NCBI RefSeq assembly: GCF_041262565.1
Contig: NZ_JBGCCJ010000001.1
Location: 248,001 to 312,000 of the forward strand
Reading direction: 5' to 3'
DNA length: 64,000 nucleotides
Source: Leifsonia sp. EB41
Lineage (GTDB): Bacteria > Actinomycetota > Actinomycetes > Actinomycetales > Microbacteriaceae
Shown: positions 1-64,000 of the stretch, one piece after another
Layout: each line of letters opens with the position of its first letter
Position numbering within the stretch: position 1 is the stretch's first letter
Notes under the pieces: generated by a model
Told to the model about the DNA's origin: nothing
What the model saw: only the letters and a program-made list of their open reading frames with translations
Database searches by the model: none
Program-made: the position numbers and the translations under genes

Positions 1-251
1 GTGAAGGAGACGTGGTCGAGCTTCACCAGGAACGCGTAGACGTCGCCGCCCTCGCCGCAGCCGAAGCAGTGGTAGCGGCCGACGCCCGGCCGGACGTTGA
101 AGCTCGGGCTCTTCTCGTCGTGGAACGGGCAGAGGCCCTTGAGCGAGCCGACGCCGCCCGGCTTCAGGCTCACATAGTCGCCGATGATGTCGGCGATGTT
201 GGTACGGGCCTTGACCTCTTCGATGTCGCTCTGTCGTATCCGGCCCGCCAT
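1..251 (-). CDS. dnaG: DNA primase DnaG, N-terminal part (gene runs off the left edge)
   Basis: Makes the RNA primers for chromosome replication. Only about the first 83 residues are present. They carry the CHC2 zinc-binding domain, visible as the motif CPFHDEKSPSF followed by YHCFGCGEGGD, the classic Cys-His-Cys-Cys zinc site at the start of bacterial primases. The start ATG at 251 gives MAGRIRQSDIEEV, a typical DnaG beginning. The catalytic TOPRIM and helicase-binding domains lie outside the window. The gene downstream of it in the genome cannot be seen. The upstream neighbour dgt is often found next to dnaG in actinobacteria, which supports the call. Confidence 0.95.
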   Translation of the reverse strand, partial: MAGRIRQSDIEEVKARTNIADIIGDYVSLKPGGVGSLKGLCPFHDEKSPSFNVRPGVGRYHCFGCGEGGDVYAFLVKLDHVSF

Positions 252-279
252 AGGACGAGTCTAGTGAGCGGGGCCGACC

Positions 280-1320
280 TCAGTCGCGCGGCGGGCGCCT
301 GCGCCGGGTGTTCTGGGCGATCTCGATGATCGCGCAGAAGACCTCGATGGTCACCCGGAGCAGCAGCACGCTCAGGATGGCGGCCACGAGCGTCACCAGG
401 ACGCCCAGCAGAAACACGAATGCGCCCCCTCCCGGAGACCGGGTCGCGATCGCGATGCCGAGGCTGTTGGCGAAGCCCACCACGATCCCGAGGCCGATCA
501 GGACGAGCCCGACGACATAGACCGGGCCGGCGAGCTTGCGCGTCACGTAGCTGGTGAAAGTGAAGTCGAACAGCGACGAGAAGAACCGCGAGTCGTCGAG
601 GCGGTCGGCGAGGTCGTTCATGGTCCGACCGGGCCGCGGGGCGTGCGGGCCGGCTGCGGGAGGCGGCGGGGCGTCCTCGCCGACGGGGGCCCCGTTCGCG
701 TGCGCGGCACCGCTCGTGTGCGCAGCGGCCGGAGCGGCGGCCTCAGCCGTGGTCTCCGCGGAGGCGGCCGCCGTGGTGTCTTCGGAGACCGCCCCGACCG
801 GCACCGGCTCGGCGGCGGGAGACGCCGGCAGCAGCTCGGTCTCGGCCTCGGCCGACTCCTCGCTCGCCGTCGCGGGATTCAGGATCTCCGTCTCGGCGGT
901 CGGGACCCGGTAGAAGTCGTCCGCGGTCGGGAGGACCGCGGTCGCAGCCTCCTCCTCGTGCGGCTCGGCGGTGTCCGCCGCGACGACGGGCTCGGCCGGT
1001 GAGGTCGAAGTGTCGGGCGCCGACGCCGCCTTGCTGCGCGACGCGGCCGGGCGACGGCGCGGCTTCGCGGGCGTCGTGGCCTCCACCGTGTCCTCCGTGG
1101 CGGCCTTGCCCAGCATGGCGTCGAGGATCTCCGGGGCCTCGCCGTTCGGCGAGATGGACTCCGTCTTCGGGATGCGCTTGCGCGGCGAAGGTGCGCGCTT
1201 CGCAGCCGCGGGCCGGGTAGCGGGCGCCGGCTGATCGGGGGCGGGCGCGTGCTCCGCCGCCGCGCCGGGCTCGGCCTCTGTGGGCCGGTCGCCGCCCGTG
1301 GGGGGCTGTGGGCTGCTCAT
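280..1320 (-). CDS. DUF4282 domain membrane protein with a long low-complexity N-terminus
   Basis: A 346-residue protein of unknown role. Residues 1 to about 230 are a disordered, Ala/Pro/Glu-rich stretch with clusters of basic residues (PRKR, KPRRRP). The C-terminal 100 residues match the DUF4282 pattern: FFSSLFDFTFTSYVTRKLAG, then two transmembrane helices separated by a short loop, then a basic tail. It is expected in the cytoplasmic membrane with the acidic tail in the cytoplasm. It sits between dgt and dnaG on the same strand with small gaps, so it may be co-transcribed with them. The function is not known; the domain assignment is from the C-terminal sequence pattern only. Confidence 0.8.
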   Translation of the reverse strand: MSSPQPPTGGDRPTEAEPGAAAEHAPAPDQPAPATRPAAAKRAPSPRKRIPKTESISPNGEAPEILDAMLGKAATEDTVEATTPAKPRRRPAASRSKAASAPDTSTSPAEPVVAADTAEPHEEEAATAVLPTADDFYRVPTAETEILNPATASEESAEAETELLPASPAAEPVPVGAVSEDTTAAASAETTAEAAAPAAAHTSGAAHANGAPVGEDAPPPPAAGPHAPRPGRTMNDLADRLDDSRFFSSLFDFTFTSYVTRKLAGPVYVVGLVLIGLGIVVGFANSLGIAIATRSPGGGAFVFLLGVLVTLVAAILSVLLLRVTIEVFCAIIEIAQNTRRRRPPRD

Positions 1321-1397
1321 GCGTCTCTCCTCCGTCGCCGTCCCTCAAGCATTCTGCACCTGGGCTGTCTATTCAAGCCCAGGCCCGGCGCGCCGGA

Positions 1398-2678
1398 TCA
1401 GTGCTGCACGAGACGCTCGAACCAGCTCAGCGCCGACTGGTCGGTCAGGCTCGCGACCTGGTCGACCACCACGCGCTTGCGCTCCGCGTCGCTGCCGGCG
1501 AGTCGCCAGTCCTCCTGGAATCCCGGGTCCAGCTCCTTCGGCCCGCGCGAGAAGAGCACATCGGCCAGCGCCATCAGCACCTGCCGCTGCTGCGCGTAGA
1601 TCGGCTGACGCGTGTTGCGCGACATCACGAACGTGGCGACGATCCCCTTCAGCACGGCGATCTCCGCCCGGATGGCGTCGGGCACAACCACATCCGCACC
1701 GAACCGGCGAAGCTCCACCCGGCCCGCGCGGTGCTTTGTCTCGTGGACGGCGGCATGCGCGAACCGGCCGATGAGCTGGCTGGTGAGGTTCTTCAGGTGC
1801 GCCTGCGCGCGCCTGCTGCCGTCCCACCGGTCGAGCCAGATGTCCAGGGTGTCGAGACGGTCGAACGCCGCGATCAGCTCGTCATGGCTGAACTCGCCGC
1901 CCACCCACTCGTACATCGAGCTGACCAGATCGTCGTGGTCGACCCGGCTGCCGAGCGCCGCCACGTCGATGTAGCCGTTGACGACGGCGTCCTCGAAGTC
2001 GTGCACGGAGTAGGCGATGTCGTCGGAGAGGTCCATCACCTGCGCCTCGATGCAGCGCTGGCGTTCGGGGGCATCGGCGCGCATCCACTCGAAGACGCCG
2101 TGGTCGTCGGCGTAGAAGCCGAACTTCGCGCGCCCGCTCGGGTCTGCGACCGAGTGGGTCTCCGGCCACGGGTACTTGCAGCTCGCGTCGAGGCTCGCAC
2201 GGGTCAGGTTGAGCCCGTAGGGTCGGCCGTCGCGGCCGAACACCTTGGGCTCCAGACGGGTGAGCAGGCGCAGCGTCTGAGCGTTGCCCTCGAAGCCGCC
2301 GATGTCCTCCGCCCAGGCGTTGAGCGCGCGCTCGCCGTTGTGGCCGAAGGGCGGGTGGCCGATGTCGTGGGCCAGGCACGCGGTGTCGACGATGTCGGGG
2401 TCGAGCCCGAGGCTCGCCGCGAGTTCGCGACCGACCTGGGCGACCTCCAGCGAGTGCGTCAGCCGGTTGCGTGCGAAGTCGAGGCCGGCCGTCGGGCTGA
2501 GCACCTGGGTCTTGGCGGCGAGGCGGCGCAGGGCGCTGGAGTGCAGCAGGCGGGCCCGGTCGCGGGCGAAGTCGCTGCGGCGGCTGGAATGGTGCTCGGG
2601 GAGCCAGCGCTCCCGGTCGCGCTCGGTGTAGCCGTCGGCCGGGACGCTGTCGACGGTCGCCGTCGCGCTATCCACCAC
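1398..2678 (-). CDS. dgt: Deoxyguanosinetriphosphate triphosphohydrolase-like protein
   Basis: An HD-domain enzyme that hydrolyses dNTPs (dGTP in the type enzyme) to deoxynucleoside and triphosphate, helping to balance nucleotide pools. The metal-binding HD signature is visible as NRLTHSLEVAQVG followed by LAHDIGHPPFGHNGE, with a third His/Asp region (MDLSDDIAYSVHDFEDA) downstream. The N-terminal RRSDFARDRARLLHSSALRRL block is typical of the family. The reading frame is open further upstream, but the family-like sequence begins at VVDSATATVDS, so the GTG at 2678 (or 2675) is chosen. This overlaps the end of dusB by 11 bases and implies translational coupling. The length, about 426 residues, is normal for actinobacterial members. 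Confidence 0.93.
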   Translation of the reverse strand: MVDSATATVDSVPADGYTERDRERWLPEHHSSRRSDFARDRARLLHSSALRRLAAKTQVLSPTAGLDFARNRLTHSLEVAQVGRELAASLGLDPDIVDTACLAHDIGHPPFGHNGERALNAWAEDIGGFEGNAQTLRLLTRLEPKVFGRDGRPYGLNLTRASLDASCKYPWPETHSVADPSGRAKFGFYADDHGVFEWMRADAPERQRCIEAQVMDLSDDIAYSVHDFEDAVVNGYIDVAALGSRVDHDDLVSSMYEWVGGEFSHDELIAAFDRLDTLDIWLDRWDGSRRAQAHLKNLTSQLIGRFAHAAVHETKHRAGRVELRRFGADVVVPDAIRAEIAVLKGIVATFVMSRNTRQPIYAQQRQVLMALADVLFSRGPKELDPGFQEDWRLAGSDAERKRVVVDQVASLTDQSALSWFERLVQH

Positions 2679-3876
2679 TGTTGTGCACCTCCGCTTCGGC
2701 GACCTCCGCGCGGGCGCTGCCCGCGAGCTCGCGGCTGTCGAGCCAGCCTTCGGGGAGGGCGGGACGCTTGGGCGAGCCGGCGCGGCCGCGCTGGCCCTCC
2801 GCGGCCTCGCCCGGGTACTCCTGGCTCCAGTCGAGCGTCGCCAGCAGATCGTCGAGGTGCGCGAGCGTGTCGACCGTCGCGAGGCTGGCACGCAGGTCGC
2901 CGCCGACCGGGTAGCCCTTGAAGTACCAGGCGACATGCTTGCGGATGTCGCGGCAGCCGCGCTCCTCGCTGTCGAAGAACTCGACCAGCAGCTCGGCGTG
3001 CCGGCGGAACGTCGCCGCCACCTGCCCCAGCGTCGGGTGGGCCTGCGCGAGCGCGGCCTCCTCCGCGGTGATCTCGCCCGCGCGGGCGCGGAACGCTGCC
3101 GCCAGGTCGCCGAACAGCCACGGCCTCCCGAGGCAGCCGCGGCCGACCACGACGCCGTCGCAGCCGGTCTCGTCCACCATGCGAAGCGCGTCGGCCGCCG
3201 ACCAGATGTCGCCGTTGCCGAGCACCGGGGTGCCGGTGATGGTCTCCTTGAGCTTCGCGATGGCGGACCAGTCGGCCTGGCCGGAGTAGAACTCGGCGGC
3301 CGTGCGGGCGTGCAGCGCGATCGAGGCGACGCCGGCGCCCTCCGCGGCCTTGCCGGCCTCCAGGTAGGTGAGGTGGTCGCCGTCGATGCCCTTGCGCATC
3401 TTGACGGTCAGCGGGATGTCGCCCGCTGCCGCGACAGCGCCCTCTACGATCTCGCGGAAGTGGTTCAGCTTCCACGGCAGCGCGGCGCCGCCGCCCTTGC
3501 GGGTGACCTTGGGTACCGGGCAGCCGAAGTTGAGGTCGATGTGGTCGGCGCGGTCCTCCGCGACGAGCATCGTGACCGCCTCGCGGACGGTCTTGGGGTC
3601 GACGCCGTAGAGCTGGATGCTGCGCGGCGTCTCCGACTCGTGGTGCGTGATGAGACGCAGCGACTCGGGGGTGCGCTCGACCAGCGCGCGGGACGTGATC
3701 ATCTCGCTCACGTAGAGGCCGGCGCCGAACTCGCGGCAGAGCCGGCGGAAGGCGGTGTTCGTGATCCCCGCCATGGGCGCGAGGACGACCGGCACGTCGA
3801 GGGCGAGCGGGCCGATGGACAGGCGGGGGCTCGTCTCCGTGCGGGGAGCTAGGGTGGCGGTAGTAGACATCTGCAT
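2668..3876 (-). CDS. dusB: tRNA-dihydrouridine synthase (DusB / NifR3 type)
   Basis: An FMN enzyme that reduces uridine to dihydrouridine in the D-loop of tRNA. The TIM-barrel N-terminus starts with VPVVLAPMAGITNTAFRRL, and the active-site cysteine lies in LNFGCPVPKVTRKGGGAAL. Later motifs VKMRKGID, LHARTAAEFYSG and GVVVGRGCLGRPWLF are FMN-binding parts of the family. The length of 402 residues is usual. ATG 3876 follows GGGAG by 5 bases; ATG 3870 is an alternative start. It is transcribed ahead of dgt and overlaps it. The gene is divergent from the ybaK-like gene, with only 27 bp between the two starts. Confidence 0.95.
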   Translation of the reverse strand: MQMSTTATLAPRTETSPRLSIGPLALDVPVVLAPMAGITNTAFRRLCREFGAGLYVSEMITSRALVERTPESLRLITHHESETPRSIQLYGVDPKTVREAVTMLVAEDRADHIDLNFGCPVPKVTRKGGGAALPWKLNHFREIVEGAVAAAGDIPLTVKMRKGIDGDHLTYLEAGKAAEGAGVASIALHARTAAEFYSGQADWSAIAKLKETITGTPVLGNGDIWSAADALRMVDETGCDGVVVGRGCLGRPWLFGDLAAAFRARAGEITAEEAALAQAHPTLGQVAATFRRHAELLVEFFDSEERGCRDIRKHVAWYFKGYPVGGDLRASLATVDTLAHLDDLLATLDWSQEYPGEAAEGQRGRAGSPKRPALPEGWLDSRELAGSARAEVAEAEVHNSGG

Positions 3877-3903
3877 CGATTCTCCCAGAAAGCGTGCTGA
3901 TAC

Positions 3904-4401
3904 ATGGCCGAGAGCCCCGAAGCTGTGGAAACCGGCGGCGGACGCCGACGTGTGGAGGACGATGCCCGGGCCCGCGGCATCCCGGTGCGGATCGTGGAGC
4001 GGCCCGCTGCGCGCAGCCTGGAGGAGGCCGCGTCACTGCTCGGGATCGAGCCGGGCGACATCGTCAAGACGCTCGTGGTCAAGCGCAGCGATGACACGTT
4101 CGTGTTCGCGCTGGTGCCAGGAGGCCGCAAGATCTCCTGGCCGAAGCTGCGCGCCGTCCTCCACGTCAACAAGCTGCAGCTCCCGGACGCGTCGGTTGCG
4201 TTCGCCGCGACCGGCTACGAGCGCGGGACCATCACGCCCTTCGGCAGCACGACCGCGTGGCCCGTGATCGCCGACACGACCGTCGCCGGCCGCACCGTCT
4301 CGATGGGCGCGGGCGAGCACGGCTACTCGCTGTTCGTCGACGCGGACGCCCTCCTGGCCGGCTTCGCCGCCACCCTCGCCGACATCACCGGCCCCGAGTA
4401 G
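3904..4401 (+). CDS. YbaK/EbsC-family aminoacyl-tRNA deacylase
   Basis: A trans-editing enzyme of the prolyl-tRNA editing superfamily. Relatives remove Cys (or another amino acid) wrongly attached to tRNA-Pro. Family marks are the N-terminal AARGIPVRIVERP and EEAASLLGIEPGDIVKTLVVK with the catalytic Lys. Then come VPGGRKISWPKLRAVLHVNKLQLPD, TGYERGTITPFGS and a C-terminal GAGEHGYSLFVDADALL. It is 165 residues, a normal length. It stands alone on the plus strand and ends just before a long palindrome that probably stops transcription. The exact substrate cannot be told from sequence. Confidence 0.9.
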   Translation: MAESPEAVETGGGRRRVEDDARARGIPVRIVERPAARSLEEAASLLGIEPGDIVKTLVVKRSDDTFVFALVPGGRKISWPKLRAVLHVNKLQLPDASVAFAATGYERGTITPFGSTTAWPVIADTTVAGRTVSMGAGEHGYSLFVDADALLAGFAATLADITGPE

Positions 4402-4410
4402 CCATCGCGC

Positions 4411-4474
4411 GCATCGAGGGGACGCAACACGCCGCTCCCCGGAGGGCCGACGGCGTGTTGCGTCCCCTCGATGC
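4411..4474. repeat. Palindrome, copy 1 (24-bp perfect arms)
   Basis: Arms at 4411-4434 and 4451-4474 are perfect reverse complements (left arm begins GCATCGAGGGGACGC) around a 16-base loop. The left arm is identical over 24 bp to the left arm of a second palindrome at 5421. It begins 10 bp after the stop of the ybaK-like gene and can serve as a terminator in both directions. It has no T-run. Confidence 0.9.
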
Positions 4475-4529
4475 AGAACGTTCTGTGGATAACCGCTGGG
4501 GCTGCGACATGGGCTGGCAACCTGTCGTG

Positions 4530-5450
4530 ATGGGCCGTCTAGAACCACTTCCGCCGATCCTTCGATCTCCCGCCTTCTCCACGACGGCGGCGAAGGCGGC
4601 CGGCGTTTCGAGAGCGCGACTGCGCCGCTCCGATCTGGCGGCACCGTTCCACGGTGTCCGCGTGCCGAGTGCGGTCGTCGATGGAACTCTCAGATCGCGG
4701 TGTATCGCGTACCGAGCGGTTATGACACCAGGCTCGTGCTTCAGCCATTCGACCGCCGCAACGCTCTACGGGATGTCCCTGCCGCCACGCATCGCCGACT
4801 CCGAGGTGCTCCATGTCTCGGCCCTCGAAGGTGGAAGGGCGCCACGAGGACGGGGCGTCATAGGCCACAAGTCCAGATTGACCCCCGCGGAGATACGACT
4901 CGTGGGAGGACTGCGATTGCCGAACCCCGAGGAGGTGTTCTGTCAGTTGGCGGCGTCACTCACACCAGACGAACTGGTCGTGGCCGGCGATTCATGTCTC
5001 CGCCGAAAGCGCCCCATCTCCACGCTGCCGCAGCTCCACGCAGCGGTCCGCGCCGCTGTCGGGCGGCCTGGTGCGCGGACGCTCCGTGCGGTCATACCGC
5101 AGATACGCGCGGACACGGACTCGGCGATGGAGACGGTGATACGCCTGCACATCGTCCGGGCGGGGCTCCCCGAGCCTGTCGTAAATCGCCCCATCCGAGT
5201 GGGGTCGGGCATAGAACTGCACGGCGATCTCGTCTATCCCGTAGCGAAGGTGGTGATCGAGTATGACGGCGACCACCACCGGACGGATCCGGCGCAGTAC
5301 TTCTCGGACGTCAATCGCCTGTGGGCGCTGGAGAACGCCGGCTGGCGGGTCGTGCGGATCAACCGCTCGCACCTACACGCCGGGGCAAGTGTTGCGCTGG
5401 CGCGTATCCGTGCCGCGCTCGCATCGAGGGGACGCAACACGCCGTTCTGA
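4530..5450 (+). CDS. DUF559 domain protein (endonuclease-like, AbiEi-type N-terminus)
   Basis: About 306 residues. The N-terminus (STTAAKAAGVSRARLRR, then PFHGVRVPS) looks like the winged-helix region of AbiEi/DUF559 proteins. The C-terminus has the Vsr/PD-(D/E)xK-like core VVIEYDGDHHRTD, then YFSDVNRLWALENAGW and RVVRINRSHL, typical of DUF559. Such proteins are common and multi-copy in Microbacteriaceae; their function is unproven. No partner toxin gene is adjacent. ATG 4530 is chosen; ATG 4509 is also in frame. The last nine codons (ASRGRNTPF) are supplied by the left arm of the second palindrome, so the coding end runs into the repeat. The palindromes on both sides suggest a cassette. Confidence 0.85.
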   Translation: MGRLEPLPPILRSPAFSTTAAKAAGVSRARLRRSDLAAPFHGVRVPSAVVDGTLRSRCIAYRAVMTPGSCFSHSTAATLYGMSLPPRIADSEVLHVSALEGGRAPRGRGVIGHKSRLTPAEIRLVGGLRLPNPEEVFCQLAASLTPDELVVAGDSCLRRKRPISTLPQLHAAVRAAVGRPGARTLRAVIPQIRADTDSAMETVIRLHIVRAGLPEPVVNRPIRVGSGIELHGDLVYPVAKVVIEYDGDHHRTDPAQYFSDVNRLWALENAGWRVVRINRSHLHAGASVALARIRAALASRGRNTPF

Positions 5451-5483
5451 CGCTGACGCGACGGCGTGTTGCGTCCCCTCGAT
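5421..5483. repeat. Palindrome, copy 2 (22-bp perfect arms)
   Basis: Left arm 5423-5444 and right arm 5462-5483 pair perfectly around a 17-base loop. The stretch 5421-5444 is identical to the left arm of copy 1. The stop codon of the DUF559 gene (5448-5450) is in the loop. The right arm ends 2 bp before the stop codon of the convergent 50-aa gene at 5486, so the hairpin would end transcripts from both sides. Confidence 0.9.
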
Positions 5484-5485
5484 CG

Positions 5486-5638
5486 CTACTTTCCCGCCGG
5501 GAGGGCGCAGGCGTCGCCGTCGCAGGCGGCGGCGGTCGGGTCGCCGAGGAGGGCGAGCGTCGGGCGCGGCGCAGGCGCGACCGGCGCAGGCGCCGGCGCG
5601 TCGGGCGCAGGCGTCGGCGCGTCGGGCGCGGCGCTCAC
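5486..5638 (-). CDS. Small protein coupled to the DsbA-family gene (50 aa)
   Basis: This short frame starts at GTG 5638, overlapping the TGA stop of the DsbA-family gene by 4 bases (GTGA), a strong sign of coupled translation. The product has an Ala/Pro repeat linker followed by a compact end, PTLALLGDPTAAACDGDACALP. The CDGDAC motif resembles that of short proteins I recall next to FrnE-like genes in related actinobacteria; I could not check this. The two cysteines might take part in thiol exchange with its neighbour, but this is inference. There is no signal peptide. It ends just before palindrome copy 2. Confidence 0.65.
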   Translation of the reverse strand: MSAAPDAPTPAPDAPAPAPVAPAPRPTLALLGDPTAAACDGDACALPAGK

Positions 5639-6330
5639 GCGCGCGCCTCCGTCGGGGCCGCGGCGCGCTCGGACCAGACCTGTTCCAAGACCTGCGCGAA
5701 CGTCGCGGCGTCCTGTGCGCCCGACACGCCGTACTTCCCCTCGATGACGAAGAAGGGGACGCCGTTGATGCCGTACTCGGCCGCCGTGCGCTGGTCCTCC
5801 CGCACCGCTTCCAGGTACTCGCCGGACTCCATCGCCGCTAGCGCGTCCTCCCGGGACAGCCCGACCGACGCCGCGAGGTCGGCGAGCGACTCGGCGCGGC
5901 CGACGTGGCCGCCCTCGATGAAGTAGGCCTGGAAGAGCCGCTCCGCCAGCTCGAGCTGCTTGCCCTGCGCCTTGGCGAAGTGCAGGAGCTCGTGGGCCTT
6001 CACGGTGTTGGTGTGCTGGAGGGCGTCGAAGTCGTAGTCGAGGCCGACGGAGGACGCGATCCCGGTCACCCGGTCGAGCATCTGGTGCACCTGCTCGGCG
6101 GGGATGCCCTTGTGGCCGGCGAGGAAGTCCACCTCGCTGCCGTCGAAGTCCACCGGGGTGTCCGGCGACAGCTCGAAGGAGTGGTACTCGACCTCCACCG
6201 CGCGGCCCTCGCCGGCGCCGGCGAACGTCGCACTGCCGTTCTCGAACTTGCGCTTGCCGATGTAGCACCACGGGCACGCGATGTCGGACCAGATGTCGAT
6301 CTTGATGGGTTCGCTCACGTCAAGGGACAA
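5635..6330 (-). CDS. DsbA-family (FrnE-like) thiol oxidoreductase
   Basis: A thioredoxin-fold protein with the active-site motif C19-P-W-C22 in DIWSDIACPWCYIGKRKF. The downstream helical insert (LDRVTGIASSVGLDYDF, then NTVKAHELLHFAKAQGKQ) and the cis-Pro loop GINGVPFFVIEGKYGVSGAQ are typical of the FrnE/2-hydroxychromene isomerase-like group. No signal peptide is present, so it should act in the cytoplasm, as FrnE proteins do, in disulfide chemistry or oxidative-stress defence. It is 231 residues, a usual length, and lies 29 bp from the end of uppS on the same strand, probably in one operon. Confidence 0.92.
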   Translation of the reverse strand: MSLDVSEPIKIDIWSDIACPWCYIGKRKFENGSATFAGAGEGRAVEVEYHSFELSPDTPVDFDGSEVDFLAGHKGIPAEQVHQMLDRVTGIASSVGLDYDFDALQHTNTVKAHELLHFAKAQGKQLELAERLFQAYFIEGGHVGRAESLADLAASVGLSREDALAAMESGEYLEAVREDQRTAAEYGINGVPFFVIEGKYGVSGAQDAATFAQVLEQVWSERAAAPTEARA

Positions 6331-6359
6331 CGGTGTGCAGCGCTGCAGTTATTCCGCGG

Positions 6360-7172
6360 CTACAGCGCGACGTCGTCCGGGGTGTCCACCGCTCCCCCGA
6401 ACCGCCGGTTGCGCCGCGCGAAGAGCTCGACGGCCTCCCACAGGTCGGTGCGTGAGAAGTCCGGCCACAGCGTGTCGAGGAACACCATCTCCGCGTACGC
6501 GCTCTGCCAGAGCAGGAAGTTGCTGGTCCGCTGCTCCCCCGAGCTGCGCACGAACAGGTCGACGTCCGGCATGTCCGGGAGGTAGAGGTGCCGCTGGATG
6601 GTCTTCTCGCCCACCGCGGACGGCTTCAGCCGGCCGGCGGCGACCTCCGCGGCGATCTCCCGCACGGCGTCCGCGATCTCGGTGCGCCCGCCGTAGTTGA
6701 CGCACATCGTGAGCGTCAGGACGTCGTTGCCCGCCGTCAAGCGCTCGGCGTACTGCAGCTCCTTGATGACGGACGACCAGAGCCGCGGCGTACGGCCGGC
6801 CCAGCGCACCCGCACCCCCCACTCGTTGAGCTGGTCGCGCCTGCGGTGCAGCACCTCCCGGTTGAAGCCCATCAGGAAGCGGACCTCGTCGGGCGAACGC
6901 TTCCAGTTCTCGGTCGAGAACGCGTAGACGCTGAGGTGCTTGACACCGACCTGGATGGCCCCGGCCACCACGTCCAGCAGGGAGGCCTCCCCGGCGCGGT
7001 GCCCCTCGATACGGGTGAGGCCCTGGCGGTTCGCCCAGCGGCCGTTGCCGTCCATCACGATGGCGACGTGCTCCGGGACCGCCTTCGGCGGGAACGCGGG
7101 CGGGTAGAGCCCCGTCCAGTCGACCGGCCGGTAGGCGACCGCGTCCTTGTGCGTGTACGGCTTGGGCGTCAT
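6360..7172 (-). CDS. uppS: Isoprenyl transferase (undecaprenyl diphosphate synthase)
   Basis: A cis-prenyltransferase that builds the polyprenyl diphosphate carrier for cell-wall synthesis from isopentenyl diphosphate. The catalytic motif [17 protein letters not shown] with its Asp, then [31 protein letters not shown], and the C-terminal [19 protein letters not shown] are all present. The frame is open far upstream, but ATG 7172 gives [16 protein letters not shown], the normal start for actinobacterial members. It overlaps the recO stop by 4 bases (ATGA). The product is 270 residues. recO-uppS is a standard actinobacterial pair. Confidence 0.96.
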
Positions 7173-7909
7173 CCACTCGCCTTCTGATCGTGCTGGACGT
7201 GCTGCAGGGAGCGCAGGCCGCGCTCCAGATGCCATTGGGTGTACGCGGCCACGAGTCCGTTCGCCTTCGACCGGGTGGAGTCGTCGGCCGCCTCGGCCGC
7301 CTCCCAGTCGCCGGTGAGCAGCGAGCCGAGCAGCGCGATGGTGGCGGCGTCGATGCGGGGAGCCCCGGGTGGCGCGCAGTCGTCGCACACCACGCCGCCG
7401 AGCTGGACCACCACGTGCTCGTGGGGGCCAGGTGCTCCACAGCGCGAGCAGTCGAGGAAGCTCGGCGCCCAGCCCGCGAGCGACAACGCGCGCAGCAGGT
7501 AGGAGTCGAGGGTGAGCTGCGGTCCGTGCTCGCGACGAGACAGCGAGCGGAGGGCGCCGACGAGCAGGAGGTACTGCTGCAGGGAGGCCTCGGCCTCGGT
7601 CAGCCGGTCGGCGGCCTCCACCATCGCGTTGGCGGCGGTGTAGCTGGCGTAGTCGTCTGCGATCAGCGCGCCGTACGAGCCGATCGTCTCGGCCTGGGTC
7701 ACCACGTCGAGCGTGCGCCCCTCGTAGAGCTGCACGTCGGCGACCATGAACGGCTCCAGGCGCGAGCCGAACTTGGAGGCCGTGCGCCGCACGCCCTTCG
7801 CCACCGCGCGGATCTTGCCGTGCTGCCGGCTGAGCATGGTGACGATGCGGTCGGCCTCACCCAGCTTGTGGGTGCGCAGCACGACGACTTCATCACGGTA
7901 GACAGGCAC
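7169..7909 (-). CDS. recO: DNA repair protein RecO
   Basis: A recombination mediator that helps RecR load RecA at gaps. The OB-fold N-terminus begins [26 protein letters not shown], followed by [22 protein letters not shown]. The zinc-binding CSRCGAPG ... VVCDDC pair is in the C-terminal helical domain. GTG 7909 is used; the codon just upstream is GTC, so it cannot start. The product is 246 residues. The start is 32 bp from that of the divergent TRIC-family gene, so the two share a promoter region. Confidence 0.95.
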
Positions 7910-7941
7910 GACTCCAGTATCCCGCGTGATACAAGTGACTG

Positions 7942-8721
7942 GTGACATCCGCGACCTTCACGATCCCCCTCTGGGGCGACCTGGTCGCCGTCGGCGTCGG
8001 CAGCCTCCAGGGCGCCATGTTCGCCTCCGGGTTCCGCGACCGGCGGCTCGATCTGCTCGGCATCGCGATCATCGGCGTGGCGACGGGGCTGGGCGGCGGC
8101 CTGCTGCGCGACATCCTCCTCAACGTCACGCCGGTGGCGCTGCAGTCCAACTGGTACCTGCCCGCCACGGTCGTCTCGGCACTGCTCGGGATGCTGCTGG
8201 TGCGGCTGTTCCGGAGGCTGGACCCGATCATCACCTTCCTGGACGCGCTCACGATCGGGCTGTTCGGCGCGATCGGGGCGACCAAGGCGCTCGCGCTCGG
8301 CCTCCCGGAGGTGCCCGCGGTGTTCGTCGGCGTGGTCTCGGCGGTCGGCGGGTCGATCCTGCGCGACGTGCTGCTCAACCTCCCCATCGCGCTGATGCAC
8401 GTCGGCTCGCTCTACGCGGTCGCCGCCGGGGCCGGCACGATCGTGCTCGTCGTGCTGGTCGACCTGAAGGTGCCCTTCACCGTGGCCGTACTGGTCTGCG
8501 TGATCGTGACACTGATCATCCGCCTCCTCGCCGTCCGCTTCGGCTGGAGCCTCCCGGAGCAGCGCGAGCTCGGCCGGCTCCGCGCCCCGAGCTGGATGGC
8601 GTTCGGCTTCGGCCGCCGCCCGAGCGTCGAACGGACGAACGAGCGGACCGATACCGGAGCCATTCCGCGGTACCGCATCGAGGATCGGCCCGCGGACAAC
8701 GGAGGAGATCTGCGCGCGTGA
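7942..8721 (+). CDS. UPF0126 / TRIC-family membrane protein (cation channel-like)
   Basis: A polytopic membrane protein with the internal duplication of this family. Each half has a glycine-rich [10 protein letters not shown]-type motif: [15 protein letters not shown] in the first half and [16 protein letters not shown] in the second. About seven hydrophobic helices are visible, then a hydrophilic C-terminal tail. Bacterial relatives form trimeric monovalent-cation channels or glycine-linked transport proteins. The substrate here is not predictable. It starts at GTG 7942 and ends before a strong bidirectional terminator shared with leuA. Confidence 0.9.
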
Positions 8722-8738
8722 CCGCCTGAATAGCGGTT

Positions 8739-8781
8739 AACGGAGGAGATCCCGGTCGATCTGACCGGGATCTCCTCCGTT
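8739..8781. terminator. Bidirectional hairpin terminator between the TRIC gene and leuA
   Basis: A 19-bp perfect inverted repeat (AACGGAGGAGATCCCGGTC at 8739-8757, complement at 8763-8781) with a 5-base loop. It ends in TTGTTG for the plus strand. It lies between the convergent TRIC-family gene and leuA and can end both transcripts. Confidence 0.93.
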
Positions 8782-8789
8782 GTTGCGGG

Positions 8790-10637
<1,848 letters not shown>

Positions 10638-10653
<16 letters not shown>

Positions 10654-10706
10654 CAGCTAAGAAGGAGCAGACCGTACACAGAAACCACGGTACCACGGCG
10701 CTGCAT
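10638..10706 (-). CDS. leuA leader peptide with four Leu codons in a row
   Basis: A short frame upstream of leuA ends VYGLLLLSCRDES, then TAG at 10638-10640. The four leucine codons (CTG, CTC, CTT, CTT at 10659-10670) are consecutive. This is the hallmark of a ribosome-sensing attenuator for a leucine operon, known in other actinobacteria. The longest form begins at ATG 10706, overlapping the stop of the MprF-like gene; GTG 10688 or 10679 would give shorter peptides. No strong ribosome site is seen, so the start is uncertain. The peptide has no role apart from regulation. Confidence 0.8.
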
Positions 10707-13375
10707 CAGCCGCGTCCCACCGCCAGCGCGGCAGCCTGGCGCACGGACAGGTCGGGCAGGTAGGCGCGCACGAGGCCCACGCCGATCGCCGGGAGGGCGA
10801 CCGGATCCGGGTAGGCCATGATCAGCGGATGCAGCTCCGGCTGGAACTTCTGCTTGAACTTGAGCAGCGAGCGGAACCCGTACACCGGCTCCAGCGACGT
10901 GCTGAGGTAGCCGAGCACGCGGTCCATCCCGCTCTTCTCGTCGTCGGGCGTACCGGCGGTGTGCGCGAGCGGGGCGGCCGAGAGGCTCATGAACTCGACG
11001 CCGTCCTCCTTCATCCGGGTGGCGGCCTCCGCGATCAGGAACTCCATGACGCCGTTGATGCTGCCGGGGCGGCGGCGCATGAAGTCCAGCGTCCAGCCGA
11101 CGACGTGGCCGTCGCGGTAGCTCGGCAGCCAGGACGTCACGCCCTCGATGCGGCCGGACTCGTCCACCGCGAGCATCAGCCGCACGGCCGGGTCGCGGAG
11201 CTCGTCCAGGCCGCCGAGAGTGAAGCCCATCTCGGGCAGGTCCTTCTCCGCGACCCACTGCTCGGAGATGTCCGAGAGCTGCACAGCGGCGCTCAGCGGC
11301 AGGGCGCCGAAGCTGGTCCACTCCGAGCGGATGCCCGCGCGCTGGGCGCGGTTGATCGAGCTGCGGACGTCCTGCCACTTCTTGCCGGTCGTCGCCCACT
11401 GCTGCGGCCGGATGACCGTCTCCTCCGCGACGGTCATCGTCGACCAGCCCATGCCGTCGAAGATCCCCTGGTACTGGGAGTCGACGCTGTAGAACACCGG
11501 GATCCAGCCGCTGTCGTCGCAGAACCGCGAGAAGCGCTCGATGACGCCGCCGTGCACGGACTCGTCCGCTCCGAACGGCGCGCCGGTCGTGAGCGCCACC
11601 CGCCCGACGACGCGATACGCCACGGCGGCTCCCGTCGCGGAGTCGAACCAGTAGCTGTTGCCCGGCCAGGTCGCCATGAACGAGATGGCGTCGCCGCCGC
11701 CGCGCTCCAGCAGCGTGCGGACGCGCCCGGCGTCGCCGATCGAGCGCCGCCACGCGCCGCGGCCGACCATGAACGGCACAGCGGCGAGGATGACGACCAG
11801 CCAGAACACGGTGCCGATGTTGTGGTAGACCACGGTCGCCAGCGGCGTCGTCGGCAGGTACTGCAGCGGCTCGCGCCGCAGGAAGCTCACCGGGATGAAG
11901 CGCTCCAGCACGTCGTTGAGGAGGTCGGTGATGTCGATCGGCCGGGTGAAGCCGGTGTCCTTCTGCAGCCAGCCGACCAGCACGTACAGCCCGATCAGGC
12001 CGAGGCCGGTCAGCGCCACCGTGAGCACGTACCGGCGCACCGACCGGGCGGTGGCGAGGACCGTGAAGTGCCGGCGGTACACGACCAGCAGGATCGCCAT
12101 CGTGACCGGCACCAGCGCCGACAGCGCCAGGATGAAGGTGACCTCCCAGTACCGCGACGACACGGTGGGGCGCGGGTCGGCGAACGGGAGGATACCGAAG
12201 TAGAGGGCCGAGAGCACCGCGAGCAGCGCGTTGACCGACACGGCGAGCCAGACCGCGAAGCGGCGTCCGCGCAGGAGGCCGTAGGCCGCGACGAGCAGCG
12301 CGAGCAGCGGCAGCACCGAGATGAGGACGGGGCCGATGCCGTTGATCCGCTCCAGCGTGAGGTCGTGCACGCAGTCGCGGGTGACCGCGAACGCCTGGCA
12401 GCGCTCCAGCACGCTCCCCGTGGCCGGCACGTCGTTGGAGAACAGCAGGCCGATCGGCGACAGCATCCCGTACCGCGACTGGGACAGCAGGCCGATGACG
12501 GGGCCGAGCGCGCTGATCGTCACGGCGGACGCGAGCAGCACCCTGACCTCGTGATGGGATGAGCGGCGCCAGCCGAGGAGGCGCTCGTGCGGCCGCAGCA
12601 GGACGCCCAGCCCGAAACCGGCGAGGACCGCGAGCAACCGGTACAGGTCGGACGGGTCGCCCGAGTACAGCAGGTACATGATCGCGATGAGCATCGTGAT
12701 GACGCGGATGCGGCGGCGCCAGAACGCTCCGGCGAACGCGCTCGCGGTCATGATCGTGCCGGCGATGCCCGTGAACACGTCGAGGATGACGAGGTGGTGG
12801 ACGTTGCGCGACCACATCTCCCCCGTCTGCGAGCCGAGGAGCTGGAGGCCGACGCCCGCGGCGATCCCCGCTGCGGAGGTCGCGAAGAAGGCGAGCGCGG
12901 TGCGCCATGCGCCCATCAGCCGCTCGGAGACGCCGACGAGCAGCACCGTGAGCACGAGCACCACGATCAGCTCGGCGAGGTTGTTCGTGAACAGCACGGC
13001 GGTGACCGGCGCCCACCAATGGCCGTCGATGAGCTGGTCGGGGCCGACGCCGAGCCACACGCGCAACGGGCGGTGCGGACCGTGGATCGGGCCGGTGACC
13101 AGCGCGAGCACGAGGATCAGTGCCGTCAGGCCGGTGGTGAAGGGGTGCGTCGCGATCAGCCCGCCGAGCCGCCCCACCGCGCCGGCGAAGCCGCCGGCCC
13201 GCGCGGGAGGCTCCGGCGGGCGTGCGGGAGGCTCCTGCGTGCGCACGGCCGTGTCCTCCACGACCCGCGTGCCGTTGCCGGCCGCCTGTGTCTTCCCGTC
13301 AGCCTGGGTCGCGTCGTCCCCCGGTGCGCCGCCGTTCGTCGGCGCGCCGCCTCCCGTTGTCACGGCATCGGTCAC
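10706..13375 (-). CDS. MprF-like membrane protein with DUF2156 aminoacyl-transferase domain
   Basis: An 889-residue protein. After a Gly/Ala/Pro-rich cytoplasmic start there are about a dozen membrane helices. The first set (from ATHPFTTGLTALILVLALV through the GVGLQLLG region) resembles a rhomboid-like membrane domain. The C-terminal third is a DUF2156 GNAT-like domain (WPGNSYWFDSATGAAVAYRV, MGFTLGGLDEL, FKQKFQPELHPLIMAYPDP), as in enzymes that move an amino acid from tRNA to a membrane lipid, changing surface charge and resistance to cationic peptides. Start GTG 13375 overlaps the stop of the esterase gene (GTGA), so the two are translationally coupled. The amino acid and lipid used are not predictable. 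Confidence 0.85.
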   Translation of the reverse strand: MTDAVTTGGGAPTNGGAPGDDATQADGKTQAAGNGTRVVEDTAVRTQEPPARPPEPPARAGGFAGAVGRLGGLIATHPFTTGLTALILVLALVTGPIHGPHRPLRVWLGVGPDQLIDGHWWAPVTAVLFTNNLAELIVVLVLTVLLVGVSERLMGAWRTALAFFATSAAGIAAGVGLQLLGSQTGEMWSRNVHHLVILDVFTGIAGTIMTASAFAGAFWRRRIRVITMLIAIMYLLYSGDPSDLYRLLAVLAGFGLGVLLRPHERLLGWRRSSHHEVRVLLASAVTISALGPVIGLLSQSRYGMLSPIGLLFSNDVPATGSVLERCQAFAVTRDCVHDLTLERINGIGPVLISVLPLLALLVAAYGLLRGRRFAVWLAVSVNALLAVLSALYFGILPFADPRPTVSSRYWEVTFILALSALVPVTMAILLVVYRRHFTVLATARSVRRYVLTVALTGLGLIGLYVLVGWLQKDTGFTRPIDITDLLNDVLERFIPVSFLRREPLQYLPTTPLATVVYHNIGTVFWLVVILAAVPFMVGRGAWRRSIGDAGRVRTLLERGGGDAISFMATWPGNSYWFDSATGAAVAYRVVGRVALTTGAPFGADESVHGGVIERFSRFCDDSGWIPVFYSVDSQYQGIFDGMGWSTMTVAEETVIRPQQWATTGKKWQDVRSSINRAQRAGIRSEWTSFGALPLSAAVQLSDISEQWVAEKDLPEMGFTLGGLDELRDPAVRLMLAVDESGRIEGVTSWLPSYRDGHVVGWTLDFMRRRPGSINGVMEFLIAEAATRMKEDGVEFMSLSAAPLAHTAGTPDDEKSGMDRVLGYLSTSLEPVYGFRSLLKFKQKFQPELHPLIMAYPDPVALPAIGVGLVRAYLPDLSVRQAAALAVGRG

Positions 13376-14652
13376 GGAGCCAGCCCCATGTGAGCGGCGA
13401 CCGCGGGGAAGCCGTTCGTCAGCGTGTAGCGCACCGTGTTCCAATCGTGTGCCGTCCCGGGCGAGATCAAGAGCTCGCTGCGGATCCCGGCGGAGACGGC
13501 GGCCGAGTGCAGCGTCTTCGCGAAAGCAGTGTACTTGGCGTCGTTCTGACCCGCACCGAAGACCATCAGCGTGTTCGCGTATGGGGCGTGCGCCTTCATC
13601 GTAGGCCCGAGCTGGGCATCCTCGAAGGCGGTGTGCGAGCCCGCGAAGCCGGTCGCGATGGTGAGCGTCACGTTGCCGAGCGTCGGGCCGAGCTCGCTGG
13701 AGGAGGCCAGGGCCGAGCCGAACAGGTCAGGCCGGCTCGCGGCGAACTGCGCGGCGCAGGTGGCGCCCTGCGAGTAGCCGAACACGCCCCACGCGGCCGG
13801 GTCGCTGCTCACCCGCAGGTGCGAGGTGATCCAGGAGCGGACATCCTTGAGCAGGTACGTGGCCGAGTCGCCGAAGGCCCGGGAGTCGATGCACATCGGG
13901 TTGCGACCGGGGCCGCCGAGCTGGTCGGGCGCCACGACGATCGGCGCGTAGCCGTTGTGCTTGGCCGCGTACGCGTCGAGGTAGGTGCCGATCCGGCCGG
14001 CCGTGAACATGTCGGCGGGAGCCCCTGGCTGACCGGAGAGCGCGTAGAGAACAGGGAGCGCCGGCGGGTTCGGGCCGAGCGCGACCGGCGGCAGATAGAC
14101 GACGGCCTCCCGCGCCGGGAAGTTCGACACCGTCGCGGGGATCTTGACCTTGCCGATCTCGCCCTTCACCGGCGGGTCCGCCTGGGTGGTGGAGGCCGAC
14201 CAGGCGGTGCCCGTGATGACGTCGCCGCGCTCGTGGTGCAGGTTCAGCGCCTTGTACGGCACGACGCCGATGGCGTCATTGAGGTTGCGGTACGCGCCGA
14301 AGTCGACGTTCACGCCCGCGAAGGCGGCGATCAGGAACACCGGGATGCTGACGCCCGCGATCACCTTTCGCCACCACCGCGACCGGAAGAAGTTGGCGAT
14401 CGCGAGGGCGATGCCGGCGAACCCGAGGGCCACCCACATCGTCGTCACCGGCGTGAGCCCGACGCCGAACAGGTTGTAGACGTCGTCCGTCAGCCACACC
14501 AGGAACCAGCCGATCAGTGCGCCGCCGACGGCCGCGATCGCCCCGGCGAGCACGCGCTTCCACGTCGGACGCACGAGCAGGTACACCGCGAGGATGGCGG
14601 CGACGACGTCGATCGCGATGAGGAACGGCGGTTTGTCGATCCTCAAGGTCAT
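13372..14652 (-). CDS. Membrane-anchored alpha/beta-hydrolase (putative esterase)
   Basis: The N-terminal 130 residues hold four membrane helices (FLIAIDVVAAILAVYLLV, VLAGAIAAVGGALIGWFLVW, and two more). A longer extracytoplasmic esterase-D-like domain follows. The nucleophile elbow is WGVFGYSQGATCAAQFA (G-Y-S-Q-G), with FGSALASSSELGP after it and a late His in SPGTAHDWNTVRY. The protein is coupled to the MprF-like gene. In enterococci an alpha/beta-hydrolase beside an aminoacyl-lipid synthase (AhyD) removes the amino acid from the lipid. By analogy this could be the matching hydrolase, which is inference. ATG 14652 is used. An in-frame CTG at 14664 has a better-placed AGAGGA site, so the start is uncertain. 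Confidence 0.8.
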   Translation of the reverse strand: MTLRIDKPPFLIAIDVVAAILAVYLLVRPTWKRVLAGAIAAVGGALIGWFLVWLTDDVYNLFGVGLTPVTTMWVALGFAGIALAIANFFRSRWWRKVIAGVSIPVFLIAAFAGVNVDFGAYRNLNDAIGVVPYKALNLHHERGDVITGTAWSASTTQADPPVKGEIGKVKIPATVSNFPAREAVVYLPPVALGPNPPALPVLYALSGQPGAPADMFTAGRIGTYLDAYAAKHNGYAPIVVAPDQLGGPGRNPMCIDSRAFGDSATYLLKDVRSWITSHLRVSSDPAAWGVFGYSQGATCAAQFAASRPDLFGSALASSSELGPTLGNVTLTIATGFAGSHTAFEDAQLGPTMKAHAPYANTLMVFGAGQNDAKYTAFAKTLHSAAVSAGIRSELLISPGTAHDWNTVRYTLTNGFPAVAAHMGLAP

Positions 14653-14805
14653 GAGCCAGTTCAGGGTGGTTCCTCTCGAAAGTGCAGGAGGCGCTCCGGC
14701 ACGGATGGTGGGCACGGTCACCGGTGTGCGCCAGTCCCCCAGTATCAGACACCCAGCCTGCGGATAGCTGAGGCTTGATGAGCGTCCAGGAAACCTGGAG
14801 GCTCG

Positions 14806-16245
14806 CTACTCGACCGCCAGGGCCTCCACCGGGGCGACGCGGGTGGCCCGGCGGGTCGGCGCCACCGAGGCGCCGACGGCGAGCACGGCCGCCGCCACGA
14901 CGATCAGGCCGATGAACAGCCACGGGATCGCCGGCGGGACCAGGCCGCCGCCCGGCAGCTGCCCCAGCAGGGTCTGGGCGCCGATCCAGCCGTACAGCGT
15001 ACCGAGCACCAGCCCGGAGAGCACTGCGGCGACGGTCAGCTGGGCGCTCTCGGCCAGGATCATCCTGCGCACCTGCGCGGCACTGAGCCCGAGCGCACGG
15101 AGCAGGCCGAGCTCCCGGCGGCGCTGCAGCACGCTCAGCGACAGGCTGTTGACGACGCCGACCGCCGCGATCACCGCCGAGAAGCCGACCAGCCCGCTGA
15201 ACACCAGCATGATGACCGTGAGCACACTCTCAGCGCCCTGGTACAGCTCCGGGTTCCTCGCGGCGGCGCTGCGGATGATCGTGAGCCAGGTCTGCGTCGC
15301 GACGACGAACATCGTGATCAGTGTGACACCGATGACGAGGCCGATCGCGGTGCGCGAGCTGCGCTCCGGGTTCCGGACGGCGTTCGCCGCGGCGAGCCTG
15401 CCGGCCGCGCCTGCGCCGAAGAGCAGACCGACGCCGCGCAGCACGCCGGGGAGGAAGAGCGGCGCGGCGACGATGACACCGGTGAAGGAGAGCAGTCCGC
15501 CGAGCATCGCGATCAGCACCCCGTAGCGGCCGAACTCGACGAGGCCGGAGTTCGCCGACTTCGCGAAGGCGCCCAGGCCGAGCAGGAGGCCGAAGCCGAG
15601 CAGGGCCGCGCCGGGCAGGATGAGCAGCGCCGAGGCCACGATCTGTCCCGTGCTGCGCACGGCCGCGGAGGGACGCTCCTGCGCCGCGCCCAGCGCCTCC
15701 ACGGGCGCGACGGTCAGCACCCGCCGGCTGCCGATCCACGACGCCGCCCAGGTGGTGAGCACCACGACGACCGGGGGCGCGATCAGCGACGGGGTGATGA
15801 CCGGGTACAGCGCGTTCGGGAGGACGTCCCACAGCAGGAGGAGGCGCACGGCGACGAGCGCGAGCACTACGGCGATGACGCCGCCCGTGAGCGCGCCGAC
15901 CAGGCCGACGGCCAGGCCCTCCCCCGCGACCGAGCGGCGCTGCGCCTTCGAGCTCGAGCCGAGCAGGCGCATCAGCGCGATGGTGCGGGTGCGGCCGGCG
16001 ATGACGGTCGCGAACGTGTTCGTGGTGACGATGGCGCCGACGAACACGGCGATCACGAAGAAGATGCCGGCGACCAGCGCGAGCGCGAACCGGGCCGAGC
16101 CGTGCGCGCCCATCGGCGACGCCTCGATGTACGCGCCGAGGACGTTGGTGCAGGCCAGCAGCGCGACGCCGAAGGCGGAGCTGAGGGCCGAGACGAGGAC
16201 GCTGGCGCGGTGGTCGCGCGCGTTCGCCCGGAACGCGCGGATCAC
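14806..16245 (-). CDS. ABC transporter permease, FtsX/MacB family
   Basis: About 479 residues with two FtsX-type permease units. The first (VAGIFFVIAVFVGAIVTTNTFATVIAGRTRTIALMRLLG) and the second (VGVVNSLSLSVLQRRRELGLLRALG) each have the large hydrophobic helix followed by the conserved RxxELxLLRALG-like coupling motif that contacts the ATPase. GTG 16245 overlaps the ATPase stop by 4 bases. Together with the ATPase and the adjacent two-component system this looks like an exporter for a peptide, antibiotic or lipid with its own sensor. The substrate is unknown. Confidence 0.92.
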   Translation of the reverse strand: MIRAFRANARDHRASVLVSALSSAFGVALLACTNVLGAYIEASPMGAHGSARFALALVAGIFFVIAVFVGAIVTTNTFATVIAGRTRTIALMRLLGSSSKAQRRSVAGEGLAVGLVGALTGGVIAVVLALVAVRLLLLWDVLPNALYPVITPSLIAPPVVVVLTTWAASWIGSRRVLTVAPVEALGAAQERPSAAVRSTGQIVASALLILPGAALLGFGLLLGLGAFAKSANSGLVEFGRYGVLIAMLGGLLSFTGVIVAAPLFLPGVLRGVGLLFGAGAAGRLAAANAVRNPERSSRTAIGLVIGVTLITMFVVATQTWLTIIRSAAARNPELYQGAESVLTVIMLVFSGLVGFSAVIAAVGVVNSLSLSVLQRRRELGLLRALGLSAAQVRRMILAESAQLTVAAVLSGLVLGTLYGWIGAQTLLGQLPGGGLVPPAIPWLFIGLIVVAAAVLAVGASVAPTRRATRVAPVEALAVE

Positions 16246-16994
16246 GCGCGCGCCTCCATGCCGAGCATGAACGCGGAGATCTCCTCCGCCGTCGAGCCCT
16301 CCCGCTCGGCGACCACGCGGCCGTCGGCGAGGAACACGATCCGGTCGGCGTAGCTGGCCGCGATCGGGTCGTGGGTGACCATCGCGATGCTCTGGCCGTA
16401 GCTGCGGGAGGCCTCCTGAAGCACACCGAGGACCTCCCGGCCGGTGCGCGAGTCGAGGTTGCCCGTCGGCTCGTCCGCGAACACCAGGTCGGGGCGCGTG
16501 GCCAGCGCGCGCACGATCGCGACGCGCTGCTGCTGGCCGCCGGAGAGCTCGTGCGGACGGTGGGTGAGCCGGTCCGACAGTCCCAGGAGGTCGATCAGGC
16601 CGTCGATCCACTCCCGCTGCACCACCGTCGGCCGGCGGCCGTCGATCTCGAACGGGAGCAGGATGTTGGCCCGCACGTCGAGCGTCGGGACGAGGTTGAA
16701 CGACTGGAAGACGAAGCCGACCCTGCGGCGGCGCAGGACGGTCAGCTCGCCGTCGCCCATCCCGCTGATCTCGGTGTCCCCGAGGAAGACGCGCCCGCCG
16801 GTGACCGTGTCGAGCCCGGCCATCACGTGCATGAGCGTCGACTTGCCCGAGCCGCTCGGCCCCATGATCGCGGTGAACCGTCCGGCCGGGATGCCGACGG
16901 TCACGTCGTCGAGGGCGATGACCCGGTTGGTGCCGGAGCCGTAGGTCTTCGTCGCGCCGTCGACGCGAGCCACCATGATGTCGGGGTTGTCCAT
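16242..16994 (-). CDS. ABC transporter ATP-binding protein, LolD/MacB type
   Basis: A 250-residue ATPase that drives the permease downstream. Walker A is GPSGSGKST, the signature motif is [15 protein letters not shown], Walker B is [13 protein letters not shown], and the switch His is in IAMVTHDP. The [12 protein letters not shown] segment (Q-loop) is typical of the MacB/LolD exporters rather than importers. It is coupled to the permease, and the response regulator gene lies 98 bp upstream in the same direction. Confidence 0.95.
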
Positions 16995-17092
16995 GTCCCC
17001 AGGCTAGGAAGCCGGAGGCGCCGGCGGATCAGGCTGAGGATCCACAGAGGGTCAGTCCAGAGGATGATCTGCGGGTGAAATCCCGCGAAACG

Positions 17093-17797
17093 TCACTCCG
17101 CCCGTTCGGGCGCTCCCCCGGTCAGACCGTGCTCGAACGCGTAAACCACCATCTGCACGCGGTCGCGCAGCCCGAGCTTCGCCAGGATGCGGCTGATGTG
17201 GGTTTTGACCGTCGCCTCGCTGAGGAACTCGGAACCGGCGATCTCCGAGTTGCTGAGCCCGCGAGAGGCGAGTACGAAGATCTCCCGCTCGCGGCTGGTG
17301 AGCGTGGCGAACGCCGGCGGCGCCTGCGTGGCCCGCTGGGTGTCGGAGAAGTACTCGAACAGCTCGCGGGTCGCCCCGGCCGCGATGACCGCGCTGCCGG
17401 CGTGGACGGTGCGGATGGCGGCGAGCAGGAACTCCGGCTCGGCGTCCTTCAGCACGAAGCCGCTGGCGCCGCTGCGGATCGCGCGCGCTGCGGCCTCGTC
17501 CAGGTCGAAGGTGGTGAGCACGATGATGCGGGCAGGCGCGCGGCCCTCCCGCTCGGCCTCCTCCATGATCCGGGCGGTGGCGGCGATGCCGTCCATGACC
17601 GGCATCCGGATGTCCATGAGCACCACGTCGGGACGCTTCTCGCGCACCAGGGCCACGCCCTCCCGGCCGTCCGACGCCTCGCCCGCGAACTCCAGGTCGG
17701 CCTGCGAGCCGATCAGCATGCGGATGCCCGCGCGGAACAGTGCCTGGTCGTCGACGAGGGCGACCGTGATCGGGGCGGCAGTGTTCGCGCCGTTCAT
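17093..17797 (-). CDS. Response regulator, NarL/LuxR family
   Basis: A 234-residue transcription factor. The receiver domain shows the acidic pair in VALVDDQALFRAGIRML, the phosphorylated Asp in VVLMDIRMPVMDG, the Thr in IIVLTTFD and Lys in GFVLKD. The C-terminal LuxR helix-turn-helix is LTSREREIFVLASRGLSNSEIAG ... SEATVKTHISRILAKLGLRDRVQ. Its ATG overlaps the stop of the kinase gene by 4 bases. It most likely controls the ABC exporter genes next to it, an inference from position. Confidence 0.95.
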   Translation of the reverse strand: MNGANTAAPITVALVDDQALFRAGIRMLIGSQADLEFAGEASDGREGVALVREKRPDVVLMDIRMPVMDGIAATARIMEEAEREGRAPARIIVLTTFDLDEAAARAIRSGASGFVLKDAEPEFLLAAIRTVHAGSAVIAAGATRELFEYFSDTQRATQAPPAFATLTSREREIFVLASRGLSNSEIAGSEFLSEATVKTHISRILAKLGLRDRVQMVVYAFEHGLTGGAPERAE

Positions 17798-19665
17798 GCG
17801 CGCACCCCCGAGACCACCGGCAGGAACGCCGTGACCACGAAGCCGTCGTCGGCCGGTCCAGCGGACAGCGAGCCGCCCGCCAGGGTCGCGCGCTCACGCA
17901 TCCCGGGCAGGCCGTGCCCGATGCGCGGGAGGCCGCCGGTGGCCAGGGGTTCCGGTGTCGGTGTCTTCATGCTGTTCCTCACGGTGATGACGATGCCCGG
18001 GCCTGCGTCGGCGCCGCCCGCCTGAGCGAGCAGGACGGAGACCGGGCGGGTGGTGTCCCCGTGCCGGAGGGCGTTGGTCAGCGCCTCCTGCACGATGCGG
18101 TACGCGGCGATCTGCTGCGCGGAGCCGAGCCCGTCGAGCTCGCCGCGACGCTCCATGACGACGGGGAGGCCGGCCGCGCGCACCTGCTCGACCGTCTGGT
18201 CGACGTCCGCGAGCGACGGCTGCGGGCCCTCCGGCTGGCTCTGCCGGAGCTCGGCCAGGAGCACCCGCACGTCGACCAGCGCGGAGCGCGCGGTGGCGGC
18301 GATGGTCTCCAGCGCCGTGTCGACCGTGTCCGGGTCGGCGTGCCGGGCGTAGCGGGCGCCGTCCGCCTGGGCGATGACGACGGCGAGCGAGTGGGCGACC
18401 ACGTCGTGCATGTCGCGGGCGATGCGGGTGCGCTCCTGCTCGACGACCACGACCTCCTCGGCGCGGTTGCGGTCGAGCTCCGCCGCGATCTGGGCGTGCC
18501 GGGACGCCCGGGCGTTCTTCCAGGTGCGGACCAGCAGGCCGAGCACCCAGGACAGCCCGAGCACGGTCGCGCTCACGACGAAGAGGAAGGCGAACTGCAG
18601 CGCCATCCCGGTGAGCTGGGACGACAGCAGGTCGAAGTAGCCCTGCGCGAGCGCGGAGGTCAGCGTCAGATAGAGCGAGGCGACGAGCGCGCCGACCCCG
18701 GCCGAGATCAGCCCGGCGTAGCGCACCACCTTGTCCCCGTAGAGTGCCGTCGCGTAGAGCACGATGAGCACGGCGATGTCGCTGACCAGGATGTTGTGCC
18801 CGGTCGTCATCTGCACCGCGGCGGCGAGCCAGGCGATGGCGAGCGAGACCGCCGGCGACATCCGGCGCAGCGCGACGGCGACGGCGAACACGATCAGGAC
18901 GAGGAACGTCGACCGCCCGCTCGCGTCCGGCACCAGGCTGGAGGTGAAGTCGGTCACCAGGCAGAAGAAGACGTAGGCGACGGCGCCCGCGATGTCGAAG
19001 GTGAGTTGCGGCCTGGTCAGCCGCCGCACGAGCCTCGGGCTGTCGCCCTCCTCGGCTCCCGCTTGCTCCGCGCCTCCGCCGGGCGACGCCAGCCAGACCA
19101 GCAGCGACGGGACGGGCCCGGAGGTCGCGGTCGCCCGCTGCCGTGCGACGAGGAAGCCGAGCAGCCAGGCGCTGACGAAGACGACGGCCAGCAGCAGGCT
19201 CATCATCAGCAGTCCGACGCCCTGGCTCGTGTAGTAGCCGCCGATCACCGGCCCGAACTGCGGGAACTTGAGGTCGCCGCGCACGGTGAAGAGGTACGCC
19301 ATCGCCGGCGCCCACAGGATCGCGGAGGCGAACCCGAACCACCGGACGACCGTCCCGCCGTGCGACGCGATCCCGAACAGCGCGATCACGACGGCGACCG
19401 CGGAGATGATCCGGTGCGGCAACGGCAGCGAGGACCCCTCGCTCAGCTCGGCGATGACCGCGAGCCAGGCGATCTCCAGTGCCACCACCGGCAGCACCCG
19501 CGAGAGCGCGACGGCCGCGCAGTAGAGCAGCACGGCCAGCGCGCCGGCGAGGTCGAACGGGAGGCCGATGACCAGCCACACCCCGAACAGCACGACGGCC
19601 AGCGCGGGCTCCAGCACCCAACGGTGCGGCGCGAGTGCGCTCAGGACGCGGGTGCGATCTGGCAT
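17794..19665 (-). CDS. Sensor histidine kinase, NarL-partner type (HisKA_3)
   Basis: A 623-residue membrane kinase. The first 370 residues hold two blocks of membrane helices, separated by a cytoplasmic linker near residues 180-210 (SPGGGAEQAGAEEGDSP). The dimerisation/phosphoacceptor motif is ERTRIARDMHDVVAHSLAVV with the phosphorylated His. The N-box is AYRIVQEALTNALRHGD and the G-box is GHGLPGMRERATLAGGSL. No large extracellular sensor domain is seen, so it may sense events in the membrane, like the LiaS/BceS-type systems often paired with peptide exporters. It is coupled to its regulator. Confidence 0.93.
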   Translation of the reverse strand: MPDRTRVLSALAPHRWVLEPALAVVLFGVWLVIGLPFDLAGALAVLLYCAAVALSRVLPVVALEIAWLAVIAELSEGSSLPLPHRIISAVAVVIALFGIASHGGTVVRWFGFASAILWAPAMAYLFTVRGDLKFPQFGPVIGGYYTSQGVGLLMMSLLLAVVFVSAWLLGFLVARQRATATSGPVPSLLVWLASPGGGAEQAGAEEGDSPRLVRRLTRPQLTFDIAGAVAYVFFCLVTDFTSSLVPDASGRSTFLVLIVFAVAVALRRMSPAVSLAIAWLAAAVQMTTGHNILVSDIAVLIVLYATALYGDKVVRYAGLISAGVGALVASLYLTLTSALAQGYFDLLSSQLTGMALQFAFLFVVSATVLGLSWVLGLLVRTWKNARASRHAQIAAELDRNRAEEVVVVEQERTRIARDMHDVVAHSLAVVIAQADGARYARHADPDTVDTALETIAATARSALVDVRVLLAELRQSQPEGPQPSLADVDQTVEQVRAAGLPVVMERRGELDGLGSAQQIAAYRIVQEALTNALRHGDTTRPVSVLLAQAGGADAGPGIVITVRNSMKTPTPEPLATGGLPRIGHGLPGMRERATLAGGSLSAGPADDGFVVTAFLPVVSGVRA

Positions 19666-19745
19666 ATCTCTACGTTACGGGGCCACGGGCCGCTCGCCCG
19701 CATCCTCGGCGCGGAATCATCCTGGGGATGTACGAAGCGAGTCCT

Positions 19746-20639
19746 CTAGAACCCCAACCGCCCGAGCTGCTTCGGGTCCCGCTGCCAGTCCTTCGCCACC
19801 TTCACCCGCAGCGACAGGAACACCTTGCGACCGAGGAGCGCCTCGATCGGCTTCCGGGCCTCGGCGCCGACGTCGCGGATGCGGGAGCCGCCCTTGCCGA
19901 TGACGATGGCCTTCTGGCTGTCGCGCTCCACGAACAGATTGGCGTAGACCTCCACCAGGTCTTTGTCGTCGCGTTCGATGATGTCGTCGATGGTCACCGC
20001 GAGCGAGTGCGGCAGTTCGTCCTCCACGCCCTCCAGCACGGCCTCCCGGATGTACTCCGCGATGCGGTCCTCCAGGCCCTCGTCCGTGATGGCATCCGAC
20101 GGGTAGAGCGGGCCGGGCGACTCCGGCAGCAGCTTCATCAACTCGGTCGTGAGGGTGTCGAGCTGGATGCTGCTCGTCGCCGATAACGGGATGATCGCCT
20201 CCCACTCGCGCAGCGCCGAGACGGCGAGGAGCTGCTCGGCGACCTGGGTCTTGCCCGCAGCGTCGATCTTGGTGACGATCGCGACCTTCTTCGCGTTCGG
20301 GTAGTCGTCGAGCTGGTCGTTGATGAACCGGTCCCCCGGGCCGATCTTCTCGTCGGCGGGGACGCAGAACCCGATCACGTCCACATCGCCCAGCGTGGAC
20401 TGGACGAGGTTGTTGAGCCGCTCGCCGAGCAGCGTCCGCGGCCGGTGGATGCCCGGGGTGTCGACCAGGATGAGCTGGCCGTCACGCTGGTGCACGATGC
20501 CGCGGATGGCGCGGCGCGTGGTCTGCGGCTTGGAGCTGGTGATCGCCACCTTCTCGCCGACGAGCGCGTTGGTGAGGGTCGACTTGCCCACGTTGGGGCG
20601 GCCGACGAACGAGACGAATCCTGCGTGGTACTCGCTCAT
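19746..20639 (-). CDS. era: GTPase Era
   Basis: A ribosome-assembly GTPase that binds the 3' end of 16S rRNA. G1 is GRPNVGKSTLTN, G3 is VDTPGIHRP, G4 is VTKIDAAGK, G5 is PLSATSS. The C-terminal KH domain is IVIGKGGSRIRDVGAEARKPIEALLGRKVFLSLRVKV. ATG 20639 overlaps the end of the CorC-like gene (ATGA). It is the last gene of the long dnaJ-to-era run. The product is 297 residues, as expected. Confidence 0.97.
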   Translation of the reverse strand: MSEYHAGFVSFVGRPNVGKSTLTNALVGEKVAITSSKPQTTRRAIRGIVHQRDGQLILVDTPGIHRPRTLLGERLNNLVQSTLGDVDVIGFCVPADEKIGPGDRFINDQLDDYPNAKKVAIVTKIDAAGKTQVAEQLLAVSALREWEAIIPLSATSSIQLDTLTTELMKLLPESPGPLYPSDAITDEGLEDRIAEYIREAVLEGVEDELPHSLAVTIDDIIERDDKDLVEVYANLFVERDSQKAIVIGKGGSRIRDVGAEARKPIEALLGRKVFLSLRVKVAKDWQRDPKQLGRLGF

Positions 20640-21997
20640 GCGCGGGCCTCCTTGTGCTGGCGATCGGACTTGGGGTGCTTCTGGGACTTGTGCTGTTTGT
20701 CGCGCTTCTCGGGCGCAACATCCTCGTGCGGCTCCGGCAGCAGCGCCGTGTCGCGCTCCACGAGCACCGTGCTCACGTGTTTGTGCCTGCCGTCCATCCG
20801 GTCGACGGTGAAGCGGAGGCCGTGCACGGCGACCGTCGAGCCGACCTCCGGCAGGCGGCCGAGCGCCTTGGCGACGAGGCCGCCGACGCTGTCGACGTCC
20901 TCGTCCTCGATCTCGATGTCGAACAGCTCGCCGAGGTCGTCGATCGGCAGACGGGTCGCGACGCGGAGCCGGCCGCCGCCGAGCTGCTGCACCAGCTCGA
21001 CCTCGTGGTCGTACTCGTCGGAGATGTCGCCGATGAGCTCCTCGATGAGGTCCTCCAGTGTCACCAGGCCGGCGATGCCGCCGTACTCGTCCACCACCAT
21101 CGCCAGGTGGTTGGACTCGAGCTGCATCTGCCGCAGCAGCGCGTCGGCCTTCTGCGACTCGGGCACGAACAGCGCGGGCCGGGCCAGCTCGCCCATCGTG
21201 ATCGCGTCCGCGCCGAGCGCGCTCTCGTAGCTGAGCTTGGCGACGTCCTTCAGGTAGAGGATGCCGGCCACCTCGTCCGGGTCGCCGACGATCACGGGCA
21301 TGCGCGAGACGCCGGTGGAGAAGAACATCCCCATCGCCGTTCCGAGCCCCGCCGAGCTGTCGATCGTGATCATGTCGGTGCGCGGCACCATCACCTCGCG
21401 CACGACCGTGTCGCTGAACTCGAAGATCGAGTGGATGAGCTCGCGGTCGTCCTCCTCCAGCACGTCGAACTCGGTCGCCTCGTCGACGATGCTGAGGAGC
21501 TGCTCCTCGCTCGTCACCGGGGCCGAGCGCGCGCGGGAGGGCGTCACCCGGTTGCCGAGCGCGACCAGGCCGTTCGGGATCGGGCCGAGCACCACGCGGA
21601 TGCCGTGCACCAGCGGCGCGGTGAGCTGGAGCAGCACCCGTGAGTTGGCGCGCCCGACACTGCGCGGGCTTGCGCCGACCAGCACGAAGGAGACGCCCGT
21701 CATGATCGCCGCCGACAGGATCAGCGAGATCCACCACTCCTCGAAGATCTGCGTGAAGGCGAGCGTCACGAGCACGGCTGCGGTGGTCTCCGCGATGATG
21801 CGGCTGAAGTTGATCGCGTTGAAGTACGCGCCGGGGTCCTCCGCGATCGCCAGCAGCGATGTCTTCGCCCGGGAGGTCTCGGCCAGGTCCGCGATGTCGC
21901 CGCGCGACTGCACCGCCAGCGCCGAGTCGACGGCGGCCATGAGGCCGCCGAACGCGACCAGGAGGAACGCGACGATGAAGAACAGCGTTGCGAGCAT
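20636..21997 (-). CDS. Hemolysin-family / CorC-CNNM-like membrane protein
   Basis: A 453-residue protein. The N-terminal DUF21 membrane domain has helices at MLATLFFIVAFLLVAFGGLM and at about residues 60-130. Two CBS domains follow (VPRTDMITIDSSAGLGTAMG, with SRMPVIVGDPDEVAGILYLKD, and the second with HLAMVVDEYGGIAGLVTLEDLIEELIG). The C-terminal CorC_HlyC domain has LPIDDLGELFDIEIED. Relatives are linked to magnesium or cobalt efflux. ATG 21997 starts the hydrophobic domain, after which the family sequence runs without gaps. It lies between ybeY and era, as in most actinobacteria. Confidence 0.93.
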   Translation of the reverse strand: MLATLFFIVAFLLVAFGGLMAAVDSALAVQSRGDIADLAETSRAKTSLLAIAEDPGAYFNAINFSRIIAETTAAVLVTLAFTQIFEEWWISLILSAAIMTGVSFVLVGASPRSVGRANSRVLLQLTAPLVHGIRVVLGPIPNGLVALGNRVTPSRARSAPVTSEEQLLSIVDEATEFDVLEEDDRELIHSIFEFSDTVVREVMVPRTDMITIDSSAGLGTAMGMFFSTGVSRMPVIVGDPDEVAGILYLKDVAKLSYESALGADAITMGELARPALFVPESQKADALLRQMQLESNHLAMVVDEYGGIAGLVTLEDLIEELIGDISDEYDHEVELVQQLGGGRLRVATRLPIDDLGELFDIEIEDEDVDSVGGLVAKALGRLPEVGSTVAVHGLRFTVDRMDGRHKHVSTVLVERDTALLPEPHEDVAPEKRDKQHKSQKHPKSDRQHKEARA

Positions 21998-22004
21998 CCG
22001 GTGC

Positions 22005-22466
22005 CTAGCGCTGTCGGTCGTAGCGGGCGAAGCCCACCAGGATGTCGCGCTGGATGCCGAACATCTCGCGCTCCTCCGCCGGCTCCGCATGGTCGAAGCC
22101 GAGCAGGTGGAGGATGCCGTGCGTGGTCAGCAGCAGCAGCTCCTCCTGGAGGGTGTGCCCGGCGGTCTCCGCCTGCACCTGCGCGACCTGGGGGCAGAGC
22201 ACGACGTCGCCGAGCAGGCCGGCGGGAGCGGGCTCCTCCTCGGTCCCGGGGCGCAGCTCGTCCATCGGGAAGCTGAGGACGTCGGTCGGGCCGGGCTCGT
22301 CCATCCACTGCACGTGAAGCTGCTCCATCGCCGCCTCGTCCACCAGCACGATCGCCAGCTCGGCATCCGGGTGCACATGCATGATGTCGAGCGCGTAGCC
22401 CGCCAGCCGCTGCAGCGCGGACTCGTCGACCTCGATGGAGGACTCGTTGTTGATCTCGATGCTCAT
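22005..22466 (-). CDS. ybeY: Endoribonuclease YbeY (rRNA maturation)
   Basis: A metal-dependent RNase for 16S rRNA 3'-end processing and ribosome quality control. The zinc motif H-x3-H-x5-H is in LLTTHGILHLLGFDHAEPAEEREMF. The upstream block WMDEPGPTDVLSFPMDE is family-specific. The length of 153 residues is normal. Its start overlaps the phoH-like stop by 4 bases. Confidence 0.97.
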   Translation of the reverse strand: MSIEINNESSIEVDESALQRLAGYALDIMHVHPDAELAIVLVDEAAMEQLHVQWMDEPGPTDVLSFPMDELRPGTEEEPAPAGLLGDVVLCPQVAQVQAETAGHTLQEELLLLTTHGILHLLGFDHAEPAEEREMFGIQRDILVGFARYDRQR

Positions 22467-23572
22467 CGTGTCGGGCCCTGTCGTTTCGGGAGGTGGTCGC
22501 GCGGCCCGCCGGCACGGCGTTCGGCGCGGTTGGCGAACTCCCGGGCCTCCTCGCGCTCGTACTGCCGCGCCTGCTGCTTGGCGTCGAACTCGGTGTAGGC
22601 GTCCACGATCCGGCCGACGAGACTGTGCCGCACCACGTCGTCGCTGGTCAGCCGCGAGAAGTGGATGTCGTCGATGTCGTTGAGCACGCGCGTCACGAGG
22701 CGCAGGCCGCTGGCGGCGTTCGGGAGGTCGATCTGCGTGATGTCGCCGGTGACGACCATCTTGGAGTTGAAGCCGAGCCGGGTGAGGAACATCTTCATCT
22801 GCTCGGGCGTGGTGTTCTGCGCCTCGTCCAGGATGATGAAGGAGTCGTTGAGCGTGCGGCCGCGCATGTACGCCAGCGGCGCGACCTCGATGGTGCCGGC
22901 CGCGAGCAGCTTGGGCACGACCTCCGGGTCGAGCATCTCGTTGAGCGCGTCGTACAGCGGACGCAGGTACGGGTCGATCTTGTCGGTCAGCGTGCCGGGC
23001 AGGTAGCCGAGCCGCTCGCCGGCCTCCACCGCCGGGCGGGTCAGGATGATGCGGCTGACCTCCTTGCGCTGCAGCGCCTGGACGGCCTTCGCCATCGCCA
23101 GGTAGGTCTTGCCCGTTCCGGCGGGGCCGATGCCGAACACGATGGTGTTGTGGTCGATCGCCTCGACGTACTGGCTCTGGCCCAGCGTCTTGGGGCGGAT
23201 GCTCTTGCCGCGCGCGGTGAGGATCGCCTGGCTCAGCACGTCGGACGGGCTGAGGTTCAGGTCGCTGCGCATCATCCGCGCCGAGCTGGCGACCTCGGCC
23301 GGGCCGAGGTCCTGGCCGTTGCGGACCATCTGCAGCAGCTCCTCCAGCAGCGCGCGCGCCGCAGCGACCTGCGCCGGGTCGCCGGTGAGGCTGATCTCGT
23401 TGCCGCGCACGTGGACGTCGACGAGGGGGTATTGCCGCTCCAGCGTGGTGAGCAGGCGGTCCTGGGGGCCGAGCAGCCGCACCATCTGGATCCCGTCGAC
23501 GCTCAGGCGCGCCTCGGCCGAACCTCCCGGCGTGGTCGCTCCATCCGGGGTCGTCGGGTCACTCGCTGCCAA
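22463..23572 (-). CDS. PhoH-family ATPase
   Basis: A 369-residue PhoH-like protein (YbeZ type), often linked with YbeY in RNA metabolism. Walker A is GIGPAGTGKTYLAMAKAV, Walker B is DSFIILDEAQNTTPEQMKMFLTRLG, and the TGDITQIDLPN motif follows. The N-terminal part has a KH-like segment (VRGNEISLTGDPAQVAAARALLEELLQM). The start is a TTG at 23572, 14 bases inside the HIT gene end; an internal GTG start is possible. Position between the HIT gene and ybeY is the standard order. Confidence 0.94.
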   Translation of the reverse strand: MAASDPTTPDGATTPGGSAEARLSVDGIQMVRLLGPQDRLLTTLERQYPLVDVHVRGNEISLTGDPAQVAAARALLEELLQMVRNGQDLGPAEVASSARMMRSDLNLSPSDVLSQAILTARGKSIRPKTLGQSQYVEAIDHNTIVFGIGPAGTGKTYLAMAKAVQALQRKEVSRIILTRPAVEAGERLGYLPGTLTDKIDPYLRPLYDALNEMLDPEVVPKLLAAGTIEVAPLAYMRGRTLNDSFIILDEAQNTTPEQMKMFLTRLGFNSKMVVTGDITQIDLPNAASGLRLVTRVLNDIDDIHFSRLTSDDVVRHSLVGRIVDAYTEFDAKQQARQYEREEAREFANRAERRAGGPRDHLPKRQGPTR

Positions 23573-23924
23573 GGCTTCCTTCCTCGAGCCCGCCGGAAGG
23601 CGAGCCCAGAATGTGCGCGTGGACGTGGAACACGGTCTGTCCCGCGCCGGCGCCGGTGTTGAAGATCAGGCGGAAGTCGCCGTCCGCGTGCTCGTCGGCG
23701 AGCAGCTTGGAGGTCGCCACCAGCTCCGCGAGCAGCGCAGGGTCGCCCGCGGCCAGCTCCACGACGTCGCGGTACCGCTCGGTCTTGGGCACGACCAGCA
23801 GGTGCACCGGCGCCTTGGGCGCGATGTCGCGGAACGCGATGATGCGTTCGCTGTCGTACACGACGTCGGCCGGGATCTCCCCCGCGATGATGCGCGAGAA
23901 GATCGAGCGCTCCCCTGTCTCCAT
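23559..23924 (-). CDS. HIT-family nucleotide-binding hydrolase
   Basis: A histidine triad protein of the HinT type, which hydrolyses aminoacyl-AMP or other nucleoside phosphoramidates. The triad is TVFHVHAHILG; the N-terminal SIFSRIIAGEIPADVVYD and APVHLLVVPK are typical. ATG 23924 is chosen because AGGA lies 8 bases upstream; ATG 23933 is also possible. It is in the run of genes from dnaJ to era. Confidence 0.94.
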   Translation of the reverse strand: METGERSIFSRIIAGEIPADVVYDSERIIAFRDIAPKAPVHLLVVPKTERYRDVVELAAGDPALLAELVATSKLLADEHADGDFRLIFNTGAGAGQTVFHVHAHILGSPSGGLEEGSLGSE

Positions 23925-23963
23925 GTGGTCCATCCTATTCGCCAGGTGCGCGGCCGTCGTGGA

Positions 23964-24692
23964 CTACCAGCGCCCCAGCGCCGCGTTCAGCACCGCCAGC
24001 GCCGCCGGCCCCGCCGTGGAGGTGCGCAGCACCGTGTCCCCGAGCCGCACCACCTCCGCCCCCGCGGCGCGGAACGCCTCCAGCTCCTGCGGTGAGATCC
24101 CGCCCTCGGGCCCGACCACCAGCGCCAGCGGCCGCCCGTCCGGGCGGATCGCCGTCAGCGCGTCCGCAGCGCCCGGCTCCAGCACCAGCACCCGGTGCGT
24201 CGCCGCCAGCGCCGCCACCTGCTTCGTCGTGGCCAGCTCGCCGACCTCCGGCGTCCACGCCCGGATCGACTGCTTGCTCGCCTCGCGCACGATCGCCGCC
24301 CAGCGGTCGCGCCCCTTCGCCACCTTGGCGCCCTCCCAGCGCGACACCGACCGGGAGGCCGACCACGGCACCACCGCGTCCACTCCGAGCTCCGTCGCCG
24401 CCTGGACGGCGAGCTCGTCGCGGTCGCCCTTCGCCAGCGCCTGCACGAGCGTGATCGCCGGCTCGGCGCGCGGGACGCGCTCCACGGCCTCCACGTCGAT
24501 AGTCAGCTCCGCGCTGGTCGCGACCAGCACCTCGCCCGACGCGACCAGGCCCCGGCCGTTGCCGATGAGGACGCTCTCGCCCGGACGGGTGCGGTTGACC
24601 GTCGCGGCGTGCTTGGCCTCCGGGCCCGTCAGCGTGAGCCGGGCGCCCACCTCGACATCGGCGAGGTCTTCGCGCAGATAGAGGGAGCTCAT
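23964..24692 (-). CDS. rsmE: 16S rRNA (uracil-1498-N3)-methyltransferase
   Basis: A SPOUT-class enzyme that methylates U1498 of 16S rRNA. The N-terminal PUA-like segment ends in AKHAATVNRTRPGESVLIGNGRG. The knotted C-terminal domain shows LALVVGPEGGISPQELEAFRAAGAEVVRLGDTVLRTSTAGPAAL, the SAM-binding region of RsmE. It is 242 residues and starts 10 bp after the dnaJ stop, in the same operon. Confidence 0.95.
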   Translation of the reverse strand: MSSLYLREDLADVEVGARLTLTGPEAKHAATVNRTRPGESVLIGNGRGLVASGEVLVATSAELTIDVEAVERVPRAEPAITLVQALAKGDRDELAVQAATELGVDAVVPWSASRSVSRWEGAKVAKGRDRWAAIVREASKQSIRAWTPEVGELATTKQVAALAATHRVLVLEPGAADALTAIRPDGRPLALVVGPEGGISPQELEAFRAAGAEVVRLGDTVLRTSTAGPAALAVLNAALGRW

Positions 24693-24702
24693 CGTCGTCC
24701 CG

Positions 24703-25818
24703 TCAGAGGTTGAGGAACCGGTCGCGGAGCTTGGCGAAGAGGCCCTGCTGGAAGCGCGCGAGCGACGGATCCGGGTTGTGGTGCGTCTCGGCGAACTTCT
24801 TGATCAGCTCCTTCTCCTTGTGGTCGAGCTTCGTCGGCGTGACCACCTGGATGCCCACCCGCAGGTCGCCGCGGCCGCTGCCGCGCAGGTGCGTGATGCC
24901 GCGGTCCTTCACCGAGACGATGTCGGCGCTCTGGATGCCGGGCTTCAGCTCCAGGCGGATGTCGCCGTCCAGCGCCTTCACGGTCGCCGTGGTGCCGAGG
25001 ATGGCGTCGGTCATCGAGACCTCCAGCGTGCAGAGCAGGTCGTCGCCGTCTCGGCTGAACACGTCGTGGTGCTTGACCTTGATCTCCAGGTACAGGTCGC
25101 CGTTCGGGCCGCCGGCGGGACCGGCCTCGCCCGATCCCGGCATCTGCAGCCGGAGTCCCGTGTCGACACCGGCGGGGATGTCCACCGGCACCGATCGGCG
25201 CGCGCGCACGCGGCCCTGGCCCTGGCAGGTGACGCACGGCGTGGCGATGACGGTGCCGTAGCCGCGGCAGCTCCCGCACGGGCTGGAGGTCATCACGTTG
25301 CCGAGCAGCGAGCGCACCGAGCGCTGGATGCTGCCGGTGCCGTGGCAGATGTCGCAGGTGACGGGCGCCGTGCCGGGCTGGCAGCAGGAGCCGCCGCAGG
25401 TCTCGCAGACGACGGCGGTGTCGACGTCCAGGTCGCGGTGCGTCCCGAACACGACCTCGTCGAGGTCGACCTCCACGCGCAGCAGGGCGTCCTGGCCGCG
25501 CTCGCGCCGGGAGCGGGGTCCGCGGGTGGCGCCGCCTCCCCCGCCGAAGAACGTCTCGAAGATGTCGCCGAAGCCGGCGAAGTCGCCCGCTCCTCCCCCG
25601 CCGCCGAAGCTGCCGGATCCGCCCAGGTCGTACTGCTGCCGCTGCTGCGGGTCGCTCAGCACGTCGTAGGCGTGGGTGACGAGCTTGAAACGCTCCTGCG
25701 CCTCGGAGCTCGGGTTGACGTCCGGGTGCAGCTCGCGCGCGAGCCGGCGGTACGCCTTCTTGATCTCGTCGGGGGTGGCGTTGCGGTCAACGCCGAGGAC
25801 TTCGTAGTGGTCGGCCAC
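24703..25818 (-). CDS. dnaJ: Chaperone DnaJ
   Basis: A co-chaperone that delivers unfolded proteins to DnaK. The J-domain begins [25 protein letters not shown] with the HPD motif in [13 protein letters not shown]-rich linker follows (residues 70-100). Then come four zinc CxxCxGxG-type repeats: [24 protein letters not shown] and CVTCQGQG, and the C-terminal substrate domains. The product is 371 residues. It follows hrcA by 48 bp, the usual actinobacterial dnaJ2-type arrangement under HrcA control. Confidence 0.96.
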
Positions 25819-25866
25819 GTAAGGCTGTTCCTTCTGTTCGGTGCGTCGGAGTTCGTGAGGTCTGGG

Positions 25867-26883
25867 TCAGTCGCCGAGAAGGCGGGAGAGGTAACGTGCA
25901 ACGGCGCGGACCGCCGCCATGTTCCCCGAGTAGTCCATCCGGAGCGGGCCGAGCAGGCCCACGCGGGCCAGGTCGGAGCCCGAACTGTAGCCGCTCGACA
26001 TGACCGAGGTCTCGGTCAGGCCGATGACGGCGTTCTCGCGGCCGATGCTGACCGCGACGCCGTGCTGGTCGAGCGCCATCTCGTCGAAGAGCCGCAGCAG
26101 GACGACCTGCTCCTCGATGGCCTCCAGCACCGGCGTGATGGACCCGGGGAAGTCGGTCTCGGTGCGCGCCAGGTTGGCGGCGCCCGCCATGACCAGCTTG
26201 TCCTGCCGGTTGGCGGCGATCTGGTCGAGGAGTGCCCCCGCGACCGGCGCCACGAGCGCGCGCGTGCGGTCGGTCAGGTGGCCGGGGAGGTCGCGCAGCC
26301 GCACCGCCGCGTCGGCGAGCGAGAGACCGGCGGCCGCGCCGTTGATCGCGCCGCGGATCTCGGCGATCTCGGCGTCGTCCAGCTCTTCCTGCAACTCGAT
26401 GACGCGCTGCTCGACCGCGCCGGAGTCGGTGATGAGCACGCTCAGCAGCCGGCGGGAGCCGAGCGCCACCAGTTCGATGTGCCGGATGCGCGAGCGCGCC
26501 ACCGACGGGTACTGCACGAGGGCGACCTGGTTGGTGAGCTGCGACAGCAGCCGGACCGTGCGCGAGAGCACGTCGTCCACGTCGACCGACTGGCCGAGGA
26601 ACGCCTCGATCGCGGTGCGCTGCGCCGCCGACAGCGGACGGGCCTCCGCGAGGTGGTCCACGAACAGCCGGTAGCCCTTGTCGGTCGGCACCCGGCCGGA
26701 GGAGGTGTGCGGGGCGACGATCAGCTCCTCCTCCTCGAGGAGGGCCATGTCGTTGCGGATCGTCGCCGCCGAAACGCCGAACGCGTGCCGCTCCACGATG
26801 CTCTTGGAGCCCACCGGCTCCCGCGAGGCGACGTAGTCCTGCACGATGACGCGGAGCACTTCCAGACTGCGTTCCGAGACCAC
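25867..26883 (-). CDS. hrcA: Heat-inducible transcription repressor HrcA
   Basis: Represses heat-shock genes by binding CIRCE elements. The winged-helix N-terminus is SLEVLRVIVQDYVASREPVGSKSIVER and VSAATIRNDMALLEEEELI, with TSSGRVPTDKGYRLFVD after it. A GAF-like middle and the C-terminal GPLRMDYSGNMAAVRAVARYL are present. The GTG at 26883 is used because it has AGGAGG 8 bases upstream; the frame is open further upstream without such a site. A CIRCE box at 26947 lies upstream, so the operon is self-controlled. Confidence 0.96.
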   Translation of the reverse strand: MVSERSLEVLRVIVQDYVASREPVGSKSIVERHAFGVSAATIRNDMALLEEEELIVAPHTSSGRVPTDKGYRLFVDHLAEARPLSAAQRTAIEAFLGQSVDVDDVLSRTVRLLSQLTNQVALVQYPSVARSRIRHIELVALGSRRLLSVLITDSGAVEQRVIELQEELDDAEIAEIRGAINGAAAGLSLADAAVRLRDLPGHLTDRTRALVAPVAGALLDQIAANRQDKLVMAGAANLARTETDFPGSITPVLEAIEEQVVLLRLFDEMALDQHGVAVSIGRENAVIGLTETSVMSSGYSSGSDLARVGLLGPLRMDYSGNMAAVRAVARYLSRLLGD

Positions 26884-26946
26884 GCGAACCGCCTCCTGTC
26901 GTCTCTTCGGCGCCCGAGCATCGAGCACGGGACAACATCGAGCGCG

Positions 26947-26973
26947 CTGGCACTCGCTGAACCTGAGTGCTAA
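26947..26973. promoter_or_regulatory. CIRCE operator (HrcA binding site)
   Basis: The plus strand reads GGCACTC, nine bases, then GAGTGCTAA. It matches the consensus TTAGCACTC-N9-GAGTGCTAA except at the outer left arm. It lies 64 bp upstream of the hrcA start, in the position expected for autorepression. Confidence 0.93.
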
Positions 26974-27103
26974 TCATATCGCGTCGGCGTCGGAGGGCGG
27001 TCATGACGCGACACGGATCATTTACCGCGCGGCTCCCGAGCAGTACCCTTTGCGCACCGGCTCAGGAAAGCCCCCCGCAGCCGCCCACGAAAGGGTTCTC
27101 CTC

Positions 27104-27664
27104 ATGTCAGACCCGAACCAGCCCCCGGCCGACGGCCAGGGCGAACAGCCTCCGCAACAGCCGTACGGGCAGCAGCCTCCTCCGCAGCAGCCCTACGGAT
27201 CCGCACCCGGCCAGCCCGCCGGTGCGGTGCCTCCTCAGCAGCCCTACGCGGGCCAGCCCGCCGGCGCCGTCCCGCCGCCCCAGGAGTACGCGAGCGCCGC
27301 CGCCGCTCCTCTCGACCCGGCGCAGGACAAGCAGTGGGCGTCGTTCGCCCACCTCGGCGGGATCCTGTGGTTCCTGCCCTCCCTCATCATCTGGCTCGTC
27401 TTCAAGGACAGGGGCCAGCTGACCAACCAGGAGGCCAAGGAGGCGCTGAACTGGCAGATCACCTGGATCCTGGTCTGGGTCGTCTCCCAGATCCTCGGTG
27501 TGATCATCGGCACGTTCACCTTCGGCATCGGCTACCTGCTGTTCAGCCTCCTCATCCCGTGGGTGCTGTACATCGTCAACCTGGTGTTCTCGATCCTCGG
27601 TTTCGTGCGCGTGAACAGCGGTGGGACGTACCGGTACCCGCTGAACTTCCGCTTCATCAAGTAG
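27104..27664 (+). CDS. DUF4870 domain membrane protein (first of two)
   Basis: 186 residues. Residues 1-75 are a Pro/Gln-rich repeat region (QQPYG, PQQPYAG repeats). The DUF4870 domain follows: KQWASFAHLGGILWFLPSL, LVFKDRGQLTNQEAKEALNWQ, then two more helices and NSGGTYRYPLNFRFIK. Likely in the cell membrane, role unknown. ATG 27104 follows GGGTTCTCCTC. It is divergent from hrcA and next to a shorter paralog. Confidence 0.88.
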   Translation: MSDPNQPPADGQGEQPPQQPYGQQPPPQQPYGSAPGQPAGAVPPQQPYAGQPAGAVPPPQEYASAAAAPLDPAQDKQWASFAHLGGILWFLPSLIIWLVFKDRGQLTNQEAKEALNWQITWILVWVVSQILGVIIGTFTFGIGYLLFSLLIPWVLYIVNLVFSILGFVRVNSGGTYRYPLNFRFIK

Positions 27665-27786
27665 CGCGCCGCAGCGACGGGACGGGCGGCGGATCCCGGG
27701 AAAGGGCTCTCGGCTCCTTCTCAGGATCACCCTCCGCCCCCTAGGCTGAGACCCGTCATTCCCACTCACCGGAGGAGAACACGACC

Positions 27787-28176
27787 ATGTCCGCAACGCC
27801 CCCGCCCCCGCCGCCGCCCCCGCAGCAGCCGTACGGAGGTCAGCAGCCGCAGCTCAGCCCGGCCGACGAGAAGCTGTGGGCGACGCTCATCCACGTCGGC
27901 GGCATCCTGTTCAGCTTCATCCCCGCGCTCGTCGGCTACCTCGTGCTCAAGGACCGCGGCCCGTTCATCCGCTCGCACACCGCGACGGCGCTGAACTTCC
28001 AGATCACGCTCGCGATCGCCTACGTGGTCGGCATCATCCTGAGCATCGTCGGCATCGGCGTGCTGATCTTCCTCGCCGTCTGGGTGCTGAACATCGTCTT
28101 CAGCATCATCGCCGCCGTGAAGGCCAACCAGGGCGCGTTCTACACGTACCCGATCGCGATCCGGTTCCTCAGCTAG
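27787..28176 (+). CDS. DUF4870 domain membrane protein (second, shorter)
   Basis: 129 residues and a paralog of the gene before it. A short Pro-run start (PPPPPPPPQQPYGGQQP) is followed by the same domain: KLWATLIHVGGILFSFIPAL, LVLKDRGPFIRSHTATALNFQ, and the end FYTYPIAIRFLS. GGAGGAGAAC is the ribosome site. The pair looks like a local duplication. It ends 5 bp from the end of the convergent hemW. Confidence 0.9.
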   Translation: MSATPPPPPPPPQQPYGGQQPQLSPADEKLWATLIHVGGILFSFIPALVGYLVLKDRGPFIRSHTATALNFQITLAIAYVVGIILSIVGIGVLIFLAVWVLNIVFSIIAAVKANQGAFYTYPIAIRFLS

Positions 28177-28180
28177 AGCG

Positions 28181-29410
28181 CTACTCCTCGGCGAGGAGCC
28201 GTCGCACGACGGCGTCCGCCAGCAGCCGCCCCCGCAGGGTCAGCACCACCGACCCGGCGAGGGCGGCTTTCGCGTCCACCAGGCCGTCGGCGATCAGCCC
28301 GGCGACGGCGCGGCGGCCTTCGCCGGTCAGCTCCTCGGTGCGCAGCCCCTCCCGGATGCGGGTGAGCAGCAGCACGCGCTCCACCCGCCGGGTCTCGGCG
28401 TCCAGCGTCTCGCGGCCGGCGGCGGGAGACTCCGCCGCCAGCACGCGCTGCGCGTACGCGGCGGGATGCTTCACGTTCCACCAGCGCACGCCGCCGACGT
28501 GGCTGTGCGCGCCGGGCCCGACACCCCACCAGTCGTGGCCGAGCCAGTAGGCCAGGTTGTGCCGGGAGCGGTGCGCGTCGTCGCTCGCCCAGTTGCTGAC
28601 CTCATACCAGCCGTAGCCCGCCGCGCCGAGCCGCGCGTCGGCGAGCTCGTACATGTCGGCCTCCAGGTCGTCGTCCGGCTCCTGGACGGCGCCCGAGTGG
28701 ATCTGCCGCGCCAGCTTCGTGCCGGGCTCCACGATCAGCGCGTACGCCGACACGTGGTCGGGCTCGCACGCCAGCGCGGCCTCCAGCGACCGCGACCAGT
28801 CGTCCAGAGTCTCGCCCGGAGTGCCGTAGATCAGGTCGAGGCTGACCTGGAGGCCGGCCTCCCGCGCCCACCGGACGACGAGCGGGACGCGCTCCGGGTC
28901 GTGCGTGCGCTCCAGCGTGGCGAGCACGCTCGGCACCGCGGACTGCATCCCGAACGACACGCGCGTGAAGCCGGCGTCGGCCAGCCGCCGGAGGTCGTCG
29001 GCGTCGACCGAGTCGGGGTTGGCCTCCGTGGTCACCTCCGCGCCGTCCGCGATCCCCCACGCGTCGCGCACCGCGCCGAGCATGGCGCCGAGGTCGGCGG
29101 GCGGCAGCAGCGTGGGCGTGCCGCCGCCGAAGAACACGGTGGACACCTCCCGGGCCGGGACGCCGCTGCGCTCCAGCGCCTCCCGCGCGAAGCCGACCTC
29201 CCGGATCGCGTGGCCGGCGTAGTCGGACTGGGCGACGCCGCGCAGCTCGGTCGCAGTGTAGGTGTTGAAGTCGCAGTAGCCGCAGCGCACCCGGCAGAAC
29301 GGCACGTGCAGGTACACGCCGAAGTCGCGCTCGGCGGCGCCTGCGGCCGTGCTCGCGGGGAGGAGGCCGTCCGCGGGAGCCGGATCGCCGAGCGGGAGGG
29401 CGCCGGGCAT
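28181..29410 (-). CDS. hemW: Radical SAM heme chaperone HemW
   Basis: A heme-delivery protein related to coproporphyrinogen dehydrogenase. The radical-SAM cluster motif is VPFCRVRCGYCDFNTY (C-x3-C-x2-C). The glycine-rich FFGGGTPTLLPP and ANPDSVDADDLRRLADAGFTR are typical. The C-terminal HemN domain is present. ATG 29410 overlaps the stop of the DUF1990 gene by one base (TGATG), which supports this start over longer ones. The product is 409 residues. Confidence 0.94.
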   Translation of the reverse strand: MPGALPLGDPAPADGLLPASTAAGAAERDFGVYLHVPFCRVRCGYCDFNTYTATELRGVAQSDYAGHAIREVGFAREALERSGVPAREVSTVFFGGGTPTLLPPADLGAMLGAVRDAWGIADGAEVTTEANPDSVDADDLRRLADAGFTRVSFGMQSAVPSVLATLERTHDPERVPLVVRWAREAGLQVSLDLIYGTPGETLDDWSRSLEAALACEPDHVSAYALIVEPGTKLARQIHSGAVQEPDDDLEADMYELADARLGAAGYGWYEVSNWASDDAHRSRHNLAYWLGHDWWGVGPGAHSHVGGVRWWNVKHPAAYAQRVLAAESPAAGRETLDAETRRVERVLLLTRIREGLRTEELTGEGRRAVAGLIADGLVDAKAALAGSVVLTLRGRLLADAVVRRLLAEE

Positions 29411-30057
29411 CAGGCCGCCCGCGCAGGCAGCAGCGAGCGCAGGTACCGCTTGGTGAACCGCTTCTGCGTGGCGCGCAAGACGGGCGAGGTCAGCCGGTAG
29501 AACGCGTTGGAGGGCCGGGAGAACGCGCGCAGCACGAACCACACGGTCCCGTCGTCACGCATCTCGACCAGGAAGGCCTCCTCGCCGCTCTCGGGATGCC
29601 CCTTCAGCGTGCCGTACGCGAACCCGCGGCGGTGCGGCTCGTCGACCACGTAGACGACCCGGCAGGGCGCGGACACCTTGAACGGCCCGAACGGCACTTT
29701 GAGGACTGCGGTCATCCCGTTCTGGATGAATGGTGTGCCGTCGTCGGCGAACACGTCCTCCGCCGCCTTGTGCTCACGCATCCGCTTCGGGGTGCCGTCC
29801 TCATCGAACTCGATGCCCTCGTACTGGACGCCGGTGCCCTCGTTGACGTCGGTCACCCGGATGCCGCTGTTGCGCTGCACGCCCCACGTCATCAGCACGG
29901 CCGCAGCGGTCTCGAACCGCTCCTCGCCGCTGCCCAGCCGCACCTTCCGCTCCAGCGGCCGGTACCCCTTCGGCGGATAGTAGAGCAGGTCAGCGGCCTG
30001 CGTGCCGCCGATGAACCCGTACGTGACGGGCTGGTCGGTGAAGCTCGTTCGGCGCAT
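29410..30057 (-). CDS. DUF1990 family protein
   Basis: A 215-residue protein of unknown function in the DUF1990 group. Marks are VTYGFIGGTQAADLLYYPPKGYRPLERKVRLGSG, VLMTWGVQRNSGI, CRVVYVVDEPHRRGFAYGTLKGHPESGEEAFLVE and the ending SRPSNAFYRLTSPVLRATQ. No signal peptide is seen. It is coupled to hemW by a one-base overlap. The fold may bind lipids or small ligands, but this is not established here. Confidence 0.9.
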   Translation of the reverse strand: MRRTSFTDQPVTYGFIGGTQAADLLYYPPKGYRPLERKVRLGSGEERFETAAAVLMTWGVQRNSGIRVTDVNEGTGVQYEGIEFDEDGTPKRMREHKAAEDVFADDGTPFIQNGMTAVLKVPFGPFKVSAPCRVVYVVDEPHRRGFAYGTLKGHPESGEEAFLVEMRDDGTVWFVLRAFSRPSNAFYRLTSPVLRATQKRFTKRYLRSLLPARAA

Positions 30058-30109
30058 GCCCTCTATCCTGCGTCAAACGCGGGTGGAGTGCGAACCCGAC
30101 CCCGCCGTC

Positions 30110-30165
30110 GAGACGTGAGTAGGTGCGGGAAGCCGTGAGGGGATTCCCGCGATTTGTCGCGTCTC
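30110..30165. terminator. Two-level hairpin between lepA and the DUF1990 gene
   Basis: Outer arms GAGACG/CGTCTC (30110-30115 and 30160-30165) enclose inner arms CGGGAA/TTCCCG (30126-30131 and 30144-30149). It lies directly after the lepA stop and would end lepA transcripts. There is no U-run. Confidence 0.6.
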
Positions 30166-30169
30166 GGGG

Positions 30170-32020
30170 TTACTTCTTGTCCTTCTTCTCCGTGTCTCCG
30201 GAGAGCGCGGCGATGAAGGCCTCCTGGGGGACCTCGACGCGGCCGACCATCTTCATGCGCTTCTTGCCCTCCTTCTGCTTCTCGAGGAGCTTGCGCTTGC
30301 GGGTGATGTCGCCGCCGTAGCACTTGGCGAGGACGTCCTTGCGCATCGCCCTGATGCTCTCGCGGGCGATGATTCGCGCGCCGATCGCCGCCTGGATCGG
30401 GACCTCGAACTGCTGGCGCGGGATCAGCTCGCGCAGCCGGCCGGTCATCAGGACACCGTATGCGTACGCCTTGTCGCGGTGGACGATCGCGCTGAACGCG
30501 TCCACCTGCTCGCCCTGGAGCAGGATGTCGACCTTCACGAGGTCGGCCTCCTGCTGGCCGGTGGGCTCGTAGTCGAGGGAGGCGTAGCCTGCGGTGCGGC
30601 TCTTCAGCTGGTCGAAGAAGTCGAAGACGATCTCGCCGAGCGGCATGGTGTAGCGGATCTCGACACGGTCCTCGCCGAGGTACTCCATGCCGAGGAGCGC
30701 GCCGCGGCGGCTCTGGCAGAGCTCCATGATCACGCCGACGTAGTCCTTGGGCGCCAGGATTGCGGCCTTCACCATCGGCTCCTCGACCTTGGCGATCTTG
30801 CCGCCGGGGAACTCGCTCGGGTTGGTGACCGTGATGACCTTCTTGTCCTCGGTGGTCACCTCGTAGATCACGCTCGGGGCGGTGGTGATCAGGTCGAGGC
30901 CGAACTCGCGTTCGAGGCGTTCGGTGACGATCTCCAGGTGCAGGAGGCCGAGGAAGCCGCAGCGGAAGCCGAAGCCGAGCGCGACCGAGGTCTCCGGCTC
31001 GTAGACGAGGGCGGCGTCGGACAGCTTGAGCTTGTCGAGCGCCTCGCGGAGCTCCGGGTAGTCGCTGCCGTCGATCGGGTACAGGCCGGAGAACACCATC
31101 GGCTTCGGCTCGGTGTAGCCGGGGAGGGCGTCCGTCGCAGGCTTCGCCGCCGTGGTGATGGTGTCGCCGACCTTGGACTGGCGGACATCCTTCACGCCGG
31201 TGATCAGGTAGCCGACCTCGCCGACGCCGAGGCCCTTGGAGGGGGTCGGCTCGGGGGCGGAGACACCGATCTCCAGGATCTCGTGGGTCGCCTTGGTCGA
31301 CATCATCTGGATACGCTCGCGCGGGCTCAGCTTGCCGTCGATCATGCGGACGTAGGTCACCACGCCGCGGTAGCTGTCGTAGACGGAGTCGAAGATCATG
31401 GCGCGGGCGGGGGCGTCGGCGGCGCCCGTCGGCGCGGGGATCTCCTGCACGACCCGGTCGAGCAGCGCCTCCACGCCCATGCCGGTCTTGCCGGAGACGC
31501 GCAGCACGTCCTCCGGGCGGCCGCCGATGAGGCTGGCCAGCTCCTGCGCGTACTTCTCGGGGTCCGCGGCGGGGAGGTCGATCTTGTTGAGCACGGGGAT
31601 GATCGTGAGGTCGTTCTCCAGCGCGAGGTAGAGGTTCGCGAGCGTCTGGGCCTCGATGCCCTGCGCCGCGTCGACCAGCAGGATCGCGCCCTCGCACGCG
31701 GCGAGCGAGCGGGACACCTCGTAGGTGAAGTCCACGTGCCCCGGGGTGTCGATCATGTTGAGGGCGAACGTGCCGCCGTCGACGGCCCACGGCATCCGCA
31801 CGGCCTGGCTCTTGATCGTGATGCCGCGCTCGCGCTCGATGTCCATGCGGTCGAGGTACTGTGCCCGCATATCGCGGTCGGAGACCACCCCGGTGATCTG
31901 CAGCATCCGGTCGGCCAGCGTCGACTTGCCGTGGTCGATGTGCGCGATGATGCAGAAGTTGCGGATGGAGGCCGGGTCGGTCGCGGCGGGCTCGAGGGGC
32001 TTCAGGGCTCGTGGTGACAT
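30170..32020 (-). CDS. lepA: Elongation factor 4 (LepA)
   Basis: A translational GTPase that acts on stalled or initiating ribosomes. G1 is [14 protein letters not shown], the switch region [14 protein letters not shown]3 [10 protein letters not shown]4 [11 protein letters not shown]. The LepA-specific C-terminus ends [36 protein letters not shown]. The product is 616 residues, normal for the family. A terminator hairpin follows it, and another lies upstream after the amidohydrolase gene, so it is probably its own unit. Confidence 0.97.
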
Positions 32021-32091
32021 TGTGGGCTCATTCTCCCACGAACCGCACCCCGGCCCCCAACCGTCGAGTACGCGCGAAATCGGCCGAAAAT

Positions 32092-32124
32092 CGCCGAGTA
32101 CGCGGATGATTCGCGCACTCGGCG
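32092..32124. terminator. Hairpin after the amidohydrolase gene
   Basis: Arms CGCCGAGT (32092-32099) and ACTCGGCG (32117-32124) pair perfectly. They lie 19 bp past the amidohydrolase stop. The unit CGAGTACGCG appears both here and 32 bp away at 32063, a short direct repeat. Confidence 0.6.
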
Positions 32125-32142
32125 GTTACTCGGCGGTCGGGA

Positions 32143-33363
32143 TCAGGCGAAGCGCTCGGCGCGCTCGACCACGTGGCCGGCGCCGTCGGCCCAGCGGTAG
32201 ACCTCGGCGCCGTCGATGACGACCAGCTCGGCACGGGAGTTGACGTCGAGCGGGTCGCCGGACCAGACGACGATGTCGCCGTCCAGGCCGGGCTTCAGCG
32301 CGCCGACCCGGTCGTCCAGGCCGAGGAACGACGCCGGGTTGACGGTCAGAGCCTCCAGCGCGGTCGTGGGCGGCAGTCCCTCCTTGACGGCGAGCGACGC
32401 CTGGTGGACGAGGAAGTTGATCGGCACGACCGGGTGGTCCGTGGTGATCGCGACGCGGACTCCCGCGGCGGCGATGAGGGCGAGATTGCCGATGGCGCGG
32501 TCACGCAGCTCGACCTTGGAGCGGGAGGTGAACATCGGGCCGAAGATGACCGGGATGTCGCGCTCGGCGAGGACGTCGGCGATCTTGTGCGCCTCGGTGC
32601 CGTGGTTGACGACGAGCTTGTAGCCGAACTCGTCGGCGAGCCGGATCGCTGTCGCGATGTCGTCGTGGCGGTGGGTGTGCTGGTCCCAGACCAGCTCGCC
32701 GTCCAGGACGCGCGCCAGGGTCTCCTTGGTCAGGTCGCGCGCGAACGGCTTGCCGTCGCGCTCGGCCTCGGCCCGGGACGCGGCGTAGTTCTGCGCGTCC
32801 ACGAACGCCTCGCGGATGATCATGGCGACGCCGAGACGCGTGCTCGGGGTCTGGTTCTTGCCGCCGTAGACCCGCTTCGGGTTCTCGCCGAGCGCGGACT
32901 TGACGCTGACAGCCTCCTTGATCACCTGCTCGTCGATCGTCCGGCCGCCCCAGCTCTTGATCGCGACGGTCTGGCCGCCGATCGGGTTGCCGGAGCCGGG
33001 CTTCACGACGATCGCGGTCACCCCGCCCGCGAGCGCGTCGCGGAAGCCCTCGTCGTCGATGTTGACCGCGTCGATCGCGCGCACGGCCGCCGTGTTCGGC
33101 GTGGTCATCTCGTTGGTGTCGTCACCGGCCGGGCCATTGGCCTCCTCGTGGATGCCGACGTGCCCGTGCGCCTCCACGAAACCGGGGAGGACCCACTTGC
33201 CGTTCGCGTCTACCACCCGGACGCCGTCGGGCACGGCGACCTCCGCCGACGGGCCGACAGCGGTGATGGTGCCGTCCTCGACGAGCACCGTGCCGTCCTC
33301 GATCGGGTCTCCGGCGACCGGGACGACGTAGGCGTTGACGATGGCGATGCTGGCACGAGTCAT
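32143..33363 (-). CDS. Amidohydrolase-family metal-dependent hydrolase
   Basis: A 406-residue protein of the imidazolonepropionase-like amidohydrolase group. The metal motif HxH is in GKWVLPGFVEAHGHVGIHEEANG. Other metal-binding residues are in LVNHGTEAHKI and ITTDHPVVP, and the C-terminal beta-sandwich LKPGLDGDIVVWSGDPLDVNSRAELVVIDG is present. No signal peptide is visible, so it should be cytoplasmic. The substrate is not predictable. It is separated from lepA by the hairpin and is divergent from the reductase gene. Confidence 0.9.
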   Translation of the reverse strand: MTRASIAIVNAYVVPVAGDPIEDGTVLVEDGTITAVGPSAEVAVPDGVRVVDANGKWVLPGFVEAHGHVGIHEEANGPAGDDTNEMTTPNTAAVRAIDAVNIDDEGFRDALAGGVTAIVVKPGSGNPIGGQTVAIKSWGGRTIDEQVIKEAVSVKSALGENPKRVYGGKNQTPSTRLGVAMIIREAFVDAQNYAASRAEAERDGKPFARDLTKETLARVLDGELVWDQHTHRHDDIATAIRLADEFGYKLVVNHGTEAHKIADVLAERDIPVIFGPMFTSRSKVELRDRAIGNLALIAAAGVRVAITTDHPVVPINFLVHQASLAVKEGLPPTTALEALTVNPASFLGLDDRVGALKPGLDGDIVVWSGDPLDVNSRAELVVIDGAEVYRWADGAGHVVERAERFA

Positions 33364-33440
33364 GGGTTCGAGCCTACGCTCCGCGGGAGCGGCGGCGCGG
33401 AGGCGGGAATGGGCGCGCGCCTGCTGCGTTGACCCCTGGC

Positions 33441-34325
33441 ATGACCATTCTCCTGACCGGCTCGACCGGCTACATCGGTTCCTCCGTCCTCCCCCGCCTC
33501 CTCGAAGAGGGCCACAGCGTCACCGCGCTCGTCCGCGACGAGGCGAAGGCCGACGCCGCGCGGGCCGCCGGCGCCACCGCCGTGGTGGGCGACGCGACCG
33601 ACGTGGAGCTCGTGACCCGGCTGGCGCGGGAGAGCGACGGGGTCATCCACCTGGCCTCCGCCCCGGACGTCGACCCCGTGCTCATCCCGGCCGTGCTGGA
33701 GGGGCTCGCCGGCTCGGGCAAGCCGTTCGTGCACACCGGCGGCGTCTGGACCTACGGCTCGAACGCCGACATCGTCGAGGACTCCCCCGTTGCGCCGCCC
33801 GCGATCAGCGCCTGGCGTGGCGCGACCCAGGCACTCGTGCTCGCTGCGGAGGGCGTCCGCGGGACGGTGGTCGTCCCGTCCGTCGTCTACGGTCACGGGA
33901 AGGGCCTGGCCCGGGTCATCGTGGACGCGCCGCGCGGCGCTGGTGACGACGCTCCCCTGCGGCTGATCGGCGACGGCACGCAGCACTGGCCGACCGTGCA
34001 CGCCGACGACCTCGCCGCCTTGTACGTGCTCGCCCTCGAGCACGGCACCGCCGGCTCCGTCTACATCGCGGCGAGCGGCGCCAACCCGACGGTGCGGGAG
34101 CTCGCTGAGCTGGCTGCGGCCGCTGCCGGCGCGTCCGGGGTGGAGGCGGAGACCGTCGCGCAGACCGAGGAGCGGCTCGGCGCGGGCTTCGCGGAGGCCG
34201 TGCTGCTCGACCAGCAGGCGCGCGGCACCACGGCGCGGATCGACCTCGGCTGGGAGCCGAACGGCCCGTCGCTCGCCGACGAGATCGCCACCGGAAGCTA
34301 CGCGCGGGAGTTCGCGCGCGCCTGA
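33441..34325 (+). CDS. NAD(P)-dependent epimerase/dehydratase (atypical SDR)
   Basis: A 294-residue Rossmann-fold protein. The nucleotide motif is ILLTGSTGYIGSSVLPRL (GxxGxxG), and Asp/Arg residues for cofactor binding are in TALVRDEAK. The usual Tyr-x3-Lys pair is not visible, so it belongs to the atypical short-chain reductases. Segments VVVPSVVYGHGKGLARV and THWPTVHADDLAALYV-like (QHWPTVHADDLAALYVLA) fit NAD-dependent epimerases. No pathway context is seen. Confidence 0.88.
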   Translation: MTILLTGSTGYIGSSVLPRLLEEGHSVTALVRDEAKADAARAAGATAVVGDATDVELVTRLARESDGVIHLASAPDVDPVLIPAVLEGLAGSGKPFVHTGGVWTYGSNADIVEDSPVAPPAISAWRGATQALVLAAEGVRGTVVVPSVVYGHGKGLARVIVDAPRGAGDDAPLRLIGDGTQHWPTVHADDLAALYVLALEHGTAGSVYIAASGANPTVRELAELAAAAAGASGVEAETVAQTEERLGAGFAEAVLLDQQARGTTARIDLGWEPNGPSLADEIATGSYAREFARA

Positions 34326-34344
34326 GCGGGCGGGCCTCCGCTCT

Positions 34345-34374
34345 CCAGCGTTTGGCGGAACTGTCCGCCGCTGG
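34345..34374. terminator. Hairpin upstream of rpsT
   Basis: GGCGGA (34354-34359) pairs with TCCGCC (34364-34369), extended outside by CCAGC and GCTGG across a small bulge. It follows the epimerase stop by 20 bp and ends in GTAAAGTTGTTT, so it may end the epimerase transcript just before the rpsT promoter. Confidence 0.65.
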
Positions 34375-34379
34375 TAAAG

Positions 34380-34408
34380 TTGTTTGTTGGCTTGCGTGTG
34401 GGTATACC
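34380..34408 (+). promoter_or_regulatory. SigA-type promoter for rpsT
   Basis: TTGTTT (34380-34385) and TATACC (34403-34408) are 17 bases apart, the optimal spacing. The transcript would have a 5' leader of about 70 bases before the rpsT ATG. Confidence 0.65.
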
Positions 34409-34484
34409 GCACGAACGCCGCAAGGCGCCCTCTCTCGCTGAGCGGCATCATCCGATTACTCACTTCGAACGAAAGTAACCATTC

Positions 34485-34745
34485 GTGGCAAACATCAAGT
34501 CGCAGATCAAGCGCAACAAGACCAACAAGAAGGCGCTGGAGCGCAACAAGGCGGTCAAGAGCCAGCTGAAGACCGCCATCCGCGCCACGCGCGAGGCCGT
34601 CGTCGCCGGCGACAAGGAGAAGGCGACCGCGGCGCTGCGTCTCGCCGCCAAGCGGATCGACAAGGCCGCCAGCAAGGGCGTCATCCACAAGAACCAGGCG
34701 GCGAACCGCAAGTCGGCCATCGCCAAGCAGGTCGCCGCGCTCTGA
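34485..34745 (+). CDS. rpsT: 30S ribosomal protein S20
   Basis: A small basic protein (86 residues) that binds 16S rRNA. It starts [20 protein letters not shown] and has the helical, Lys-rich body with [19 protein letters not shown] at the end. A clear promoter lies upstream and a strong terminator downstream, so it is transcribed alone. Confidence 0.98.
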
Positions 34746-34782
34746 CGCAGTGACCGCTCGCGGGACCTGTCCCGCGCCGCGA

Positions 34783-34819
34783 CGAGCCCCCGCCCCGTAC
34801 CCACGGGAGCGGGGGCTCG
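34783..34819. terminator. Terminator between rpsT and holA
   Basis: A perfect 11-bp stem, CGAGCCCCCGC at 34783-34793 and its complement at 34809-34819, 15-base loop. The convergent genes rpsT and holA both end here. Confidence 0.9.
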
Positions 34820-34849
34820 CTGCATGTGCGGGGCGCGCGTCCCCGGCGC

Positions 34850-35908
34850 TCAGGCGCGGCCGCGGGCGCTGACGATGCGGATCATCCGCTCCAGCGCGAA
34901 CACCGGATCGCGGCCGCCACCCTTCACGTTGGCGTCGGTCTCGGCCAGCACCTCGATGCAGCGGCCGAGCCCGTCCTCGGTCCAGCCGGACAGGTCGCGC
35001 CTGGCGCGATCGACCTGCCACGGCGCGAGCCCGAACTGCTGCGCGAGCTGGCCGGACCCGCCCCGCGCGCCCGAGATCTTGGCCATCGTCCGGATCTTGC
35101 TCGCGAACGCGGCGACCATCGGCACCGGATCGGCGCCGGACGCCAGCGCGTGCCGCATCGTCACGAGCGCTTCGCCGTAGCGGCCGGCGATCGCCTGGTC
35201 CGCGACCTGGAACGCGTTGGTCTCGACCCGCCCGCCGTAGTACTTGTCGACCGTGGCCTCAGTGATCTGCTCCGCCGCGTCGGAGATGAGCTGCTGGCAG
35301 GCCGCGGCGAGCTCCGCCAGATCGTCCGTGAACGCGGAGGTCAGCGCCCGGAGCGCGCCAGGGGCGATCTTGCGACCCGCAGCGGCGAACTCCGCCTGGG
35401 CGAAGTCGTACTTCTCGGTGTCCCGCTTGAGCTCGGCGCAGACGACCTCCACACCCCCGCCGCCGCCCGCGCGGATCGCGTCGAGCAGCTTCTTGCCGCG
35501 CACCCCGCCCGCGTGCCGCAGGACGACGACCGTGCCGTCGGCCGGAGCAGCGAGGTAGTCGAGCATGTCGGAGAGGAACCCATCCCCCGTCTTCTCCACC
35601 GCGTCCACCCGGATGAGCCGCGGCTCGCCGAACAGGGAGGGGCTCGCGAGCGTGAGCAGCTCTCCCGGCGCATAGTCCGCCGCCGAGAGGTCGCTGACCT
35701 CCAGGCTCGGGTCCTCCTGCTTGAGGTGGTCGCGCAGCAGCCGCGTGGCCCGGTCGGCGAGGAAGCCCTCCGTGCCGGAGACGAGGACCACTGGAGCCGG
35801 GCGGATCTGGTTCCAGGCGAGCTGCGGGATCGCGCTCTTGGCGGCGGTGCCGCCCGCCCGCCCTCGCGAGCCGCCCGAGCCGCCCCTGCTGTTGCTTCGT
35901 GTCGCCAC
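34850..35908 (-). CDS. holA: DNA polymerase III, delta subunit
   Basis: A clamp-loader subunit that opens the beta clamp. The N-terminus PAPVVLVSGTEGFLADRATRLL and middle EPRLIRVDAVEKTGDGFLSDML fit the family, as do ALTSAFTDDLAELAAACQQLISDA and VETNAFQVADQAIAGRYGEALV. The GTG at 35908 has a good GAGGAGGAA site. The product is 352 residues. It follows comEC on the same strand, the common order comEC-holA. Confidence 0.94.
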   Translation of the reverse strand: MATRSNSRGGSGGSRGRAGGTAAKSAIPQLAWNQIRPAPVVLVSGTEGFLADRATRLLRDHLKQEDPSLEVSDLSAADYAPGELLTLASPSLFGEPRLIRVDAVEKTGDGFLSDMLDYLAAPADGTVVVLRHAGGVRGKKLLDAIRAGGGGGVEVVCAELKRDTEKYDFAQAEFAAAGRKIAPGALRALTSAFTDDLAELAAACQQLISDAAEQITEATVDKYYGGRVETNAFQVADQAIAGRYGEALVTMRHALASGADPVPMVAAFASKIRTMAKISGARGGSGQLAQQFGLAPWQVDRARRDLSGWTEDGLGRCIEVLAETDANVKGGGRDPVFALERMIRIVSARGRA

Positions 35909-37545
35909 GTTCCTCCTCGTCCGTATAAAGGATAGAGGGGACCACCGGCAGCGGCCGCCGCGGGTGGGGCGTCCTCCCGCTCGCCCCAGAGCCGCGGACC
36001 GCCCACGCCGGCGGACACCAGCAGGAGGCCCGACCGGTCGGTGCGCGCGGTGGCGGTGCCGGAGTGGGCGAGCAGCTCGAACGCCCGGCGCGTCGGGTGC
36101 CCGTAGCCGTTGTCCTCCCCGACCGAGAGCAGACCGAGGCGCGCGTGGATGGTGTCGTAGAGCGCCGGGCTCTGGTCGGCCGATCCGTGGTGGGCGACCT
36201 TCACCACATCGATCGTGCCGAGCACACCCGACTCCTGGAGTCGTTCCTGCTCGCGTTCGCCGAGGTCGCCGAGGAACAGCCCGCTGAGGCCGGTCCCCTC
36301 CGCGCGGACGACGAGGCTCCCGGGGTTCCCACTCAGCACGGTCTCGCCCGGCCCGACCGGCGGAGGCCAGACGATCCGCCAGCGCAGCGCTCCGAGAGCG
36401 CCTTCGGTGCCCGCGTGGCCCTGCTCCACCGCGATCCCGGCGGCCGCCAACCGGTCCACGAGACAGTGATCGGACGGCCGGCCGGCCTGGCCGACGATCG
36501 CGCGGTCGGTCCGGCCGAGCACCGCGTCGGCCCCGCCCACGTGATCGATGTCGAAGTGCGTCAGGAGCACCCAGTCGAGCCGGGCGATCCCGAGCGTGTC
36601 CAGGCAGTCCGTCAGCGGCTGGGTATGCCGTCCCACGTCGATGAGGCCGACGTGGTCGCCGTCGCGCAGCAGGACGGCGTCGCCCTGGCCGACGTCGCAG
36701 GCGGCGTACACCCAGTCCGCCGGCCGTCCCCAGGAGCGCCCCGCGCCGATCCCGCCGAGCGCTCCCGCGTAGACGGTGGCGCCGCCGAGGAGTCCCACTG
36801 CGGCCGCGGCGGCGATGACCCGCGGAAGCCGCGCACGGGCGGCGAGGAGCGCGATCGCGACGAGGGTCAGCGCGCACAGTGTCACGCCCACGATCCCGTC
36901 GGGCCACGGCAGCGCCGCTCCCGGCAGGCCGGCACTGAACCGGGCGACGGCCGCGATCAGGGCGGAGGGCAGCCAGGCCAGCCACACGACCACCTGGCCG
37001 AGAGCCGGCGCCCAGGTCAGCACCAGGCAGGCGACGCAGCCCAGCACCGTCGCGACGGGAGCGGCCGGCTCGGCTACCAGGTTGGCGAGGACCCCGAACA
37101 GCGGCAGCGTCGGCGTCAGCAGAATCAGCACCGGCTGGCAGGCGAGCTGTGCGGCCAGCGGCACCGCGAGCGCGAACGCCGCACCCCGCGGCAGCCACCT
37201 CCCGAGGATGCCCGCGAGCGGCCGGGCGAGGACCAGGAGGCCCGCGGTGGCGAGCACCGAGAGCGCGAAGCCGTAGTCGCGCGCGAGCCAGGGGTCGCGG
37301 ACGAGCAGCACGACGACCGCGAGGGCGAGCGCGGGGAGGCCGTCGGCGACCCGGCCGCGAGCGAGGCCGACGAGCACCACGGCGGCCATCGTCGCGGCAC
37401 GGATCACGCTCGCCCCCGGCCCGACGAGCACGACGAACGCCGCGAGCGACGCTCCCGCCACCAGGATGCGCCCGCGACGGCCGAGGCCGGCCAGGCGTGC
37501 GAGGAGGAAGACGAGCCCGGTCACCAGCGCGCAGTTGGCCCCGGA
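35341..37545 (-). pseudogene. comEC: comEC/rec2, 5' part lost at the integration junction
   Basis: The membrane channel for DNA uptake. The homologous part begins at 37545 with ISGANCALVTG, the conserved segment normally found in the middle of the competence domain. Everything before it is gone. About nine membrane helices follow, then the beta-lactamase-like domain (ACDVGQGDAVLL, LTHFDIDHVGGADAVLG, VVKVAHHGSADQSP, LLSVGEDNGYGHP). The frame has no stop after the family-like end near 35950 and runs open to 35341, deep into holA, so the C-terminal limit is unclear. Without its N-terminus the protein cannot be a full channel. GTG 37524 could start a remnant. The neighbour integrase explains the break. 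Confidence 0.85.
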
Positions 37546-37550
37546 TATAG
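37535..37550. other. Probable attL junction of the serine-integrase element
   Basis: comEC-like codons (Ile-Ser-Gly-Ala-Asn on the minus strand) stop at about 37545-37548, and sequence foreign to comEC starts there. The integrase ATG is about 24 bp away. The exact crossover cannot be fixed without attR or an empty site. Confidence 0.6.
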
Positions 37551-37568
37551 TTAGCGAAGGGGGTGCGT

Positions 37569-39101
37569 ATGACGACGATGATCGTTCGCGAGTACTTGAG
37601 AGTATCGAAAGACAGGTCGCAGACCGGGAAAAGCCCAGATCAGCAGCATGAGGAAAACGTCAGCTCGGTTCAACGCCAAGGGTGGCAGTTGCACACCGAC
37701 GCTCCCTACCGCGACACGGATCGCAGCGCGAGCCGCTATGCAACGAGGGCTCGCGAGGACTTCAAGAGGCTGATCGCGGATCTCGAGGCCGACACCTTTG
37801 ATGCGGACATCCTTGCGATTTGGGAATCGAGCCGCGGCTCACGGCGGGTCGGCGAATGGGTGGACCTGGTCGACTTGTGCAAGGAGCGCGGCGTTCGTAT
37901 TTGGGTGACCACCCATAGCCGTCTCTACGATCCAGCGAACGCGCGCGACCGTCGAAGCCTTCTCGAGGATGCCGTTGATGCCGAATATGAGTCGGACAAG
38001 ACCTCGGAGCGTATTCGCCGCGACGTGCGCGCGGCTGCCGAGAAGGGCAAGCCTCACGGCAAGAACGTGTACGGGTATCTCCGCGTATACGACGCTCGAA
38101 CTCGCGAATTGATCCGGGTGGAAGAACACCCCGAGCAAGGACCGATTGTGAAGGAAGCCGCGGAGAGGGTCCTAGCCGGTGAGAGCTTTTATGGCATAGC
38201 CAAAGACTTCAACGAACGCGGGATTCCTTCGCGCCGACCGACGCGAATTGAGCATCGCGCCGGGTACGGTTGGACTCCCCCGGCAGTGAAGCAGATGTTG
38301 AGCATGGCGGCATACGCGGGAAAGCGAGAGTATCGCGGAGAGATCGTCGGCGACGCGATCTGGCCGGCGCTAATCCCGTACGAAAGCTGGCAGAAGCTGC
38401 AGTCGGTGATGTCACCGCCCGAGCGTCGACGAACTAACGACTGGCCGGCCAAGCACTTGCTCGCAGGGATTGCTGTTTGCGGAGTCTGCGGTGGACCGAT
38501 GCGCGTTGGCAAGCAGAATGCGGGCTCCCGCAAGCTGGACGCGGATGGCAATCCGATCCCACGCCAGAGCTACTCCACGTATGTCTGCGTCGGCGTTCCC
38601 GGGCGGCCCGGTCCGGATGGCAAGCGGGGCTTTCACGTTGCGATGCGCGAGGAGCATCTGGATCGCGTTGTGACGGAACTATTGCTGAAGCGGGTTCAGC
38701 GGCCGGACTTCCTCGCGACAGTCGGCGACCGCGACGACGATCGCGACGCCGAGCGACGCGCATTGCTCGAGGAGATCAACGGTTACCAGGCTTACCTCGA
38801 TAAGGTGCGTGCGGACGCTGCCGAGAAGCTCCACTTCGAGCTCCTGCTTGATCAGGAGGCGAGAATCGAGCCGAAGATCCGGACCGCGCAAACAAAGCTG
38901 GAGAAGTTGTCGGCCGTGGACCCTCTTGTGTTGTCGATACTTGCGGGCGGTGCTGTTCGTCAGAAGTGGGAGACGCTTGATCTCGCCGCTCGGCGCCGGG
39001 TTGTGCGCGGAGTCATGCTGCCTCGAGTCAATCGCATTGGCACAGGGTGGCAAGGCAAAAAGGGACCAAACTACGACCGTGTTGAGCCTGTGTGGCTGTA
39101 G
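37569..39101 (+). CDS. Large serine recombinase (site-specific integrase)
   Basis: A 510-residue integrase that inserts and excises the element. The resolvase domain starts IVREYLRVSKDRSQTG with the catalytic Ser13, and has VQRQGWQL and IWESSRGSRR. The recombinase domain begins near residue 160 (GKPHGKNVYGYLRVYD) and includes GIAKDFNERGIPSRRPTR. A zinc-ribbon follows (CGVCGGPMR ... YVCVG) and then a coiled coil (AERRALLEEINGYQAYLDKV). ATG 37569 has GAAGGGGG 6 bases upstream; GTG 37563 is in frame too. It lies at the element edge beside attL, as is typical. Codon use is visibly less GC-rich than in the core genes. Its stop codon is part of the first GTAGC repeat unit. Confidence 0.95.
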   Translation: MTTMIVREYLRVSKDRSQTGKSPDQQHEENVSSVQRQGWQLHTDAPYRDTDRSASRYATRAREDFKRLIADLEADTFDADILAIWESSRGSRRVGEWVDLVDLCKERGVRIWVTTHSRLYDPANARDRRSLLEDAVDAEYESDKTSERIRRDVRAAAEKGKPHGKNVYGYLRVYDARTRELIRVEEHPEQGPIVKEAAERVLAGESFYGIAKDFNERGIPSRRPTRIEHRAGYGWTPPAVKQMLSMAAYAGKREYRGEIVGDAIWPALIPYESWQKLQSVMSPPERRRTNDWPAKHLLAGIAVCGVCGGPMRVGKQNAGSRKLDADGNPIPRQSYSTYVCVGVPGRPGPDGKRGFHVAMREEHLDRVVTELLLKRVQRPDFLATVGDRDDDRDAERRALLEEINGYQAYLDKVRADAAEKLHFELLLDQEARIEPKIRTAQTKLEKLSAVDPLVLSILAGGAVRQKWETLDLAARRRVVRGVMLPRVNRIGTGWQGKKGPNYDRVEPVWL

Positions 39102-39351
39102 CGGTGTGTAGCAGTCCAAGAAAGGTCTCAGCTACGCCCTTGCGGCGAGATATCAACGATGTTCAGCCGCTGTAGCGCTGTAGCGCTGTAATCGAAAAAC
39201 TGTGCAAAGGAACACCAACCCTCGCAAGTGGCCTCGAGGATCCAACAAGTACCTGGCTACAGCGCTACGCCGCTACGTTGTCGGGGAATCCGCAAATTGT
39301 CGGTGATTGCCCGTAGCCGTCGCATGTCATCTTCGGCTACCGGGCCGCTAC
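39098..39351. repeat. Array of GTAGC/GCTAC units (iteron-like)
   Basis: Eleven copies of GTAGC or its complement GCTAC lie in about 254 bp (starting at 39098, 39108, 39131, 39172, 39180, 39256, 39264, 39272, 39313, 39336 and 39347). Two larger parts pair perfectly: GTAGCGCTGTAG at 39172-39183 and its complement at 39257-39268. Chance would give well under one per 250 bp. The whole 39102-39728 gap has no gene. It could be a replication origin or integrase/excisionase binding site. Confidence 0.75.
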
Positions 39352-39552
39352 CGGCCAAACCTGACGCGCATCTTCTTCCGTCTCTAGCGGATGGTGAAAA
39401 GTTGAAGGCTTGATCCCGCTCGCTTATCGCCAGCTTTTGTCACAGTTGCCTCATACCGTGAATGAGCGCGGCAACCGCCGTGTGCACAACTCAACATCTA
39501 TATCTCGACTTCGGCAGTTGTCGGGACGAACAAATCATGCGACCTTCCACGG

Positions 39553-39692
39553 AAGGTGCGGACCGCAGCACTTGGCTGGTGCGCGATCCAGGTAAATAGA
39601 GCCCCGATTTCGAAGGACCCTCCTATGTGGGTGCGGACCACACATTTGGCTGGTGGGTGGCCCAGAGCAGAAGAGCCCCGATAACGAAGCGA
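39553..39692 (+). repeat. Diverged tandem repeat, about 65 bp, two copies
   Basis: Copy A (39553-39620) and copy B (39627-39692) share GGTGCGGACC, TTGGCTGGTG and AGAGCCCCGAT in the same order and spacing, with mismatches between. They lie directly upstream of the HTH gene, so they may be its operator or promoter region, or origin elements. Confidence 0.7.
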
Positions 39693-39728
39693 TCAGAAGT
39701 TGTGCTCCTCACTCCCAAGGAGCATCAG

Positions 39729-40025
39729 ATGCAAGACCTGTCAGACTTTATCGATCTCCCCACCGCCGTCGAACGCTCCGGCTATGGAGAGTCAACCCTG
39801 CGACGCCACATCAAGTCCGGCAAGATCCCCGCCGTCAAGATCAAGGGACGCGTTCACATCAGGCCCCAGGACTTGGAGACGTTCACTGCTCCTGAACCGA
39901 TGCGCCCGACAGATGCCACCTTGGAAGACTGGGCATCGCGAATGGCAGCGAAGGCGCCAGCATTCCGCCCCGAGCAGCGCAAGCTGATTCTCTCAGCATT
40001 CTCCACCGCGCTGGGTGGTGAGTGA
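39729..40025 (+). CDS. Excisionase-like helix-turn-helix protein
   Basis: A 98-residue protein. The N-terminus FIDLPTAVERSGYGESTLRRHIKSGKIPAVKIKGRVHIRPQDLETF is a helix_turn_helix_17/excisionase-type DNA-binding fold, with the recognition helix in STLRRHIKSG. ATG 39729 follows AAGGAG by 6 bases. The stop overlaps the GTG of the helicase gene by 4 bases, so both are translated together. It may control excision or bind the repeats upstream; both are inferences. Confidence 0.8.
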   Translation: MQDLSDFIDLPTAVERSGYGESTLRRHIKSGKIPAVKIKGRVHIRPQDLETFTAPEPMRPTDATLEDWASRMAAKAPAFRPEQRKLILSAFSTALGGE

Positions 40026-41839
40026 TCCGAATGCCGGCAACAGAAAACCGCCCCGGCAATCACGAGGCGGCATCTGAAGAGTTTCGCGGCTCTGACCTCA
40101 ATTTTAGTGCCCACCCAGCGACAGCGGCGACGGACGACAGCGCGACCCTGACGTCCGCCTCGCCCGATCGCTTCGCGCCTACCTCGGCAGAAACACTCAC
40201 CGAGCGGGCGGTGATTAGATACCTCAGCGAGATTGTTGACAACCCGAGGGTCTCGCTTGGCACGATCCGCGACGCGCTTCTTCGGCGCATCAACGCAGAG
40301 TTCTCCCTGGAAAACACTGGACGCCGCGAATCGCACTCCAGCTCCGGACCGATCCAGAAGATCCAGTCGCTCGACGAGCGCACTGTTACACGTGTGCTTC
40401 TGGCGCGTCAAAGGATCGTCTCAATCGATCTCTCAGGGGGGCAGGCCGAGGACATGACGTTACTCGGCATCTACGTCGACTTCGGAGAAGACGAGGGTAC
40501 ATACTCGACCTCCGACCGCCGAATCAAGTCACTTGCGAGCGAGCTGAAGCCCTCCCTGACATCAAGAGGCCTCGAATCGGTCTGCTCGAGCCTTCGAATC
40601 CATGCACCGGTGGTGCAGAGGACCGTAGAGGCTCACCTAATCCCTGTGGGCAACGGCGTGTTCGATCACCAGCGCCAGACCCTACGACCGTTCTCGGCGG
40701 ACTGGATCTTTCTATCGAAGATCCCGACAGACTACGACCCCAACGCGGAGAGCCCGATCTTCACGATGCCGGACGGGGTCGAGTGGACGTTCGACGGATG
40801 GCTCATGAGCTTGAGCGACGATCCTGGCGTGCCAGAGTTGCTTTGGGAGGTAATCAGCGCGGCCGCGCGATCCTACGAGCCCTGGAACAAGGCACTGTGG
40901 CTTGTCTCCGAGCGTGGCAATAACGGCAAGGGAACATTCGTCCACTTCATTCGAAACTTGTTGGGCACGAAGCTCTGCTCTGCTGTGCAGTTCGCTGACT
41001 TCGGGCACGAGTTCAAGATGGAACCTCTCCTTCGCTCGCGCGTCAACCTCGTCGACGAGAACGGCGTGGGGACCTTCGCAGACCGAATCGACGCATGGAA
41101 GGCGTTCATCACCGGAGACACCATCACCCTAAACAGGAAGCACAAGACTCCCATTGCAGTCAGCTGGCGGGGCATCGACATCCAGTGCCTCAACTCGTTC
41201 AGCCAAAGAACTAAGGACCGCTCAGAATCGTTCTACCGCAGACTTCTTATCATCCCGTTCCGCAAATGGTTCGGGGACACAGAACGCAAATACATCAAGC
41301 TCGAGTACCTGAAGGACCCCCAGGTGCTCCGGTACGCCTTGAAGCGCGCTCTCGAGATGCAGCACACCGAGTTCTCGAATCCCGCGGTCTGCCGCGAAGC
41401 GCTCGATGAGTATAAGGGTACGAACAACGGTCTGCTGAGCTTCTGGCTTGAGTTCGAGAACCAGTATCTGTGGGACCTCTTGCCGTTCCGCTTCCTGTAC
41501 GCGCTCTACTGCGAATGGTTCCGAACGGTGAATCCCAGCGGACAGGTGGAAAGCATGAACGCGCTGATCTCTTTCCTGAAAGAACACCTCGCAGGCTCAA
41601 ACGAATGGGAGCACAAGGGCTCCGTTGCCGTTCGCCCAAAGCAAATGATGAGCCAACCGGAGCCGCTTATCGTCGACTACAACCTCACGGACTGGATGAA
41701 CAACGCCTATTCAGGAACCGACCCGCGCAAGAAGTCCCTGCCGTTTCCCTTGAAGACGAACTACAAGGGCTTGGTGCGCCGCCAGCCAATTGGCCCCTCG
41801 ACTCGCGCAGCTGTTTCGACGGTCGCCGAACGACCGTAG
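40022..41839 (+). CDS. Phage/plasmid SF3 helicase-primase (D5/P4 type)
   Basis: A 605-residue replication protein. The SF3 helicase core has Walker A in SERGNNGKGTFVHF (about residues 295-308), Walker B in RVNLVDENG (about 340) and the motif-C-like LNSFSQRTKDRSESFYRRLLIIPF (about 388-411). The N-terminal 250 residues are unlike known primase catalytic cores, so primase activity is not shown. The usual Walker A Ser is Gly here (GKG). The GTG start overlaps the HTH gene. The element can probably replicate on its own after excision. Confidence 0.85.
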   Translation: MIRMPATENRPGNHEAASEEFRGSDLNFSAHPATAATDDSATLTSASPDRFAPTSAETLTERAVIRYLSEIVDNPRVSLGTIRDALLRRINAEFSLENTGRRESHSSSGPIQKIQSLDERTVTRVLLARQRIVSIDLSGGQAEDMTLLGIYVDFGEDEGTYSTSDRRIKSLASELKPSLTSRGLESVCSSLRIHAPVVQRTVEAHLIPVGNGVFDHQRQTLRPFSADWIFLSKIPTDYDPNAESPIFTMPDGVEWTFDGWLMSLSDDPGVPELLWEVISAAARSYEPWNKALWLVSERGNNGKGTFVHFIRNLLGTKLCSAVQFADFGHEFKMEPLLRSRVNLVDENGVGTFADRIDAWKAFITGDTITLNRKHKTPIAVSWRGIDIQCLNSFSQRTKDRSESFYRRLLIIPFRKWFGDTERKYIKLEYLKDPQVLRYALKRALEMQHTEFSNPAVCREALDEYKGTNNGLLSFWLEFENQYLWDLLPFRFLYALYCEWFRTVNPSGQVESMNALISFLKEHLAGSNEWEHKGSVAVRPKQMMSQPEPLIVDYNLTDWMNNAYSGTDPRKKSLPFPLKTNYKGLVRRQPIGPSTRAAVSTVAERP

Positions 41840-41968
41840 CAATCGAGTCACAGGGGCTCCCGACTGGTCCTGGTCGGTCGCCCCGCGCCCTGCAAGGAGT
41901 CGTTGACAACCGTGCCCAAGGGAAGATCAGCAGAAGCTGCTCGCGCCGCTCATTACATTGTGAACCGA

Positions 41969-42006
41969 GCTGGGCCGGTGGCGAACAAAGTTCGCGCCGG
42001 CCCAGC
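41969..42006. terminator. Strong hairpin after the helicase gene
   Basis: GCTGGGCCGG (41969-41978) pairs with CCGGCCCAGC (41997-42006) and GCGAAC (41981-41986) with GTTCGC (41990-41995), loop AAA. It lies between the convergent helicase and antitoxin-like genes and can end both. Confidence 0.85.
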
Positions 42007-42093
42007 CGACCGGTTCTCCGGATTCTCGCTACCAGGGATCCGCTCGACCAACCCACCAGACCGAAGCGGAGACCTCGGTGATCTCGAGGCCGC

Positions 42094-42486
42094 TCATCCG
42101 ATGAACGCGAACGCCTTCGCCGCCGCCATCACCTCAGGGCCGACCTCGTCCGGGCTGCCAGTCTGCAGAACCCGGGCTGGCGAGACGTCGTTGAGTGCCG
42201 GGTTCATCCCCTTGAACCACGACTGGACGGTCACCGCCTCGTTGCGCTCACGCAGAAGCGCGGCGATTTGGTAGGCGACGAACAAGCGGTCGCGATCGGT
42301 TGCCCCCGGCGCTCGGGTGCCAGCGGCCCACTCTGCCACAGGCTTGGTGGACTTGACGTTCCCGATGTAGGCGACGAGGCGCACGCCGACGATGTCCCGG
42401 AGCTTGGTGACCAGCTCGGGGAAAGTCGACCGGATCGCGTCGTCGTATGCGCGCATCCCCGCCTTCTGAGTCGTTGTCGTCGCCAT
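42094..42486 (-). CDS. Xre/MbcA/ParS antitoxin-like DNA-binding protein
   Basis: A 130-residue protein. The N-terminal part (ELVTKLRDIVGVRLVAYIGNVKSTKPVAEWAAGTR) is a helix-turn-helix like region. The C-terminal part (LLRERNEAVTVQSWFKGMNPALNDVSPARVLQTGSP) is like the toxin-binding DUF2384 domain of Xre/MbcA/ParS antitoxins. The partner would be a RES-domain toxin, but none is next to it. It may act as an element repressor instead. A palindromic operator candidate lies just upstream. Confidence 0.75.
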   Translation of the reverse strand: MATTTTQKAGMRAYDDAIRSTFPELVTKLRDIVGVRLVAYIGNVKSTKPVAEWAAGTRAPGATDRDRLFVAYQIAALLRERNEAVTVQSWFKGMNPALNDVSPARVLQTGSPDEVGPEVMAAAKAFAFIG

Positions 42487-42511
42487 GTCGTTGACGATAC
42501 TCCGACAACCC

Positions 42512-42539
42512 TCGAAACGGCCATGAAAGTTCGTTTCGA
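42512..42539. promoter_or_regulatory. Operator candidate of the Xre-like gene
   Basis: TCGAAACG (42512-42519) and CGTTTCGA (42532-42539) form a perfect 8-bp inverted repeat with 12-base spacing. It is 26 bp upstream of the Xre-like ATG. Confidence 0.5.
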
Positions 42540-42743
42540 ATCGGCATCGAAATCGCCATCAAAATCGCCCTAGAAAAGTAGAAGAATGGGGTCAAGGGAT
42601 GATGAACCCCACCTCCCGGAGGAGAAGAATTCGTTCGTCGTGCACACGCCGCAGTGAAGGAGCCCGCTAGGAGACTTGTTCGCCGGGCTGGGCGACGTTA
42701 TCCGTGGGCCGCTCGTGGACGAGGAGTCGAGACGGCGGTACCC

Positions 42744-43013
42744 GTGTCGAATGACTATCGGGACGCAGAGCGGTGGAAACGGCGTGAGAGCCGTCGAGTT
42801 CGTTCTGCGGTCCAGTCCATCGGCTCGACGTACCAGGCTGCACAGCAGGCCGGCGATGACGTCGCCCGGCAGGCTGCGCTAGATGCCGCCGAGAAGTGGA
42901 TCAAGACCTACAAAAGCGGTGGCACGACTTCGTTCTCGTTCGACGAACTCAGTGGCGGAAAGCCGGGCATCTCCTACACGAACATGTGGAACGACAACCG
43001 CTGGCTGCTCTGA
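42744..43013 (+). CDS. Hypothetical protein (89 aa)
   Basis: Not recognised. The frame from GTG 42744 reads as coding: DAERWKRRESRRVRSAVQS, a helical AQQAGDDVARQAALDAAEKW segment, then an aromatic-rich end (SYTNMWNDNRWLL). No signal peptide or membrane helix. The start is uncertain; the frame is open upstream to 42654. Confidence 0.5.
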   Translation: MSNDYRDAERWKRRESRRVRSAVQSIGSTYQAAQQAGDDVARQAALDAAEKWIKTYKSGGTTSFSFDELSGGKPGISYTNMWNDNRWLL

Positions 43014-43064
43014 TCACCGGAAAAGGATGCTCACGAATCGTTCTGAGGCCCGGAGATCAGCGAT

Positions 43065-43460
43065 CTAACGAAGAACGGTCACCGGCAGCTGTGTCTGCGC
43101 ATCATCACCGTTCACGTGGCTGAATGCGGAGATCTGACCGATCCCTGGTAGTCCGAGGCTCGCGTCCCGATAGCTGACCACGATCCCCTCCTCTAGCACC
43201 CGGACGCTTTCGCCGACGTAGTTGGACTGGTTGGCGTCGGTGAAGTCGAAGATGAATGCCTCAACCTTGCTTCCGAACCGGATGCCCAGCCGCTTCCCTC
43301 CGTTGCCGTCAGGGCCGTAGTAGTCCACGCCGTATCCGAAGTATTCCGGAGGCGCCGGCGTCTCGATCCGCTCGCCAAGCTCCCACGTCACAACGATGCT
43401 GTTGGGGTGCTCCTCGACGAGGACGGAGATCACGAGTCGCGGGATCAGGGGCTCAGCCAT
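43065..43460 (-). CDS. Hypothetical protein (131 aa)
   Basis: Not recognised. A soluble, beta-rich protein: LVISVLVEEHPNSIVVTWELG, YGVDYYGPDGNGGKRLGIRFG, VEAFIFDFTDANQSNYVGES. It lies 9 bp after the stop of the acidic small gene upstream, in one unit. It might be an immunity-type protein of a polymorphic toxin system given the Rhs genes nearby, but this is only context. Confidence 0.65.
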   Translation of the reverse strand: MAEPLIPRLVISVLVEEHPNSIVVTWELGERIETPAPPEYFGYGVDYYGPDGNGGKRLGIRFGSKVEAFIFDFTDANQSNYVGESVRVLEEGIVVSYRDASLGLPGIGQISAFSHVNGDDAQTQLPVTVLR

Positions 43461-43469
43461 GCGCCCAGA

Positions 43470-43673
43470 CTAGGGCTCACGGCCATCGTCCGTGCCAGGC
43501 TCGGTCGCCGCAGCCTCGTCGTACGTTCCATCGACCAGTTGCTTCATCTCGTCGTCGATCTCCTCGTCGAGCTTGCGCGATTCTCTAATCGCGGAGAACA
43601 GACTTCTCTCAAACGTCGTCAGCTCGTCATCGCTTACGAGCGCTTCGTCATCGACCTCGTCGTCGTCCCCCAT
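43470..43673 (-). CDS. Small acidic hypothetical protein (67 aa)
   Basis: Not recognised. Strongly acidic start MGDDDEVDDEALVSDDELTT, then a helix with ERSLFSAIRESRKLDEEIDDE. Co-directional with and 9 bp before the 131-aa gene. The start ATG 43673 is chosen because the upstream part of the frame is Arg-rich and non-coding-like. Confidence 0.5.
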   Translation of the reverse strand: MGDDDEVDDEALVSDDELTTFERSLFSAIRESRKLDEEIDDEMKQLVDGTYDEAAATEPGTDDGREP

Positions 43674-43865
43674 GCCGACATGCTGCTCGGGTTTCCGCTC
43701 CCCCGTCAACTGTTGACGGTTTCGTGTCCTCCATCTTGAGGACATCGTTCCACGAGCGTTACCGTGGTGCCCACCCGGGGATGCTGGGCCGGCGCGGATA
43801 CGAAATCCCCAGCGAGGACGTCTCAACCCGACGTGACCTGGCCGGCATCCCCAGGAACCATCCTC

Positions 43866-44045
43866 TTAGGCCTCGACGACCCACTCCTCATACCATTGGC
43901 CCTCGCTCTGGAGGCTGCCGGCTCCACGGACTGCGTAGTCGGGCAACTCCGAACGCGGCCTGAGCTCGCTGTCGTAGTACTCGGTATCTCCCTCGGGGTA
44001 CGGGCCGACGCTCAGATAGACGAGGTCGCTGCTCGGGTCAGTCAT
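43866..44045 (-). CDS. Small hypothetical protein (59 aa)
   Basis: Not recognised. MTDPSSDLVYLSVGPYPEGD, then TEYYDSELRPRSELPDYAVRG and SEGQWYEEWVVEA: compact, acidic, Tyr-rich. The codon pattern looks coding. It is divergent from the CoiA-like gene with a 47-bp gap. Confidence 0.55.
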   Translation of the reverse strand: MTDPSSDLVYLSVGPYPEGDTEYYDSELRPRSELPDYAVRGAGSLQSEGQWYEEWVVEA

Positions 44046-44092
44046 GCGTCGAGGATACCGATGCTGTCGGCCCCACCCAGTAGCCTTTCCGC

Positions 44093-45673
44093 GTGCAGCA
44101 CGGGGCAGAAGTGTTGGCGGCATTCCAGGACGGGGAGACGCGCCTCGTCTACGCACGCCCGCGGACGGGCGGATCGCTGTGGATGCTGCCCAACGGAGAA
44201 GCCAAGAAGCATCGCGCCTTCACCAAGGCAGAGCTCGTATGCCCCGTTCATGACTGCGCCGAGCCTAAGCTCACCACCGTGGCGCGGGCGCCGAGGAAGC
44301 GCGACGGGTTCAGCCACCTGGCCGGCGGCGGCCACGCCCCAGAGTCTCTCTTCCACCTGCAGGCGAAGCAGCGTATAGCCGACTGGTTGACCGAGCACTA
44401 CCCGCGATCGAGCGTCCACATCGAGGAACAGTCAGACACCAACCGCACCCGGATCGCAGATGTAATGATCACCGGTCCCACGGGCCAGCGGATCGCCTTC
44501 GAGGTCCAGTACTCCCCCATCACGCCCGAGAAATGGCGGGAGCGTCACGACTCCTACCTCGAGCAGGGCATCACCGACATCTGGCTCTGGGGTCACCACG
44601 GCGCCAACCTCAAGGAGGATCGCCAACTCCCGGGGACTGTCAAACTCACGCCGGCCCAGCAGCTCGTCGCCGAGCTCGGCCAACCGCTGCTGTGGTTCAA
44701 CCCGGTGCTCGGGGGCATCGGTACCGCCAGCCAGATCCGCTATGGGGCGCCCTGGTCGATCCGGACACTCCCCGTAGGTAGCGGGGATTTCCTGGTCGAG
44801 CCGCTGGACCAGTTCTCTCTGGCGAATGACGGCTTCGGGAGCGAGCTCACCCGCCGCCTCCTCGCCGACACCGTGCGCTTTAGCGAGTGGCGCGAAAAGC
44901 GCGACGCTGAGGTTCGCGCGCAACAGAAAGCCGCCGATGAGATGAAAGCCGCTGAGGCCGCCAGAGAGGCCGCGGAAGCGTCTCGACGACAGCAGCAGCT
45001 CGAACGCGCGACCAGGGTCTGGCTCGGATCCGAGCAGCGGGCTTCGCTGCTCAGGCAGATGGGTGGCACGTGGCCGGAGTGGCTGAACGTCACGCTTGAG
45101 GAACCGCTGCCGGTTCCGGCCGAGCAGTGGCAGTCGGCCGTCTACATCCGCTTCATCATCGACCTCGCGCACAACAACACGATCAGGCGCGAGCCCATCA
45201 TCACTTGGCTGAAGGGCGAGTACCGGCTCGGTCCGCGCCCCCGCGAGCGGGCGATGGTAGCTCTGTACCGATGGCTCATGGCGATCTCCAAGCGAGGCAT
45301 TGTTCGTCGGCAGGAGCACAAGTGGAGCGGACGATCCACCTTCTACGCGGTCGACCCGGCGTACCTGCCGGCGGGCGGATGGTTCCCAGGCGTGAATCCG
45401 CCCGTCAGTCGGCGCCTGGAGCTAGAACGCTCCCTGGAGCGGCGAAGGCAGGAGCGTATCGCCGAGCTCGCAGCGAGGCCGCCCGTACCGCCGCCACTGC
45501 CCGTTCCCGAGCAGCTGCCGGAGTGGCACGCGCGCATCCGCGCCGCGCGTGAGGCTGGGCTCAAGCCGCGCTCAGAGTCGGGGCTCCGCAAGTGCGTCCT
45601 CTGTGGAATCGCACTGGACCCGATCTACATGGATCTCGGGTATCACCCGTACTGCTCGAGGACGCGGAGGTGA
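44093..45673 (+). CDS. CoiA-like competence nuclease family protein
   Basis: A 526-residue protein. An N-terminal zinc-site-like CPVHDC lies near residue 50. The nuclease core of CoiA (restriction-endonuclease fold) is visible as TRIADVMITGPTGQRIAFEVQYSP (about residues 118-141), with D and E-x-Q catalytic residues and TPEKWRERHDSYLEQGITDIWLWG after it. A coiled coil spans about 260-305. The C-terminus has a second zinc-like site (CVLCG ... YC). CoiA proteins are needed for competence in Firmicutes. In actinobacteria many are found in mobile regions with unknown roles. It lies inside the insertion that breaks comEC. Start GTG 44093. Confidence 0.75.
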   Translation: MQHGAEVLAAFQDGETRLVYARPRTGGSLWMLPNGEAKKHRAFTKAELVCPVHDCAEPKLTTVARAPRKRDGFSHLAGGGHAPESLFHLQAKQRIADWLTEHYPRSSVHIEEQSDTNRTRIADVMITGPTGQRIAFEVQYSPITPEKWRERHDSYLEQGITDIWLWGHHGANLKEDRQLPGTVKLTPAQQLVAELGQPLLWFNPVLGGIGTASQIRYGAPWSIRTLPVGSGDFLVEPLDQFSLANDGFGSELTRRLLADTVRFSEWREKRDAEVRAQQKAADEMKAAEAAREAAEASRRQQQLERATRVWLGSEQRASLLRQMGGTWPEWLNVTLEEPLPVPAEQWQSAVYIRFIIDLAHNNTIRREPIITWLKGEYRLGPRPRERAMVALYRWLMAISKRGIVRRQEHKWSGRSTFYAVDPAYLPAGGWFPGVNPPVSRRLELERSLERRRQERIAELAARPPVPPPLPVPEQLPEWHARIRAAREAGLKPRSESGLRKCVLCGIALDPIYMDLGYHPYCSRTRR

Positions 45674-45868
45674 CGAGGCCCCCTGCGTCGCATGCGGCAC
45701 CCAGCGTGGGTCATCTCGGAGTTCACGGGGTTCGAGGCGTTTGGGATGCACTGTCGGGGCGCAGATACGCGTCTTCGAAAGGCGACTAGGCGTGGGGATT
45801 CTCGGTGAGACGATTCGCCGCGACCGGACATGATGAAGGTGAGGGACCAATTCACCAGAGGGAGATCC

Positions 45869-46444
45869 GTGCAGGCGCTTACCCCCGAATCGACGGGCGA
45901 GTCGGTCTCCGACGACCGCCCGGAGGTCGAGCGTCTGCGCCGCGGGGATCGTGACGCTCTCGGCGAGCTCTACGGCCGTCACGCCGGAACCGTCTACTGG
46001 AACGCGTACGGCGTCCTGAAGTCTCGGCCCGACGCCGAGGAGATGACCGCCGACGCGTTCCTCACCCTCTGGACCCGTCGCCACGAGGTCGAGATCTACG
46101 GCATCTCGGCGCTGCCTTGGCTCGTGGTCACGGTCAAGAACCTCAGCCGCAACCGCCTGCGCTCCAACGAGCGCCGCAGCGCCGACCACCTGGACGACGT
46201 CGACCCGGCATCGGCCGGCCCGTCCGCCGAAGACCTCGCCGCACTCGATGAGGCGATGCGTCTCGTCCGCGAGGTCATCAGCCAGTTGCCCGCGGTCGAC
46301 CAGGAGATCTTCCGTCTCTGCATGGTCGACGGGCTCACCTACAAGGAGGCCGCAGCCAAGCTCGGCCTCAAGCACGGCTCCGTGCGCAACCGTCTCTCTC
46401 GCATGCGCCTTCGCCTGCAGAGCGAACTGGGACCGAGGAGCTGA
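45869..46444 (+). CDS. ECF-type sigma-70 family RNA polymerase sigma factor
   Basis: A 191-residue sigma factor. Region 2 is DALGELYGRHAGTVYWNAYGVL with DAEEMTADAFLTLW. Region 4 is LPAVDQEIFRLCMVDGLTYKEAAAKLG, followed by HGSVRNRLSRMRLRLQ. GTG 45869 has GAGGGAG 4 bases upstream, so it is preferred to the longer frame. Eight bp after the stop begins a membrane protein gene, the usual place for the anti-sigma factor. It should direct a small stress-type regulon. Confidence 0.93.
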   Translation: MQALTPESTGESVSDDRPEVERLRRGDRDALGELYGRHAGTVYWNAYGVLKSRPDAEEMTADAFLTLWTRRHEVEIYGISALPWLVVTVKNLSRNRLRSNERRSADHLDDVDPASAGPSAEDLAALDEAMRLVREVISQLPAVDQEIFRLCMVDGLTYKEAAAKLGLKHGSVRNRLSRMRLRLQSELGPRS

Positions 46445-46451
46445 GGACACC

Positions 46452-46952
46452 ATGATGAACGCAGCACCCACACTTCCCCCGGGCTCCGACGCCCGAATCA
46501 CGGGGCTTCTCGATGCCCGGCTGACCAGCTACACGCGCAGGCAGAAGAAGCGCGGCCGCGTGGTCGCCGCTGCGGCCGGCGCCGCGGTCGTGCTCGCGGC
46601 AGGCAGCCTGGCCTGGGTCACGTTGGCGCCTCACACCCTCCAGACGCGCTCGGCGTATTGCTACAGCGCGGACAGCACGTCCTCTCGGTGGACGCAGGTT
46701 GGGTTGCCGGACGAGCAGACGGGTCCCGACGGGACGTCCCAACCACCTACGCCGGCCGACCGGAAAGCCAGCGCCGTGGACATGTGCGGTGCCGCCTGGC
46801 GCGCAGGCATCCTCGGCAGCAACACCACGGTGCCGCCGCTCGTCGTGTGCGTGCGCACCGACAACGTCCCGGCGGTCTTCCCCAAGGAGGACTCCGACAG
46901 CCGCAGCGACGCGAAGTTCTGCTCCGACCTCGACCTGGCACTGGAAAGGTGA
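46452..46952 (+). CDS. Single-helix membrane protein, probable anti-sigma factor
   Basis: 166 residues: a short basic cytoplasmic start (DARLTSYTRRQKKRGR), one membrane helix (VVAAAAGAAVVLAAGSLAWV), and an outside domain with four Cys residues (YCYSADS, VDMCGAAW, VVCVRTD, KFCSDLD). The place right after a sigma gene suggests an anti-sigma factor, yet no zinc anti-sigma HxxxCxxC motif is visible in the short N-terminus. The Cys residues could form disulfides outside the cell. Confidence 0.75.
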   Translation: MMNAAPTLPPGSDARITGLLDARLTSYTRRQKKRGRVVAAAAGAAVVLAAGSLAWVTLAPHTLQTRSAYCYSADSTSSRWTQVGLPDEQTGPDGTSQPPTPADRKASAVDMCGAAWRAGILGSNTTVPPLVVCVRTDNVPAVFPKEDSDSRSDAKFCSDLDLALER

Positions 46953-46957
46953 CCCCG

Positions 46958-47068
46958 ATGGATGACTCGATCCGCCCAGAAGCCACCGAGCTTCCACCCA
47001 CACTGTCCGTCGACGTGAGCTGGGCACTGGACCTGAAGAGCCCAGACACCGAAGCCCTGAGCGTCTAA
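46958..47068 (+). CDS. 36-residue peptide in the sigma-factor operon
   Basis: ATG 46958 opens a 36-codon frame (MDDSIRPEATELPPTLSV, ending LDLKSPDTEALSV) 5 bp past the membrane protein stop, and a strong terminator follows. There are no Cys residues and no signal sequence. The tight position argues that it is translated. Function unknown. Confidence 0.5.
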   Translation: MDDSIRPEATELPPTLSVDVSWALDLKSPDTEALSV

Positions 47069-47082
47069 GACGTAGGGGAGCA

Positions 47083-47122
47083 CGGCCAGCGCCGCCGTCG
47101 GGGGAACGGGCGGCGCTGGCCG
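47083..47122. terminator. Terminator of the sigma-factor operon
   Basis: A perfect 14-bp stem (CGGCCAGCGCCGCC at 47083-47096, complement at 47109-47122) with a 12-base loop, 15 bp after the small peptide stop. Confidence 0.9.
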
Positions 47123-47315
47123 GTTCGACGCCGCTGACAGTGCCGAGTGCTCGCATACGTGGATTCGACAGCGCGCGAGCCGCTCTTCTTCCGATCGCTC
47201 GACGCTGGTGACGACCAGGACTGAGCCATGCATGGCTTCGGCTCTGTCGGACACGCTGGTCACAAGGTGTTGATCGCCCGAGAAGGACTTGCCAAGAGGC
47301 GGGCCGCTCTTTGGT

Positions 47316-47516
47316 TCAGTCCTTGCGGTTGATCGCCTTCTTCACGCGCTCGTACCAACCGGCCGTGCTGATGGCGTCCCCCACCGTCCCGTCGGCCATG
47401 TAGCCGACCGTCAGCCCCGCGAACTGCGTGTAGCAGTCATCGCACAGCACTCGCGTGGCCGTGTGATGACCTTCCCCCGTCAGTCGCTTCCGACACTGGT
47501 CGCATCGTCCGCTCAT
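47316..47516 (-). CDS. Small zinc-ribbon-like protein (66 aa)
   Basis: Two Cys pairs, CDQCRKRLTG and VLCDDCYTQF, form a probable zinc site. A basic end (WYERVKKAINRKD) follows. Similar small four-Cys proteins are common in actinobacterial accessory DNA. Function unknown; nucleic-acid binding is possible. Confidence 0.7.
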   Translation of the reverse strand: MSGRCDQCRKRLTGEGHHTATRVLCDDCYTQFAGLTVGYMADGTVGDAISTAGWYERVKKAINRKD

Positions 47517-47755
47517 GCGCGCAGTGTTTCACCATTCACGGGATGAAACAACCGCCTCATGTGTCACGGCCGGATTTGGACGAAGGAGCCATTCGTGGCC
47601 ACGGACTTCCTCGCCTTTTCGTGATCTCGTGAGAACCTCAGCCGCTGCTTCGGTCTCACCCAACCAGGTTTCGGGAGGCGCGCAGGCGCACCCCTCAATC
47701 GAGCCTCTCCCGCAGCGATGCAAGGCGAGCGTACGGTCACCCTCGGGAGGTGATC

Positions 47756-48108
47756 ATGGCCGCGGCACCGCTCGTCGACGTCGACGGGCGACGTCTGCGC
47801 CTGACGAACCTCGATAAGGTGCTCTACCCGGTGACAGGCACCACCAAGGGCGACGTCATCCGGTACTACGCGGCCATCGCCCGGCGCTCCTTCCCCATCT
47901 CGCCGAGCGGCCCATCACGCGCAAGCGTTGGCCGGACGGCGTCGGTACGGCGACCGCGCCGGTCGAGTCCTTCTTCGAGAAGGACCTCGGCAACGGCGTG
48001 CCCGACTGGGTGCTGCGCCAGAGCATCCTTCACTCCGGCGGCGAGAAGCGCTACCCGGTCGTTACCGACCGCGCGACCCTTGTCTGGCTCGCCCAGAGCC
48101 TGCAGTGA
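47756..48108 (+). pseudogene. Fragment of LigD-type DNA ligase/polymerase domain, frameshifted
   Basis: The start reads VDVDGRRLRLTNLDKVLYPVTGTTKGDVIRYYAAIA, the opening of the LigD primase-polymerase domain (non-homologous end joining). About 47,880 the frame shifts; the family sequence goes on in another frame as ERPITRKRWPDGVGTA, FFEKDLGNGVPDWV, HSGGEKRYPVVTDRATLVWLAQ and stops at 48106-48108. Only about 110 of roughly 300 residues of the domain are left. It has a ribosome site (GGGAGG), so it was once a real start. No Ku gene is nearby. Confidence 0.8.
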
Positions 48109-48463
48109 GTTGAGCGATCGCACCTTCTACCCCGAAGCGTCGCACGTCACGGGAACCCTGTTTCCACCACCGCCGAAGCCCGCGCGGTAAGTGTCCAATT
48201 TGATGTCTCGGCGCTGAACCCGGCGCGAGAGGGCCTTGACGGTAGGCTTCGGCCTGTTCAGGCGAAGCCTGTCCTAGACGTGGCGCACTTGCAAACCAGC
48301 TCGCCCTCAGACCGACCACGATCGCCACGAGAACGACAAGGATGACAAGCCAGCCGACCAGTCCTCCCGGGTTGAAGATAAGTCGAAGTACCCACCAGAT
48401 CCTCCGTCCGCTGCAGAAGCCTCGGCTTATCGGCGAAGTCTCAGAACCCTCGCTGAGCCATCG
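48109..48463. other. Gene-poor stretch with a membrane-protein remnant
   Basis: No complete gene. On the minus strand about 48,460-48,100 a frame without start codon reads IFNPGGLVGWLVILVVLV, then SPEQAEAYRQGPLAPG, which looks like a decayed membrane protein. A hairpin (AGGCTTCG at 48244, CGAAGCCT ending 48271) lies in it. Confidence 0.4.
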
Positions 48464-48862
48464 CTATCCCTTAAGGGCAGTCCGAACAGACTCGGGATCC
48501 AGATTGTTGCGGCGCACCCATTCATCAAAGGCTCCCGCCGATCGTATCGGCGGGTTCCCTGAGAATCTCAGGCCGACGGCAGCGAGTTTGGCGGCAATAA
48601 GACGAGTAAGACGCGTCCTGGTAGTGAACGCGAGCGGAGTCGCGTACGCCACGACGAGGACCAGCACCAGGGCAACCCAGTTGAGCCATGTCACATTTGA
48701 TGCCGCTCCGACGGCAACAACGGCGAGCAGGGCGGCGAATCCGGCGACGAGCCCGCAGATAATCCAAGTCGACTTGACTAGGACCGAAGACCGGGTGAGT
48801 CGGGACCGGAGTGGATCGTCGGCATAGTCGGCCCAGGCTACTTCTTTCACTGACACTCCCAT
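48464..48862 (-). CDS. Two-helix membrane protein after the orphan Rhs tip
   Basis: 132 residues with two hydrophobic helices ([20 protein letters not shown] and [18 protein letters not shown]), then a cytoplasmic end with [23 protein letters not shown] 48862 begins 2 bp after a stop at 48865 of the Rhs tip frame, so it was co-translated with it. In polymorphic toxin loci this is the place of the immunity gene; that role is an inference. Confidence 0.7.
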
Positions 48863-48864
48863 GG

Positions 48865-49663
48865 TCAACAGTCAACAGCCCACGGAACCCAGCCCACAAT
48901 AGGCCCGGCTCCGACCCACGAAACGGCGAGGCACTGGTTGTGAGCGTGTGCCCAGCGCTTACTCCCGCGGCCATGAGCGGGGCCGAGTATCCCGGCGCCG
49001 CGGCTGCTTGAGCGACCAAGAGGACTGGGCTGCCGATCAACGCGGTCGCAGCCTTGTTGAAATTGATGGTTGCGCCGAACGGCCCACCCCATCCGTCCCA
49101 GGTGGCTGCCGGGAGTTGGTTTTGCGACTTGGGGCTCGACGCCGGCTTCGCCCGCGAGATGGCGGTGACGGTTTGATTGGCACCAGGCGAGAGGGACCAG
49201 GTGCGCGCTGGCGCCGCTGCCCGTCCCACCGATCCCATGATCGGGGTTGTTGTGCCGTAGTCGTTGAGGCGGAAACTCCAGTTACCGGTGAGATCGCTTC
49301 CATTAATGGGATCGTTCGGGTAGTTGTATGCGCTCGTATTTCCGCCCGCTACCGGGTCGGTCGACAAGAACCGTCCGAGCATTGCGACGAATTGTCGGGC
49401 ACCCATTTCGATGGTGGCGATCGCCCCTTCGTGCTCGTAGAGCTTCTGGCTGGCCCCCTCCCACCCGTTGGTCGCCGACTGAGTTGTGTTCGCAAGTACG
49501 GCGGCGTCGGCGGCCGTCGTTCCAATTAGGCGCGTCGTGGGATCGATTGGGTTGCCGAATGGATCGTACTGGGCAACGGTCCCGCTGCGCGTGCCGGTGC
49601 CGCCGGTCTTCACGATCAAGTCGCCGTGAAGGTTTGGGTACGGAGACGCAGCAGGAAGGCGGT
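48865..49663 (-). pseudogene. Orphan Rhs-repeat core end and tip (5'-truncated, frameshifted)
   Basis: The fragment begins after an in-frame stop near 49665 with [19 protein letters not shown]. It goes through the Rhs core end ([58 protein letters not shown]). A tip of about 130 residues follows ([38 protein letters not shown]). Near 48,960 the frame changes; the neighbouring frame ends [20 protein letters not shown] with a stop at 48865 just before the membrane gene. The core sequence is of a different Rhs subtype from the intact gene at 52,798, so it is not a simple duplicate of it. Confidence 0.8.
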
Positions 49664-51809
49664 GCTAACCGTAGGTCGATGACGAGACCCCAGTTGAGCG
49701 GAAGCACCGGCCACTTGCTCGCAGCCGACGAAGTGGAGACAGACAGACCTAACGTCCGACGCAACAATCGTTTTGAGAATGATTTCCCTAATGATTCGCT
49801 GAGTCGCGCTCGACGCGGAAGCACGTCGGATGAGTCTCAATGCCGAGGCAAACCATGTGGGTTCCTACCTGATCGTCGTCCACCCGGACTTCTGCGACGC
49901 TGCCCTCCTCTCAAACGGCATCTCCCCTATCCAAACCTTGATACTGGCAAGGCATCGACGGAAGGCACCCGAGAACGCCACCGACGTGGCGTTGGAGGGC
50001 AAGGAGCGAAGCGACGCAGTAAGGGCCCAAGGAGCGCCAGCGACGAGGGTGAGGGAAGCCCGTCGACCGAGCGCAGCGAGAGCCGAAAGGGGTGACCGAA
50101 GAGGTGTCGGCTATGCCGACCACCGAGCAAGTTTCGACCGAGCGAAGCGACGTTGAAACGCAGCGAGGTGCCACCTCCCCTTATGCCCTTTTCCTTTCTC
50201 CCTCGCATCGGGAGCTTCAGCGAGCGATCGAGGTCACGTTTTGCTGTTTCATCAGGGGAAACGGATGGATCAACACCTTCTTGATCAACACCGCATCCGA
50301 AGGATCATTGACGGTGGTGTGGATCAAGGGCCATCCGTTTGCCCTGGAAAGTCGGGGTTTGGCTTGATCCACGGTTTGGAACGAAGTGGCACCGTGGATC
50401 AAGACGTCGAGCGAAGCGAGGTCGGGCGTTGAGGAGCCTGCGGATCAACGACCGTTTCAACCCCGACGCGGCCGTGGGCACACGGGCGCCTCTACCTCGA
50501 AACGGCGCAGGTCGCGGCGTAGCTGCGACCTCTGGGTGTAGCGCTCTGACACCGTTCCGATGGGCGCGACAACGGAGCGCGCAGCGGGCTTCGCGACAGC
50601 CGCGACAGCGGCGACTGGGATGCTCTTCTTTCGCCTCATCGGCCACGACTGTGGAGTGGCCAGGACCGTCACGAGAGTCGCCTCGAGAGACGCCACAGCA
50701 AACGCCACGAAGGCGTAGCAGACGTCAGGCGCGCGCGGAGCGCCGTTGCCTCATGCGCCTCGTAATGGGGGCTCGTCACGAGATCCGCCACAGGATCAGC
50801 ACGACCCTCGTCCCAGCTCCGCCCCGGTGGCGCCGTCGGCCTCACGGGGCCCACCATCACCGGCGACGACTTGAGTCATGAAAGCAGAACTCGTCGCCCT
50901 TGCATCCTCAGCGCGAGTTCTGTTTCGGGGGTCAAGTCGACGACCCTTGAGCGATCGGTACGGCGCCGCAGGCGACGGCCTGATGGTCACGCGGACCATG
51001 CCGACGGGGCGAAGCCCCCGAGGACGGCTGTTGCCCGATCAGCACAGCTCCGCCGGCTGCTGCCTCGAGCACGATGCAGCGCAGCTGCAGCCAGCCCTTC
51101 AGTGCTCCACTCCGCCGGACGATGCAGGAGAGACCCACGTCCCGCCGGAGATCCCATCGAAGGGGGCGGGGAGCGGCCCGTCAGTCAGGCGAGCAGTTGC
51201 CTGAAGGACCGAAGTGCCCTTGCGAAACGAACCAGGTCCAGGTGACGCAGCTGGGGCGGAGGAGGAGGGCGCAGTGAGGCACGAACGCAGCCCCCGACGG
51301 AGCCCGCTGGGGCACCTGGGATCTGATTCGTATTGAGGTCCAGGTCGCTGATCATCGCTCCACGCTCCCGCCCATCGCAGCCTCTTGGGAGCGCCATCCG
51401 GTGCGTTCAGCACCGGGAATCTGTGCCCGTTTCGCGGACGCGTCGCGTCCACTCGCTGCCCCCTTGTGACCAGTCAGCGGCCTCCCGCTGACCGCGAGAC
51501 GGTCACTACTGCCTATCCGAGGCTCCGTCCGAGGATTTCGAACGCGTTCAGCGCGCTGCGACCGTGCTGTGGCCTGTTCATGGTCATTCTGTGGCCTATC
51601 GCCGGTCACACGTGCCGTATCGGCGGTGTTCAGCCTGTCGTCGCGCCCCTCCGTGGGCGAGACGCGACCGCTGCGTGACCGTTGGGTGGTCACGTCGCGG
51701 CCGATTGGTTCTCGGCGGCATCGCGCGGAGCACGGGCGCCTACGAGAGAGCCGCGACGTCATCCGAGCGACCGACGAAGTGAGCGCGGTCCGATCGATAC
51801 GTTGGGCCC
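49664..51809. other. 2.1-kb stretch without convincing genes
   Basis: No frame in either strand looks like a real protein. It has short repeats: GAGCGAAGCGA or near variants at 50004, 50069, 50140 and 50409; many GGATCAA units in 50260-50450; and several perfect hairpins (50363-50403; CAGAACTCG at 50885 with 50914-50922; GTCAGCGG at 51473 with 51485-51492). It is probably debris between Rhs-type genes. Confidence 0.55.
50363..50403. repeat. 13-bp perfect inverted repeat
   Basis: CTTGATCCACGGT (50363-50375) and ACCGTGGATCAAG (50391-50403), 15-base loop. It lies in DNA with several more GGATCAA copies. Confidence 0.75.
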
Positions 51810-52169
51810 ATGACCGAGAGGATTGCGCCGCTGCGCTATCGCCGACCGGTCGCCACCGTGGTGATGCTCCTTGCACTCCACGGCGTGATCGTGTTCGCGC
51901 TGGTCATGCTCGCGGTCTCCGTCGCACTCAGCATCGGCGGTCCCACGATCGGTCACGACGAGCTGTACCGGATGGGTCCCGCGCTGCAGCTGTCGGTCGC
52001 CGGCGCGGTCGCGCCGTTCATTCTGGCGACGGCACTGACCTTGCCGATCGGGCTCGCAGCACCCAGCCGCCTCTGGCTCGTGCCAACCGTCGCGACCTGC
52101 GCAAGTGTCGTGTTCTGCGTCATCGCGATGCTCCTCTTTCATGCACCTGCTCCGATCCCAGGAGGATGA
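51810..52169 (+). CDS. Small membrane protein (119 aa)
   Basis: Not recognised. Three hydrophobic helices: VATVVMLLALHGVIVFALVM, LSVAGAVAPFILATALTLPI and WLVPTVATCASVVFCVIAML, with a short polar loop between the first two. No signal for a known family. It is followed 59 bp later by another small membrane gene on the same strand. Confidence 0.6.
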   Translation: MTERIAPLRYRRPVATVVMLLALHGVIVFALVMLAVSVALSIGGPTIGHDELYRMGPALQLSVAGAVAPFILATALTLPIGLAAPSRLWLVPTVATCASVVFCVIAMLLFHAPAPIPGG

Positions 52170-52228
52170 ACGGCCGTCGATACGCTGAGCCCATGGTCGT
52201 TGCCTGAGTTCGCGCGTAGTCTCGCGGC

Positions 52229-52453
52229 GTGACTGACCCGTCTTCCAGAAAGCCAAAGCTCTGGCTCACTTTCGGGTGGCTCGTCGCGGCCTTCAGCGTC
52301 GCAGCCATTGCGGTCGGGACCTGGGCCGTCGCACAGGGCTCACCAGTGGGCTGGATCAATATCATCCTGGGGCTCATCTTCATCCCGCAGAGCGTCCTTT
52401 ACTTCCGCCTGTACCGACGTCTTCGCAAGAGCGACCGGCCACACGAGAAGTAG
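52229..52453 (+). CDS. Small two-helix membrane protein (74 aa)
   Basis: Not recognised. Helices FGWLVAAFSVAAIAVGTWAV and WINIILGLIFIPQSVLYFRL, then a basic end YRRLRKSDRPHEK. GTG 52229 start. It could be an orphan immunity-like protein given the Rhs locus next door; this is inference. Confidence 0.6.
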   Translation: MTDPSSRKPKLWLTFGWLVAAFSVAAIAVGTWAVAQGSPVGWINIILGLIFIPQSVLYFRLYRRLRKSDRPHEK

Positions 52454-52541
52454 CCGATCCGGCTTAGCCGCCTTGTCGCTTAGGAGTTTGGCGAGTCAAG
52501 CTGCTGGTTAGACCGCCGCTTCCGCCACACCCCCTCGCGCA

Positions 52542-52784
52542 TCAGAGATCCGCGGAGTGCTTGCGTCGTCGTTTGCGCTCGAAGCGTGACTCTACGACGA
52601 ACCCTGCGGCGATGAGCAGAATCACGATTGCCCAAAGCAGCCAGAGGCCAGCGTCATGCGGGGCCCGTATTGCAGCCACGAGGAAGATGCCTTGGACTGC
52701 CAACGCAACCAGCGCGGCGACGTAGACGAGCAATCCGCGGCGAGTTCTTCGTCGTCCTTCGGGTGTTCCTGGATCGACAGTCAT
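52542..52784 (-). CDS. Two-helix membrane protein directly after the Rhs gene
   Basis: 80 residues: basic start (EGRRRTRRG), helices LLVYVAALVALAVQGIFLVA and GLWLLWAIVILLIAAGFVVE, then a very basic end (RFERKRRRKHSADL). It begins 13 bp past the Rhs stop on the same strand, the standard place of the immunity gene. No known immunity family is recognised. ATG 52784. Confidence 0.7.
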   Translation of the reverse strand: MTVDPGTPEGRRRTRRGLLVYVAALVALAVQGIFLVAAIRAPHDAGLWLLWAIVILLIAAGFVVESRFERKRRRKHSADL

Positions 52785-52797
52785 GGCATGACCCTAG

Positions 52798-55700
52798 TCA
52801 GAAGATTCCGCCTATGCCTCCTGTGAGCGCCCCGTCGATAGATCGATCGCTGATCTCGCTCGGGCTGTCACCTTCGAGGCTCGCAGTCACCCCAGAGCCG
52901 ATTGCGCCCCCAATCGCGCCATAAAGTATGCCGATTGGAAGGGCCGCGGCCCCACCGGTGGCGGCGATCAGGCCGAAGCCAACAAGATCGAACGCTGCTT
53001 CCGTCGCTGCACCGATCAGCATGGAGCTAGCGTCATCGAGCAGGCCACCCGGGTCATTGTTGTTGACCGGGTCGCCGCCGGCGAACGCGTATCGGTTGGC
53101 GTTGGCGGGGTCGAGGGGCGCGTCGAGCGTGTCCTGTTGCGTCCATGCGCCGGTGGTGGGGTTGTACCAGCGGAGTCCGAACTTCACCAGGCCGGTGGCT
53201 CGGTCCTGGATACCGCTCTTGAAAAGGTAGGGGTTCTGCGAGGTTCCGTTGCCTGTTCCGCCGCCGGTGAGCCTGGGCACGCCATAGGGGTCGTAACTGT
53301 AGCTGAACGCGTTGGTTGAGAAGTCGGTAAGGAGACCGACGGGGCTCCCGAGCCCGTCCATGACGTAGAGGCAGTCCTGGTCGGCGCTGGTAGTGAGCAT
53401 GATCGGTTGCCCGGTCTTCGGGTCGCTGTACATGTAGGCCTGGTTGGTGTTGACGTTGTACTGGGCGATCTCGGGCAGCCCGTTGCTGTCGGTGCGGCCG
53501 TAGGCGAGCTTGTAGGTTCTGCCGGAGAATGTCTCGGAGAGAACCTGGGTTTGGCTGGCACCGGCGTAGGTGTAGGTCGAGGTGACACCGCTGGTGACGG
53601 CTTGGGTCATCTGCTCGGCACCGTTGTAGGTGTACGTCGCGCCAGGAGCGGCCGTGAGATTGCCTGCCCCGTCGTAGCTGTAGCCGGTGCTGGTGATCTG
53701 GTTGGCAGCGTTGTAGGTGAGGGTCTGGCTGGCGGGATTGGCGCCGGTGACAGTGGCACTGGTGCGGTTGCCGCGGGCGTCGTAGGCGTAGATGTAGGTG
53801 TTGGCGCTGCTGCCGCCGGATTGGGTGACGCTGGTCAGCCTTCCGGTGGCGGGGTCGTAGCCGTAAACACTCGTCAGTCCCCCGGTGAGGTTGTCTTTGG
53901 ACCACTGCAGCTGCGAGTGATCCGTCGCCTTCGCGGTGGAGCAAGTCGGGGCTGCGGATCCGGCGTTGTAGCAGTAGCTGGTGTCGAAGACGACCTGCGG
54001 TGTGGTGGGCGGGTACGTCTGGGTTGTGGCGATGACCTCGCTGACGCGGCCGGATGTGGCGTCGTACTTCACCTGCACGTGGCCGGAGTATCCCGACGTT
54101 CCCGGATCCCATTGGAGGTAAGTGTCGGTGCGGCGGCCATGGTCGTCCGTGACAAAGTGCAGGTTCGCTGGCGCCGACGGATCGCTGGTGTGCGGGTAGT
54201 GGGCGTCGGTGAGCACGTTGGAGGCGTCGTAGACGTTGGTGGTGGTGCCAAGCGAATCGCTGGTGCTGACCAGATTGGACGCCTTGTCGTAGCCATAGGA
54301 CTCGGTGCCCCCGAACGCTGTATTGACTGTGGAGATCAGCCGCTCGAGCTGGTCGTACGTGTTGGTGGTCGTGCCGTTGGCGTCGACCGAAGTCTTGAGC
54401 TTGCCCGCGGTGTCGTAGGTGTTGACCACCGAATGCGTTCCGTCAGAGAACGTCGTGGAAGTGAGTCGGTCGTCATTGTCGTAGCCGTAGGTGGTGGTGT
54501 TGCCGCGGCCGTCGGTTTCGGTCTTGACCCGACCGAAGTCGTCATAGGTCAGGTTCCGCACCGTGAGCGATGTCCCTGTGACCGGCGTGATCTTCGTCAG
54601 CTGGTGGCTGGTGTACGTGTACAGCGTCGAGCTGCTGTTTCCCGGCGCCGTAGCCGAAGAGACCGTCCCGTCGCTGTTGTGCGCCAACGTGGCCGTCGTC
54701 ATCGTAGCCCCGGAGCCCTGCGAGCTGGTTTGCGGGTTGCCCGGGCCGTCATAGCTCAGGGTGGTCGTGCGCCCGGCGTCATCCGTGGTCGTCGACGGCA
54801 GGTACTGCGTGGCCGGACTGGTGTTCCCGTAGGCGGCCTGCCCTGCTGCCCCGCCAGGCGAGGTGGTGGTGGTGAGGGATTGCTGGTTGTTCGCGTTGTA
54901 GGCGAACGCGGTCGAGTTGGCGCCGGTGCCGCTGCCGGTCGACGACGTTGTCACATCGTAGTTAGGAGTGTTGTAGGCGGCGTCCCTCTCTCTGTTCGCC
55001 TCGTCGATAGCCCTGGTGACGCGCTGGGTGGCATCGATCGTGTAGGTGATGTGTGGGACAGCTGAGACACCGCTGCTGGTCGACGTGTTCGGCTGGGCAA
55101 CCAGGGTCTGCGTCGCCGACGTGTATGCAAATCGGGTCGTAGAGGTGCCCGGCGAGCCCGAGGTGGTGTTGAGCTGGTCGACTTCGGAGAGCTTGCCGTT
55201 GCTGTCATAGGAGAAGTTCGTCACCGCGCCGGTGGGCGAGGTGATCTTGTTCAGCTTGCCAGAGGCGTAGCCGAAGGTGGTGGTCTTGCCGTTCGCGTCC
55301 ACGAACGTGGTCAGGTTCGAACTGGAGTCCTTGATGTACTGAACTGTGCGCGTGGACGATCCATTGGACTGGGTGATCCCGAAGGTCAGCAGCGACGAGT
55401 TGTAGGACAGCGACGCCGTCGGTGCCGACCCCGCCCCAGCAGGCGAGATGACCGCCAACGGCGACGACGTGTACGGAGCGCCGGAATAGTTGCACGACGG
55501 ACTCACCACGTAGCAGATCGAGGTCGCCGACGCGTTGCGATCTGCGACCGACAGGGCGTTGCCGTTCAGGTCGAATGTGACCACGTGGCGGGTATCCCGC
55601 TGCGTCAGCGTGTAGTTGCTGGCGCTCTTGACCAGGTCAGCCTTCAACCCGGCCGGGGACGTGAATGCCGTCGTCGACCCGGTCACCGGAGTGAACAACC

Positions 55701-56127
55701 AGGTGCCGCCGTCGCCGGCGGTGTAGACCACACCGCCGCTGACTGAGCTCAAGGATCCGGCGCCGCCGAACCCGTAGGCCCAGCCGTTGGCATAGATGGT
55801 GGATGTCGACCCGGTGTTCAACGCCATCGAGTTGTACGTCGCCCCGATGGGCACCGCCCCACTGATCCCTGGAAGATCCAGACCGTTCGTAGACACCAAC
55901 AGGTTCCCGGTCCCTACGTCTACTGACGCGAACACCCGGTCCGTCACCGCGAAGTACCACCGGGTAGCGGTGGGGCGAGCGCCCGTTTGTCCGGTCGTCG
56001 CTGGACCAGACGGCATTGCCGCTTCGGCAGGTGAGACGGTGAGGAGTGTCAGCACGACCGCGGCTACTGCCCCAATCGGAAGAGCCTTGCGGAGAAGAGA
56101 CGAGCGGACAGCGGATGAAGCTTTCAT
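52798..56127 (-). CDS. Secreted Rhs-repeat protein with short glycine-rich tip
   Basis: 1109 residues. A Sec signal peptide (RKALPIGAVAAVVLTLLTVS then PAEAA) is followed by an N-terminal domain (to about 230) and a long array of YD/Rhs repeats (TTTFGYASGKLNKITSPTGA, TYDDFGRVKTETDGRGNTTT, TYGYDNDDRLTSTTFSDGTH and more). The Rhs core is YSYDPYGVPRLTGGG ... FGLRWYNPTTGAWTQQDTLD ... NRYAFAGGDPVNNNDPGG. Only about 80 residues follow the core, hydrophobic and Gly-rich (AAFDLVGFGLIAATGGAAAL, PIGILYGAIGGAIGSGVTAS). In Rhs proteins this tip is the variable toxin. This one has no visible enzyme motif and may act in membranes. ATG 56127 is chosen for the signal peptide. Confidence 0.9.
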   Translation of the reverse strand: MKASSAVRSSLLRKALPIGAVAAVVLTLLTVSPAEAAMPSGPATTGQTGARPTATRWYFAVTDRVFASVDVGTGNLLVSTNGLDLPGISGAVPIGATYNSMALNTGSTSTIYANGWAYGFGGAGSLSSVSGGVVYTAGDGGTWLFTPVTGSTTAFTSPAGLKADLVKSASNYTLTQRDTRHVVTFDLNGNALSVADRNASATSICYVVSPSCNYSGAPYTSSPLAVISPAGAGSAPTASLSYNSSLLTFGITQSNGSSTRTVQYIKDSSSNLTTFVDANGKTTTFGYASGKLNKITSPTGAVTNFSYDSNGKLSEVDQLNTTSGSPGTSTTRFAYTSATQTLVAQPNTSTSSGVSAVPHITYTIDATQRVTRAIDEANRERDAAYNTPNYDVTTSSTGSGTGANSTAFAYNANNQQSLTTTTSPGGAAGQAAYGNTSPATQYLPSTTTDDAGRTTTLSYDGPGNPQTSSQGSGATMTTATLAHNSDGTVSSATAPGNSSSTLYTYTSHQLTKITPVTGTSLTVRNLTYDDFGRVKTETDGRGNTTTYGYDNDDRLTSTTFSDGTHSVVNTYDTAGKLKTSVDANGTTTNTYDQLERLISTVNTAFGGTESYGYDKASNLVSTSDSLGTTTNVYDASNVLTDAHYPHTSDPSAPANLHFVTDDHGRRTDTYLQWDPGTSGYSGHVQVKYDATSGRVSEVIATTQTYPPTTPQVVFDTSYCYNAGSAAPTCSTAKATDHSQLQWSKDNLTGGLTSVYGYDPATGRLTSVTQSGGSSANTYIYAYDARGNRTSATVTGANPASQTLTYNAANQITSTGYSYDGAGNLTAAPGATYTYNGAEQMTQAVTSGVTSTYTYAGASQTQVLSETFSGRTYKLAYGRTDSNGLPEIAQYNVNTNQAYMYSDPKTGQPIMLTTSADQDCLYVMDGLGSPVGLLTDFSTNAFSYSYDPYGVPRLTGGGTGNGTSQNPYLFKSGIQDRATGLVKFGLRWYNPTTGAWTQQDTLDAPLDPANANRYAFAGGDPVNNNDPGGLLDDASSMLIGAATEAAFDLVGFGLIAATGGAAALPIGILYGAIGGAIGSGVTASLEGDSPSEISDRSIDGALTGGIGGIF

Positions 56128-56827
56128 GCGAAGTGACCTCGAAAAAACGCGCAGAGAAACACCAACGGGAAGGGTGCGGATTGTCGCGGGATGACACACG
56201 TCACGAGGGCAATCGAGCGGGTACGCCGCCGTGTGAAGAAACTACGGCCGCGTAAACGACGAACTGGTGAAGCGTCGGAGGAAGTGAGAGCACCTCAGCC
56301 GTCGCCCAGCATGGACCTACTTGTCTACCCGACGGAAGCTGTCAGAGATAAATGACCCCCGAATTGGGGTCAAACCGGGCGGTTCGTTTGTTCCGCCCGA
56401 TTTTGCGACATGGACATGCGACTCATCGAACGGACCTGCACCAAGGCTGCCCACCGGTGCTCATTCATCGGCCGCGGCCTCACGATCCTCATCGCGCGCC
56501 GTATTGAGCAAATCGCGGAGGGTTTCGAAGCCGTCGCGGTCGTACTCCTCGAACGACGCGCCCAGCGGAAGACGGAAGACGGAAGCGATTGGGGATGGCG
56601 GTCATGAGTTCCTCACGGTGTCGCGGTGGGGCATCCGCCGGATGCGATTGCCCTCTCGCCTCTAGATGGGCCGAGCCGCGCAGTCGCACAGATTTGGCTC
56701 GTCACTACCTAGAGGGCGGAAGCGCGCAGTGAGTCTCCCGTCACTACCCAGATGAGCGAGGCGCGCAGTGAGGACTTCTGCACTGCCGCAGTTACCACCC
56801 GCTACGCTTCGGTCGCAGGGGGAAGAC
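56128..56827. other. 700-bp stretch with only a gene remnant
   Basis: It should hold the Rhs promoter near the left end. On the minus strand 56461-56610 a frame without start reads FEEYDRDGFETLRDLLNTAR, DEDREAAADE and stops, which looks like the C-terminus of a lost gene. Nothing else is supported. Confidence 0.45.
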
Positions 56828-57274
56828 ATGAGAGAACAGATCCGACCGCGCCGCGTGCGCGCGCTTCTACTCGCCGCGGCCGCGGCAACGACGGTCCTGA
56901 CGGCGCTCAGCGGTTGCACGCCGAGCACCGTTCCGGATCTCGAACGCACAGCAGAGCCCACCGATGCGCTGCCAGCCGGCGTCCAAGGCTTCAGCGGGTT
57001 CGATCCGGACACCACGCGGCACATCGCATCGCACCGTGGAATCGAGTTCTATCTGGCCAAGCAGACTGGTGATCTTGCGACCGGGCTCTGCCTCGTCGTC
57101 GTCAAGCCGGTCGAACCAGTGCAGTGGGCATCGTCGTGCAGTGCCGCCGAGTACTTCGGCCTCCAATGGGATGCCGGTGACGTCAACGCCGAGTTCTACC
57201 GTCACGGGGTCACCGACGACATCGTGAAGTCTGGGTGGTCGCAGATCTCGGAGAACGTGATCGTCGAAGACTGA
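56828..57274 (+). CDS. Lipoprotein (148 aa)
   Basis: A lipid-anchored outside protein. The signal peptide ends in the lipobox VLTALSGC (RVRALLLAAAAATTVLTALSGC region). The mature part has FSGFDPDTTRHIASHRGIEF, GLCLVVVKPVEPVQWASSC and GWSQISENVIVED. AGGGGGAAG lies upstream of ATG 56828. Function unknown. The first of six lipoproteins in this end of the window. Confidence 0.75.
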   Translation: MREQIRPRRVRALLLAAAAATTVLTALSGCTPSTVPDLERTAEPTDALPAGVQGFSGFDPDTTRHIASHRGIEFYLAKQTGDLATGLCLVVVKPVEPVQWASSCSAAEYFGLQWDAGDVNAEFYRHGVTDDIVKSGWSQISENVIVED

Positions 57275-57315
57275 CCGGCGCCGGGTCTTGCGAGCCGAGC
57301 CGCCGGTGTGGTCGG

Positions 57316-57912
57316 GTGACCATCGTGAGCTTCTTCCCACCAGACCCGCCCGAAGACGAGACCGACAACGACGAGCTCGTTCCAGCGCCGTGGTGGAAAC
57401 CATCGGACGACGAGGTCTCGGCGATCTTTCCGATCCGCGAGACGATCGCCATCCACGACACGGTGGCGCTCATTCTTACGATGGCCCGCGTGTACAGCAA
57501 CGGCATCGAGTTCGTGATCGAGCGACGAGTCCGCCGGGGAAACGCGACCCGTCGCGAGTGGGCGGAGCTGCAGTCGGATATGCACGGCCACTTCGTGCGC
57601 TTCGACCCGGACCGCCTGCGCTACGGCGTCGTGCTGGGCGACGGACAGCGCTTGACCTCCGACCACGCTCCGGGCATGTACGGTGTGACGCCCGAGAAGC
57701 ACAGCCTGAACCCGTCCGGCGGAGGCGGTCGCGGCAGCGAGGACAACTACCTCTTCGACGACGGTGTGTGGCTCTGGCCCCTGCCACCGGACGGACCGAT
57801 CGAGATCGTGGTCCAATGGCCGGCGTTCGGCATCCCCGAGTCGCACGTCGTGCTCGACAGTGCGCCGCTCAGGGAGTTGGCTTCTCAGGCACGGCCGGTG
57901 TGGGAGGCGTAG
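57316..57912 (+). CDS. Hypothetical protein (198 aa)
   Basis: Not assigned to a named family. It reads as a well-formed soluble protein: SFFPPDPPEDETDNDEL, SAIFPIRETIAIHDTVALIL, SNGIEFVIERRVRRGNATRR, LRYGVVLGDGQRLTSDH, a Gly-rich loop (SGGGGRGSEDNYLFDDGVW), and DGPIEIVVQWPAFGIPESHV. GTG 57316 or 57325 may start it. It lies 41 bp after the lipoprotein. Confidence 0.7.
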   Translation: MTIVSFFPPDPPEDETDNDELVPAPWWKPSDDEVSAIFPIRETIAIHDTVALILTMARVYSNGIEFVIERRVRRGNATRREWAELQSDMHGHFVRFDPDRLRYGVVLGDGQRLTSDHAPGMYGVTPEKHSLNPSGGGGRGSEDNYLFDDGVWLWPLPPDGPIEIVVQWPAFGIPESHVVLDSAPLRELASQARPVWEA

Positions 57913-57918
57913 TCAGCG

Positions 57919-58095
57919 GTGGATGGACGTCAACGCCAGCAGGTTCATCCCGCCACACGCGCGCGAGTCGACCCTGCCGATGCGCGCCTCGTGCCGTTCG
58001 CGGTAGCGGCAGAGCGCCAGATGCTGGGCTACCTGCTGGAGCACTCGGGCGCTACCAGGCAAGCCGTCCACTATCGTGCGCTACGCCGTAGATAG
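57919..58095 (+). CDS. Small hypothetical protein (58 aa)
   Basis: GTG 57919 opens a frame 6 bp after the previous stop: VDGRQRQQVHPATRARVDPA, then VPFAVAAERQMLGYLLEHSG and ATRQAVHYRALRRR. The last part looks like a real helical protein. It overlaps the end of the convergent membrane gene by 25 bp. Confidence 0.4.
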   Translation: MDGRQRQQVHPATRARVDPADARLVPFAVAAERQMLGYLLEHSGATRQAVHYRALRRR

Positions 58096-58250
58096 AGGTT
58101 GGAAGCTCCCGCGATGAGGCCCACCGCGGCGGCGACAAGGGCGCACAGCCACACGGGCCACCCGAACGAGACATAGAGGGCGAACAGCCCGACGCCTACA
58201 ACTACGAATAGCAGGACGCTGGTGGTGATTCTTCTTCGGCGATCGCGCAT
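58071..58250 (-). CDS. Small two-helix membrane protein (59 aa)
   Basis: MRDRRRRITTSVLLFVVVGV, FALYVSFGWPVWLCALVAAA, then GASNLYLRRSAR: two helices with basic ends. ATG 58250 is chosen; an upstream TTG at 58262 is possible. Not recognised. Confidence 0.55.
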   Translation of the reverse strand: MRDRRRRITTSVLLFVVVGVGLFALYVSFGWPVWLCALVAAAVGLIAGASNLYLRRSAR

Positions 58251-58280
58251 CGTGCTGGCCAAACCGTGAACTCCTCGCTG

Positions 58281-58955
58281 TCAACCGAACAGTCGCCTCA
58301 AGAGCTCGGGCGTGTAGGTCTCCGGTCCGGCGTTGTTCCAGTTCGACGCCAGCCAGATCCCGTGACCGAAGTACTGGGATTCACCGATCGACCGGCCCGT
58401 GTGGGAGTCGTTCGTGACGCACCACCTGCCGTCGTAAGCCTGGCCGCAGCCCCAGTCGAGCTCGTTCATCCGCGAGAACGCTGCCAGCTGGGTGGCGACA
58501 TCGACGTGACGGATCTGGGTCGTGAGGAACGTGTCGCTCGGCCCTGCAGCCGGCGCCCAGTCGCAGATCAGACCCGGACTCTGAGACAGAGACGCGGCAA
58601 GAACCGGATCGTAAGTCCCGTAACCGCTCGACTCCGCGCGGGTCACACCCGGGCCCGACTTCCACGCGGGATTGAGAACCAGCGACCCGTCGTCGGAGAC
58701 GAACTTCTCCAGCCCGGCGTAGAGCGCATCGCAGCTGGTGGGCAGCCCGTCGACGAACGCGGGCGTTGCTGAAGGAGTCGGGGTTGAGGTTCCGGTCGTC
58801 GACCGGATGGGCTGCGTCGTGGCAGGAGAAGTGCAGCTCGTGAGCGCGATGGCGACGATGCACAGGAGCGGCAGCTTGGCGAGCCTCACACGTGCCATGG
58901 CAGCGCGAGCGCCGTTGATCGTCGTTGCACGGGTGGCGCGGGTGTGGTTGCTCAT
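58281..58955 (-). CDS. Lipoprotein (224 aa)
   Basis: The lipobox is ALTSC in LPLLCIVAIALTSCTSPATT, followed by a Thr/Ser/Pro linker and an outside domain with paired Cys (LPTSCDALYAGLEK, GLICDWAPA, ELDWGCGQAYDGRWC). ATG 58955 overlaps the stop of the upstream lipoprotein by 4 bases; ATG 58898 would give a more normal signal peptide. Function unknown. Confidence 0.75.
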   Translation of the reverse strand: MSNHTRATRATTINGARAAMARVRLAKLPLLCIVAIALTSCTSPATTQPIRSTTGTSTPTPSATPAFVDGLPTSCDALYAGLEKFVSDDGSLVLNPAWKSGPGVTRAESSGYGTYDPVLAASLSQSPGLICDWAPAAGPSDTFLTTQIRHVDVATQLAAFSRMNELDWGCGQAYDGRWCVTNDSHTGRSIGESQYFGHGIWLASNWNNAGPETYTPELLRRLFG

Positions 58956-59503
58956 TCGTTCCCCGTGGACCAGGTGAGAGGTGCGACCGCGAGGACGGGC
59001 TCGGTGCACCCCGTCTCGCCTTCCGCCGCCTGACGCACCAGCACCGCGGCACGGAACTTCGGGACCACCCCCGCGTCGAAGTCGGCTGCAGACGCGAAGC
59101 GGAAGACCGACTTCGGTTCGGCGGGCGTGCCGCCTACGCTGGCCGTCTTCGCGTCCCCCGGAATGCAGTCCGCCAGTTGCTCGGGCTCGGCATCCACGAA
59201 CACCAACCGCGCGTTCGGACCTCCGTTATGGAACGAGTTCAGCGTCACGGTGAGTGCGTCGTCAGCGCGCTCGATCGAGGCGTTCCCACCCACCCCATTG
59301 GACGGCGTGAACGTTCCGTAGGCGAGCGGCTGCGACACCGATTCTGTGCTTGCAGAGGTCCCGGTGGTCGCGTAAGCCGCCGTACTCGTCTCAGCCGGCT
59401 GCCCACTCGGGGCCGCCGTGCAGCCAGTTACGGCAAGTACCGCAACCACCACGATCAACGTAGCGCGCAATTCGCGAAAAGAACGCATTCCTGGGACCCC
59501 CAT
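58952..59503 (-). CDS. Lipoprotein (183 aa)
   Basis: Signal peptide with lipobox LAVTGC (RATLIVVVAVLAVTGC). A Thr/Ser linker follows, then a beta-rich domain: YGTFTPSNGVGGNASIERAD, ALTVTLNSFHNGGPNARLVF, KFRAAVLVRQAAEGETGC. Coupled to the next lipoprotein. ATG 59488 is another possible start. Function unknown. Confidence 0.75.
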   Translation of the reverse strand: MGVPGMRSFRELRATLIVVVAVLAVTGCTAAPSGQPAETSTAAYATTGTSASTESVSQPLAYGTFTPSNGVGGNASIERADDALTVTLNSFHNGGPNARLVFVDAEPEQLADCIPGDAKTASVGGTPAEPKSVFRFASAADFDAGVVPKFRAAVLVRQAAEGETGCTEPVLAVAPLTWSTGNE

Positions 59504-59633
59504 TACCCGGTATGTGTCCTGCGATCCTAGCGGCGAGGATCTCGCGACGGAGCCTATCCGCGCCGCTTACACCACGCCGTGGGTGACGCTGGCCCGCTAG
59601 CATCATCAGCAACCGCGACGAAGGGGGACGTTC

Positions 59634-59936
59634 GTGAACGAATCGAAGCTGCGACCGAAGGTCGTGCTGTGGTGGGGCATCGCGCTCACCGTGGCCGGCG
59701 TGGTGTTCACCTTGCTGCTTCCGCAGCTCGCTTACACCGCCGCCCAGCAACCGAGCGCTGCAACGGGCGTCGACCAGGCCCTTATCGCGCTCCTCGACCT
59801 GGTCGTCCGGGTCATCGGGCAGGTGTTGGCGCCTCTGGGTGTCGTGCTGATCGGCGCGGCCATCGTGATGACCTATGTCGGCCGGCTCATTGGGACGCAG
59901 GCACGCGCCGCCGCGGACGACTCGTCGATACTCTGA
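59634..59936 (+). CDS. Small two-helix membrane protein (100 aa)
   Basis: Helices VLWWGIALTVAGVVFTLLLP and VLAPLGVVLIGAAIVMTYVG with a loop of about 40 residues. GTG 59634 follows AGGGGGAC. Not recognised. The next gene starts 6 bp later. Confidence 0.65.
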   Translation: MNESKLRPKVVLWWGIALTVAGVVFTLLLPQLAYTAAQQPSAATGVDQALIALLDLVVRVIGQVLAPLGVVLIGAAIVMTYVGRLIGTQARAAADDSSIL

Positions 59937-59941
59937 GCGTC

Positions 59942-60100
59942 ATGACCACCACGCCGAACGAGCTCGCCGACGAGCTGGACGTGTCCGCGAAGGCCATCCG
60001 TGCGTTCCTGCGCGAGGAGTACCTGGAGCACGAGCACGGCGCGCGGTGGGAATTGGACGACGACCAGTCGTCCGTCGTGCGCGCACGGTTCTCGGATTGA
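59942..60100 (+). CDS. Small DNA-binding-like protein (52 aa)
   Basis: MTTTPNELADELDVSAKAIR then AFLREEYLEHEHGARWELDD: a helix-turn-helix start like the C-terminal DNA-binding part of Lsr2-type or phage regulators. It lies between a membrane protein and a lipoprotein with 4-6 bp gaps, so the three are one operon. Confidence 0.65.
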   Translation: MTTTPNELADELDVSAKAIRAFLREEYLEHEHGARWELDDDQSSVVRARFSD

Positions 60101-60104
60101 GCAC

Positions 60105-60584
60105 GTGACGCAGATTCGACGCTGGGCAGCCGCGACTATCGGCCTACTGGCTGTGGCGTTCCTCGCCGGTTGCGCTCCCTTGATCGCGGTGTGTGCCATG
60201 CCCGCCATCCGGCCGCCCCACGTCACCATAGACGCCTCGATCTGGCTTCGTCTGCACCCCGGGGGCACGGTTCACGCCTGCTACGCCGGCGCGTGCGACC
60301 GCGAGGACGGAACCAGCCCCTCGTTCGAAGTCGTGGCTCTGGGCAAGGAGGATCCCGCGAAGAAGCGCGACCTCGTGGTCACGCTGAAGGACCAGTCGGG
60401 CACGGCGACCGAGACTACGTCGTTCGCACTCAAGCTCGTACCGGGACAGACAGGCGGCCCGTGTCCGATGCCCGATCAATGGAGCCGCCAGGTCCTGATC
60501 GGAAAAGACGGTCAGATACAGGTGGGCGGCGCGGATGACGGGCGCATCATCGTCCCCACTCCGCCGGACACGAGCGGGCCGTAG
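60105..60584 (+). CDS. Lipoprotein (159 aa)
   Basis: GTG 60105, 4 bp after the previous stop. The lipobox is FLAGC in TIGLLAVAFLAGCAPLIAVC. The outside domain has paired Cys (GTVHACYAGACDREDGTSP) and DLVVTLKDQSGTATETTSFA, a beta-sandwich-like pattern. Function unknown. Confidence 0.75.
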   Translation: MTQIRRWAAATIGLLAVAFLAGCAPLIAVCAMPAIRPPHVTIDASIWLRLHPGGTVHACYAGACDREDGTSPSFEVVALGKEDPAKKRDLVVTLKDQSGTATETTSFALKLVPGQTGGPCPMPDQWSRQVLIGKDGQIQVGGADDGRIIVPTPPDTSGP

Positions 60585-60887
60585 CGGGCGAGCGGCTGCA
60601 CATCACCGAGCGATGCGTCGTGTTGGGAGCGAAGCGCTAGACGGGGCATCGCGGCGCAGCCTTTGGGATCAGCGCAGCGGCCCCGTCCGCCGGCGACCAC
60701 GACCCGCCGCGGCCCGCTACGGTCGCGCCCGACAGGTACGACACGGACTGATCGACAACCATGCTGCGATCGATGGGTGACCTCAATCGAGGCGTCGGAG
60801 ATCACGGAGTCTCGTGCCCGGAACTGGGGCTGAATCGGCAGCGGTGTCCGCGGGTACCTTCGTCGGAGGCAAGCAGGGAGGGGCGCG
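60585..60887. other. 303-bp intergenic stretch
   Basis: No gene is supported. It must carry the promoter of the NERD gene; no clear -35/-10 pair could be picked. The ribosome site GGGAGGGGCG is at its right end. Confidence 0.5.
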
Positions 60888-61721
60888 ATGGCGAGCGACA
60901 CGGATTCGACGGAGAAGACGATGCGCCTGCGATACGCGGGCAGATGCTCCGACTGCCATCGAGATCTCGCAGCGGGAACCGTCGCAGTCTACGACCGGGC
61001 TACGCGCACCGTCCACTGCGTCACGTGCACGGGGACGGACAGCACGCCTCCCGAGCAGATCGTGAGCGGACCCGCCGGCGAGTCCGCCGCGAAGAAGTTC
61101 CAGCAGCTCCACGACGCTCGGGAGAAGCGGATCCGAGATGCACACCCCAAACTGGGCGGTCTCATTCTGGCGTTGACCGATGACCCGCAGTCGACGAAGG
61201 CCTGGGCGACCGGGTCACGTGGCGAACAGCAACTCGGTCGGTGGTTGGACGACGCCGCGACCGAGCACGTTCATCCCCTGCACGACCGTCGCATTCCGGG
61301 CACCCGAGCAAACATCGACCACCTCGTGATCACGCCGCAGGGCGTCTTCGTAATCGACGCGAAGAAGTATCAGGGGCGCGTGGAACATCGCGTTGACGGA
61401 GGTTTCCTCAGCCCGCGCATCGACAAACTCATCGTCGGCCGCCGCGACTGCACCAAGCTCGTGCCCGGTGTCGTGAAGCAGGTCGAGCGCGTTCGGGTCG
61501 CGCTCGACGCTGCTGGTCTCACTGACGTGCCAGCGTACGGGATGCTGTGCTTTGTGGACGCTGAATGGGGCTTGTTCAGCCGTCCCTTCACCATCGGCGC
61601 GGTCACTGTGCTGTGGCCGCGGCGTGCCGCCGACTACGTGGCCCGCTCTGGCGCGCTCACGGCCGAGACGACGCAGCGCACTCTGCGAGTCCTGGCGAAG
61701 GCGTTCCCGGCGTACGGCTGA
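60888..61721 (+). CDS. Zinc-finger and NERD (nuclease-related) domain protein
   Basis: 277 residues. The N-terminus has a zinc-binding pair CSDCHRDLAAGTVAVYD ... VHCVTC. The NERD domain (about residues 105-225) starts GSRGEQQLGRWLDDAA and has the core TRANIDHLVITPQGVFVIDAKKY with the Asp and D-x-K residues expected of a restriction-endonuclease-like fold. NERD proteins are often in mobile or defence DNA; the role is not proven. ATG 60888 follows GGGAGGGGCG. Confidence 0.85.
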   Translation: MASDTDSTEKTMRLRYAGRCSDCHRDLAAGTVAVYDRATRTVHCVTCTGTDSTPPEQIVSGPAGESAAKKFQQLHDAREKRIRDAHPKLGGLILALTDDPQSTKAWATGSRGEQQLGRWLDDAATEHVHPLHDRRIPGTRANIDHLVITPQGVFVIDAKKYQGRVEHRVDGGFLSPRIDKLIVGRRDCTKLVPGVVKQVERVRVALDAAGLTDVPAYGMLCFVDAEWGLFSRPFTIGAVTVLWPRRAADYVARSGALTAETTQRTLRVLAKAFPAYG

Positions 61722-61800
61722 GAACCAGACCTGACCACGAGCGTCGGGGACCGACCTCACCCGACCGAGAGCCGCGATCGAGGTCGCCCGCGGAAATTGT

Positions 61801-62244
61801 CTAGGGCGTCGCGCTCCCGCTCACGCTCGCGACGACCGTGACTGTCCAGTTTCGGCGATCCTGGTTCCAGTACATCTGCCAGGCGCAGGTTCCGGGTTTG
61901 GTGGGCTGATCTGTCAACGCGCCGAGGAGGGTGACGCGGACAGCTTGCGGCCCGTTGTCTGACTCGAACTGGACGGAGCGGGACTGGGGGTTGATCGGGC
62001 GGCAAGCGTCGATGATCGCCGCGGCCGCCTCATTCGACGACCCGGGGGCCACATCGACGAATGCCTTCGAGTCTCCGGAGTCGATCGCCGTGAGCAGTTG
62101 CTCGACGACTGTCTTTGCGCTGTCCGTCGGCGGCGCCCCTCCAGTGTCCTGGACGGTGGAAGAGCACCCCGCCAAAGCCGTGGCCAGCGCCGCGGCGGCG
62201 ACGAACAACAGGCGGCAAGCTTTGGCGGGGTGCTGGGCTTTCAT
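61801..62244 (-). CDS. Lipoprotein (147 aa)
   Basis: Lipobox ALAGC in LFVAAAALATALAGCSSTVQ. The mature domain (AKTVVEQLLTAIDSGDSKAF, then QAVRVTLLGALTDQPTKPGT and CAWQMYWNQDRRNWTVTVVA) looks like the NTF2-like or DUF4878-type lipoproteins. ATG 62244 begins 2 bp after the stop of the amidase-like pseudogene, so they once formed an operon. Confidence 0.75.
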   Translation of the reverse strand: MKAQHPAKACRLLFVAAAALATALAGCSSTVQDTGGAPPTDSAKTVVEQLLTAIDSGDSKAFVDVAPGSSNEAAAAIIDACRPINPQSRSVQFESDNGPQAVRVTLLGALTDQPTKPGTCAWQMYWNQDRRNWTVTVVASVSGSATP

Positions 62245-62246
62245 GG

Positions 62247-63014
62247 TCAGATACTGGTCCGAAGGTGCATGTCCGCGACGTAGGCGTTCGGGTTACCCAC
62301 CAACATTGCAGCGTATGTCTGGTTGTAGTGATTGTTGCTGTGCTGCGTGAAGTACGGGTTTCCCGACGAGTCTACGTACGTGACGATAGTGGTGTGATCG
62401 TACTTCTTTGGTCGTATCACCGCTCCAAATCCAGAAGGCGATGTCGCTGGCCTTCCAATACGGGGGTGAACACGTCAGCGTAGAAGCGCGAAGTGTAGTG
62501 GCCCCCCGAAATCGGAGAGCATCTGGGCGTTGATCCACGGCCAGCTCTGATTCTGCGGGGCCACCCCGCCGCCGCTGTTGTACCACCACTGGTCGGGCTG
62601 TTGATAGTTACCCGTCTGGTTCATCGTCCAGCCGCCGGCGAAGAGCGCCTGCGAAGCGAAGTTGGTACAGTCGTCACCCGATTGCGCGACGTATGCCGGG
62701 TTGTACTGCTGCCAGTAGGTGGACGCATACTGCACCACTCCGCTCAGATTGACAGTGGTCGCTGCCGAACTCATCGCAGCCGGCACCTGCGATGCAGATA
62801 GAACCATCGAGTCAGGGACCTTTGCCTTGTCGCGAGGCACTCCGTGTCTGATCGCCTGGTCCATCCGCTTCGACTTCACCGGGTCGGCCCACGCTGACAT
62901 CGTGGAGCTGTCACGCGCAAAGATCGTTGAGCCAAACCCCGAATGAGCACGTCTCCTCGCCGCGGTTCCTCCATAAGGTTCGCCCGGCGCTGGAAGTCGT
63001 CTGCGCCATGCCAT
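62247..63014 (-). pseudogene. Amidase-domain (Amidase_6-like) gene broken by frameshifts
   Basis: Pieces in three frames join into one known domain. First: YWQQYNPAYVAQSGDDCTNF, ASQALFAGGW and SWPWINAQMLSDFGG. Then WKASDIAFWIWSGDTTKE. Last: DHTTIVTYVDSSGNPYFTQH and NNHYNQTYAAMLVGNPNAYV, ending at 62247. The catalytic Cys of DDCTNF and a His in DHT are there. Shifts lie near a run of six C at 62,500, near 62,460 and near 62,395. The 5' end is unclear. Such proteins are secreted and act on cell-wall peptides in some families. Confidence 0.8.
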
Positions 63015-63104
63015 GGTTGCGAATGACGCTATGGCGATCCCAGGGGGCTAGACCCGAAGAGTCTTGACAGAGCCTCCGCCAGGCAATGAGGGGAACTGTA
63101 CCTC

Positions 63105-63623
63105 TCAGCAGTAGGAGGTGTCGCCGTTCAGCTGACGTGACGTCAAACACAGGGGTAGCTCAGAAACCATTTGGTCGTCGAGGTAGAACAGAACGTGCTT
63201 GAAGGATATGCCGCCACCGACGAGGAAGCCGAAGGTCCCAGTTGCCGAGACGCCTGGGTTCATTGTGAAATCGTAGGATCCCCGATCGTCGAACTCGGGG
63301 ACATCTGCGGAGTCGTTGATGGAGCCGTCCGCTGCAATTAACTTGGCTGTCAGCGTGCCCGAGACCGGTGCGCTTCCAGGGTTCGAGACGTTCACGAATA
63401 CTTCGCAGGACCAGCTGCCGCTGTCGTAACAATCCGAGTTGGTCGTTGTGATGTAAAGAGCCGGAGTCTGACTGGCAGGGGTTCCATCGGATGAATCGGA
63501 AGTGGCTGCAGCTGTCGAAGTTCCGTCCCCGGCGTGGGCAGAACCAGATGCTGAACAACCCGCTAAGCCGGCTGTCAGTAGCAATGCCACAAGTAGTGAT
63601 GCCAGGTGTCTCTGACGACCCAA
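63105..63623 (-). CDS. Lipoprotein (172 aa)
   Basis: TTG start at 63623. Signal peptide with lipobox GLAGC (LLVALLLTAGLAGC). A Ser/Thr linker and a beta-sandwich-like domain follow: WSCEVFVNVSNPGSAPVSGT, LTAKLIAADGSINDS and YDFTMNPGVSATGTFGFLVG. It ends with CLTSRQLNGDTSYC. This resembles extracellular domains for protein-protein contact. Function unknown. Confidence 0.75.
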   Translation of the reverse strand: MGRQRHLASLLVALLLTAGLAGCSASGSAHAGDGTSTAAATSDSSDGTPASQTPALYITTTNSDCYDSGSWSCEVFVNVSNPGSAPVSGTLTAKLIAADGSINDSADVPEFDDRGSYDFTMNPGVSATGTFGFLVGGGISFKHVLFYLDDQMVSELPLCLTSRQLNGDTSYC

Positions 63624-63752
63624 TGCCGCTCCGCTCTCTTTACAACCCTTCGATAGTTTGGCCTAAGCGACCAGGGCCAGCATTCCCCTCTTTGAGGGGT
63701 TGAGTAATTATCGTGGCCTGTAGCCCAACATCCGGTAGACGACGGCCCGCGG

Positions 63753-64000
63753 TCAGCCGCTGATGCCAAAGGCGCGCATCCGCGCGTGATGGTACTGCGC
63801 GCTCGAGTAGGCGAAGCCGCGCGCCGCAGCGACGGCGACAATCTGGGGGTACGCGCCGATGAGGCCATCCCATCGAGGATCAGCGCTGGTAGCCAGGGTG
63901 TTCATCTGGTGCGCCTCGAGCAGCGCGTTCCCGCGCTGCGTGTTGCAGAAGGCGTGGATCGTGCGCAGGTTCGCGGGCTCGCTGCTGCCGCCGCTGCTGC
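63753..64000 (-). CDS. Hypothetical protein, C-terminal 82 residues (runs off the right edge)
   Basis: The frame enters from the right edge and stops at 63753. It reads LRTIHAFCNTQRGNALLEAH, QMNTLATSADPRWDGLIGAY and FAYSSAQYHHARMRAFGISG. Coding-like, not recognised. The start is outside the window. Confidence 0.6.
   Translation of the reverse strand, partial: SSGGSSEPANLRTIHAFCNTQRGNALLEAHQMNTLATSADPRWDGLIGAYPQIVAVAAARGFAYSSAQYHHARMRAFGISG

Follow-up and report, generated by a model that had tools for sequence, protein, structure and literature searches.

The locus described here lies in a window of 64,000 nucleotides (genome positions 248,001-312,000) of Leifsonia sp. EB41, whose 4,162,015-bp genome is assembled as one contig. 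On the minus strand, homology to the competence gene comEC begins abruptly at ISGANCALV, from window position 37545 downward. On the other strand, a large serine integrase opens only 18-24 bp from this point, depending on whether the GTG at 37563 or the ATG at 37569 is the start. The missing 5′ part of comEC lies 46,668 bp to the right of the 3′ part, and the DNA between the two halves forms an element of 46,668 bp measured from core to core. Its features are collected in Table 1.

Table 1. Features of the interrupted comEC gene and of the element within it. Positions refer to the window unless given as genome or locus (L) positions.
Feature	Position	Strand	Evidence
comEC 3′ part, Competence (PF03772) and metallo-beta-lactamase domains, beginning at the SGANC codons	35941..37545	(-)	domain matches, comparison with relatives
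Window portion of the 46,668-bp element, which continues to genome 332,208	37541..64000		breakpoints, GC, shared core
attL core CCGGA, common to attR (genome 332,209-332,213)	37541..37545		breakpoint comparison
Left half of attP, imperfect dyad with the right arm	37541..37568		14/25 dyad matches, shuffle mean 6.2
Large serine integrase (Resolvase, Recombinase, zinc ribbon)	37563..39101	(+)	three domains above Pfam cut-offs; phrog_95 integrase, E 8.1e-80
HTH_17 protein, similar to phage excisionases	39729..40025	(+)	Pfam, PHROGs
D5/P4-type primase-helicase	40031..41839	(+)	Pfam, PHROGs
Cargo: CoiA nuclease-like domain protein	44093..45673	(+)	E 1.8e-13
Cargo: sigma-70 family (ECF-like) factor	45869..46444	(+)	domain match
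Cargo: RHS-repeat protein	52798..56127	(-)	domain match
Cargo: NERD-domain protein	60888..61721	(+)	domain match
Protein matching PADLOC candidate defence family PDC-S11	L002:4812-5825	(-)	E 1e-26, N-terminal part only
Cargo: CBASS-like set (CD-NTase, E2-like protein, 2TM membrane effector), near the right end	genome 327,808-329,983 = L003:2808-4983		co-occurrence of three genes
comEC 5′ part	genome 332,209-333,038 = L003:7209-8038	(-)	comparison with a relative

An element between two halves of comEC

A sequence-only reading of this stretch had claimed that comEC was broken by the insertion of a serine-integrase element, leaving a gene that starts abruptly at ISGAN at about 37545 with the integrase about 24 bp away on the other strand. 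This observation of comEC broken beside a serine integrase is confirmed, both in its geometry and by the recovery of both gene halves, a shared core and an in-frame join. The same reading had pointed to the right for the 5′ part of comEC in frame with an attR core, and it is found there, with the core CCGGA and no stop in the join. As the N-terminal comEC family PF13567 has no match in the genome even though the 5′ part exists, comparison with a relative was needed to locate it. This relative (L006) has a comEC 3′ part of 87 % identity, and its locus gives three separate alignments. One falls at the window site, and the other two, 46.7 kb off, correspond to the end of comEA and to the comEC 5′ part. 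The latter terminates at LSHLTAVSG and is followed by unrelated sequence; beyond it lie a comEA-like gene (HHH_3 and SLBB domains, as in ComEA) and then leuS, named from its sequence.

The split leaves a 277-residue N-terminal piece of ComEC and a remainder with the channel and nuclease regions. When the flanks are joined in silico, they read LTAVSG/ANCALV (the slash marks the break) in a frame that is open from the start of comEC and across its channel and nuclease region, and the joined gene, with HLTAVSG/ANCALV, resembles that of the 87 %-identical relative. Excision would rejoin the gene in frame in this in silico reconstruction, as a switch of the comK kind requires.

Three findings had been named as speaking against the insertion, namely a genome with no comEC 5′ part, a full second copy, or relatives with the same short gene and no integrase. 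The 5′ part sits beside comEA, and PF03772 has a single match in the whole genome, a search that found no second comEC copy in the 4,162,015-bp contig. In relatives the site is intact in all 29 loci read, which are the best-scoring 29 of 59 relatives, picked by comEC similarity and not by absence of the integrase. HLTAVSGANC is identical across these 29, and a long comEC query finds a match in 392 of 398 genomes of the family. The insertion lies inside a competence coding sequence that is intact in relatives.

GC content in windows between the breakpoints is 0.59-0.68; the 38 kb on the left side have 0.68-0.73 and the right-hand flank 0.66-0.76. When the left junction was compared with the DNA to its right for exact repeats of 9-16 bases, the matches listed included no att core, the true core being 5 bases long.

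The integrase contains YLRVS, which we take to be its catalytic serine motif. The HTH_17 protein is, from its similarity, a candidate recombination directionality factor. Further cargo includes an HNH protein and a histidine kinase. Near the right end, the CD-NTase, E2-like and membrane effector genes occur together as expected of CBASS, presumably of the short type II. A protein with a CoiA competence-type nuclease-like domain rides on this comEC-breaking element, and relatives of the PDC-S11-matching protein are also present in two related elements (G446 and G447).

A Pfam scan of 62 of the 64 predicted element proteins (two were left out, one of them response-regulator-like, and gene prediction is poor at about 47.4-52 kb) found no terminase, capsid, tail, relaxase or conjugation ATPase family. 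No clear virion gene appeared among these 62, ten element proteins being compared with PHROGs; there were weak lone matches to an endosialidase beta-barrel (E 1.2e-4) and a holin family (E 0.0012), and a VirB8 match fell below its cut-off. The virion genes that a prophage acting as a comK-like switch would carry were not found in this set, nor was the relaxase of an integrative and mobilizable element, whether by family or by match to the relaxases of related elements. Because no relaxase was found, the EB41 element is not filed as mobilizable.

Related integrases at the same codon

Four of the 398 family genomes, EB41 included, carry the integrase at E<=1e-60; in the screen behind this count, and behind its absence from the rest of the family, three candidates were scored in each genome. 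Named bacterial genomes, scanned in turn, added 16 relatives, from Cryobacterium, Curtobacterium, Leucobacter, Microbacterium, Lumbricidophila, Arthrobacter, Pseudarthrobacter and a Microbacteriaceae MAG, for a total of 19 relatives in 19 genomes that are not independent, the G445/G446 and the G450/G451/G453 integrases being very similar. NCBI taxonomy places Cryobacterium and Leucobacter in the Microbacteriaceae and Pseudarthrobacter in the Micrococcaceae. Identity to the EB41 integrase is 52-77 % over its length in 18 of the 19. The remaining one, in Arthrobacter sp. Hiyo8 (G454:C1:171614-173123), consists of three broken matched pieces, so the insertion there may be fixed. The viral contigs scanned contain no relative of the integrase or the primase, and phage and plasmid records contain no integrase relative of at least 60 % identity, all relatives there falling below that value.

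A comEC 3′ part was recovered in all 19 relative genomes, starting at SGAN (14), TGAN (4) or AGAN (1) behind an element-like arm that resembles ACCCACCTC and is least clear in G255. A usable 5′ part was found in 16; the match in G439 was weak and was dropped, and G451 and G452 gave none. These 16 parts terminate at LTAVSG, LVAVSG or LPAVSG, beyond which non-comEC sequence begins, with an arm like AGGTGGGT. Because the 5′ query itself was cut at SG (residue 277), the sequence after each match was read case by case. In all 17 pairs, EB41 included, the GG of the glycine codon is common to both halves and in register, from which we infer that crossover takes place at this dinucleotide (CC/GG).

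The attP sites rebuilt from the 17 pairs score 10-18 dyad matches out of 25 against shuffle means of 6.2-6.4 (p<0.05 in 16 of 17, <=0.001 in 12 of 17), with the reservation that where elements are stacked a rebuilt attP may mix the ends of two of them. The attB sites score 3-11. An imperfect dyad in attP and a common central dinucleotide are what is expected of a large serine integrase.

Within the flanks retrieved, comEC lies beside the integrase in 9 of the 19 loci. Of 20 genomes, EB41 included, 7 have the integrase directly against comEC, at no more than about 50 bp; in the other 13 it is 2.6-13.2 kb away (6 genomes) or lies at 25-103 kb or on another contig (7 genomes). The EB41 integrase shares 76-77 % identity with its relatives in Cryobacterium luteum and the Microbacteriaceae MAG, compared with 50-52 % for the comEC 3′ part and 72 % for rpsT (C. 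luteum), as expected of transfer between hosts. Related integrases are found at the same site in other species.

The gene content of these elements varies. A relative of the EB41 primase lies near the integrase in 8 of the 19 (G145, G367, G441, G445-G448 and G452), and an HTH_17 relative in several, none being detected in the rest within short stretches. Cargo differs among the comEC elements, and mobilization genes occur in some of them (a TrwC relaxase in G145, Mob_Pre in G447 and a MobC protein in G367). Integrative elements, some of them mobilizable, are a better description of the group than phages.

The distance between the comEC halves is about 95 kb in G446, 227 kb in G450, 194 kb in G453 and 298 kb in G454, the last if the record is circular. 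With halves 194-298 kb apart in three Arthrobacter-type genomes, other DNA must contribute there. A site with two element arms lies 12.4 kb before the comEC 3′ part in Arthrobacter G450 (L109:4931; G450:C1 about 364,930), as expected of tandem insertion.

How the insertion may have arisen and been kept

We regard it as probable that the glycine codon of HLTAVSG/ANC received the 46,668-bp element through the action of the element's own large serine integrase, that comEC would be rejoined if the element left, and that the integrase lineage uses comEC as its site and keeps it both for its conservation and for the silencing of transformation. The integrase would recombine attP with the chromosomal site across the GG dinucleotide, a reaction that would produce the junctions observed. 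An integrated element splits ComEC in two and should thereby prevent the uptake of DNA. If the element were excised, with the HTH_17 protein perhaps serving as the directionality factor, comEC would become a single frame again, as it does in silico. The integrase would belong to a lineage of Microbacteriaceae and Micrococcaceae whose sampled members are in genomes with comEC cut at this codon. Two reasons may keep the site in use: the DNA encoding the motif may be conserved enough to be met in new hosts, and, following Croucher et al. (2016), silenced transformation may keep recombining imported DNA from replacing the element. The lack of a relaxase or conjugation gene among 62 of 64 proteins points to no route of transfer, and the element may no longer be able to move.

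That the break is an assembly or annotation artefact, or that comEC is naturally short, has a negligible probability: both halves lie on a single contig with a common core at the junctions, and 19 other assemblies are broken at the same codon. The insertion is real, precise and repeated. The state of the two halves bears on what has happened since. Amino-acid changes unique to the split copy and to an intact relative copy number 15 v 15 in the 5′ part and 25 v 24 in the 3′ part, internal stops are absent from the comEC halves, and dN/dS of the split halves, 0.24-0.37 (5′ part) and 0.17-0.26 (3′ part), resembles that of intact pairs (0.26-0.43 and 0.19-0.24). Such undecayed halves would fit recent insertion or periodic restoration alike.

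The sequence-only reading had gone on to compare the locus with the phage switch in Listeria comK and to propose that excision links natural transformation to mobility of the element. A regulated switch, in which excision is timed to restore comEC when competence is useful, as proposed for the Listeria comK prophage, is possible, though in our judgement quite improbable. It would draw on the uninterrupted joined frame, on the undecayed halves with no internal stop, and on the host's ComEA-like gene, DprA and pilus/secretion ATPases, a gene content that makes DNA uptake in this host plausible; in addition, excision of phi1207.3 from pneumococcal comEC is reported to give back low-level competence (PMC10383233). 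However, recent insertion explains the absence of decay equally well, and the integrase of Arthrobacter sp. Hiyo8 is in pieces. A wider group of elements using comEC as its site is the better-supported reading, and the interpretation first offered, taken as a whole, is partly supported.

If excision had been lost, comEC would now be a pseudogene and the element an immobile remnant. The lack of any relaxase or transfer gene among 62 of 64 proteins is consistent with this, as is an integrase without relatives in viral contigs and with none of at least 60 % identity in phage or plasmid records. Against it, the integrase frame with its YLRVS motif, the HTH gene, the primase and both att sites look intact and neither comEC half has decayed, and we consider a remnant unlikely. 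The choice of site might also be neutral, with comEC used for the high conservation of its DNA alone and the loss of transformation bringing no benefit. The identity of HLTAVSGANC in the 29 relatives read suits a broad-host integrase and lends this view appreciable weight, but we lean the other way, since very distant or unrelated integrases elsewhere also target competence genes, comEC included (PMC4260502, PMC4774983).

For elements of this kind, loss of DNA uptake by the host may itself be a benefit. Taken furthest, an integrase lineage spanning at least two actinobacterial families would be dedicated to one comEC codon and, with unrelated cargoes, would act as a transmissible and reversible off-switch for natural transformation, with comEC of the Arthrobacter type as an accretion site where elements stack in tandem. 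We hold this extension to be speculative and rather doubtful.

Competence genes as integration sites

The phage in Listeria comK is of the A118 type and has a serine integrase. Like it, the EB41 element interrupts a competence gene by serine-integrase insertion and leaves it restorable; the A118 type is a prophage, whereas the EB41 element has no clear virion genes. An A118-like prophage identity was considered, and with no clear virion gene in 62 of 64 proteins the element is not A118-like on present evidence. Integrase, excisionase-like gene, primase and variable cargo are shared with integrative and mobilizable elements, from which the EB41 element differs in that no relaxase was found.

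Insertions within comEC itself are described in streptococci, where phages phi1207.3 and phi10394.4 sit in comEC/celB (PMC4288039, PMC4260502) with a GA dinucleotide as core (PMC4260502). The former is a functional siphovirus with three serine recombinases (PMC9927172), and its mitomycin-induced excision from pneumococcal comEC is reported to restore low-level competence (PMC10383233). The EB41 element shares with both phages a serine recombinase and insertion within comEC, and it differs from them in having GG rather than GA as core; the three recombinases and the siphovirus nature of phi1207.3 set that phage further apart. The EB41 integrase is 24 % identical to Orf57 of phi1207.3 over 323 residues and 26 % identical to Orf56 over 116.

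Prophage or island insertions also affect comYC, comFA, comK and comM, the comK case being a prophage in Listeria, and orthologous integrases reach the same competence gene in several species; such insertions have been proposed to prevent transformation from removing the elements, and the cases cited include a mefA cassette in pneumococcal comEC (Croucher et al. 2016, PMC4774983). The available text of that study includes no actinobacterial case, and the word Actinobacteria is absent from it. In Piscirickettsia salmonis, comEC is interrupted repeatedly by transposable elements (PMC12955456); these are of various kinds, in contrast to the one integrase with one site described here. In the open-access PMC literature, no report of an actinobacterial comEC insertion was among the matches listed. 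As far as the open literature searched shows, the kind of insertion is known, while the integrase lineage, the host phylum, the core and the element type are new.

The view that transformation and mobile DNA are in conflict draws in part on mobile elements found in competence genes. In the available parts of the sources cited, the hosts of these elements are streptococci, Listeria, Bacillus, Acinetobacter and other non-actinobacterial bacteria. A very distant comEC-using integrase lineage in Actinobacteria makes the conflict idea testable where competence has been little studied, and 17 paired natural att sites at one codon offer material for studying how integrases choose their targets.

The far end of comEC and one other break deserve mention. 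In EB41 the comEC frame lacks a stop where the gene usually ends, at 35941, and continues without one to 35341 (-), into holA. In 25 of the 29 relative loci the frame is open for more than 600 codons past SGANC, and in L013 for 597; in three loci from other genera (L032-L034) it ends 528-546 codons past SGANC. In one genus relative, whose genome is 2.6 Mb, comEC gives two adjacent matches (G018:C1:1528802-1530374) that meet at query residues 261/263, a break away from the HLTAVSG/ANC site.
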